IMG/VR virus record: IMGVR_UViG_3300025286_000060
Location: 1-35,775 of that record
Strand: one strand, 5' to 3'
DNA: 35,775 nt
Source: a virus
The position numbers and the translations under genes are program-made. Shown piece by piece: positions 1 through 35,775 of the stretch. Position 1 is the first letter of the stretch. The number at the start of each line of letters is the position of its first letter. The notes under the pieces were generated by a model. The model worked only from the letters and a program-made list of their open reading frames with translations. It ran no database searches and was not told the DNA's origin.

Positions 1-115
1 GTCCCTCAACAGTGTTCCCCAATTCAAACTTAGCAATCCTTACAGCTTGAACAACTGTGGCTGCTCCGACAATCGCGCCGATAAAGTATTTGAACATCCA
101 GCTTAGTGGATGCAT
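1..115 (-). CDS. Partial small membrane protein
   Basis: The gene runs off the left edge, leaving 38 codons. It starts at an ATG that overlaps the stop of the upstream gene as TAATG, so it is translationally coupled to it. The visible N-terminus reads MHPLSWMFKYFIGAIVG and continues as a hydrophobic segment to about residue 24, followed by a basic/amphipathic stretch. This looks like one transmembrane helix or signal anchor. Its place after the tail genes would fit a holin or another lysis-related membrane protein, but that is only position-based inference; the C-terminus is missing and no family is recognised. Confidence 0.6.
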   Translation of the reverse strand, partial: MHPLSWMFKYFIGAIVGAATVVQAVRIAKFELGNTVEG

Positions 116-486
116 TAGTCATTCCTGCGCTTACGACTGAGAAGACCAGCGAAGGCTCCACCAATCGTGTCCCTTATCGTCTGTGACAGAGAGCCAACAG
201 CTTCGACTGCGGGTTCAACAACTGCGTTTACGAGTTCCTGTTTAGCTTGAACACCCTGCTCCTTGAGTTCCTCCATAGTTAGTGGTGGTGGAGGCGGTGC
301 TAGTGGTCTAGTAGGCGAATTGCGCCGTTTGCTCTTTGCAACCGCAGACTTGCTTCTGCTTTTAGCCTTGCGCTTCGTTGCTGTTTTCTTCTTAGTTGCA
401 GGAGCCTTCGCAGGACTGCTAGTATCTTCTTCAACACCGGGTGTCTCTAACTTGTGTGTAATTACCTGTTCTGGTTTATTTACCAT
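115..486 (-). CDS. Basic, proline-rich small protein of unknown function
   Basis: A 123-residue protein. Residues about 25-60 are very rich in Lys, Arg, Ser and Ala (for example KRKAKSRSKS), a charge pattern typical of nucleic-acid-binding tails. A PPPPP run follows near residue 65. The last 45 residues have an amphipathic/hydrophobic pattern (IGGAFAGLLSRKRRND). The ATG is preceded by an AGAAGGG ribosome site. The gene closes the tail-gene run and overlaps the next gene by TAATG. It could be a minor virion protein or a membrane-active peptide; no family is recognised. Confidence 0.6.
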   Translation of the reverse strand: MVNKPEQVITHKLETPGVEEDTSSPAKAPATKKKTATKRKAKSRSKSAVAKSKRRNSPTRPLAPPPPPLTMEELKEQGVQAKQELVNAVVEPAVEAVGSLSQTIRDTIGGAFAGLLSRKRRND

Positions 487-548
487 ATCTGCCCTTCTTT
501 AGTATTTCCGCTTGCGCCTGGTATTAGTTACTTTTCTACCAGTGCGTT

Positions 549-626
549 TTATTTCCCTTTCTTCTTTTTGTCCTTCTTTGGCGGACGACCCTTTTTACTC
601 CCGTAAGTGCCTTTACCTTTTGGCAT
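549..626 (-). CDS. 25-residue lysine/glycine-rich protein
   Basis: A 25-codon gene that ordinary length cut-offs miss. The translation begins MPKGKGTYGSKKGRPPKK and ends in a Lys-rich tail with a TAA stop. A perfect AGGAGG (632-637) lies 5 bases before the ATG and overlaps the stop codon of the upstream 100-residue gene, as in a coupled operon. From memory, very short proteins beginning MPKGKGTYG and continuing with GRPPKK occur in other aquatic phages next to structural genes; their role is unknown. The composition suggests nucleic-acid or capsid-surface binding, but that is speculation. Confidence 0.65.
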   Translation of the reverse strand: MPKGKGTYGSKKGRPPKKDKKKKGK

Positions 627-635
627 AATAACCTC

Positions 636-938
636 CTAAACAGTTATTGCCAGATAGTTTATAACATCTCCGTTATGCTCAAAGTTTACGTAAAGATTTG
701 AAAGGTCGCCAGGAGTCTCTTTGCCATCATGCCTGAAAGTAAATTCTCTGGTTGTGCCTTTTGCTATAGCAGGAGCATTGTTGCTGGCTACTGTAGCGCC
801 ACCAATATAAACATCACCTTTGTTTTCAGGTGGGACTTCTAACAATAGGTACTTAATAGGAGTTGGAAGCACAGTAAACCGTATTGGTTCACGCCCTTTA
901 GAGGACGCTGTTAATCTCCCGTTGATAATACCCGCCAT
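636..938 (-). CDS. Small probable structural protein
   Basis: A 100-residue protein with alternating beta-type sequence (for example IKYLLLEVPPENKGDVYIGG) and a C-terminal beta segment ending YLAITV. The pattern suits a small beta-sandwich virion protein such as a head decoration or fibre accessory protein. The ATG has AGGAAAAG upstream. It sits 8 bases after the preceding gene in the tail operon. No family is recognised; the virion role is inferred from position and fold type. Confidence 0.6.
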   Translation of the reverse strand: MAGIINGRLTASSKGREPIRFTVLPTPIKYLLLEVPPENKGDVYIGGATVASNNAPAIAKGTTREFTFRHDGKETPGDLSNLYVNFEHNGDVINYLAITV

Positions 939-946
939 TACTTTTC

Positions 947-1150
947 CTATTTTTTAGACTTTGAACTTTTTTTAGGCTCAAGAGCTTCGCGTTCAATACG
1001 AGTTATATTTGCCTGTCGAACACGAGATATTGTTGCAATCCAAAGTTCACGCTCCAGTTTAGTAACAGGTGGACTGTCTGGAGCGGACTTTACCACCTCT
1101 ACGTCAATCATTGTCGTAACGGGCTCTGTTGTGTTGTTCTCTGTTGTCAT
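947..1150 (-). CDS. Small hypothetical protein
   Basis: A 67-residue protein with an acidic Thr/Val-rich N-terminal half and a basic C-terminal half ending KKSSKSKK. Residues 30-55 are predicted helical (KLERELWIATISRVRQANI). AAGGAACAAGC precedes the ATG. It lies between two other small genes of the tail operon and is probably co-expressed late. No recognised domain. Confidence 0.6.
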   Translation of the reverse strand: MTTENNTTEPVTTMIDVEVVKSAPDSPPVTKLERELWIATISRVRQANITRIEREALEPKKSSKSKK

Positions 1151-1163
1151 GCTTGTTCCTTGT

Positions 1164-1457
1164 TTATAGCAGCGGCGGAATGTTTACCTGTGTTGCAGGG
1201 TTAACCCATCCGTCAACTTCAGTCCACCTGCCTGAACTGTAATTGTACTGATCCCCGATTGCGCCATTCGGTACGTTACTGACATTCTCTATTACCTGAG
1301 AATTGTCCGGTCCCATGTCTCCTATGCCGAACTTAACATCACTCGACCCCAGCTTTGAAACAGACCATCTGCCATTTGACCTCTCAACAACCGTCTGGTT
1401 ATCAGCAAGGATGTACTTCACGCGGTTGGTAGTATTCTGAACGATAATTTTTGCCAT
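1164..1457 (-). CDS. Small tail-associated protein
   Basis: A 97-residue protein, rich in Asn, Gly and beta-branched residues (MAKIIVQNTTNRVKYILADN at the start). Its ATG overlaps the stop of the 432-residue tail protein as TAATG and has GGAGG upstream, so the two are translated together. It could be a fibre chaperone, tip or accessory protein. No family can be named. Confidence 0.6.
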   Translation of the reverse strand: MAKIIVQNTTNRVKYILADNQTVVERSNGRWSVSKLGSSDVKFGIGDMGPDNSQVIENVSNVPNGAIGDQYNYSSGRWTEVDGWVNPATQVNIPPLL

Positions 1458-2755
1458 TAGTACGTGCCTCCAAGCTGGTATGTTGCGAGGCGTCCTTCGT
1501 AATTCGGGGTAGATGAAGTATTATCCTTGTACATAATCAGATGTAACCCACCAGTGTATGGGCTGGCAATCTGACTCCCCCTGACAGTTGCAGGATCAGT
1601 GGTGGCTACATTTGAATTGCCTATCGTGTAGTCCGTTCCGCTAACTGTCCATGCGAAAACCTTGACTGTTGCGTTGCCTGATGGTCCCATCTCAGTAGTT
1701 ACAAACCCTGCATTGGCAATAAAGTAATCACTGGATATCGAAGTTCCTTCACGATAAACACTCTCAACAACTTCAGGTGTGCCAAACGACAAGGTTCTTG
1801 TACTAACTGTCGCAGCGGCAACAGTTGGGTAGTAATTACTACTCTCCGCATCTGAGTAGATCGTATGAATCTTGTCGGCAGTCTGGTTGTCCCACGTAAC
1901 ACCTGTCCTAGTAGGTGTGTATCCGGCATCACTGCCTGGAGAAACTGACGCGCCGAAGGTTATAGTTGTCCCGCTGACGGTAATTACCTGTACGGTTATG
2001 TTGCTTGTATCATTATATTGGAGGACATACCTGCCAGCAGTATGCGGGTCTGCTGCAATACTTGGATAGTAGCCAGAGACATCTGATGGTGTTCCTGCCC
2101 CGTTATTTATCCGTGTTGCAGACCCCAGACTGATAGTTGTACCACTGGTAGTACCAGCTATTAGAAACATCTCGTATGGGCTTGTATTTCGCCACATCAC
2201 CACGAAGTCTCCAGCTCTCTTTTTGTCGTGAGCAACGCAGACCTCATACGCATATTCAGTAGAGAACTCAACTGCCGTACCAGTTGAAACACTCTCGTCT
2301 GCTTCTGAAACCGTCACCCGCACAACCCGACCATGCCCTGAGTCAGATGACAGGGGATATGCAGCAACGCCTTCATTTTCAGTCGATGGATCAGTATCCA
2401 CGGCAATTTCCCGACCACTGTCAACACCAGCGAGAGTTGCTGTACTGTCAACGGTAAGGGTAGCTGAAGCCGTGGCTGGAACATCAATCACTTCGATAAT
2501 CCCACCACCAGTCTGGTTGTTGTAAACAGCCAGCACCTTGTCAGTGACTCCATCTCTATACACCCACCCACCTGACCAGTGATTAGTCATTACGGTGTAT
2601 TGGAGTACATTTGAAAGCGGCATATCCTCACTAACCGTAGTCGAACCAGTAAACTCAAGCCCGTTCAACGCTTGGATGTTGTCATCCGTCTTGCCGTTGA
2701 TTGCCTCAATACTGGCAATCGCAATACCGTTTACTTTTTCTACTGCGTTAGCCAT
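1457..2755 (-). CDS. Putative tail fibre / beta-propeller-like receptor-binding protein
   Basis: A 432-residue protein. Residues 1-40 form a short Asn/Ala/Ile-rich motif (VEKVNGIAIASIEAINGK) of the type seen at the N-terminus of phage tail appendage proteins. The rest contains about six repeats of a pattern in which a GxY/F-V-V-x-Y/W strand is followed by TVSGTT-like strands, suggesting blades of a beta-propeller. The sequence is Thr/Ser/Gly-rich with few Cys. It directly follows the large repeat fibre gene. A receptor- or glycan-binding role is likely; the propeller call is by eye and has not been modelled. Confidence 0.65.
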   Translation of the reverse strand: MANAVEKVNGIAIASIEAINGKTDDNIQALNGLEFTGSTTVSEDMPLSNVLQYTVMTNHWSGGWVYRDGVTDKVLAVYNNQTGGGIIEVIDVPATASATLTVDSTATLAGVDSGREIAVDTDPSTENEGVAAYPLSSDSGHGRVVRVTVSEADESVSTGTAVEFSTEYAYEVCVAHDKKRAGDFVVMWRNTSPYEMFLIAGTTSGTTISLGSATRINNGAGTPSDVSGYYPSIAADPHTAGRYVLQYNDTSNITVQVITVSGTTITFGASVSPGSDAGYTPTRTGVTWDNQTADKIHTIYSDAESSNYYPTVAAATVSTRTLSFGTPEVVESVYREGTSISSDYFIANAGFVTTEMGPSGNATVKVFAWTVSGTDYTIGNSNVATTDPATVRGSQIASPYTGGLHLIMYKDNTSSTPNYEGRLATYQLGGTY

Positions 2756-5584
2756 TTATGCATGCTCGATTTCGTCAATGCTTGGCATTACAAATAACAT
2801 ATCTGCCGTTATAGCAATTCCAACTCTTTGGACTATATCTCCATCTGCTGCTGTATCAGATGCAGTAGTTGTTAAAGCACCATCAGTTCCAGTCATAATA
2901 ACTGCTGCGCCCGGCGTGAAATCATATGTAGCATCTCGGAATATTCCAAGCACCATTACATTTACAGATGCACCTGATGATGCACCTGTCATTGCAATAC
3001 CAATGGCTGGCTTTCCTGTTACGGATGCAGCGTCAACGTCCGGGTGTTGTGCTTTACCATTTGCATCTACATAAACGGCTTGACCAAGCGTCAAAGTCTC
3101 GCCAGCTTCCATAGTCAGGGTTATTCCATGCCCCGAATGTTCCGTACTAAAATCATGTGCCTCTGCTGTGCCACCAATTTTTATTAGTTTTTCGGCAGCA
3201 AGGTTTACGTCACCATTTGCAGTGAAGCCACCTGTAAAAGTAGATGCTTGTGCAAACGTAACTCCACCACCGTCGGCTATTGTCATAGCCAAGTCACCGT
3301 CTGTGTAATCTATGGTGGCTACTTCTACGCTACCGCTTACCTCTATGTCACCCGCCACAGCTAGGTTTGCACTCGTAAGAGTAAGCAAGTCTGTGTCTGA
3401 AGTGTGACCTATAGTTGTGCCATTAACAATTACGTTATCTACGGTAAGAGTTGTCAGCGTTCCCAAAGAGGTAATGTTGCTTTGCGCTGCTGTTGTTACT
3501 GTCGCTGCCGTACCGCTTGTGTTGCCTGTGACATCGCCAGTCAGGTCGCCTTCAAACGCACTTGCAACTAAGGTTCCTAATGTAAACCCAGAAGTTGTAT
3601 TTACTGTAGTTCCCGGTACTTCATGGCTATTTCCAGTTGTTGCAAATAATTTCCATTTATCTGAATCACTGGCATCTCTAAACAACCCGGCATACTTAGT
3701 GCCACTATCTACATATTTGCCATAAAAACCAACATCAATACTATCCGCGTCATTTCCTGTAGCTAAAGCGATCAAGGGGTCTTCTACAGCCAGTGTTGCA
3801 GTGTCAACTGTGGTTGTAGTTCCGTTAACGGTTAGGTTTCCAGCAACAGTTACAGCACCAGCAAAGGCAGCCGAAAGATCGTCACTAAGAGTTAGGGCAG
3901 TTGCTAATGAGTTCAATGAGCTACCCGTACCTCCTGCGTTAGCAGTTTGGAAGATAATATCTCCACCTGCTCCAGACCCTTTACCCTGACCACCCTGGAA
4001 TGTGAGAGCTCCACCTGCAATATTACTTGTAGTTCCTGCTGTAGTAGCACCCGCAGATATTGTCAATGCTGTTCCCGCAGCATCATGAGCAGAAGCAGTT
4101 GGAATTACTTTATTACTACTGAACGTTAGGTCTGCTTCAGCTTGAATCGCAGAAGTAGAATTACCTGTCAAAATAGCATTTGAAGTAAGTGAAGAAGCTC
4201 CAGTACCACCATCTCCGACAGCGAGAGTACCTGTAATAGAGCTTGCGCCAAGATCAACCGCAAGTTCGTTTGACTCTATTACAGCCCCACCATTGGACTT
4301 GAGATCTAAGGCAAGTGCTAACGTTCCGTCACCTAAAGTTGCGGTAAGTCCATCACCTCCTGAAAGAGCTGCGTTGTCCCAGACACTTGCCGTGTTGTCA
4401 TATATAAGTAAGTGACCAGCAGCAGCACCGCTGATATTTGTATCGTTTAGTTCTGCAAGCGTATCTTCTGTCGCTATTTGAGCATCAACGTAAGTCTTGA
4501 TTGACGACTGTGTTGCAAGATGAACGGCAGACGCAGAGCCTCCACCAAGGTCAGTTTCATTTTTTATGGCAGTACCAGTAATCCCTACACCAGATGCAAC
4601 GTTGAGTTCGATACCACCAGCGTCAGATATTAACTCGATCGAATCTACGCCCGTTCCCTGGTCGGCATGAATTCTGATCTTCTCACTCGTGCCACCATCT
4701 GCTGTCAAAAGAATAGCGTCAGCAGCATTAAGACCGGACTTAATATTGATACCACCAAGATCAGACAATAGCTGAATTGAAGCAGCACCTTCAGTTGCAG
4801 CCGTCCCCTGATCGTTGAACAAGGTCATCGTAGACGTTGTGCCACCATCAACAGTAATGTTCACAGCATTGGCTAGATTAGCCGTAGAGCGTATTCCTAC
4901 TCCACCTGCGTCTGAAAGGATTGAAATGGATTCAGCACCCTCTGTGACCGATGTACCCTGATCGTTGAATATAGCAATAGAGCCTGTCGTACCACCATCT
5001 GAGGTGATATTGACAGCTTTTGCCAGATTAGCTGTTGATCGTATTCCTACTCCACCAAGATCAGAGAGAATATTTATCGACTCTGCGCCTTCTGTGACAG
5101 AAGTTCCCTGATCTGCATGAATCTTTATAGTTCCTGAAGTGCCTCCGTTTTCACGCAGGTAAACAGCAGCAGCCGAGTTAGCTGTGCTTGTAAAGCTCAT
5201 TACACCAGAGTTGGTGTTCGCATAGCCCCCTAGAAGCGCCGTAGCGGTAGCATCAGGGAAAGTTATCGTCCTGCTTGCAGTTGGAGTTGATGCGAACTTC
5301 GTTGTAAACGCATCATTCGTACCGCGAACATAAAGCTCGCCAAACTCACCAAGCTCACACTGGATTTTGTCGTCATACTTGATACGGAACTTGTTGTTGT
5401 CATCGACGACTATTTCAACGTCGAATCGCCCTTCTGTTCCGTGAGAGATAGTCCATGCACCATCTGAATTTGTCGTCGTTGTCGCTACTGCTGATGACGT
5501 ACCATTACGTGCATACAGATTAACAGTGAGTCCACTGTTGCCTGCACCAGCAGCGGTGTATACAAATCCTGCAAATTCAGGCAT
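2756..5584 (-). CDS. Long tail fibre protein with 50-residue repeats
   Basis: A 942-residue protein. Residues 1-75 look like a carboxypeptidase-regulatory-like beta sandwich (FAGFVYTAAGAGNSGLTVNL), probably the attachment domain. Residues about 138-337 carry four tandem copies of a 50-residue unit (HADQG, EGAESI, LSDLGG). Further on come motifs often seen in marine phage fibres: GNLTVNGTTTTVDTATL, DPLIALATGN, FYGKY and AGLFRDASDSDKWKLF near residues 570-640. The C-terminus holds a small domain with GQAVYVDANGK. AGGAG precedes the ATG. It is almost certainly a trimeric host-recognition fibre. Confidence 0.85.
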   Translation of the reverse strand: MPEFAGFVYTAAGAGNSGLTVNLYARNGTSSAVATTTTNSDGAWTISHGTEGRFDVEIVVDDNNKFRIKYDDKIQCELGEFGELYVRGTNDAFTTKFASTPTASRTITFPDATATALLGGYANTNSGVMSFTSTANSAAAVYLRENGGTSGTIKIHADQGTSVTEGAESINILSDLGGVGIRSTANLAKAVNITSDGGTTGSIAIFNDQGTSVTEGAESISILSDAGGVGIRSTANLANAVNITVDGGTTSTMTLFNDQGTAATEGAASIQLLSDLGGINIKSGLNAADAILLTADGGTSEKIRIHADQGTGVDSIELISDAGGIELNVASGVGITGTAIKNETDLGGGSASAVHLATQSSIKTYVDAQIATEDTLAELNDTNISGAAAGHLLIYDNTASVWDNAALSGGDGLTATLGDGTLALALDLKSNGGAVIESNELAVDLGASSITGTLAVGDGGTGASSLTSNAILTGNSTSAIQAEADLTFSSNKVIPTASAHDAAGTALTISAGATTAGTTSNIAGGALTFQGGQGKGSGAGGDIIFQTANAGGTGSSLNSLATALTLSDDLSAAFAGAVTVAGNLTVNGTTTTVDTATLAVEDPLIALATGNDADSIDVGFYGKYVDSGTKYAGLFRDASDSDKWKLFATTGNSHEVPGTTVNTTSGFTLGTLVASAFEGDLTGDVTGNTSGTAATVTTAAQSNITSLGTLTTLTVDNVIVNGTTIGHTSDTDLLTLTSANLAVAGDIEVSGSVEVATIDYTDGDLAMTIADGGGVTFAQASTFTGGFTANGDVNLAAEKLIKIGGTAEAHDFSTEHSGHGITLTMEAGETLTLGQAVYVDANGKAQHPDVDAASVTGKPAIGIAMTGASSGASVNVMVLGIFRDATYDFTPGAAVIMTGTDGALTTTASDTAADGDIVQRVGIAITADMLFVMPSIDEIEHA
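4574..5173 (-). repeat. Four tandem 50-codon repeats in the tail fibre gene
   Basis: Residues about 138-337 of the fibre contain four in-register units of 50 residues, the last about 4 residues shorter. Each has the order DGGT(T/S), DQGT, EGAESI, LSDLGG and a final I-R-S-T-A-N-L type segment. Units 2 and 3 are the most alike. The regular length suggests a repeating rod segment. Confidence 0.85.
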
Positions 5585-5593
5585 GTCCGGCTC

Positions 5594-6424
5594 CTACGCC
5601 CTCATACTAGAGAGCTGTATCGTATCGTTATCACTCGAATCTTGTTGTATCAGAGATGGACCATCACTAAGAGGCTTCAATCTCCATTTGAGTTCAAAAT
5701 GTGGTGTGCCAGGACGAGGGAATCCTTCTCCTACGATTGTTATTTCATCTCCACGTTTCAGATAGTGCATTCCGAATCGGTTGTCCATTCGTATCCGTGG
5801 ATTCCACTGGCTTTCAGTAAGTCCTGCTTCCCACATATCAACTTCTTCATCATCTAATGACTGAGAGGCTTCAATAACTTCCGGCGAATTTCTTATTTCC
5901 CCAGGTTCAGCATCTTTGATGATGGTGCCAATGCTTATAGTTGGAGATTTGCCTTCCATAATCATGTCTTTGATTTGAGAGTCACTATCAAAAACACCCG
6001 TTGAAGCTGCTTTTATCATTTCTATGCGTGGTTCTACTGGCTTAAACCACATCTGAACAGTTCCACCGCCTGTAAATCGTCCTGCAATCCCAGGTGTTCT
6101 GAACGTGCGTCCAGCCGGAATATTGTTAATCATATTTTTTGCAAACTGACGATCTGAAAATACACCAAATGCAGTCAGCCCATCAAGGAAACGACCTACC
6201 CAAAGCACGTCAGGATCAGGAACGGTTGTTACACTAACTGGCAATCCCTCATATCCAAGCGAGAACTTTTGAGCTTCTGTCAAAGAGGAAAGTTTCACAT
6301 GTGGAACATATCGTTCATATAACTGCGTGTACACATCTTCTCTGGTACGCAAGTTAGCAAAGTTTATATTGCCTTTTGGTATTTCAACCTGTGCTTTTGC
6401 TTTTGCTTTTGCTTTTGTGGTCAT
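5594..6424 (-). CDS. Tail-operon protein of unknown function
   Basis: A 276-residue protein. The start is unusual: MTTKAKAKAKAQ, encoded by four tandem copies of a 6-base unit (6393-6416). The middle contains hydrophilic and beta segments (GRFTGGGTVQMWFKP near residue 115), then an acidic region (SLDDEEVDMWEAG near 190). The C-terminal part (GDEITIVGEGFPRPGTPHFE, near 225-245) looks like an Ig/IPT-type beta fold. AGGAG precedes the ATG. It lies between the large tail protein and the long fibre, so an adaptor role is plausible but not shown. Confidence 0.65.
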   Translation of the reverse strand: MTTKAKAKAKAQVEIPKGNINFANLRTREDVYTQLYERYVPHVKLSSLTEAQKFSLGYEGLPVSVTTVPDPDVLWVGRFLDGLTAFGVFSDRQFAKNMINNIPAGRTFRTPGIAGRFTGGGTVQMWFKPVEPRIEMIKAASTGVFDSDSQIKDMIMEGKSPTISIGTIIKDAEPGEIRNSPEVIEASQSLDDEEVDMWEAGLTESQWNPRIRMDNRFGMHYLKRGDEITIVGEGFPRPGTPHFELKWRLKPLSDGPSLIQQDSSDNDTIQLSSMRA

Positions 6425-6433
6425 ATCAATCTC

Positions 6434-8995
6434 CTAAGAAGTTGGAACATGTTGCAGTACAACTTCCCATATGTCGCTGCCTTCGGGCGTGTCGTCAAAC
6501 TGAAACGTCTGCCGAAGGGTGCCAGGACGTATGATTACTCTTACTTGTTCATTTGAACCATCTTGTTCAAAATCATGGTTTAACACAATAGGATAACCCT
6601 GTTCTTCAAGAGTTCCTAGTAATGAGGTTATCTCAGACTTCCCAATCACATCATCTTGATTCGCTCCATTTCTTAATCTTGCACCTCCTACAACAAAAAA
6701 CATTCGCCATGCTCGTACACGTTCTGGTCGCAATGTCATTTCAACTGCAAACCCACGAATTTTACGAGTATGAATCGCATTGGTTGAATCCGGTGAGAGA
6801 CTCCATCTGAATTGGAATACCCTCCCTTTAGCATTCACGACCGGATTGGCAATATCCTCAAAATAAAGCGTCTCTACATTATCTGGACCATCGAAGGTAA
6901 ATGCTGAAACAGCGTTGGGGGATTGTCCGTCTGCCCCAAATGAAAGAGCCACCTGTTCAGATGTATGGTCGTCAGACCAGAGAGTTGCAGATACAAGGGA
7001 CTTAGTTTCGTGCGGGGTGCCACCATGAAACGCTGCTGTGTCAAAAGAAACTGTATACAGATTTGTCTTTACATCAGACGACTGCACAGGAGACTGAGAA
7101 TCCTTAGGGATATACCACGCATATGTTTTTTGAGAATCAGTAACGCCACCTGCTGAAAGTCCCATCAGGAATACAAAAGGGCGAGTTCCGTCAGACCCGC
7201 GTGTAACGAATACGGAATCCAGTTCTTCAACGGTGGTCATCAAAACCTCGTCCAGAGGGTGTGCGACCAAGCCTCTAGCCGTGTTTCTCAGGGAAATGAG
7301 GGTAGTACGTCCATCTGTGCCCGTCAGACCGTTTTCTGTAGCCATATAGAGGTTATGAGTATCATGCGTTATTGCACGTACCCGACCTGAAAGTTCATCA
7401 ATCAATGGGCTTGAAACGTGATCCGTAATGTCCTGAATTGTTTGCAGGTTAGTGCGATATACACTCTGGTTTGCAGCTATCAGCCACAGCCAGCCAAGCC
7501 AGTCCTGCCCTTGTGAGAAGTTATCTGTTGATTGGAACTTATCGTATTCATTCGTCTGGTTTACGAATTCGTTAGCCGAAGATCCGTCGTTATAGGTACG
7601 CCTGTACCACCAGAGCCCATCTTCCTTACCAACAACAATCGTGTCATTGAATGAATACATGTTGTTGATTATTCGATCTGTTGAGCCAACCGTATAAGTA
7701 GAACTCCACGATCCTCCGTTTACAGGATTCGTAGAACTGCGTATCTCGTTGACATCTTCCGATTTCCACAAGGTTGCTCTTGATACAGCTAAATGAACTG
7801 CATACTTAGAGTCGCCGGATAATGTAGAAACTGTCCAAGTTGTACTTGAACCGTATACATATTCAGCAGCAGATCCAAAGGCGACATATACATTAGTCAG
7901 GTAGGTGACAATATCTGTTGCTGCTGTTGAAGCATGAATATATACAGCATCCCATTGAGGTCCGTTTGTACCGTTCTGTCCGTTGAACTTAGCAACAACC
8001 CGACCAAAAATACCGTAATAGGCATCACCATAAACGGTTGTTCCCTTACAGGACACACCACCTGTCGGAATAATTGCAAGGTCATCTGCATCAACCACAC
8101 AATCACCAGTAGCTTCTACTCTAATTGTCACACCCGTCGCACTACCATCTACTGTGTGAGTAACACTTGATGCTGTATATGAAGTATCAGTAACAATTGT
8201 TCCATTAGTAGTATTTGTACTTGCCCCACCAGTATCTTCAACTACAAGACGTACCCCGCCTGTACCACTGACCTTCTTTATATATCCATGAAAGACAATT
8301 TGTTTACTTCGATAAACGGTTGGATTATTGAGAGCCTGTTGTACACCGTCGCCAGAATCAGCAGCGTCTATACGCAGGTGTCGCGCTGAGTTATCGCCGG
8401 ATCGTGGGTCTGTAGTTACAGAAGCCACTGAGTCAGGACTGCTCACAGTTGTCCATGCAGTAGAAAGCGTAGAACTCTCAAAGGATGGATCACGCACAAG
8501 GAAGCCAACAGAGACTACGGGCTCTTCAGTTACATCTCCGTGCCCGTGATCGAGCCTCATCCCAGGAACAGCCATACTTTCCCATCGAAGATCTACACCG
8601 TTAGAGTTTGCATACTTATTGGGAATCTTAGGGTCATATACAGCTTGGAATCCACCTCCGCTCCAATCATCCTGAGAAAAGACGATCTTTGTCAGAGGAT
8701 CTGTGTGCGTAAAGTCATAGTCGCCTGTTGATTGACGTGGAGGAATCGGTGGCAGCCGTAGTTCCTGTACCTGCTTACGAGTAGTTCCACCCTCGTTTTG
8801 ACTTGCCGTATGTAGCATCAATCCAAGCTGGAATTGTGGACCAACTGTTGTTACAGCTACAAGACCGTGGTGATTGCCAATACCTCTGGTCGCAAGTCCG
8901 TCCTTGATTGTGGTTTCAGCACCAGTAGTAGAAACAAGGTTATCTGAAAGAACAAAGTCATAAACAGATCCATGTATTTCAGTACCAGTTACCAT
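6434..8995 (-). CDS. Large beta-rich tail protein with inserted carbohydrate-binding-like domain
   Basis: An 853-residue protein, beta-rich throughout. Residues about 165-310 look like a jelly-roll carbohydrate-binding module (DPSFESS start, internal SARHLRIDA, and a VVDADDLAI strand near the end). The rest has propeller-like repeats, such as LYTVSFDTAAF and DRIINNMYSFNDTIVVGKED. The C-terminal 120 residues form a separate domain (RAWRMFFVVGGARLRNG). The ATG overlaps the upstream stop as TAATG with AGGAG ahead. Size and position suggest a tail nozzle/hub or tailspike-like protein; that function is inference. Confidence 0.65.
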   Translation of the reverse strand: MVTGTEIHGSVYDFVLSDNLVSTTGAETTIKDGLATRGIGNHHGLVAVTTVGPQFQLGLMLHTASQNEGGTTRKQVQELRLPPIPPRQSTGDYDFTHTDPLTKIVFSQDDWSGGGFQAVYDPKIPNKYANSNGVDLRWESMAVPGMRLDHGHGDVTEEPVVSVGFLVRDPSFESSTLSTAWTTVSSPDSVASVTTDPRSGDNSARHLRIDAADSGDGVQQALNNPTVYRSKQIVFHGYIKKVSGTGGVRLVVEDTGGASTNTTNGTIVTDTSYTASSVTHTVDGSATGVTIRVEATGDCVVDADDLAIIPTGGVSCKGTTVYGDAYYGIFGRVVAKFNGQNGTNGPQWDAVYIHASTAATDIVTYLTNVYVAFGSAAEYVYGSSTTWTVSTLSGDSKYAVHLAVSRATLWKSEDVNEIRSSTNPVNGGSWSSTYTVGSTDRIINNMYSFNDTIVVGKEDGLWWYRRTYNDGSSANEFVNQTNEYDKFQSTDNFSQGQDWLGWLWLIAANQSVYRTNLQTIQDITDHVSSPLIDELSGRVRAITHDTHNLYMATENGLTGTDGRTTLISLRNTARGLVAHPLDEVLMTTVEELDSVFVTRGSDGTRPFVFLMGLSAGGVTDSQKTYAWYIPKDSQSPVQSSDVKTNLYTVSFDTAAFHGGTPHETKSLVSATLWSDDHTSEQVALSFGADGQSPNAVSAFTFDGPDNVETLYFEDIANPVVNAKGRVFQFRWSLSPDSTNAIHTRKIRGFAVEMTLRPERVRAWRMFFVVGGARLRNGANQDDVIGKSEITSLLGTLEEQGYPIVLNHDFEQDGSNEQVRVIIRPGTLRQTFQFDDTPEGSDIWEVVLQHVPTS

Positions 8996-10317
8996 TACAA
9001 GCTCCTAGCAAGTGTAGGCTGGGCTCGTCGGTTTCCTATTCCTTGTGTAAGTTCACTTGTCTTGGCGCGTAGTTCACCTGAATTGATCCTGAGTTTTTCA
9101 GCAACATTATCGCTACGCTGAGAGGCATCTCTTTCAAGAAGTAATGCCCCTGAAAGATTAGCTACAAGCATTTCCTCGACTCGACTTACTTCTATAACTC
9201 CGCTGTCGCTTGCTGGCACAGATAGTTGTCCAGAACCAGTAATGCGAAGTCTTGTTTGATTCGAGGGTTTGATTCGACCAGTGAATTCAACCACACCATA
9301 TTGTGTGGTTGTTTCATGGTCTACATGGTCAGACATATTAAAGTCATATACAGCACGACCTCTTCCCATGTGCCTGTATTTACCAACGGTTGTATCTGTA
9401 GGTGTAGCAGCACTTAGAGATTCAATCAAGGAAATGTCAGAAATGAAATCTAAAGGAATTGGTATTTCTCTGACAGAAACATTGGAACCTTCAATCCACA
9501 TATCACCAAAGTAAACAGCATTGGTACTGTCGTTATATAGCCGGATTTCCAAATCTGTTGCAGTAGAGGAGATCGTCACGTGTCCTGTATCAAGGATTTC
9601 ACGACCACCATTTCCTGAGTGATAACTGGAATAAGTAAGCGTACTACCGTCATATATTGCTATGCGTGCGTGTGAGGCGTTATTCGCTAATGCAGGACAA
9701 TAGAAGCGTACAGTCCCGCCTTTGAAATCTTCAAGCCATGACTTCCACGGCTCATCAATTTTTATATAGTCGGCAGACCCGCTTACTTTTAGAGATTGCC
9801 TGGAGTTGAATGTATTAGCTCCGGCTGGTTCTTTTGCAAGGGTAGCGCTGCCATTCCTACTCCATCCATCAGGAGTAGTTGAGGATGTCCAGTAATCAAA
9901 TCCTGCGTTATAGATTGGAGAACCTGCCACTATGCCAAACATCTGGATTTCTCTAATGAGATCTCCGGTGTCATGGAGCGTATAGATAGCATCTGCAATC
10001 GCATCTTCAATGATGTCTTTTCGATAAGGCAATACATAGAAGGCTTCTGAATTAGGAGCAGAAGCCAAGTCGGGGCGAATAGATGCAGCCCCCGTACTTT
10101 GAGTGAAGTCAGTAACAACTGTTGTGTCAGGACTAGGACTTCCGCTGCTCCAGTAAAGATGCTTGCCTATGATTTCATCATCATTGAAGCGTTGTAGGCT
10201 TGTAGACAAAACCTGAGATACGGAGTTTCCTGAAGATGCTGTTGTCCCTGTCATAAAATGTGACGGGTCAATGATCTCTGAAACCTTTTGTATGAGCTGT
10301 ATGAGGGTTCTAGCCAT
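8995..10317 (-). CDS. Tail/adaptor protein with carbohydrate-binding-like domain
   Basis: A 440-residue protein. The N-terminal 125 residues are mixed helix (MARTLIQLIQKVSEII, later DIIEDAIADAIYTLHDTGDL), as in adaptor or tail-base proteins. Residues about 150-285 form a jelly-roll like that in the next gene (NAGFDYWTSSTTPDGW, then VYFGDMWIEG). The C-terminus is helical with LVANLSGALLLERDASQ. I use the ATG at 10317 rather than the upstream TTG at 10350, because the latter would overlap the previous gene by 41 bases. The ATG overlaps by 8 and has AAGG upstream. Confidence 0.65.
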   Translation of the reverse strand: MARTLIQLIQKVSEIIDPSHFMTGTTASSGNSVSQVLSTSLQRFNDDEIIGKHLYWSSGSPSPDTTVVTDFTQSTGAASIRPDLASAPNSEAFYVLPYRKDIIEDAIADAIYTLHDTGDLIREIQMFGIVAGSPIYNAGFDYWTSSTTPDGWSRNGSATLAKEPAGANTFNSRQSLKVSGSADYIKIDEPWKSWLEDFKGGTVRFYCPALANNASHARIAIYDGSTLTYSSYHSGNGGREILDTGHVTISSTATDLEIRLYNDSTNAVYFGDMWIEGSNVSVREIPIPLDFISDISLIESLSAATPTDTTVGKYRHMGRGRAVYDFNMSDHVDHETTTQYGVVEFTGRIKPSNQTRLRITGSGQLSVPASDSGVIEVSRVEEMLVANLSGALLLERDASQRSDNVAEKLRINSGELRAKTSELTQGIGNRRAQPTLARSL

Positions 10318-10585
10318 CGCCTTGCATCCTGCCTTTGGCAATATCTTCAAGAGTTGGCTTCTTGATGGTTTTTAAAATATCTTTTGTAGCTTTTTCAAGA
10401 ATCGAGTCTAAAAATTCTTCCGTGTTTTTATTGTCTTTATCTTTAATATTGACCACAACGGATCGACCCACCTGTTGTGACGCAGGTGGGTCAATCTCGT
10501 TATAGTCCATCAATGCAATTTCAAGGACTGTAAAGGTTCTTTTTCGTTCTGTTCCTGTAATAACAGTTTTACGAACGATAGCCAA
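10310..10585 (-). CDS. Small hypothetical neck/tail protein
   Basis: A 91-residue, charged protein with a TTG start. GGGAG lies 7 bases upstream and overlaps the end of the preceding gene, which supports this start. The N-terminal half is beta-like with conserved-looking segments RKRTFTVLEIALMDYNEIDP; the C-terminal half is a Lys/Glu-rich helix (EEFLDSILEKATKDILK). It may be a minor neck or completion protein; no family recognised. Confidence 0.6.
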   Translation of the reverse strand: MAIVRKTVITGTERKRTFTVLEIALMDYNEIDPPASQQVGRSVVVNIKDKDNKNTEEFLDSILEKATKDILKTIKKPTLEDIAKGRMQGDG

Positions 10586-10588
10586 AAC

Positions 10589-11299
10589 TTATCTCCCAAG
10601 CCATTGAATTCTGTTGTTTGGCGTACCAGAGGCTACGGTAAATTCGAGTCCTCCAATACCACCCATTGCAAGTTCTACTGCTCCTGATGTAGCAGTATCC
10701 AGATGTGCAGCTACAGTTTCACGATTCAGAAGCGTGATGGAATCCACCTCAACCTCTGAGTCAAAAACAACATCTACACTTACACGAACCCAGAAAAGAT
10801 TAGAAAGCCCATTGACAGTATCTTCCACCCAAGAAGATGGAATTGTCCATGTAACTAATCCGTCCTGCGCCATGCTTTTACTGCCGGAAGCAGTCCCATC
10901 AGTAGCACTTGTATCCGTCCAGGTGCCATCGCCATCTGATGTTTCAACAGTCATTGACGTATTAGACCCGCCATTAGCAGCACTTACATCAACAGCAAAT
11001 CCCCTAAACGGTTGATCTGCCCCGATATAAATGAAGTCTGCTGCTGCGAAACTATCAAGAATGACTTTCGTGCTTGTAGTTTTATCCTTTGCGTTATCTG
11101 TCGCATCGGTATAAGTGCTTGCACTATGGTCAAAGACCCATAATTTACGAATCTCAGGACATAACAAATATCCTGAATCAGCATCAGCCGTAATACGTGC
11201 CTCATGCGCCCATGTTGGCTTTTGAGTAACAGTAGCAAGGGCAGCCGAAGTTGCTCCCGCTACAGTTTCTCCAAGAGAACGAGTGTATGTACAGACCAT
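10589..11299 (-). CDS. Probable virion beta-sandwich protein
   Basis: A 236-residue protein, Thr/Ala/Ser-rich, with few charged runs. It has beta segments consistent with a sandwich or discoidin-like fold: FIYIGADQPFRGFAVDVS, then DGTWTDTS, LVTWTIPSSW and LFWVRVSVD. Patterns such as 'LFWVRVSV' and 'G.W.....' occur in phage fibre/head decoration modules. A perfect AGGAGG precedes the ATG. It lies between two other structural-looking genes. Decoration or tail-fibre-like role inferred. Confidence 0.6.
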   Translation of the reverse strand: MVCTYTRSLGETVAGATSAALATVTQKPTWAHEARITADADSGYLLCPEIRKLWVFDHSASTYTDATDNAKDKTTSTKVILDSFAAADFIYIGADQPFRGFAVDVSAANGGSNTSMTVETSDGDGTWTDTSATDGTASGSKSMAQDGLVTWTIPSSWVEDTVNGLSNLFWVRVSVDVVFDSEVEVDSITLLNRETVAAHLDTATSGAVELAMGGIGGLEFTVASGTPNNRIQWLGR

Positions 11300-11308
11300 G
11301 TTGACCTC

Positions 11309-12073
11309 CTATGATCGGCGTTGTCCAACCATTAAGTAGTCAATAGTTATAAGGCGGTCTTGTGACCCTCCTCTGTTCTGTACAAAAAGCCACGGTCCAA
11401 CTGCTGTACCACCTTCGATTGCAGAATCAATGACAAGATCTTCACCAATTTTGCGTCCGCTTGTATCCCATTGAGAATACATAGCATGATTTCCTTCAAG
11501 GAAAACTCCCATGTATTGATAAGTGTCAGCAACAGGGGCAACAATCGTGCTTGCTTCATTCTTCTGCGGAGTACCGCCACCATTTACAGCAAAGGTTTGC
11601 CATGTAGCAGTATCATCTGTGTCAAATACCCACACTGCTGCATCTCCAGCGGTTGCAGATCCTGCTGCAAGGTCATTTACAGCTCCGGCATCACTGAATA
11701 CATCAGTAAAGCCAAATTCAGCTTTTACTGTCCCGACATTACTGATTTTGATACGAGCGATAGCAAAACAGTTATTGTCACCCTTCCACTCAAGTCCACC
11801 AAGACCTATACCGCCATATTCGTTATCAGCAGAAGTGCCACCATCACCAACATCAATAGTTGCAGTACCACCAAGACCACCTGCAATTTTGTCAAAAGAT
11901 CCATCAACACCTGAAGTGGCAGCAGGATACTTTGCATCAAGGGAGTCACCGAGGAAGTCATCTTCCCAGATAACGGTATCCCAACCCTGGATTTCTCTAA
12001 TCAAAACCCTGACAGATTCACCAGCATTACGGATATTTCGCGTAGTAAGATCAGGTTTTAGTCGATCTACCAT
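11309..12073 (-). CDS. Probable virion protein, lectin-like jelly roll
   Basis: A 254-residue protein. After a 30-residue leader (MVDRLKPDLTTRNI) comes a run resembling concanavalin-A-like folds: WEDDFLGDSLDAKYPA, CFAIARIKISNVGTVKAEFG, YQYMGVFLEGNHAMYSQWD and a final LITIDYLMVGQR strand. The order 'DDF.....L...' to 'DYL.V' is typical of LamG-like jelly rolls in phage decoration or fibre proteins. AAGGAG precedes the ATG. It is likely a surface decoration or binding protein; function not proven. Confidence 0.65.
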   Translation of the reverse strand: MVDRLKPDLTTRNIRNAGESVRVLIREIQGWDTVIWEDDFLGDSLDAKYPAATSGVDGSFDKIAGGLGGTATIDVGDGGTSADNEYGGIGLGGLEWKGDNNCFAIARIKISNVGTVKAEFGFTDVFSDAGAVNDLAAGSATAGDAAVWVFDTDDTATWQTFAVNGGGTPQKNEASTIVAPVADTYQYMGVFLEGNHAMYSQWDTSGRKIGEDLVIDSAIEGGTAVGPWLFVQNRGGSQDRLITIDYLMVGQRRS

Positions 12074-12130
12074 TTCATTCTCCTTGCCCAGAGGTCGCTC
12101 TGAGCTCTTTCATACCAGCGGGTATAAAAG

Positions 12131-12688
12131 CTAGGTTGTATAAGGAACGGTCTGTTTTACCGGATCGCCCCTTGTTTCTTCGATATATTCTCTTTCTTGT
12201 CGTTCTTCAACAGTTTCGGCTACAGGCTCTAAGGATTCTTCAAACCTCTTACGACCTTCATCTGTATCCCATTCAAGAACTTTGAACTTACCTTTTGCAG
12301 CAAGTTCAGCAGCAATCGAATCCGGCAGAGTCAAAGATTGCACAGCCGTTTTGCGTTCTATTCGCTGAAACCTGATAAACGAATGGTCAGGATAGCGAAG
12401 AACATACGCATGATGTCCTTCTTTATACATCTGGTGTCCTACAGGCACGCTGATTGGACCCACACACATAATCTTTATTTCCTTACCATCAGAAAATATT
12501 TTTTTATTGGTGACAGTATCTAAATGCCACCCTTTTAGAAGCGGTACAGGCTCATACCCCCCATTCTTCCGACGCGCCAGGTTAATCCAGCATTGACTAA
12601 TGATTTTTTCCACTTCAGAAATAATCATGTCATGCTTCATATCTGACGGAAGCCAGAAGAATGGACGAATATGATCTGATGTTTCCAT
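12131..12688 (-). CDS. Conserved-looking head/neck protein of unknown function
   Basis: A 185-residue protein whose ATG follows immediately on the TAG of the preceding gene. The N-terminal half contains hydrophobic and basic stretches (HDMIISEVEKIISQCWINLARRKNGGYEPV), and the centre has IKIMCVGPISVPVGHQMY. The last 60 residues are acidic/helical and probably exposed. Its place just after the capsid and a small protein suggests a head-completion or neck role; this is inference. Confidence 0.55.
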   Translation of the reverse strand: METSDHIRPFFWLPSDMKHDMIISEVEKIISQCWINLARRKNGGYEPVPLLKGWHLDTVTNKKIFSDGKEIKIMCVGPISVPVGHQMYKEGHHAYVLRYPDHSFIRFQRIERKTAVQSLTLPDSIAAELAAKGKFKVLEWDTDEGRKRFEESLEPVAETVEERQEREYIEETRGDPVKQTVPYTT

Positions 12689-12877
12689 CTAGTGATTGCT
12701 CGCAGGACTTCCTGAGTCAGAGGATTTGATGCTGTTCTGATTTACGTCAGCAGCACTAGATCCCTGACTGTATTGTCCATCAGGATTTCCTGAGTCGGGC
12801 GCAGACTTTGATGGTGGCATTGAACTTGGCTTGCGTTCGCCAACCGCGTCCATACCGTATCCACTTTTTTCAGCCAT
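12689..12877 (-). CDS. Small Ser/Pro-rich protein
   Basis: A 62-residue, Ser/Pro/Gly/Asp-rich protein (KPSSMPPSKSAPDSGNPDG) with no hydrophobic core, so probably disordered. It follows the capsid gene by 6 bases and abuts the next gene. AAGTAGG-type site upstream. It may be a small head protein; nothing recognised. Confidence 0.55.
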   Translation of the reverse strand: MAEKSGYGMDAVGERKPSSMPPSKSAPDSGNPDGQYSQGSSAADVNQNSIKSSDSGSPASNH

Positions 12878-12883
12878 GATGAC

Positions 12884-13780
12884 CTACTTCCCTTTCAGCC
12901 AAACACCCGAAGTGTCACGAACTTCAATGAGTCCGTAAATCGAGTGAACAGCATGACGGAATGAGTCAGTCGTAATCTCGTAGTCAGTTGCAACTCTCTG
13001 GTTGTCGATCATTGCACCTGCAAGAGCTTCCTGTTGGAACATTCCATTGTCATGTCCAGCAGCATTTGTGCCTTCAGTATTTGTTGACATATAGAAGTCA
13101 ACGCCGTACTTGCTTCCGAAGAAGCCACGGAACTTACCGTCAGCAGCAGATGTAAATGCTTGGTCATACAGGGAGTTGCGGTATTGCTCAATCTGAAGCA
13201 GGTTAATCTGCTCGGCAGATGAGAACAATGCAACCCTGTTTTCTTCCTGTGCATTCGCGTCATTCAAATACTGAACTCCACGAAGAATATCTGCATCAGT
13301 AAGACCAGCAGCAAGTGTGCCAACAGTTTGTGAGAAGTTATCAATCAGACCGTTACAGTCATCGTCTGCCTTTTGAGCAACGACATAAGCTGTACGCTCT
13401 GCGCCACGCTCCATAAGAGGCATCTGAGTCATCAAGTCAAGCTCGAATTCCAGATCCCAGAACTTATATGCGTGCGTGTTAACTGCCAAGCTAACCTGCG
13501 TTAAGAAGGTAATAACTTCAGCAGTAAGAGTTCCACCAGCACCAAGAGTGATATTTGAACTAACGTCAAAACCCGCTCTGGTGTCATCAGTTGTACCACC
13601 AACACCATCTATACGAATGGTGTCATAGGCACGTCCAGCCATTTCCTGTTCAAAAGATCGGTCGATAAGATTCCAGCCAACGAGGTTCGCAAGCAGCGAA
13701 TCACGAGTCTGAGCCGACCAAACTTCTGGAATAAGACCGTCTGCGCCCGTAGAAGCAGTATCAGTTAAACCAGTTGCCAT
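12884..13780 (-). CDS. Major capsid protein (HK97 fold)
   Basis: A 298-residue protein. It follows the scaffold gene and has the composition and motif order of small HK97-type coats: an N-terminal arm (GADGLIPEVWSAQTRDSLLA), a beta-rich E-loop/P-domain region (AYDTIRIDGVGGTTDD and TLTAEVITFLTQVSLAVNTH), a helical spine (QKADDDCNGLIDNF), then an A-domain with 'LNDANAQEENRVALFSSAEQ' and 'GKFRGFFGSKYGVDFYMSTN'. The last pattern (RxxFGxxxGVxFYxSxN) is typical of P22/T7-related coats. The gene ends with ...VWLKGK. It assembles the icosahedral shell with the scaffold. Confidence 0.85.
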   Translation of the reverse strand: MATGLTDTASTGADGLIPEVWSAQTRDSLLANLVGWNLIDRSFEQEMAGRAYDTIRIDGVGGTTDDTRAGFDVSSNITLGAGGTLTAEVITFLTQVSLAVNTHAYKFWDLEFELDLMTQMPLMERGAERTAYVVAQKADDDCNGLIDNFSQTVGTLAAGLTDADILRGVQYLNDANAQEENRVALFSSAEQINLLQIEQYRNSLYDQAFTSAADGKFRGFFGSKYGVDFYMSTNTEGTNAAGHDNGMFQQEALAGAMIDNQRVATDYEITTDSFRHAVHSIYGLIEVRDTSGVWLKGK

Positions 13781-13786
13781 TTTTCT

Positions 13787-14500
13787 TTAGCCCGAAAGGG
13801 CTCCTCGGACAAGATCATTGCGTTCCTGCTTACCGATGACAATTCCATTCGATCGGGCTACTGCGAGATATTCTTGAAGCTCCGCTGCATTAGTTGGCTT
13901 CTTATCTGGCAATCCTATAGCGACTGTTGAATTTCCTGTATCGACAGCATTATCACTCTGTCTTGCATTTTTTAGTTTTGTATCAACAATGCGATCAACT
14001 TCTTCTTCAGATACATAACCGTTGTTTTTCAACTTACGTTCATGTAACACCAAAGAGGCAAGCCTCAACGCATCTTCAGGTCTACTGGAGCTCCAAGCCT
14101 GTCTAGCGTCAGCGAGATCGGGGTCATTATCCCAATCGACCTGGCTATCGGTAACAAGTTTGTCCAGTTCTATTTGAGTTGCTGTTACTCGTTTTCTAAG
14201 CTGTCTATCAGCTTCTTGATTTTGAGCCAACTCCTGTATTTTTTTTATCCGTTCCTGTGGATCAACTTCCTCAACCACAGTCCTTAGAGCATTAGTCATG
14301 TAACTCGTCATTCGCTCTTCTGCCTCTGCTGCATGACCAGCATTAGCTTCAGAAACTCTTAGCCTCCCCTGTGCAGATTTGAATTTCTGCTGTAGGTCAG
14401 CATTTTCCTGACGTAATTTCTCTAATTCAGACTCCGGTTCACTGGCTTCTTGTGCAGATACGGCTTGGTCGGCGGTTGCTGCTTGTTCTTCAGTTGCCAT
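13787..14500 (-). CDS. Probable capsid scaffold protein
   Basis: A 237-residue, highly acidic, Glu/Gln-rich protein directly upstream of the coat gene. Residues about 25-70 form a predicted coiled coil (ESELEKLRQENADLQQKFKS). The C-terminal third is acidic then basic with a short GALSG end. Size, position and composition are those of scaffolding proteins that bind coat protein during assembly and leave. I use the ATG at 14500: GGAG lies 6 bases ahead, whereas the longer frame starts with a GTG lacking such a site. Confidence 0.75.
   Translation of the reverse strand: MATEEQAATADQAVSAQEASEPESELEKLRQENADLQQKFKSAQGRLRVSEANAGHAAEAEERMTSYMTNALRTVVEEVDPQERIKKIQELAQNQEADRQLRKRVTATQIELDKLVTDSQVDWDNDPDLADARQAWSSSRPEDALRLASLVLHERKLKNNGYVSEEEVDRIVDTKLKNARQSDNAVDTGNSTVAIGLPDKKPTNAAELQEYLAVARSNGIVIGKQERNDLVRGALSG
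13789..13802 (-). promoter_or_regulatory. Hairpin in the scaffold-capsid junction
   Basis: AGCCC-TTTC-GGGCT (14 bases) forms a perfect 5-bp stem with a 4-base loop at the end of the scaffold gene, just before the capsid ATG. It could slow or pause ribosomes, or affect mRNA stability, to raise capsid output. It is too short and lacks a following T-run for a terminator. Confidence 0.35.
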
Positions 14501-14563
14501 ACATTTCTCCACTTTTACCCGTGCGCTTGTGAAAGGGCAGGGGCTATTTTTACGACAAGTCTA

Positions 14564-17500
14564 CTACTTTCGTTGTAATCTTCTCAAATTTAACGATTCA
14601 TCTAGTCTGTGGTCAATACCAGAAAGCACTCTTGTCTTAATAGCTAAGTTATTTCTTCCTCCTCGACCTTCTCTTATTAAACTATGGTGCATTGGAGATG
14701 CGTCATAAAAAGCTACTAGGTTTTCATCTATTGATATATTTTCCCTACGCATCTTCATGCGTTCAATAGAAATCATACGATCTAATCGAATAACACCTGG
14801 GTTTTGGACAGCGTAAATACGTTTTTCATTTGGAGGCAAAGAATCAAATTGTTTCCATAAAGCAAATAACGCCTCATTCCCTCCAGCTATTTTTTCTGGA
14901 ATATCCCAATAGTTAGATAATGACTTTTGTGCTTTGTAATAAGCATCCTGTAATGGAGTTCTATTTGGATGAATATTGTTTAGTACAAAATCACGTTCTT
15001 TCTTTCCTAATTTGGATATAAATTGGTCGCGAGCAGCAATAAGCCCTTCCATATCAAAACCGGATCGTCCTCTTAGGAGTAATTCTTGGTCAGAAGCGGA
15101 TTTAGAAGAAAAGTTTTCTCCAAATAACTGATCTAATTGTTCAGGGTTTAATGTGTATTCATCTAAAAGACTGTAGTAATCGGCAAGAGCTTGTTCTTCA
15201 GATGTTCTCTCTACTTCATTTTTATTAATGATGTCCATTACTACGCCGACTATCCCTCCAAACTTTTGATCTCTTTGAATATCTCCTTCATAGATTTTTC
15301 TTACTTCTCGATAAGCAGCATCTTGAACAGAAGCAATGGTTAATGCTTCGCGCCATTCTGATGCTGGCATAGGATTTGAACGCGAAGGATCTAAGAAGCG
15401 TTGATCTCTCGCTATCTGGGCATTCTCAGAAAGAGATGCCATTTGCATCATAAAATCTTCTTTAGTTGAACGATTTAATTCTTGTGCTTCAGCCTGTATA
15501 CGTCGATCGTTGAAAATCTGTGCTTTTTGTGCCGGAGTTAATCTTTCGTCTTTTACGTTATAGATTCTTTCTCCGTTTTCATCGGTAAGAACAATATCTT
15601 CTTTAAGGTATTTATTTGCTATATCTGCTGTAGACCTATATGTAGTTGCTCTTACTCCGAAGAATGCAGCAGGAGCTCCAAAGCCAAGTTGTGCAATTCC
15701 TTGAGGTGTCATTCCTTCTGTTTCGAGAATGTCATATACATCTTGTATAAATAATGGAGTGAGCCTTCTTAATGCTTCTTCGCTCAAACCTGAAGGTGTA
15801 GTTTCAAGTTCTTCTCCGAGGAATGTTTGCCCTTCACCAACGTCCCAAGCCGTTCCCATAGCAGGAGAGAATTTTGACCGAAGGAATCTACCAACAGTAG
15901 TTTGCCATTCCTGTGGCATTTCAGCACCCGTTCCGGTTGTTTTGCGTTGTTCAGTTGCGAGCTGTGCAACAAACCTGAAAACCTGTGAATATCCGGCTGA
16001 CAGGTCAAGACGTGTACTTCCTATTCTGATTTTTGCAAAGTCTGTAGATTTGGGATTAAGTTCTATGCTAAAAGGCTTTTCTTTACCTGTAGCTTTTGCC
16101 CATCCTCGCGCCCCTAATTCAAGTGCACCCATAACAGCCATCATTGACCCAAATCCACTCACAAGTAACTTTGCGCTTTCTTTTCTGACGTTATCAGAAC
16201 CCGCAACAATATTTTTTGTTCCCTGTCCAAGAAGATTAAATCTGGAAGTTGCGAGTCGTGGAGCATAAAACGTTATTGAACCTACCTGATTTAATGTTTC
16301 GTTCCCAAGTCCAGTTCCTCGACCAGTAGCAAAGTTGGCAAGTTTTACGAGATTTCTTAAATCATCATCAATAGTTCCTATTGTGAAATCTTCTAATAAT
16401 TTTTCATCGCGTCCGACACCAACTTCGCCCAAAAAAGTCTTTCTTGTTTTTAACGCTCCAATATATTTGTCGTCAACCGTGCGAGCTGCAATTTCAGCAG
16501 CGTCAAGCCCTTCTGTAGTTATAGGGACAATCTTGCTAAATGACCTCTCTCCAGAAAACTGTTGAGCCCTTATTGCTGATTTTTGCCAACTTGTATAAAC
16601 CTTATGTACATAGTGGTATCTCATTTGATTCAGGAATGTTGAATAAGCTCGTTCACTCCCGCGTATAAATTTTCCAATGCCTGGAATTCTTTGAGGCAAA
16701 CCAGATATAAAGGCTTCTTCTCTTGCTCCAAGAGAGCCTTCATTTATAAAGAGCCCATTCCTTTTAAATTTATTAAAGTTCGGCTTGTCATAAAGAGCTC
16801 TTTGTAAATCTCTGGCATATCTTTCACTAAACGCAGCTTTAGCCATATCTTTAAAAGCACTGTAAGTTTGTCTATCTCTGATATTGCGAGCGACTAAAAA
16901 CATACCTTGAAATAAAGGTGCTGACATATCCATTGAGGAAAGAAGTGATATTGGAGCTCCAGCAATTTCAAAAAGTGATCGTCTAATTCTTTCGGGAGTA
17001 GAACGCCAAGTATTTAATGCTTCTTCTACTCCTGGACCAAGTGCTTTTGCAAGTAACTTTTGTTCATATTTAGTAGGAACTCTATTACCTACTATCATGT
17101 TCATAAAGGCGTGTCTTGCATTCCCAACTTCAAACGTATCTAATATATTTCTTGTAGATACATTAGCCGGATCTCGCCAGTCAAGAAGTGTCTCTGTACT
17201 TCCAATAGCTTTTATGTCACCTGTTCTTGGATCAGTAAATGTTTTTGGTAAACCTTGCCGTTCCAGCATTTCATCAGCATAAAACTGCATTTCAGTTCGC
17301 TCGCGAGTTCCAATACGATTTATGCCACGTTGTATCCTAAACGCTTCTATCTCGTCATCTAAGATGTCTAATTTTCTTAAATTTTTCTGTGCATCTGCAA
17401 CCAGTTTTTCTGAAGCTATCCTAAGTTTAGGGGCAAGATCGGACATTAATTCGGTATCTTTAACAGTCCTTCCTAATATATCTTCGACAGTATTTGCAAG

Positions 17501-19177
17501 TCTGCCAGAGTCGTCAAATTCAATATAGTCACCGAAAGTTCCAAAGCTCCCGACATCATCACCAGTTGTCGGATCTATTCCTTCTTCTATTGAATCTGCA
17601 ATGCGCCTTCCAGCAGCAGCGGTACTTTGATTAGGGTTGCGTGATAGTATCGCTTCCAACTCCTCACGACGCACTTGAACTACGTTTTTAGTGGACCGTC
17701 CATATATTTGTGCAGCAGGACCTCCGCTCGGCATACCAGCAATCGGAATATCTAAAGGATAGAAACGTTCATCAAGACCGGAATCTTCAAGTTTGATACC
17801 CAAATCATCTAAATTGATAGAACCTTCGTCGCCAGCCTCGCGCAATTCCTTAATCGTATGTTTACGTCCAGCCCCATCATCTCTTGGACGAACTAATTTT
17901 TTAGATCCATAAACTGGTTTTACCCCACCCGTAACTTTATCGGCTGCTTTTTTTGTTAGTCCACGTGGTCCAGCAGCCGAAATCCTATCCATCATGTGGA
18001 AGATTTCAGACTCATCCATCGTAAGGTGGTCAGGCAAATCCATCCCCACTCTTTTGAATTCCCCTTTTAATGCCTGTTTTTGTTTTTCCGTTATTTTCTT
18101 TATCTTGGCTTTGAATCCATCTATCTCCAAATCCGATGCGCCCCGACGAAACGCATGTTCTATATCATCGTATGCTCGAACTAAATCAGCTTCATAATGA
18201 ATCATGTGAGCTGCTATGCCAGCTCTTTCTTTTTTATATTGTGCTGCCTGTTTTCTAACTGCTGTTTTGGCTTTATGAAGTCCAAGAATAAATTTATTAG
18301 TAGTAGCATCATTGCCAATTTTGACTTGTTCATTATTAAGCCATGTTTTCCACGTGCCAATACTCTTACCAGCCCTAATTAATGATGTCTTTCTTTGCTC
18401 AAGTTCATCTATAGCAGTTAAGCCAACCTGTCTAAAGCCACCATCAGCCGTTAAAGCTCGTGCTTCTGGCTTTAATAATGCTGTTGCTTCATCTGTTGAA
18501 CCTCTAAATGCCCTGATAGCCCCAGGAATACCTTTTCTTACTAAACTTGTTGCACCACCAATACCACCTATAATCTCGCCCCAATCCTGTCCTGTTGCCC
18601 TGCCTTTTTCACCTCCAATACGCGCACCTATCTCGCCTCCAATAATTTCACCACCGTATTCTGCAGCTCCAATGGCAGGAGAGGCGATTGCCGTTAATGC
18701 TTTAAAGGATTCTCCTGCCAGTTCCCATTTTCCAGGTCCAGCCATATACTCTCTGGCATACGGCTTAACTTTTGTATACCAGTCATCTGAGACTTCAATA
18801 AGTAATCGTTCAATCTCATCGTTGAACATTTGAAGCCCTGTCCCTGGAGTCAATGGCAATGATCCACGTCCACGCTTTGCCCATTCCTTTGTAAGTCGTT
18901 CGTATCTATCTATTTGAGTTTCAGGACGTGTTAGGGCAAGAGTTTGCACCATATCTGATGATGCTTGTTGATACGCATGTGTACGTTGAGTAGTATCATC
19001 GAGGATACTTCTTGTAAAAGCCCTTTTTTCTTCTTCAGTTCCTAACGCTTTTATCTGTTCTTCATAAGGTTTGAGCTGAGTTCTTTGAAGTTGCGACAAT
19101 CCAACAGGATCAGGTCTTTTAATTCCATATCCAGCTATTCTGCCGTAATTAGGGTCTTGCCATTTAAATCTAACCAT
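14564..19177 (-). CDS. Giant internal/ejected virion protein
   Basis: A 1537-residue protein, the largest in the window, mostly charged and helical. Residues about 163-213 are Gly/Ala/Ile-rich with many GxxxG spacings (AIGAAEYGGEIIGGEIGARI), as in membrane-inserting internal proteins. Another hydrophobic patch (LVSGFGSMMAVMGALELGAR) lies near residue 1060. Segments near 640-900 resemble multidomain large polyvalent or internal virion proteins, but no catalytic motif is visible. The ATG overlaps the upstream stop (TAATG). It may be ejected with the DNA, like the large internal proteins of short-tailed phages; inferred. Confidence 0.6.
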   Translation of the reverse strand: MVRFKWQDPNYGRIAGYGIKRPDPVGLSQLQRTQLKPYEEQIKALGTEEEKRAFTRSILDDTTQRTHAYQQASSDMVQTLALTRPETQIDRYERLTKEWAKRGRGSLPLTPGTGLQMFNDEIERLLIEVSDDWYTKVKPYAREYMAGPGKWELAGESFKALTAIASPAIGAAEYGGEIIGGEIGARIGGEKGRATGQDWGEIIGGIGGATSLVRKGIPGAIRAFRGSTDEATALLKPEARALTADGGFRQVGLTAIDELEQRKTSLIRAGKSIGTWKTWLNNEQVKIGNDATTNKFILGLHKAKTAVRKQAAQYKKERAGIAAHMIHYEADLVRAYDDIEHAFRRGASDLEIDGFKAKIKKITEKQKQALKGEFKRVGMDLPDHLTMDESEIFHMMDRISAAGPRGLTKKAADKVTGGVKPVYGSKKLVRPRDDGAGRKHTIKELREAGDEGSINLDDLGIKLEDSGLDERFYPLDIPIAGMPSGGPAAQIYGRSTKNVVQVRREELEAILSRNPNQSTAAAGRRIADSIEEGIDPTTGDDVGSFGTFGDYIEFDDSGRLANTVEDILGRTVKDTELMSDLAPKLRIASEKLVADAQKNLRKLDILDDEIEAFRIQRGINRIGTRERTEMQFYADEMLERQGLPKTFTDPRTGDIKAIGSTETLLDWRDPANVSTRNILDTFEVGNARHAFMNMIVGNRVPTKYEQKLLAKALGPGVEEALNTWRSTPERIRRSLFEIAGAPISLLSSMDMSAPLFQGMFLVARNIRDRQTYSAFKDMAKAAFSERYARDLQRALYDKPNFNKFKRNGLFINEGSLGAREEAFISGLPQRIPGIGKFIRGSERAYSTFLNQMRYHYVHKVYTSWQKSAIRAQQFSGERSFSKIVPITTEGLDAAEIAARTVDDKYIGALKTRKTFLGEVGVGRDEKLLEDFTIGTIDDDLRNLVKLANFATGRGTGLGNETLNQVGSITFYAPRLATSRFNLLGQGTKNIVAGSDNVRKESAKLLVSGFGSMMAVMGALELGARGWAKATGKEKPFSIELNPKSTDFAKIRIGSTRLDLSAGYSQVFRFVAQLATEQRKTTGTGAEMPQEWQTTVGRFLRSKFSPAMGTAWDVGEGQTFLGEELETTPSGLSEEALRRLTPLFIQDVYDILETEGMTPQGIAQLGFGAPAAFFGVRATTYRSTADIANKYLKEDIVLTDENGERIYNVKDERLTPAQKAQIFNDRRIQAEAQELNRSTKEDFMMQMASLSENAQIARDQRFLDPSRSNPMPASEWREALTIASVQDAAYREVRKIYEGDIQRDQKFGGIVGVVMDIINKNEVERTSEEQALADYYSLLDEYTLNPEQLDQLFGENFSSKSASDQELLLRGRSGFDMEGLIAARDQFISKLGKKERDFVLNNIHPNRTPLQDAYYKAQKSLSNYWDIPEKIAGGNEALFALWKQFDSLPPNEKRIYAVQNPGVIRLDRMISIERMKMRRENISIDENLVAFYDASPMHHSLIREGRGGRNNLAIKTRVLSGIDHRLDESLNLRRLQRK

Positions 19178-21651
19178 TAGACCGTTACCCTTGTTGCATA
19201 AGCATCGCTACCCGTTGCAAGTCCACCGCCCTGTGCACGTCGTATGATCTCAAGTCTTATATCTTCTGGAGATACACCTGTTGCTGCTGAAATTGCATTC
19301 AACTGTGCGCGTTGCTGATCTATTGGCATCCTTGCAAAATCACTGGCTGGTGGTAAGAGGTTCCCTGACAATACACTTTGAGTTCCAGTCATTTCACCAA
19401 TGAAACTGAGATCAAGTCCAAACTCTGTTCCAAGAGCTCCGAGCAACCCTGAGTTAGATAAAGCAAAAGCAGCTTGAGGATTTGAGGCTATTCTTTCAAT
19501 AACATCAAGTGCTGCAAGCGTTTTCTCTCGATCACGTGCAGTATTAGCCAGTTCTACAGCTCTTGCAATTCCTTCTGGGCTTGTAGCATCTGCAATACCA
19601 AGTCGAGCAGATTCAAGAAGGGATGTTCGATTAAAGTCAGTAGTATCCCGTAAGGTTTGAAACTGGCGTGTTAGATCAGCTTCTTGTTCTTGCCATGCTC
19701 TTTCTGTTGCCCGTTCTTCAGTCTGGAACTCTTGTCCGGCTATTCGTTCGCCTGATGTAAATGTCTGCATATCTTCCCGTTCAACAACCCTGCGCGTATT
19801 TTCCAAAGCCGAGGCTGCTGTTGCGTATGCTTCTGCTGCCTCTCGTTCTCCCGTTTTGAAGTTTCTTCCAAGCAGCGCCTCATAACTATCGACGCTGTTT
19901 TGAATTGTCTGCATATCAAGCTGTCGCTGATTGGCAACCTCGGCTGCCTGTCGGTCTGCATCAGCACGAAGGGCATACATACGCTCCTCGTGCTCTCTTC
20001 TTCCGAGGTCTAAATCTAACTGAAGTGTCCGCTGCCAATTCTCTGAAGCTACACGTTCGTCGGTAGTAAGATCGCGATCAAGCTGTGCCTCTGTTCTTCT
20101 AAAATCTTCCTCGGCAACACGCTGTTCATCTTGCCAAGTTTGAGTAGCTTTTCGCTCATCTGTTTCAAATTCTGATCTGGCAGCAAACTCTCTCTCAAAT
20201 TTCTGTTTTTCCCACTCATCAATAGCTGCTCGTTCGGATTCATTAAATGTTATATTTTGCTCGCGCTCGTAATCAGCAATATCCTTTGCGGTTTGTTTTT
20301 CCCATTCGCGAACTTCATCTTGATACTCTTGTGAGGCTTCTCGCTCGCTTTTTACAAAGCGTTGACCACGACCTTCTTGTAAAAATTCAAACGATTGACG
20401 ATCTTCTCGATCAAGATCAGCCTGAGTATTTGCGCGTTCCTGCTCGATTTCAGAATATTTATCTCTGATTTCCATTCGGAATTCTTCAAAGAGTTTCTCG
20501 CGTTCATACTGGTTTACGGATGCCTGTTGCTTTTGTACAAAATCCCTTTGAATATCTAAAAGCTCAAGACTTCTTTCGTATGCTGCTCCTGCTGCCTGTG
20601 TTGCAGCAGTAATTACAAATTTTTCATCAAATGTTTGCTTCCCAAATTGATCCAATACCGGAGTCTCTGTTACTAGAGTTTCAACTGAATGTGTCCAATT
20701 AGGAACACCACGGGTTCTCATCATGTCCATCCACTTTACATCTGACCAATTTTGGTCCCATCCATAATGCGGATCCTCAGTAGTCGATAATGCAAATTCC
20801 TCAAGGCGTTTTAACTGCGCCAGAGAAAGGGATTCACCCGTTTCGTCATGTGTAAATATATCTACTTCCTGCGTTTGTGGTCGGACGGATGGCACTTTTT
20901 CTATATAGCCGTATCCTTCAAGTCCTGAAGGTCCTCCGGTATATGGATCTCTTTCCTGTCCGTAAATTAGTTCTTCTTCAGACGTAACTTCTTTACCGTC
21001 AATCTCTTGTGTAACTTTGATTGTTGGAAGAGAAGGAATATCTCCGACTGTACCGGAAGCGATATTACTCTCAAATTTTCTAATAAGAGCATTTATATCT
21101 TCTTCTCCGATTATTTCGGTGTACTCTTTATCAAGTCCTTTATTAGTCGGAGATTCTTGATACTTAGCAGAAGATTCACCAATTCCTTTCCCTGTCTCTG
21201 TCTTTGTGGCAGGAGGTGGAGTAACAGGAGGCGTAGTAACAGGAGGCGTAGTAACAGGAGGGGGTCCTGCATCGTAAGGAAGTTGACTTTCAATATCGAG
21301 ATAACTTGGAGGAGGGGTGGTAACAGGAGCAGGAGGCTGAAAGTCTGCCATGCCAGCGGTATCTGTAGCGCCCATTTTTGGAGCTTGAACAGCTAAATTC
21401 CCGCCACCTCCAGGTTGCCCTGGTCCCATGTTCGCACCGTTTTGAAAAGATATATTTCCGTAATCATCTGCCATGCCAGCGGTATCTGTAACACCCGTTT
21501 TTTCTGTAGTACCAGGGCGATCAACCGCTAATGTTGAAGTAGCAGGTTTCTTTACAGGATCTACTTTTGATGCTGACGCAGACCCGCCAGGGTCTAATTC
21601 TTCTTCCCACCAACCTTCACCAGCTTCTCCTGTAATCCACATTCTTGCCAT
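19177..21651 (-). CDS. Long coiled-coil virion protein with ER-repeat region
   Basis: An 824-residue protein. Residues 1-150 are low-complexity, with two copies of a TDTAGMAD motif and a Pro/Thr run (PPVTTPPVTTPPVTPPP). Residues about 350-665 are a long Glu/Arg/Gln-rich coiled coil with at least five copies of an F-x-(S/T/K)-x-E-R-x-A-x-x-x-W/Y/F unit (for example FETDERKATQTW, FTSGERIAGQEF). The C-terminus is helical with GLLGALGTEFGLDLSFIG. AAGGGG precedes the ATG. Similar coiled repeats occur in internal or tail proteins of marine phages, in my recollection; likely an internal core or tail protein. Confidence 0.65.
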   Translation of the reverse strand: MARMWITGEAGEGWWEEELDPGGSASASKVDPVKKPATSTLAVDRPGTTEKTGVTDTAGMADDYGNISFQNGANMGPGQPGGGGNLAVQAPKMGATDTAGMADFQPPAPVTTPPPSYLDIESQLPYDAGPPPVTTPPVTTPPVTPPPATKTETGKGIGESSAKYQESPTNKGLDKEYTEIIGEEDINALIRKFESNIASGTVGDIPSLPTIKVTQEIDGKEVTSEEELIYGQERDPYTGGPSGLEGYGYIEKVPSVRPQTQEVDIFTHDETGESLSLAQLKRLEEFALSTTEDPHYGWDQNWSDVKWMDMMRTRGVPNWTHSVETLVTETPVLDQFGKQTFDEKFVITAATQAAGAAYERSLELLDIQRDFVQKQQASVNQYEREKLFEEFRMEIRDKYSEIEQERANTQADLDREDRQSFEFLQEGRGQRFVKSEREASQEYQDEVREWEKQTAKDIADYEREQNITFNESERAAIDEWEKQKFEREFAARSEFETDERKATQTWQDEQRVAEEDFRRTEAQLDRDLTTDERVASENWQRTLQLDLDLGRREHEERMYALRADADRQAAEVANQRQLDMQTIQNSVDSYEALLGRNFKTGEREAAEAYATAASALENTRRVVEREDMQTFTSGERIAGQEFQTEERATERAWQEQEADLTRQFQTLRDTTDFNRTSLLESARLGIADATSPEGIARAVELANTARDREKTLAALDVIERIASNPQAAFALSNSGLLGALGTEFGLDLSFIGEMTGTQSVLSGNLLPPASDFARMPIDQQRAQLNAISAATGVSPEDIRLEIIRRAQGGGLATGSDAYATRVTV
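20300..20420 (-). repeat. Part of the ER-repeat coiled coil (approximate)
   Basis: The F-x-x-x-E-R-x-A-type repeats recur, unevenly spaced, from about residue 430 to 660 of the 824-residue protein; this span marks the first copies (FVKSEREASQEY). Recurrence is visible in the protein rather than as clean DNA repeats. Confidence 0.4.
21344..21490 (-). repeat. 24-base direct repeat in the coiled-coil gene
   Basis: The same 24 bases occur at 21344-21367 and 21467-21490. They encode the TDTAGMAD motif twice in the N-terminal low-complexity region of the 824-residue protein. This indicates a recent internal duplication. Confidence 0.8.
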
Positions 21652-21891
21652 TTAAATTCCCCTTAACGCATTGGTAACTGCGTCGATTCCGCGTGTCTGA
21701 ATTTCCAGCATTCGTTCCTGTCTGGACATTGCAAGCAGCCGTTTTTGATATTGCTGCGCATTCAGGCGTTCCTGACCAAATCCAATAGGATTATTTTCCT
21801 TTATGGAATTCTCTATCCCCATTAATATGTCAGAAAGACCTTCCGCTGCAAGGGTCGAATCATCTTTAGTTCGAGGACGTTTAATACTCAT
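21652..21891 (-). CDS. Small hypothetical protein between portal and core protein
   Basis: A 79-residue, mostly helical, Glu/Arg/Gln-rich protein (QERLNAQQYQKRLLAMSRQE). Its ATG overlaps the portal stop as TAATG with GGAGAA upstream, so it is translated with the portal. It could be a portal-associated or core accessory protein; no family recognised. Confidence 0.6.
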   Translation of the reverse strand: MSIKRPRTKDDSTLAAEGLSDILMGIENSIKENNPIGFGQERLNAQQYQKRLLAMSRQERMLEIQTRGIDAVTNALRGI

Positions 21892-23774
21892 TAAGTCATT
21901 TCTCCAAGCGCTCCGGCTGCCTGTTGTCTTTCACCTGCGGTAGCACCACCTTGAGCAAGAGCCTCAACTGTAGAAGTCCTTGAAGCCTCAACTCCACCAC
22001 CACCACCCATTCCTGGAGGAGCACCCATTCCTGGAGGAGCACCCATTCCACCAGCATTCATTAGATTAGCTTGAGCAGCATTTCTCTGCTGTTCCGCAAC
22101 CTGTTCCTGTTGTGCTGCCTGATGTTTCTGAACTGCCCATTGCATGAATTCCTGAGAAGAATAGAAAGCAGCAGCAGAAGCCTCTGTTCCCATTCGGACA
22201 TCTTCCTGTGCAGGATCTTCAACAATTTCCGGCAGATACTTTGTCTGAAGGGTTCGACGACTGATTGCGTTTCCTCTGTAGAGCACCATTCCTGCCTGTT
22301 GTCGCCTTGTCTGCTCTACGGGATCAGTTGCCTCGAATTCAATAGATAGTTGCTTATATGTCTTGAGAAGTGCCGGAGTTATCTTAATATCACGACCGCC
22401 GTTTTGAACAGTTCCCATAACGGTCATATCTGTATCAAGTGCTATAAGCATCTGTGCTGCCTGTCTAATTGACACGGTAGCAAGGCGATTCAAATTGGTC
22501 GTAATTTCCTGGATGCCTTTTGTTGCCTGACCTATCCGAAGTGCCTCAAGAACTCCAAATTCAGAATCCTGTTGTGGCATCCCGCCGAGAATGGGGTTTA
22601 CCCGCCTTGCAATCGCTTGCTGTGCTTCTCCGAGGAACTGAGACACCGCTGGATTTATGTCGATAGGGTCTAGCCATTGAATTGACTGTGCACCTTTAGG
22701 ATCTTGTGGATCGTAAGTAAGAATCCCCCGATGCCTCATTCCCTGCCTGACAATATCCTCACGTCCTTCAGGAACGATGATTCTTGGAAATACATAGGAT
22801 TGAGCAAGCTCGAACATGATTGTCTTGAGAATTATCTCTGACATAAGCTCGCCACGAATCTTGGATAGTATCGAAGCTGCCTTTGCGCTTGAAGATGCTC
22901 TTTGGTCTACACGTCCAAGTCCTGAATACTCGTGCGCGTAAGGAACAAAGCCGTAAGGGTTTTCTTTTGCAACTGCCTCAACTCCGTCAACAACAACGAT
23001 ATATTGGGTCGGACTCCAGTATTCAAGCCAGTCTACTTCTCTTAAAGGATCGTTAAGCTCATCGGTCGTGAGTTGGCGTTCTTGCCCGTTTTCTGTCCAG
23101 ATCTTGCCAGCAATCTCTGTTTTCCAGTCTGGATACTGTTCCCACATATCAAGCTGACGACGAACCTGATGTTCAATGATATATGGAAGGGGATTCACCG
23201 CATTTGGCGGGATAAAGCAATTAAGGGGATCTACGGCACGTGCAGGAAATAACGGGGAGACAGATGCGATCTCTGCCTCCCATTTTAGATGTGCTTCATC
23301 AAATTTAGTTCTTTTGCCCCTGCCGGAAAAGTCCGTAAGTACAGGCTCTAGAGGAACTTCGGTGTTATGCAGACGTTTTATTACTGCCTCTCCGCGAAGA
23401 GCGAGGTCTTTACCGCCTTGAGAATAAGCATCAACGTCCTGTCCGAGAGCATCGTCTACGATTACCTGCGCTCCCCACGCTTCTAATTGCGTTTTTCGTC
23501 GCATTTCCCTGTCGGAGTCGTTCAGGGCAGCGAATATTGCATGGGGCTCATCAGTCCGAAGCTGATCGGAAACTTCGTCAACTACATCGGTTGCCAGTGA
23601 GGATTGATAAATCGGTATATCGCTTGGAACCTGATCTCCAACCAGTTCTTCAGACTTCTGGTTATATAGAAGATCGTCCTGTTCCTGGCTTGCGCGCTTC
23701 TCGCTATGATATTCGCGTAAGGTTTCGCGCATATCCTCTACTCTGGTAACAGCTATGTCATTTTCAGTAGGCAC
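21891..23774 (-). CDS. Portal protein
   Basis: A 627-residue protein right after the large terminase, which fits the portal position. The N-terminus is charged and helical; the middle has the long helices typical of portals (IGQATKGIQEITTNLNRLAT, followed by SIRQAAQMLIALD). The C-terminal 100 residues are Gln/Ala/Gly-rich, with a short PPGMGAPPGMGGGGG repeat near residue 590. It forms the DNA-entry ring and docks the terminase. GTG start with AGGAG upstream; overlaps the terminase gene by 11 bases, which suggests coupling. Size is large but within the normal portal range. Confidence 0.8.
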   Translation of the reverse strand: MPTENDIAVTRVEDMRETLREYHSEKRASQEQDDLLYNQKSEELVGDQVPSDIPIYQSSLATDVVDEVSDQLRTDEPHAIFAALNDSDREMRRKTQLEAWGAQVIVDDALGQDVDAYSQGGKDLALRGEAVIKRLHNTEVPLEPVLTDFSGRGKRTKFDEAHLKWEAEIASVSPLFPARAVDPLNCFIPPNAVNPLPYIIEHQVRRQLDMWEQYPDWKTEIAGKIWTENGQERQLTTDELNDPLREVDWLEYWSPTQYIVVVDGVEAVAKENPYGFVPYAHEYSGLGRVDQRASSSAKAASILSKIRGELMSEIILKTIMFELAQSYVFPRIIVPEGREDIVRQGMRHRGILTYDPQDPKGAQSIQWLDPIDINPAVSQFLGEAQQAIARRVNPILGGMPQQDSEFGVLEALRIGQATKGIQEITTNLNRLATVSIRQAAQMLIALDTDMTVMGTVQNGGRDIKITPALLKTYKQLSIEFEATDPVEQTRRQQAGMVLYRGNAISRRTLQTKYLPEIVEDPAQEDVRMGTEASAAAFYSSQEFMQWAVQKHQAAQQEQVAEQQRNAAQANLMNAGGMGAPPGMGAPPGMGGGGGVEASRTSTVEALAQGGATAGERQQAAGALGEMT

Positions 23775-25482
23775 GCGGTTTTCTCCTATTAGATTCTAAC
23801 TGCTTCATTCGTCTGCCTGGAACAGTTATCGTCGTCCCGTCCGCACGGGTTATCGTCTTATTGGGGAAGGCTTGGTAATCAAGAGCTGATATTCTCTCAA
23901 ACCCCGAATCTTCCTCAGACTGTATGCTAAATCCGGTCGAATATGTGTTCGACGGGCGTTTGCCAGGAATCCTTCGGCGGTCGGGTCTTATTGAGCCTCT
24001 GTGGACACTCAAACCGTACGCGAGCGCGGAGCAGCCATGATCGTTCTCTCGTTTTATACCACGAACTGTGCCATCATGCCCAACTTCCCGCATCCATCTT
24101 CCACCTCCTTGATCTGATGCTGGAGATATTCCAACTCCCATTTCAGATAGTACGCCACGACATTGCGGATGAAAGACAAGTCCGGGCTCTCCGGTGTACG
24201 GATCGACGTTTAGGAATGACATTATCTGCTCTGCTTTAAGGTTTTGATCCATCCCTTTTCCCAGAGTCTCGAATGCTATCCCTGTCTGTTCTTTCCATGT
24301 CCTTAAATGGGGTGCAGACCCCATATGGCGTTGTGTTCCAGCGTGATCTGCAACGTGCCCTTTCAAGGTAATATGTCGCCAGCCTTCTTTCCGGCGAGCC
24401 ATCCCTATAACATTGTCGGTTTCTGCCTGAGTCTCATAGATTTCCTCTAGAACCCTGACCTGATTCCGTATTATCTGGACGAAGAGCACACAGTAAACGA
24501 GAGTCCCTGGATCTACAAACAGGTATACGGGCTCGCGTATATCATATTTAAGGTCGCCCTTGATATGTTTCGACGGATCTATGCCACTGATTACCTGTCC
24601 TTTGGGCGGGGCTGGCTCTCCCATCACCCGTTCCCTGAACCTGTCGATCGAGTAGTCTGCCTTCAGTTCCAGAATCCTGTAATCTGTCTCGCCTTCAGGG
24701 TATACATGGCGATTTGCCCATGAGGGGATGGACTTTGACTTCATTCGCTGGCTGTTATCACCCTGTCCAGCCTTGAACCTTGCGTGGAATCCACCCTGAT
24801 CTGATTCAAATGATCCTGATGCGAAGAACCATGAGTATGGAAGTCTTGCAATCCTGCCCAAAGACCTTCTGAACGCTTCAGCACTCCACCTGCTCGCCTC
24901 TGCCCCTACGATTCCGTCTGGTTCTTCCCTTGCAATCTTGGTTTCGTCTTTCGCGGAGATAGTCCTGATCTCAACGCCATCGTTCGTGGTGAGAATACAC
25001 TGGTCACGCCCACCTCTCACGACTTTTATTCCAGTCGGTGTGAGATCTCCCTTAGAATTCTGGCGCATCTTGAGTTTTCCAAGCGCTTCAAGAAATTCCA
25101 TAACGTATGAAAACTCTTTATAGGCATCTTCATAGTCTGCTCCGATAATCCAGTACAGTCTCGGCTTTCTTTCAAGCGTGAGCATGTCGTACATGTATCG
25201 TGAAATGAGGAACAGAGCAGCGTCGTGGGATTTCGCGGAGCCTTCACCACCTGCTGCAATAAACTTGTTGCACTCTTTTAAGTCTGAAAAGGCATCAAAG
25301 ACCGATTCCCACTCAGGAGATACCTGCTGATGTTCACATTGCTCAAATCCTAAAGAAAGCAGTTCGTCCGTATGAACACAGGATGGGGGGATCTGTGTCA
25401 TTACGTGTCTCCAGGCGACCTTCCAGGAATCAGGCGTTCTGGGAATCTGTGTCGATAATTGAGTCTTTGCTGCTGTTGTCAC
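23764..25482 (-). CDS. Terminase large subunit (DNA packaging ATPase/nuclease)
   Basis: A 572-residue protein. Residues 76-85 hold the Walker A loop (AAGGEGSAKS, deviant but with the lysine at 84). A likely Walker B lies near 189-196 (DGIVGAEA) and a coupling motif near 220 (FFASGSF). The nuclease half has an RNase-H-like acidic strand VYLFVDPG (Asp324) and a further VADHAG (Asp379). The order ATPase then nuclease is typical of TerL. GTG start overlapping the upstream gene by 53 bases, with AGGAAG ahead. It drives packaging through the portal. Start somewhat uncertain. Confidence 0.85.
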   Translation of the reverse strand: MTTAAKTQLSTQIPRTPDSWKVAWRHVMTQIPPSCVHTDELLSLGFEQCEHQQVSPEWESVFDAFSDLKECNKFIAAGGEGSAKSHDAALFLISRYMYDMLTLERKPRLYWIIGADYEDAYKEFSYVMEFLEALGKLKMRQNSKGDLTPTGIKVVRGGRDQCILTTNDGVEIRTISAKDETKIAREEPDGIVGAEASRWSAEAFRRSLGRIARLPYSWFFASGSFESDQGGFHARFKAGQGDNSQRMKSKSIPSWANRHVYPEGETDYRILELKADYSIDRFRERVMGEPAPPKGQVISGIDPSKHIKGDLKYDIREPVYLFVDPGTLVYCVLFVQIIRNQVRVLEEIYETQAETDNVIGMARRKEGWRHITLKGHVADHAGTQRHMGSAPHLRTWKEQTGIAFETLGKGMDQNLKAEQIMSFLNVDPYTGEPGLVFHPQCRGVLSEMGVGISPASDQGGGRWMREVGHDGTVRGIKRENDHGCSALAYGLSVHRGSIRPDRRRIPGKRPSNTYSTGFSIQSEEDSGFERISALDYQAFPNKTITRADGTTITVPGRRMKQLESNRRKPRAY

Positions 25483-26029
25483 TGATTAAACTTCCTACAC
25501 CTTCCACCATGTTTTCGTCAGGTTCGTAGTTTTTCTCATTTACCTTCGCTGCTACCACGAGTTCTCCACCACCGCCGTTTTGCAATACGTGCGCGAGTCC
25601 CGCGAGGGGATCGTGTTCTGGATTCCTTGCTTCTTCCGGTATAAGCCTGGGAAACATCTCTATAAGGGACTGTCTTGTTTTTATCTGTTCCTTACCGTCT
25701 ACAGGGGTTGATGTGTATACATCATTGCCTTTTTTATCACGGACAGGTTTACCGTCATCTCCAAGCACGAGTCTTTTCTGTGTTCCGGTTATTGCGACGT
25801 TTATCTGTTCTGAGATCAGGTCGTCCCATCTTCTTCCCAGAAGGATTGCGCCGTTTTGCAGGAACGGTCGGAGCTCTTTGGCAAGCTCCTTGACCTCTAC
25901 CAGCATGGCTTCTGCGCGTACCACGTTTCCGTTGAACTTTGCAACTGTATTGTTCTTCTTCTCGTTCTGGAACTTACGGACGTTTGCCCTGCGTTGCTTC
26001 TCTTTCGGACGTAATCTTTTTGTTGGCAT
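25430..26029 (-). CDS. Probable terminase small subunit
   Basis: A 199-residue protein at the head of the operon, just before TerL. It begins MPTKRLRPKEKQRRANVRKF, a strongly basic N-terminus suited to DNA binding; the centre is helical (AEAMLVEVKELAKELRPF) and the C-terminus acidic. The call is from position, size and charge; no family motif is certain. The ATG at 26029 has no visible ribosome site. A TTG at 26089 in the same frame has AGGAGG (26095-26100) 5 bases ahead and would add 20 mostly hydrophobic residues, so the true start is open. Confidence 0.6.
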   Translation of the reverse strand: MPTKRLRPKEKQRRANVRKFQNEKKNNTVAKFNGNVVRAEAMLVEVKELAKELRPFLQNGAILLGRRWDDLISEQINVAITGTQKRLVLGDDGKPVRDKKGNDVYTSTPVDGKEQIKTRQSLIEMFPRLIPEEARNPEHDPLAGLAHVLQNGGGGELVVAAKVNEKNYEPDENMVEGVGSLISDNSSKDSIIDTDSQNA

Positions 26030-26102
26030 AGCAATAAGAATACAATATGTGTATACTCCGATGTGGCTTTGTGTTTGCCCTCCAAGCAAGCTCGCCTCCT
26101 GT

Positions 26103-26143
26103 GTCGGGGCAGGTCTTTTTATGTGTGGAGACTGTGCCCCGAC
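26103..26143. promoter_or_regulatory. 9-bp inverted repeat in the divergent promoter region
   Basis: GTCGGGGCA (26103-26111) and its exact complement TGCCCCGAC (26135-26143) flank a 23-base spacer. The pair lies between the two divergent genes (leftward 26029/26089 and rightward 26172) and looks like a two-half-site operator for a dimeric repressor, or a hairpin. AT-rich sequence follows at 26144-26160. A clear -35/-10 promoter could not be identified. Confidence 0.5.
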
Positions 26144-26171
26144 TATTAATTTAAGTAATAGGAGGTTCTTC

Positions 26172-26357
26172 ATGGACCCAAGATGGCTTAGATGCGAAGC
26201 ATGTGAAGATTACTACTGTGCGCTTCACGATATGCACGTGTTTGAATGTCCCTGCCCAAATTACGAGGATTGCCTGAACGATGGATTCGATCCATATGAA
26301 GAGATGGCAGACAAAGCAAATATCGCAATGCAAATGCAAAGACCGATAATAATGTGA
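26172..26357 (+). CDS. Small Cys/His-rich (zinc-binding-like) protein
   Basis: A 61-residue protein with AGGAGG 6 bases before the ATG. Cys8-x2-Cys11, Cys16, His19, His22, Cys26-x-Cys28 and Cys34 give a likely compact zinc-bound fold. The C-terminal 25 residues are helical and acidic. It is the first rightward gene and lies divergent to the packaging genes, which suits a regulator. No family recognised. Its 5' end abuts the inverted repeat. A possible weak hairpin (TAAGGT-CTAAA-ACCTTA, 26358-26374) follows the stop. Confidence 0.6.
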   Translation: MDPRWLRCEACEDYYCALHDMHVFECPCPNYEDCLNDGFDPYEEMADKANIAMQMQRPIIM

Positions 26358-26516
26358 TAAGGTCTAAAACCTTACAAAGACAGCGCTATAAAGCCCGAAC
26401 CGCACCGGATGACAGTCAGGAACGCTGACCAGACATACATCCCATCAATTTTTTGCCCATGATGACCGGCAAAAGTCCCGATGAGTTAGCGACAAACAAA
26501 CTCTTTCTTTATAAAA

Positions 26517-26531
26517 GGGGGGTTTGGGGGG
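26517..26531 (+). other. Paired G6 tract
   Basis: Two G6 runs separated by TTT, preceded by AAAA and followed by TTTT. With only two runs, a G-quadruplex would need short runs to fold back or two strands to pair. It may mark an origin or control site; nothing further supports a function. Confidence 0.4.
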
Positions 26532-27014
26532 TTTTAACTTTCTTTCTGCTAACAACAGCTACAACACTACTCACTTAGTGATAACAGACAAACAACACTG
26601 TAGCTAACTAACACACATACACAGACATAAGAAATATAACTAACCAAAAATCTGTGACAGTAGTACCCACCACGTGTAAAGGGCGAAAAGGGCGAACGCT
26701 TCACGACGTGCCTCGCGCAGGCGCGTCTAAAACCCGCACACCTGTACAAGTTGAGTACGCGCACGTGTCAGTGGAGTCGCGCCCACGTAAAGCGCCGGGT
26801 TTGTGTCGATACTAGGTGCCACCCTTCTCAATTGCCCCTTGATTTGCCGTATCCGTTTCGGTGTGCTACCACACGCGCGCGACGCTGCCCTCGGGCACGC
26901 GCGAGGCTGAAGTTTTTCGATCTCGGATCTGCCTTATGCCCACGCGAGCGGGCACGCCTATGCACGACCTAGCAGATTTTTGCCGTGATAGTCTGGTTTT
27001 AGGTCGAGCGAGAC

Positions 27015-27072
27015 ACCCGCTCCCGCCAGACCCGCCCACATGGGCACACATACCAGCGGGTACGCACAGGAG
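27015..27072 (+). promoter_or_regulatory. Structured leader before the first right-arm gene
   Basis: An outer inverted repeat (ACCCGCT 27015-27021, AGCGGGT 27055-27061) encloses an inner hairpin GCCC-ACAT-GGGC (27034-27045), directly followed by ACACATA. The ribosome site AGGAG (27068-27072) comes just after. The leader could control translation of the first gene. It shares the ACACATA word with the leaders of later genes. Confidence 0.5.
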
Positions 27073-27078
27073 ATCGCC

Positions 27079-27330
27079 ATGACAACCGTATTTCTCAGCC
27101 CAGCATCGCTCGCACGCCTACCCAAGGCAACGTTGGTCGACTTCGTGATCACGCTCGCACAACGCCCCAGCGTAGACGCAGACGTACCTGCACCTACACC
27201 TACGCCTGAGGCACAACCCGAAAAGGCAAAACGTGAAGTGCCTTGCAAGGTGCATGACGTGAGCGTATGCACACGCAAGTTCTGGGGCGACAAGGGTGCA
27301 ACTGACTGCCGCGTAGCACGCCTTGCATGA
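27079..27330 (+). CDS. Small protein with Cys/His motif
   Basis: An 83-residue protein. Start chosen at the ATG with AGGAG (27068-27072) upstream. Residues 30-50 are acidic and Pro/Ala-rich (PAPTPTPEAQPEKAK). The last 30 residues hold Cys56, His59, Cys64 and Cys77, possibly a small metal site. The N-terminal 25 residues are predicted helical. First gene of the rightward cluster; its 3' end forms an inverted repeat with the start of the next gene. Function unknown. Confidence 0.6.
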   Translation: MTTVFLSPASLARLPKATLVDFVITLAQRPSVDADVPAPTPTPEAQPEKAKREVPCKVHDVSVCTRKFWGDKGATDCRVARLA

Positions 27331-27369
27331 CCCACACGTACGGACAATGCGCCCACGTCGCAAGGCGTG
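27317..27369 (+). promoter_or_regulatory. 10-bp inverted repeat across the gene 1 / gene 2 junction
   Basis: CACGCCTTGC (27317-27326), in the last codons of the first gene, is the exact complement of GCAAGGCGTG (27360-27369), which holds the possible AAGG ribosome site and the GTG of the next gene. A ribosome finishing gene 1 would open the stem and free gene 2's start, so this could be a coupling switch. Confidence 0.45.
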
Positions 27370-27516
27370 AGCGTGTTGCCCGAGGTGAGTCGGTCAGACT
27401 CAGAGCACATACGCGCCTTGTACGAGGACTATCACGTCTCGCATGGCAACGTGCGGGTGACGGGTGGCTACGTCGATCCGGCGTCGATCAGTGACCCGTA
27501 TCTCGTGGACATGTAA
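27367..27516 (+). CDS. Small acidic hypothetical protein
   Basis: A 49-codon frame with a GTG start (or GTG 27373, 47 residues) and a TAA end. The translation (for example SDSEHIRALYEDYHVSHGN, then VDPASISDPYLVDM) looks like a folded acidic protein and is much more protein-like than the other frames here. The ribosome site AAGG is weak. It is in the same frame as gene 1, separated by one TGA, so a readthrough extension is also possible. No family recognised. Confidence 0.5.
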   Translation: MSVLPEVSRSDSEHIRALYEDYHVSHGNVRVTGGYVDPASISDPYLVDM

Positions 27517-27530
27517 GGCGCAATACGTGG

Positions 27531-27550
27531 CGCAAGGTGTACGCCTTGCG
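27531..27550 (+). terminator. Hairpin after gene 2
   Basis: CGCAAGG-TGTACG-CCTTGCG gives a perfect 7-bp stem 15 bases beyond the stop. There is no T-run after it, so it may be an mRNA-stabilising or processing hairpin rather than a true terminator. Confidence 0.35.
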
Positions 27551-27587
27551 TCTACGTGAGAGCGTTCGAGGCGACTTGGATTCTCTC

Positions 27588-27635
27588 ACGTGGGACACAT
27601 TCCCACGTACACACATATACGCACCTTGTGGTGCG
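27588..27635 (+). promoter_or_regulatory. Structured leader of the 27648 gene
   Basis: ACGTGGGA-CACAT-TCCCACGT (27588-27608) is followed at once by ACACACATA (27609-27617) and by a second hairpin CGCACC-TTGT-GGTGCG (27620-27635) just before AGGAGG. The same order, hairpin then ACACACATA then ribosome site, recurs in the next leader. Confidence 0.5.
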
Positions 27636-27647
27636 ACAGGAGGCAAA

Positions 27648-27911
27648 ATGCCTAACTCTACACACACGTCCATCGTGGACGACATTGCGAACGAAATCGT
27701 GAACGACATACCTGCGCCAATACGCGATCACGAGGGATTCGAGTCAAACGACACCTACGTGTCGTCACGTGAAGCGACAGCCCTTGCGGGCACTGCAATG
27801 CAGGTGGAGGGACATCCCGACACCGAACTCACGTTCGCAGATCTCGTGGGCGATCCTAAGGTGAGCGAGAACCTCGTCGCTGACATGTTCGAGTGGCTTG
27901 CGGTCGAGTAA
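27648..27911 (+). CDS. Small acidic hypothetical protein
   Basis: An 87-residue, strongly acidic protein (MPNSTHTSIVDDIANEI at the start, LVADMFEWLAVE at the end), with AGGAGG (27638-27643) ahead of the ATG. The acidic charge and predicted helices are common in phage early proteins that bind host proteins or mimic DNA. No family recognised; that role is speculation. Confidence 0.55.
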   Translation: MPNSTHTSIVDDIANEIVNDIPAPIRDHEGFESNDTYVSSREATALAGTAMQVEGHPDTELTFADLVGDPKVSENLVADMFEWLAVE

Positions 27912-27930
27912 CCCAGGCGTACGTGTGGGG

Positions 27931-27946
27931 GCAAACGAGAGTTTGC
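27931..27946 (+). terminator. Hairpin after the 27648 gene
   Basis: GCAAAC-GAGA-GTTTGC, a 6-bp perfect stem 19 bases after the stop codon. No T-run follows. A possible stability or processing element. Confidence 0.3.
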
Positions 27947-27988
27947 TCTCACGCTCATGGGCATCACACATTGCGTGGTGTTCATGAT

Positions 27989-28033
27989 CGTGGGGATTTC
28001 CCACGTACACACATAGCGCACATTGGAGGTGCA
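27989..28033 (+). promoter_or_regulatory. Repeated leader before the 28036 gene
   Basis: CGTGGG-GATTT-CCCACG (27989-28005) followed by ACACACATA (28007-28015) and CGCACATTGGAGGTGCA (28017-28033). In the last element GCAC and GTGC can pair, leaving the GGAG in the loop. The 17-base element is repeated exactly at 28397-28413 before the next gene. Confidence 0.55.
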
Positions 28034-28035
28034 AA

Positions 28036-28383
28036 TTGATTCAGGCGATTAGGTGCATGTTAGGTATGCACACGTGGGAGAGGGCGTTGTACGTATCGCA
28101 AGTTCCAGACGCGGGGATGTACTGCGTGCATTGCATGTACGTGGACTGGCTCGTTGACGAACTCGATTCCGCAGATTGGGACACGTGTGAAGGTGCGCCT
28201 ATGCACGTGCCATGCACGTGCTACGTCAATACGTGGGTTTCCGAGGAGCGCACGTGGGATTGGTACATAGACAAGGAGATCGGCACGTGGGACGAGTACG
28301 CACGTGAGTCTCCGATACATCCCGCGGATATGTGCGCACACGACAGGAGAGGAGCACGCGTGGAGTACGCGTTGATCGTATAG
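28036..28383 (+). CDS. Trp/Cys-rich small protein, C-x2-G-x-H-x-W type
   Basis: A 115-residue protein with a TTG start; GGAGG (28025-28029) is 6 bases ahead. The N-terminus has Cys7-x2-Gly10-x-His12-x-Trp14, then Cys30-x2-Cys33, a plausible zinc site reminiscent of the small DUF1660-type proteins (recalled, not searched). The rest is acidic and has repeated TW-D/E motifs that follow the repeated CACGTGGGA words in the DNA. Further Cys50, Cys60, Cys62, Cys100. A short protein of unknown function. Confidence 0.55.
   Translation: MIQAIRCMLGMHTWERALYVSQVPDAGMYCVHCMYVDWLVDELDSADWDTCEGAPMHVPCTCYVNTWVSEERTWDWYIDKEIGTWDEYARESPIHPADMCAHDRRGARVEYALIV
28071..28306 (+). repeat. Cluster of seven CACGTG palindromes
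   Basis: CACGTG starts at 28071, 28182, 28204, 28215, 28251, 28284 and 28301, seven times in 236 bases. Random expectation for a 6-base word is well under one. All are inside the 28036 gene. Confidence 0.8.
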
Positions 28384-28396
28384 GACACACACATAA

Positions 28397-28413
28397 CGCA
28401 CATTGGAGGTGCA
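28397..28413 (+). promoter_or_regulatory. Second copy of the 17-base leader element
   Basis: CGCACATTGGAGGTGCA repeats exactly the element at 28017-28033 and gives the ribosome site of the 28419 gene. ACACACATA lies just upstream (28387-28395). A third, partial copy (CACACATTGGAGG, 28647-28659) precedes the 28665 gene. Confidence 0.7.
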
Positions 28414-28418
28414 CACAT

Positions 28419-28646
28419 ATGTCACGAAGCTACGTGAACCCGAATAGGCGACTCAGGTACGAGCCTAAGACGAAATTCGACAGGCGAATGACCGCACGCG
28501 CTGAACGACACGCGATTAGGCAACAACTGGCGAGTGGCAACGATAACCCGTTCTACGCGGTCATCACGTATCACTCAGACGCAACGTATAGCGTGTCCGA
28601 ACTGGACATGAGCATACCTGCACAAGCAAAACAGGCGCGCAAATAA
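28419..28646 (+). CDS. Small basic hypothetical protein
   Basis: A 75-residue protein with GGAGG ahead of the ATG. The N-terminal 40 residues are strongly basic with RRLR/RRM clusters (PNRRLRYEPKTKFDRRMTAR) and may bind RNA or DNA. The C-terminus is beta-like then polar. No family recognised. Confidence 0.55.
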   Translation: MSRSYVNPNRRLRYEPKTKFDRRMTARAERHAIRQQLASGNDNPFYAVITYHSDATYSVSELDMSIPAQAKQARK

Positions 28647-28664
28647 CACACATTGGAGGCACGC

Positions 28665-28958
28665 ATGTGCAAGAAAACTCGGAGCGATTTTCGCAAAAAC
28701 GGCAACGGCTACGCATACCACATAAGCTGGTGCAAGGCACACGCGAGTAAGGCGAAAAAGCCCGCAAAAACGACCACAAAGCCCGCAAAAACGAGCGCAA
28801 AGCCAACACGCACGAGATTGCCCAACTACGCGAAGGCATGGGTAGCCACGTACAAGGCTGAACTCGCCAAAGGCGTTGGACACATAAAGGCACTCATACG
28901 TGCGACGAAGGCGCATGGCAAACTGACAACTGCACAGGTACGCAAGGCATTAGCCTAA
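28665..28958 (+). CDS. Lys/Ala/Pro-rich H1-like small protein
   Basis: A 97-residue protein. Residues about 25-45 repeat a KPAKT unit (KKPAKTTTKPAKTSAKPT), like the tails of histone H1 or bacterial H1-like proteins. The C-terminal 45 residues (LPNYAKAWVATYKAELAKGV, then LTTAQVRKALA) form a likely helical domain. GGAGG (28655-28659) precedes the ATG. A nucleoid/DNA-binding role is plausible; not proven. Confidence 0.6.
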   Translation: MCKKTRSDFRKNGNGYAYHISWCKAHASKAKKPAKTTTKPAKTSAKPTRTRLPNYAKAWVATYKAELAKGVGHIKALIRATKAHGKLTTAQVRKALA

Positions 28959-28968
28959 GGAGGCACGC

Positions 28969-29091
28969 ATGGCAAATCGTATACGCAAGTGGTGGCGTGG
29001 AGAGTACGGCGTACTCCCGTGGCAAACGCTACCCATAGTGGCGATTCTCGTGTGGTCGCTCTTGATCGCACTCATATTGGATGCACGTTAG
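28969..29091 (+). CDS. 40-residue single-span membrane protein
   Basis: A 40-codon gene with AAGGAGG (28957-28963) ahead of its ATG, below common length cut-offs. The N-terminus is basic (MANRIRKWWRGE), then PWQTLPIVAILVWSLLIALI forms one membrane helix, and the end is LDAR. The positive N-terminus suggests it faces the cytoplasm. It could be a membrane toxin, anti-host or superinfection-exclusion protein; nothing specific is known. Confidence 0.65.
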   Translation: MANRIRKWWRGEYGVLPWQTLPIVAILVWSLLIALILDAR

Positions 29092-29102
29092 GAGGTACAC
29101 GT

Positions 29103-29222
29103 ATGTTCTGGCTGTGTTGGTTCGGGATTCACAGATGGCGTCGAGTTTGGGCGCGCATTGAACGAATCAAACAAGATGGACGCGTATGTATACGATGCGG
29201 GAGGTCAAAGCGTATGAGATGA
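29103..29222 (+). CDS. 39-residue C-x2-G-x-H-x-W protein
   Basis: A 39-codon gene with AGGAGG (29090-29095) upstream. Cys5-x2-Gly8-x-His10-x-Trp12 and Cys29-x2-Cys32 match the motif of the 28036 gene with almost the same spacing (15 or 16 residues between Trp and the Cys pair). The rest is strongly basic (RRVWARIERIKQ). Probably a zinc-bound micro-protein; function unknown. The two genes look like diverged relatives. Confidence 0.6.
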   Translation: MFWLCWFGIHRWRRVWARIERIKQDGRVCIRCGRSKRMR

Positions 29223-29239
29223 AACTGGAACTAGCTATA

Positions 29240-29284
29240 CCCCATCTCTCTCTCCCTCTAAAGAGGGAGGAGAGAGAGATGGGG
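29240..29284 (+). promoter_or_regulatory. Pyrimidine/purine hairpin 1
   Basis: A pyrimidine-rich arm (29240-29259) pairs with the purine-rich arm 29262-29284, about 20 bp with a 3-base bulge, around a CCCTC-TAAA-GAGGG tip. It lies between the 29103 gene and the 29316 gene. No T-run follows, so it is not a classic terminator. The purine arm contains GGGAGGAG followed by ATG, an imitation or real ribosome site that the stem would hide. Confidence 0.65.
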
Positions 29285-29315
29285 ACTGGAAAATTTTGGA
29301 AACTTGGAGGGCAGT

Positions 29316-29477
29316 ATGCGAGATTTCACAGTTTGTGGCGAATGTGGCACAGTCACGATGACGTGTCCCAGCGATGGTTCTGCACTGATAGACCCACGCC
29401 TTATGGAGTGCGAATGGGGTCACGTGACAGAGCCAGTCGAATACAACGCAGATGGAATTTACACACAAGTAGCGTAG
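29316..29477 (+). CDS. 53-residue Cys-rich small protein
   Basis: A 53-codon gene too short for common cut-offs. GGAGG (29306-29310) precedes the ATG and TAG ends it. The translation begins MRDFTVCGECGTVTMTC; Cys7-x2-Cys10, Cys17 and Cys32 with His36 suggest a zinc site. The rest is acidic. A longer frame overlaps it in another register but has a less protein-like sequence and a start inside the hairpin. Function unknown. Confidence 0.65.
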   Translation: MRDFTVCGECGTVTMTCPSDGSALIDPRLMECEWGHVTEPVEYNADGIYTQVA

Positions 29478-29487
29478 GGGGGCATAC

Positions 29488-29820
29488 GTGGGACAAACAC
29501 ACAAAATCGGGAAACACAAGACACACGTTGCAAATCGTGACGGGTGGACTGTCGTTACCTATCACAACACGGACGTGGTGAAAATCCACAACGACTGCGG
29601 ACAGATCGTACTTGATTCTGGCGGTTGGCGTACACAGACGACCAAGACACGCATGAATCAGGTCGCAAGCGAGTTCAATCTGGAGTTTCACGTACACCAG
29701 CAGGACTGGACATGGTACGTGACCACTCCAATGGGCACGACCGAGTTCATCGACGGCGTGACGTTTATGAACGATGGCGACTGGACAGTACGTGATCTCG
29801 TTCTGGGTTCGATGAAATAG
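29488..29820 (+). CDS. Widespread small phage/plasmid protein (SGGWRT family)
   Basis: A 110-residue protein with a GTG start and a G-rich site upstream. The order of motifs TVVTYHNTDVVKI, LDSGGWRTQTTKTRMNQ and WTWYVTTPMGTTEFIDGVTF matches, from memory, a small protein family common in phages and plasmids whose function is not known. Next gene's ribosome site overlaps its stop. Family call is by motif recall, without a search. Confidence 0.65.
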   Translation: MGQTHKIGKHKTHVANRDGWTVVTYHNTDVVKIHNDCGQIVLDSGGWRTQTTKTRMNQVASEFNLEFHVHQQDWTWYVTTPMGTTEFIDGVTFMNDGDWTVRDLVLGSMK

Positions 29821-29831
29821 GAGTAAACGAC

Positions 29832-30038
29832 ATGAAAACACAAGAACGAGTCGCACTCGCGCATGACTTACAAGCGACTGCGACTGAACTCGCTCAACAC
29901 ATGAGCGTTTTCATCGAGTGTACGAACTGCGTCGCGGAGACGTATGACGATTGGGATTCTCAGGTACGTGATGTAAGCGGGTTGCTTGCACATTTGCGTC
30001 GTGAGATCGAGGCTGTTCGTGGTGAGTACCACGCCTGA
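29832..30038 (+). CDS. Small helical protein
   Basis: A 68-residue, helical protein (MKTQERVALAHDLQATATEL, then VSGLLAHLRREIEAVRG). The ATG follows AGGAGTAAACGAC, a start cassette also used near 30131 and 30896. Only two Cys residues. Ends just before a perfect hairpin. No family recognised. Confidence 0.55.
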   Translation: MKTQERVALAHDLQATATELAQHMSVFIECTNCVAETYDDWDSQVRDVSGLLAHLRREIEAVRGEYHA

Positions 30039-30045
30039 GCACTTG

Positions 30046-30087
30046 CTCCTTTCTCCTCTGAATCTTAGGAATCAGAGGAGAAAGGAG
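30046..30087 (+). promoter_or_regulatory. Pyrimidine/purine hairpin 2
   Basis: CTCCTTTCTCCTCTGA (30046-30061) is the exact complement of TCAGAGGAGAAAGGAG (30072-30087): a perfect 16-bp stem with a 10-base loop. It starts 7 bases after the stop of the 29832 gene. No T-run follows. The purine arm is rich in ribosome-site-like words. Confidence 0.75.
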
Positions 30088-30141
30088 AAAGCGGTACGTT
30101 GTAAATTCACGGGTGTTCTCACATACACACAGGAGTAAACG

Positions 30142-30528
30142 ATGGACATTTATTGCAGCACGTGTGGCGAACCATACGAACTATACATAGGCGACGATGA
30201 AGATCGAAAGGAGATCGAACGTGTACGCCAAGGCAGGTGCTCGCTATGCAAGGGCGTGAAGCCACCAACCTGTCACGATTGCGGAAACCAAATGCCACGC
30301 GAAGATCTAAAGTCACGTGGGTGTGGGAGCAACGACGCATGTGACGACAAGCTGATTTGTATGAACTGTTGGGGATACCACGAGGAGGGTAATCACACAC
30401 GTAAGTACGAGTCAAGCAAACTGTCTAAGGCACAGGCATCGGCTGTCTTGTACGACATATTGGGCGACGATCTCGATGGCGTCGCGGCGATGATGGACGA
30501 TGGCGAATACATGGGGCTTATCGAATAG
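30142..30528 (+). CDS. Multi-Cys (zinc-finger-like) protein
   Basis: A 128-residue protein. Cys pairs at 5/8, 33/36, 44/47 and 73/76, plus Cys61, Cys67, His80 and His85, suggest two or three zinc sites. The C-terminal 45 residues are acidic and helical. AGGAG (30131-30135) is 6 bases before the ATG. The region 30277-30319 recurs exactly in the 30863 gene. Likely a nucleic-acid or protein-binding adaptor; not proven. Confidence 0.6.
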   Translation: MDIYCSTCGEPYELYIGDDEDRKEIERVRQGRCSLCKGVKPPTCHDCGNQMPREDLKSRGCGSNDACDDKLICMNCWGYHEEGNHTRKYESSKLSKAQASAVLYDILGDDLDGVAAMMDDGEYMGLIE

Positions 30529-30980
30529 GAGGCATGAGCATGGCACTAGATCACACAATTATGAGCGAGTTGGTGTTTATTACGGACGAGGGACATGGCT
30601 GGCTGAGAATACCCAAAGACATATACGAGTTGAGCGGGTACAAGGCGAGCAATTTTAGCTACAAGGACGACGATTACGTGTATCTGGAGGAAGATTGTGA
30701 CGTGTACGGGTGGTTCAAGGCAATCACAGGTGAGGAACCGGAGAATTTTCCGTGGATTGGGCGTGAGATTCACGTGACGATGCGCTCAGATTCAAACCCA
30801 CGCAATAAAACACGTATGAGTGGCGAAGGATTTGTGAGTCCATTCACACAGGAGGCACGAGCATGACACATACACCAACACCATGGTACGCAACTGGAGT
30901 AAACGACATGAAAAAAACGATGGGCATTTATTGCAGTGATTGCGGAAACCAAATGCCACGCGAAGATCTAAAGTCACGTG
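30277..30980 (+). repeat. 43-base exact duplication between two neighbouring genes
   Basis: Bases 30277-30319 and 30938-30980 are identical over 43 bases and encode the same zinc-finger segment (DCGNQMPREDLKSR) in frame. A further shared word, CATTTATTGCAG, lies at 30147-30158 and 30925-30936. Confidence 0.85.
30540..30866 (+). CDS. Widespread small phage/plasmid protein (GHGWL family)
   Basis: A 108-residue protein. FITDEGHGWLRIPKDIYEL, SYKDDDYVYLEEDCD and WFKAITG follow the order of a common small phage/plasmid protein family as I recall it; function unknown. I choose the ATG at 30540: AGGAGG (30527-30532) is 7 bases ahead, whereas the ATG at 30534 is only 1 base from it. It ends in QEARA, made by the ribosome site of the next gene. 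Confidence 0.65.
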   Translation: MALDHTIMSELVFITDEGHGWLRIPKDIYELSGYKASNFSYKDDDYVYLEEDCDVYGWFKAITGEEPENFPWIGREIHVTMRSDSNPRNKTRMSGEGFVSPFTQEARA

Positions 30981-31171
30981 TGGGTGCAGGCATGACAAAC
31001 GACGCGCTTGTCGAAGCGTACAGGGCAGTCAACGCACACGACGCGCTTGTAAAAGCGTTAGTTTGTGCTGAAGCTGACATTGAGGGGTTAGTAGAGTCCG
31101 AAGCAGACGATCATCCTGCATGGCAAACCCTCAAAGAGATACGAGCTGCACTACAGGAGGTACGAACATGA
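30863..31171 (+). CDS. Chimeric small protein, HTPTPW / AVNAHDAL family with inserted zinc-finger segment
   Basis: A 102-residue protein. It opens MTHTPTPWYATG and closes with RAVNAHDALVKAL plus an acidic helix, the two ends of a common phage protein family (recalled). In between lies IYCSDCGNQMPREDLKSR, taken from the 30142 gene by exact 43-base identity, joined to a GGAGTAAACGACATG start word like that of the 29832 gene. It thus looks like a mosaic. The ATG overlaps the previous stop; it ends in QEVRT. Confidence 0.65.
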   Translation: MTHTPTPWYATGVNDMKKTMGIYCSDCGNQMPREDLKSRVGAGMTNDALVEAYRAVNAHDALVKALVCAEADIEGLVESEADDHPAWQTLKEIRAALQEVRT

Positions 31172-31437
31172 TAAAGAAATCATTGCAGGATTCCTATGCC
31201 CGTTGGGTTGCTGAAGGCAAGCAGCCTGACTGGTGGGACGGACTTGACGAGTCCATGCTTGAGGTCAACTTCTATAAAGAGGACGCTGTAAACCGAGGGC
31301 TGGACTCCTATAAAGAGGACTCACCGCTGAAAGTCTGCGTTTATCAAAACTATGACGTAACGGACTGGGTCGAAACTAAAACTGACCGCTGGGTAGATGT
31401 AACCCGGTGGCTTAGGCATAAGGAGGTACGAGCATGA
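31168..31437 (+). CDS. Small hypothetical protein with short internal repeat
   Basis: An 89-residue protein overlapping the previous stop by ATGA, with AGGAGG upstream. A 13-base repeat (CTATAAAGAGGAC at 31272 and 31308) gives two YKED motifs. Trp-rich C-terminal half (VTDWVETKTDRWVDVTRWL). Ends KEVRA. No family recognised. Confidence 0.6.
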   Translation: MIKKSLQDSYARWVAEGKQPDWWDGLDESMLEVNFYKEDAVNRGLDSYKEDSPLKVCVYQNYDVTDWVETKTDRWVDVTRWLRHKEVRA

Positions 31438-31997
31438 GCGCATGGATACCAGCGAAAGAACACATCGACGCTATGGTTCGCATAATTGCGGACACTGACA
31501 AGTACAACACGTTTGCAAAAGGCGTGTTCGAGGGCTATTACGAGGGGCAACCGAAACTTGATTCATTGAACGATGTGCAAAGCACAGTAATCAAAAACAT
31601 CATCGGACAGGCGCTTACAGATGAGGTTATTCTCAGCGTTTCCAATCGTTATCCACGTGATGGAATGTTGGAATTGCCAGGGGCGCGTCCCGCATGGTGG
31701 GGTGAACGGTACGAGTACGACGAAACCACACGTATGCCTACATACACTGAGGCGTTGAAAATCTTTGACTGCTACGACTATCAGGCATGTGAGCATGAGA
31801 GCTATGAGAATTCAGTCGTTGGAAAGTTGGTAGAACTTATACGAAACGACCTTGCCGATGCGAATTTCGACATGCGTACGACAGACGCATACAACGATGC
31901 GCCGTGGGGTTGGACAAGCGAACAAAAGCAAGCGAAAAAAGTCACGGTATGCGTGGACTGTGGCTCAACTAAAGGCACTAAGGAGGTGCGAGCATGA
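31434..31997 (+). CDS. Widespread small phage/plasmid protein (SAWI / APWGW family)
   Basis: A 187-residue protein. The start MSAWIPAKEHIDAMV, the centre FDCYDYQACEHESYENS and the end YNDAPWGW match, from memory, a family common in phages and plasmids with unknown function. An added C-terminal segment has Cys174-x2-Cys177 (VCVDCGSTKGT) and ends in KEVRA. AGGAGG lies before the ATG, within the end of the previous gene. Family call not searched. Confidence 0.65.
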   Translation: MSAWIPAKEHIDAMVRIIADTDKYNTFAKGVFEGYYEGQPKLDSLNDVQSTVIKNIIGQALTDEVILSVSNRYPRDGMLELPGARPAWWGERYEYDETTRMPTYTEALKIFDCYDYQACEHESYENSVVGKLVELIRNDLADANFDMRTTDAYNDAPWGWTSEQKQAKKVTVCVDCGSTKGTKEVRA

Positions 31998-32245
31998 TTA
32001 CACGTGAGATGAAATACATCGTGAACGAGATGAGAAAACTGAAAGGCTACACGATCATAGACGTTGCATTGGACGATGAATCAGATCCAACTATGCCAAT
32101 GCCCGCATTGATTTTGGAGTGGCAAAGAGCAACAGTCTCGCCTATGGAGGGCGACAAAAAACTAGCGTGGGTACAACGTGACCCAGAGGGCAATGGGACA
32201 GGATTCCTGTTGGTCGAGGACTATTCACAGGAGGCGCAAGCGTAA
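31994..32245 (+). CDS. Small hypothetical protein
   Basis: An 83-residue protein overlapping the previous stop as ATGA. The N-terminus is helical and basic (MKYIVNEMRKLKGYTIID), the C-terminal half beta-like with WQRATVSPMEG and GTGFLLVEDYS. Ends QEAQA from the next gene's start cassette. TAATG joins it to the next gene. No family recognised. Confidence 0.6.
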   Translation: MITREMKYIVNEMRKLKGYTIIDVALDDESDPTMPMPALILEWQRATVSPMEGDKKLAWVQRDPEGNGTGFLLVEDYSQEAQA

Positions 32246-32499
32246 TGAAACCACAACAACAGACAGAGGTGCAGCGAGAGTTAGACAAGGCGCTCGACAG
32301 GCTCGTTGAATCGAGAGAGATTCTCCAAGAAATTTACGATCAGGGAGAGGAGAAGCTCGACAATATGCCTGAGAGTGCAGAGGGTAGCGACGAGTTAGAG
32401 CATCTTAGCGACCGACTAGGCTCGATTGAAGATGCTATCGGCTACATAGACGCTGCTGAAAGTCGAGTTGATGACGCAATATCGGAGGTGCGAGCATGA
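32245..32499 (+). CDS. Small coiled-coil protein
   Basis: An 84-residue, acidic protein made almost wholly of predicted coiled coil (VQRELDKALDRLVESREIL, then SDRLGSIEDAIGYI). Starts at TAATG; ends SEVRA. It may dimerise. No family recognised. Confidence 0.6.
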   Translation: MKPQQQTEVQRELDKALDRLVESREILQEIYDQGEEKLDNMPESAEGSDELEHLSDRLGSIEDAIGYIDAAESRVDDAISEVRA

Positions 32500-32900
32500 C
32501 AGATTACTTTAGATTCAGAGATGTGCTTGACGTTGCACGTGCATATCAGTCAGGAGATACAGCAACAGGCGACAAATTATTCAAAGAGCACACGTTAGGC
32601 GATGAGCATGACGACCAATGTGTTCACTGTGGACAGGACACACGTGTAAGCGGATACGTGAACCGTGTTCCTGCTGATATAGACGACTCGCCCTTTCCGA
32701 GCGCACGAATTATGTGTGGTTCGTGCGTTTCGGAAGGGGATTTGGAGATAGATGGCGAGCGCGCCATGCGAATGATGTACGCCATTGAGGAGATAATGAA
32801 CAACAAGGAGCTTCAGTTCAAATGCTTGCCTTTCAGACAGGCGATTGCTGAGGTGTTTGCATACGAAAACATGGAATTGGAACTTGATTCAAGAAGCTGA
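32496..32900 (+). CDS. Small zinc-ribbon-like protein
   Basis: A 134-residue protein. Cys42-x2-Cys45 (QCVHCGQD) and Cys74-x2-Cys77 (MCGSC) make a likely zinc ribbon with a 28-residue spacing; the C-terminal half is helical and acidic. Starts by ATGA overlap with AGGTGCG upstream. Its stop is directly followed by hairpin 3. Function unknown. Confidence 0.6.
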   Translation: MTDYFRFRDVLDVARAYQSGDTATGDKLFKEHTLGDEHDDQCVHCGQDTRVSGYVNRVPADIDDSPFPSARIMCGSCVSEGDLEIDGERAMRMMYAIEEIMNNKELQFKCLPFRQAIAEVFAYENMELELDSRS

Positions 32901-32936
32901 GTCTAATCTCTCTATATTCATAGAGAGAGATTAGAC
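32901..32936 (+). promoter_or_regulatory. Pyrimidine/purine hairpin 3
   Basis: GTCTAATCTCTCT (32901-32913) is the exact complement of AGAGAGATTAGAC (32924-32936), a 13-bp stem starting on the base after the stop codon. No T-run follows. Same type as the two hairpins upstream: pyrimidines left, purines right. Confidence 0.75.
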
Positions 32937-32954
32937 ATCAGAGGGAGGGCAAAA

Positions 32955-33236
32955 ATGGCTGTTTCGACAGCAGCAAAACGAAAGCAGTTCAAGCTGACAG
33001 CACAGGCGAAGCCAAGAGAGCGGGTAAAGCGCATATTCTATGGCAAGCTGACTGTCACCGAGGAATGGAGAGGGTTCGGAGGTACGCGTGTATCGAGGTC
33101 TTGGAAGTTCGATGGAGAACAAGGATTAGACATGCAGATATGCTCGTACACAAAAACATCATACGCCATGATCGACAATGAGACTGGCGAACACGAATTA
33201 GTGCTTTTTGCACAGGAGGATAACGACAATGGGTAA
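32955..33236 (+). CDS. Small basic hypothetical protein
   Basis: A 93-residue protein. The N-terminal 30 residues are strongly basic (AKRKQFKLTAQAKPRERVKR), the rest beta-like (GFGGTRVSRSWKFDGEQGLD) and acidic at the end. GGAGGG (32942-32947) precedes the ATG. Overlaps the next gene by 8 bases. May bind nucleic acid; no family recognised. Confidence 0.55.
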   Translation: MAVSTAAKRKQFKLTAQAKPRERVKRIFYGKLTVTEEWRGFGGTRVSRSWKFDGEQGLDMQICSYTKTSYAMIDNETGEHELVLFAQEDNDNG

Positions 33237-33612
33237 CGCATCAGGTGTGAGAGACAAGACATTACGACGGTTTGCAGCAGCAGCGGTACTTGACATACCC
33301 GTAGACGAGATGGTGGGCTCACCGTGGAGCGCCATGAGAGATATGATCTACGAAAACAAGGATGAGACAATCATTCCCAAGTTCAAGGCAGCAAAGAAAC
33401 TCCTGCGACGCAAGAAAACCTACATGTCCATACTCGAATTTGTGGGCACAGGCGAGCTTGCTGAACTGGTCAACTCGACGACCGAAACTCCGGCGAAAGC
33501 GGAGACAAAAAAGCCAGCGAGTAAACCCAGGCGCACGAGTGAAGGCAACGCCAAGCAGCAATCCGACAAGGATGCGATCAAAGAAGCCATGCAGAATCGT
33601 GGCAAAAGCTAA
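33229..33612 (+). CDS. Small hypothetical protein with basic tail
   Basis: A 127-residue protein. N-terminal 75 residues are helical (SPWSAMRDMIYENKDETIIP); the last 45 are Lys/Arg/Glu-rich and probably disordered (KAETKKPASKPRRTSEG). AGGAGG (33214-33219) precedes the ATG within the end of the previous gene. No family recognised. Confidence 0.55.
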   Translation: MGNASGVRDKTLRRFAAAAVLDIPVDEMVGSPWSAMRDMIYENKDETIIPKFKAAKKLLRRKKTYMSILEFVGTGELAELVNSTTETPAKAETKKPASKPRRTSEGNAKQQSDKDAIKEAMQNRGKS

Positions 33613-33626
33613 CAGGGAGGGCACAC

Positions 33627-34379
33627 ATGAGTCACTTTACGGCGATAGTGATAACGAACAACACGCATACCAAAGGCAAACGAAAGGCGGATGAACTCAC
33701 GAGCTTAGATGCAGAAGCAGCAATCGAGAGTTTACTTGCGCCATTCGATGAGAATTGGAAAGCGCCACCTCGCCCAGAGGATTGTTGGTGCAGGGAACAA
33801 TACGACAAGTCAACTTCAACTTGGTCAAAAGTCGCACCCACGCCTGACTGCGAGGATTGCAACGGATCAGGCACAAAAGTGACCACTTACAATCCAGCGA
33901 GTAAGTGGGACTGGTATCAGGTCGGTGGCAGATGGGAAGGCAAGTTAGTGGAGGGTTACGACGCTAAAGATGACATACGCAACTACGAAAAGTGTACTTA
34001 TTGCAAGGGCACAGGCTTGCGTGATGACGAGATCGGAAACGAAAGACGAGCAGAAGATCCAGATTGGGGTTGCAACGCCTGTCACGTTTCTTATGCGGAA
34101 GGCAAGACTGCAAAGCTGTCGAACGGAAAGCCAGCGTTAGGCATGAAGCGAAAGTTTGATAACGCTCCCACCGGAACTAATGTTGCGTTTATGAAAGACA
34201 TTGCAAAGGACTTCAAGCCATTTGCATTTGTCACGCCACGTTATGAGTGGATTGAGAGCGCACGTATGGGCTGGTTTGCTACGACAACGGATGACAATGA
34301 AGAGTACGAGAAACAATGGGAGGATGCACGTAAGACATACGGCGACCACGTAGCAGTCTTAGTTGACTGTCACATATAA
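33627..34379 (+). CDS. MSHFT-type phage protein with DnaJ-like zinc-finger motifs
   Basis: A 250-residue protein. MSHFTAIVI at the start, LLAPFDENW near 36-44 and KWDWYQVGGRW near 93-103 are the marks of a common phage protein family, as I recall it. Four Cys pairs lie at 53/55, 75/78 (CEDCNGSG), 123/126 (CTYCKGTG) and 149/152; the CxxCxGxG repeats are like those of DnaJ. Possibly a zinc-bound chaperone-like or adaptor protein. GGAGGG precedes the ATG. Function unknown in the family. Confidence 0.7.
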   Translation: MSHFTAIVITNNTHTKGKRKADELTSLDAEAAIESLLAPFDENWKAPPRPEDCWCREQYDKSTSTWSKVAPTPDCEDCNGSGTKVTTYNPASKWDWYQVGGRWEGKLVEGYDAKDDIRNYEKCTYCKGTGLRDDEIGNERRAEDPDWGCNACHVSYAEGKTAKLSNGKPALGMKRKFDNAPTGTNVAFMKDIAKDFKPFAFVTPRYEWIESARMGWFATTTDDNEEYEKQWEDARKTYGDHVAVLVDCHI

Positions 34380-34399
34380 GCAAATAGGAGGGCATATTT

Positions 34400-35470
34400 A
34401 TGCCAGCAAATATATTCGGCGAACGACTCACATCAGTACGTGAACCAGCATGGCACAGAATTGGACAAGTTATCAACGAGCCAATGTCAGTTGCCGATGC
34501 GTTCATACATGCAGGTATCGACTACGATGTGACACTTGCGCCTTTATGGGCACAGTACGAGCTCGATGGTGAAATCGTACCGATGGAACTGACAAACAAA
34601 CGTGCTGTGGTTCGAGAGGAGCACACGTTCAACGACAAGGTGGACTCGGCTGCAATCCTGGGCGTTGTAAGCGATGGTTACAACATCCTGCAAAATCGAG
34701 AACTCGCTGCCATGTTGGAAAACGTGAACACAAAGTGGGCAATCGAAACCGTGGGTGCTCTTGGCAACGGTGAGGTTGCGTGGCTCATGCTAGATGCAGG
34801 TGATTACACGGTTGGCAAGGACAAATGCAAACACTACCTGATGGTATCCACCGGACACGATGGATCACACTCAGTACAGGTTGCGCTCGTCAAGGTGAGA
34901 GTTGTCTGTTGGAACACATACCATTGGGCGTTGGATAGTGCTTCGATGAAGTACACCATTCCGCACAAAGGGAACGTGAAAGACGAAACACAGTTTGCCA
35001 TTGACATCATTGCGGGTGCAGAGCGGACGATCAACACCTCGATCAAGGTCGAGGAAAAGATGGTCAACACACGTGTGACTGATGAGGACGTGAAAGAACT
35101 CATCGACGCTGCCTACCCGATGCCACGCAAGCCACGTAACGCAAAGATCAACACGGCAGTACAAAGCGAATCTCTCAGCAAAGAACAAGTGAAGCAACTG
35201 CTCACGAATTCGGGTGGAGAGGGCTTTGAACGGTACGAGAAGCAGAAGGAACGAGCAGAGGCTTTACGCTCCGGTGCATTCCAGATGTACGAGGAGATGA
35301 ACCTTGCTTTTCCGTGGATGAGCAACACCGCTTGGTCTGCGCTCAATGCGATAACTGAAACCTCTAACTGGAGACAGGGACGCAACGCTGACTCAGGTGT
35401 GATGTTCGGAGCACGCAAGGATGAGATGACACGTGGCTTGAAGGCTGTTGGTCAACTCATAGGAATATAG
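34400..35470 (+). CDS. DUF932 (phage/plasmid-like) protein
   Basis: A 356-residue protein with the features of DUF932: REPAWHRIGQVI near residue 15, a central GNGEVAWLMLDAG, then HYLMVSTGHDGSHSVQVAL and KVRVVCWNTYHWAL, and a C-terminal helical part. Such proteins are common in phages and conjugative plasmids; their role is unknown. TAGGAGGGC lies before the ATG. High confidence for the family, none for a function. Confidence 0.85.
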   Translation: MPANIFGERLTSVREPAWHRIGQVINEPMSVADAFIHAGIDYDVTLAPLWAQYELDGEIVPMELTNKRAVVREEHTFNDKVDSAAILGVVSDGYNILQNRELAAMLENVNTKWAIETVGALGNGEVAWLMLDAGDYTVGKDKCKHYLMVSTGHDGSHSVQVALVKVRVVCWNTYHWALDSASMKYTIPHKGNVKDETQFAIDIIAGAERTINTSIKVEEKMVNTRVTDEDVKELIDAAYPMPRKPRNAKINTAVQSESLSKEQVKQLLTNSGGEGFERYEKQKERAEALRSGAFQMYEEMNLAFPWMSNTAWSALNAITETSNWRQGRNADSGVMFGARKDEMTRGLKAVGQLIGI

Positions 35471-35493
35471 GCACACACCTGGAGGGCAGATTC

Positions 35494-35775
35494 GTGAGCG
35501 TAAAAGCAATGACATGGGTGTGGACATTGAAAGGCATTCCTGCGCCAACACGTTTAGTGTTACTGGCGTTGGCTGATTGGGCTGATGATGAGGGAGTTGC
35601 GTTCCCTGCGGTTGCGACCGTTGCAGACAAGTGTGAGCTCTCTATCAGAACTGTACAACGACATCTACGCGCTGCGGAGCAACATGGATTGCTCACAACC
35701 ACGCAGCGCAGTAGTTCGTCACTCTATAAATTGCCCGTGCATAAAGTATGGGGTGACAAAATGACAGGGGTGACA
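35494..35775 (+). CDS. Partial helix-turn-helix protein (replication initiator/organiser type)
   Basis: The gene runs off the right edge; 94 codons visible. GTG start with GGAGGG (35481-35486). Residues 14-70 match the winged helix at the N-terminus of phage replication initiators/organisers: TRLVLLALADWADDEGVAF, then AFPAVATVADKCELSIRTVQ and RHLRAAEQHGLL. Likely binds the origin or acts as regulator. This suggests that the replication genes follow to the right of the window. Confidence 0.75.
   Translation, partial: MSVKAMTWVWTLKGIPAPTRLVLLALADWADDEGVAFPAVATVADKCELSIRTVQRHLRAAEQHGLLTTTQRSSSSLYKLPVHKVWGDKMTGVT

Follow-up and report, generated by a model that had tools for sequence, protein, structure and literature searches.

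In phage T7, RNase III sites are hairpins between early genes at which the long early transcript is cut into separate mRNAs. Selective RNA processing and stabilization (SRPS) has been described in the bacterium Clostridium cellulolyticum: 28 of the 33 stem-loops at intergenic processing sites have no U-run, and the presence of a 3' stem-loop accompanies a higher level of upstream transcript (PMC4423207). A third system is found in cluster K mycobacteriophages, where the ESAS are inverted repeats of about 17 bp with short spacers, located just before a 13-bp GGGATAGGAGCCC motif (PMC3203893).

The DNA analysed here (the window) is the IMG/VR record IMGVR_UViG_3300025286_000060 in full, 35,775 bases of an uncultivated phage with a G+C content of 46.6%. 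Positions 1 to 26,173 are filled by minus-strand genes, including one for a terminase large subunit that is distant kin of actinobacterial-phage terminases, and plus-strand genes extend from about 26.2 kb to the end of the record. From 28.4 kb on, the plus-strand genes are packed, with junctions of at most 35 nt or overlaps. Only three junctions are wider, at 93, 103 and 54 nt, and these are where the three hairpins lie, one per gap. The order of blocks and hairpins is as follows:

27648..29222, plus strand: gene block 1, small genes with start cassettes of the CACATTGGAGGTGCA and AGGAGG types
29240..29284, plus strand: hairpin 1, 5' arm CCCCATCTCTCTCTCCCTCT, 3' arm AGAGGGAGGAGAGAGAGATGGGG, loop in a UAAA region; 16 bp perfect, about 20 bp with a bulge
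29316..30038, plus strand: gene block 2, three small genes, of which 29488-29820 is phrog_554
30042..30091, plus strand: hairpin 2, 5' arm CTTGCTCCTTTCTCCTCTGAATC, 3' arm GAATCAGAGGAGAAAGGAGAAAG; 16 bp perfect at 30046-30087, arms of 23 nt matching at 91%
30142..32900, plus strand: gene block 3, eight small packed genes, starts mostly GGAGGYACGAGCATGA, ATGA overlaps
32897..32941, plus strand: hairpin 3, 5' arm CTGAGTCTAATCTCTCT, 3' arm AGAGAGATTAGACATCAG; 13 bp perfect at 32901-32936, 17 pairs with one bulged A
32955..35775, plus strand: gene block 4, with a phrog_10079 gene (33627-34379) and a DUF932/phrog_1221 gene (34400-35470); continues past the end of the record

Like the RNase III sites of T7, these hairpins lie between phage early genes; in T7, internal loops make the stems irregular, whereas those of the window are long, nearly perfect pyrimidine/purine duplexes. 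The stem-loops of the cip-cel operon of C. cellulolyticum likewise stand between operon genes at the upstream 3' end, mostly lack a U-run and are followed by genes that are transcribed. They differ in being bacterial and mapped by RNA sequencing, whereas the phage stems, with energies of up to -46 kcal/mol, are read off the DNA, and the parts of the source used here describe no pyrimidine/purine rule for cip-cel (PMC4423207). With ESAS the hairpins share the size of the inverted repeats, the absence from the structural half of the genome and the proximity to repeated start motifs. Unlike ESAS, the arms in the window have no common 17-bp half-site consensus, and the stems hug stop codons (PMC3203893). 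The 13-bp motif was not found at starts 29316, 30142 and 32955; the differing arms and the missing motif rule out that hairpins 1 to 3 are cluster K ESAS.

Three hairpins in a packed early region

A sequence-only reading of this DNA had pointed to three hairpins with a pyrimidine-rich left arm, a purine-rich right arm and no T-run, and scans for stems, inverted repeats and folds all find them. They are the three longest perfect stems of the window (16, 16 and 13 bp), while the longest stem per shuffle was 8 to 11 bp in 20 dinucleotide shuffles of the whole window. A separate scan returned the same three as the best inverted repeats. The folding energies of the hairpin regions are -42.7, -46.3 and -25.5 kcal/mol (z = -5.3, -6.6 and -3.1). 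Hence, the stems are well above chance and stable, and they fill the only long gaps of the packed early region, beside stop codons.

Hairpin 1 begins 17 nt past the stop codon at 29220-29222 and ends 31 nt ahead of the ATG at 29316. Hairpin 2 follows its stop codon (30036-30038) by 3 nt and precedes the ATG at 30142 by 50 nt. In hairpin 3 the stop codon TGA (32898-32900) is within the stem (0 nt), only 18 nt separate 32936 from the ATG at 32955, and the Shine-Dalgarno sequence of the next gene comes immediately after the stem. All three lie between co-directional plus-strand genes.

The 5' arms of hairpins 1, 2 and 3 contain 94, 88 and 77% pyrimidine and the 3' arms 94, 88 and 77% purine, which counts as one property and not two, in three hairpins of one genome that are not independent draws; because the arrangement in a perfect inverted repeat is identical on both strands, composition alone does not reveal the acting strand. 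The arms were also said to be unlike in sequence and alike in base class. This is what we see: pyrimidine first and purine second in all three, and the sequence that hairpins 1 and 3 have in common is limited to a short ATCTCTCT core. The bases after the stems, ACTGGAAAA, AAAGCGGTA and ATCAGAGGG, do not form a T-run in any of the three cases.

A G+C-rich stem after a stop codon is a trait of intrinsic terminators, but the U-run is absent and hairpins 1 to 3 are missing from the terminator scan. A double-stranded stem of about 11 to 20 bp or more, as in RNase III sites, is present in all three. So is the arrangement of SRPS stem-loops, intergenic, next to the upstream gene's 3' end and with no U-run, in what is probably a single operon. 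An Rfam scan of the window returned no family at gathering score, only sub-threshold matches to hairpin-type models. Between 26 and 35.8 kb, a promoter scan restricted to sigma-70-type sites found one site, on the minus strand, against 9.1 expected by chance. The lack of T-runs and of plus-strand promoter-like sites, together with the 18 to 50 nt between stem and start, suggests that the downstream blocks depend on read-through.

The sequence-only reading had further placed each hairpin at the edge of a block with its own type of start cassette. The edges and the cassette families exist, but the cassettes recur across blocks: the GGAGTAAACGA cassette occurs on both flanks of hairpin 2 (29820; 30131; 30896), and GGAGGGCA is present in block 2 and block 4.

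The base class in other phages

We found no close relative of the early region of the window in phage records. The terminase search returned the contig L010, a 71% relative that is only 4.5 kb long and does not include the early region, and the terminase profile found no relative in bacterial and archaeal genomes. An early-region relative was found neither among the DUF932 matches listed nor with the phrog_10079 protein, and the start-cassette pattern gave seven matches, all without related genes. The window's own stems have no close relative for comparison, and paired arm changes were assessed in a second phage group.

This group was found by scanning viral contigs with the pattern ATCTCTCT...AGAGAGAT, which makes it a biased sample. 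The 17.8-kb contig IMGVR_UViG_3300024518_000773 (L353) contains seven hairpins of the pyrimidine-first, purine-second type, five of which lack the search pattern. All of them come soon after a stop codon within one plus-strand early operon, which goes on to genes for a phrog_1221 protein, an exonuclease, a DnaB-like helicase and a primase. The predicted folds are strong in every case, from -27.8 to -46.3 kcal/mol. Additional hairpins of this class occur in its relatives L355 (with a near-duplicate, L354) and L337. The sequence-only reading had suggested a search of related phages for the same composition at block borders; the composition is found at comparable positions in the L353, L355 and L337 group, whose link to the window is distant. 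Hairpin 1 of the window resembles L337 hairpins in detail (CCCATC...(TC)n...(GA)n...GATGGG), and its loop CUAAAG is also found in L353, L355 and L337. Another contig, L359, has three CT-rich hairpins 12 to 17 nt past stop codons with the loop CTGAACGTAGTGA in common.

The kinship between the window and L353 consists of a distant phrog_1221 family (21% identity) and the general layout, nothing else; the large minus-strand protein gave no support for it. Hence, the base class is either widespread, transferred or convergent. MW202803.1 has genes in common with L353; shared genes with the window are unconvincing, and its inverted repeats do not belong to the class. Named phage records queried with the L353 early region or the L359 hairpin gave no match.

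As background we used the junctions between co-directional genes in viral contigs (L010 to L232) gathered through homologues of the terminase, DUF932 and phrog_10079 proteins and through the start-cassette pattern, blind to hairpins; these junctions yielded 42 distinct stems of 12 bp or longer. Their 3' arms contain on average 43% purine (maximum 67%), and T-rich sequence follows 16 of the 42. For the window and L353 hairpins the corresponding values are 77 to 100% purine and a T-run in 0 of 10. Stems within one genome are non-independent and the pattern search itself picked two of the seven from L353, so P values from this comparison are not taken at face value. Intercistronic hairpins are therefore ordinary in such phages, but the pyrimidine/purine base class, with no background stem above 67% purine, is not. 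Over the nine bases past the stem, the mean RNA:DNA hybrid energy from a nearest-neighbour table is -9.9 kcal/mol in the background and -14.1 in the window and L353 hairpins, a difference usable in direction only. That the base class is selected, as the sequence-only reading proposed, therefore holds in part. The background stems and the second phage group with the class indicate that it is non-accidental, but an origin from CT repeats could mimic selection.

Two junctions in the L353 group show how such hairpins change. Upstream of the exonuclease gene, L353 has the arms CGCCCCTCCCC/GGGGAGGGGCG and L355 has AACCCATCCCCCC/GGGGGGAGATGGGTT; both arms are altered, and pairing and base class are retained. 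Compensatory pairs were not counted across all hairpins, since the inverted repeats were picked as perfect and pair by definition. L353 and L355 have the hairpin CATCATCTCTCTCTCTC in identical form, within 88 nt of 90% identity against 70 to 75% in longer matches. In L353 it precedes gene 3465 and in L355 the counterpart of gene 4211. Gene 3465 is flanked by two hairpins in L353 and has no match in L355. It is one case, with which the gain or loss of hairpin-bounded blocks as units would be consistent.

Possible functions and origins

We propose that the three hairpins may be intercistronic RNA elements through which a polycistronic early mRNA is processed or stabilised while transcription continues, and we give this about an even chance of being right. 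Polymerase would read through all three hairpins and make one long plus-strand early transcript. The folded stem would then be cut by an enzyme of the RNase III type, or would block 3'-to-5' exonucleases after a cut nearby. The early message would become block-sized mRNAs, with the upstream piece retaining a protective 3' hairpin. Among the functions that the sequence-only reading had listed, RNase III sites or stability elements seem to fit best.

An RNA:DNA hybrid is weakest with a U-run and strongest with purine RNA on pyrimidine DNA. The purine-rich 3' arm could hence reflect a demand for a strong hybrid, the opposite of a terminator. The all-pyrimidine 5' arm would form no competing structure of its own, and during stem formation the polymerase would hold purine-rich RNA on pyrimidine DNA, so that the hairpin forms and the transcript is not released. 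Besides the stability and position of the stems in the window, our proposal is supported by the contrast with the background stems, by the L353 operon, in which seven such stems lead to predicted helicase and primase genes, and by the pairing retained at the exonuclease junction of L353 and L355. Its best precedent is SRPS in C. cellulolyticum. It is weakened by the distant link between the window and L353, by the CT-hairpin pattern with which L353 was found and by the many cores that are CT repeats, which could arise without selection.

These repeats are the starting point for the alternative that survives best, although we think it unlikely. The hairpins could be by-products of DNA copying, in which slippage at CT tracts and template switching create perfect palindromes, or small palindromes that spread between phages; they would survive only between genes, as functionless border marks. 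Many arms have (CT)n cores, an identical hairpin stands before different genes in L353 and L355, and palindrome arrays of L337 are found in non-coding and even in coding sequence, all as expected under this explanation. Three observations argue against it. First, hairpin 2 and several L353 stems are all-pyrimidine and yet no simple repeats. Second, stems after stop codons occur only in early operons, and none in the long minus-strand structural regions. Third, both arms have changed and pairing has been retained at the exonuclease junction of L353 and L355.

One could also argue that the hairpins terminate or attenuate transcription in a host whose terminators require no U-run, with blocks that have their own promoters or rely on leaky read-through. 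The literature on mycobacteria has discussed terminators that lack a U-run, and a site right after stop codons is terminator-like. We nevertheless regard this as improbable. The T-run is absent, the 18 nt from hairpin 3 to the next start leave a promoter no room, the replication genes of L353 are preceded by seven consecutive stems, and the purine-rich 3' arm and the bases downstream make strong RNA:DNA hybrids.

Translational coupling, in which the stem hampers access of ribosomes to the following start codon unless one that completes the upstream gene has opened it, would suit hairpin 3, which contains the stop codon and adjoins the next Shine-Dalgarno sequence. It is very doubtful for the set, since the distance to the following Shine-Dalgarno sequence is more than 20 nt from the end of hairpin 1 and about 40 nt from the end of hairpin 2. 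The trap for the anti-Shine-Dalgarno end of the 16S rRNA that the sequence-only reading had offered finds no support and is most improbable: only hairpin 2, with AGAAAGGAG, is a good complement of the 16S tail, hairpin 1 has GGGAGGAG, and the motif is locked in stable stems; hairpin 3 lacks it, as do the plain (CT)n/(GA)n stems that make up most of the L353 hairpins.

To return to RNA processing or stabilisation without termination, a broader and more tentative form of it, which we think possible but probably not correct as a whole, is that pyrimidine-first, purine-second hairpins are a distinct transcription-transparent class in several uncultivated phage lineages. The base class would be selected for a strong hybrid during stem formation and would allow RNA-protecting stems between blocks without termination, and hairpin-bounded blocks would be gained or lost as units. 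Our limited literature search found no description of a pyrimidine/purine rule for intercistronic phage hairpins, which is weak evidence of absence. Intergenic hairpins are commonly annotated as terminators. A recurrent class without a U-run and with the reverse strand chemistry would shed light on the way phages set the dosage of genes that share a long early transcript. It would also supply a rule by which hairpins that terminate can be told from those that do not where RNA data are lacking for a genome, and would mark the borders of exchangeable gene blocks.

Other elements of the early regions

In the early region of the window (26174-35775), CACGTG occurs 23 times, against 2.3 copies expected from base content and 5.8 from dinucleotides; the structural region has 5 copies against 4.9 expected. 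ACGTG and TACG are likewise enriched, most strongly in block 1. Block 3 contains a 49-nt direct repeat with 96% identity (30277-30325 and 30938-30986) and a second one (30137-30158 and 30915-30936), which point to a partial gene duplication.

The loop type GAACGAAGTGA / GAGCGAAGCGA / CTGAACGTAGTGA is common to CT-rich hairpins across several phage lineages, at these positions:

L353: 2067 and 4165
L355: 89
L358: 16886
L359: 9604, 10753 and 11828
L356: 14512

Other hairpin families were also seen. L130 has five hairpins within 11 kb (8289-19477) whose arms differ and which have a CTTTGTG-type loop in common. In another phage group (L175, L177 and L179 to L182), the homologue of the window gene at 33627-34379 is preceded by a conserved hairpin of 15 to 18 bp with an arm of the ATTCATTTGAGAGATATT type. 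L337 has a dense, non-coding palindrome array at about 6.6 to 8.3 kb, and GCCTTCGGC-type palindromic inserts are repeated inside its coding sequence.

Mini-hairpins of 4 to 5 bp are a frequent setting for the Shine-Dalgarno sequence in the L353 group: the sequence occupies the loop, and the arms vary by gene (for example, TGCAC-GGGAG-GTGCA, CATAC-AGGGAG-GTATG and CACAC-GGGAG-GTGTG). In the window, where such mini-hairpins are at 28405 and 31982, GCAC-ATTGGAG-GTGC precedes block-1 genes. The mini-hairpins of the group are located as follows:

L353: 3453, 4244, 1614, 2881 and 6209
L355: 2173
L337: also present

Finally, L353 and L337 carry a phage-borne tmRNA, and a self-cleaving ribozyme of the Pistol type lies immediately upstream of the tmRNA's 3' part:

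L353: 2620-2684 and 2773-2855, tmRNA/Pistol
L337: 5905-6228, minus strand, tmRNA/Pistol, with the tag AWDYNPMWVQCSA according to ARAGORN
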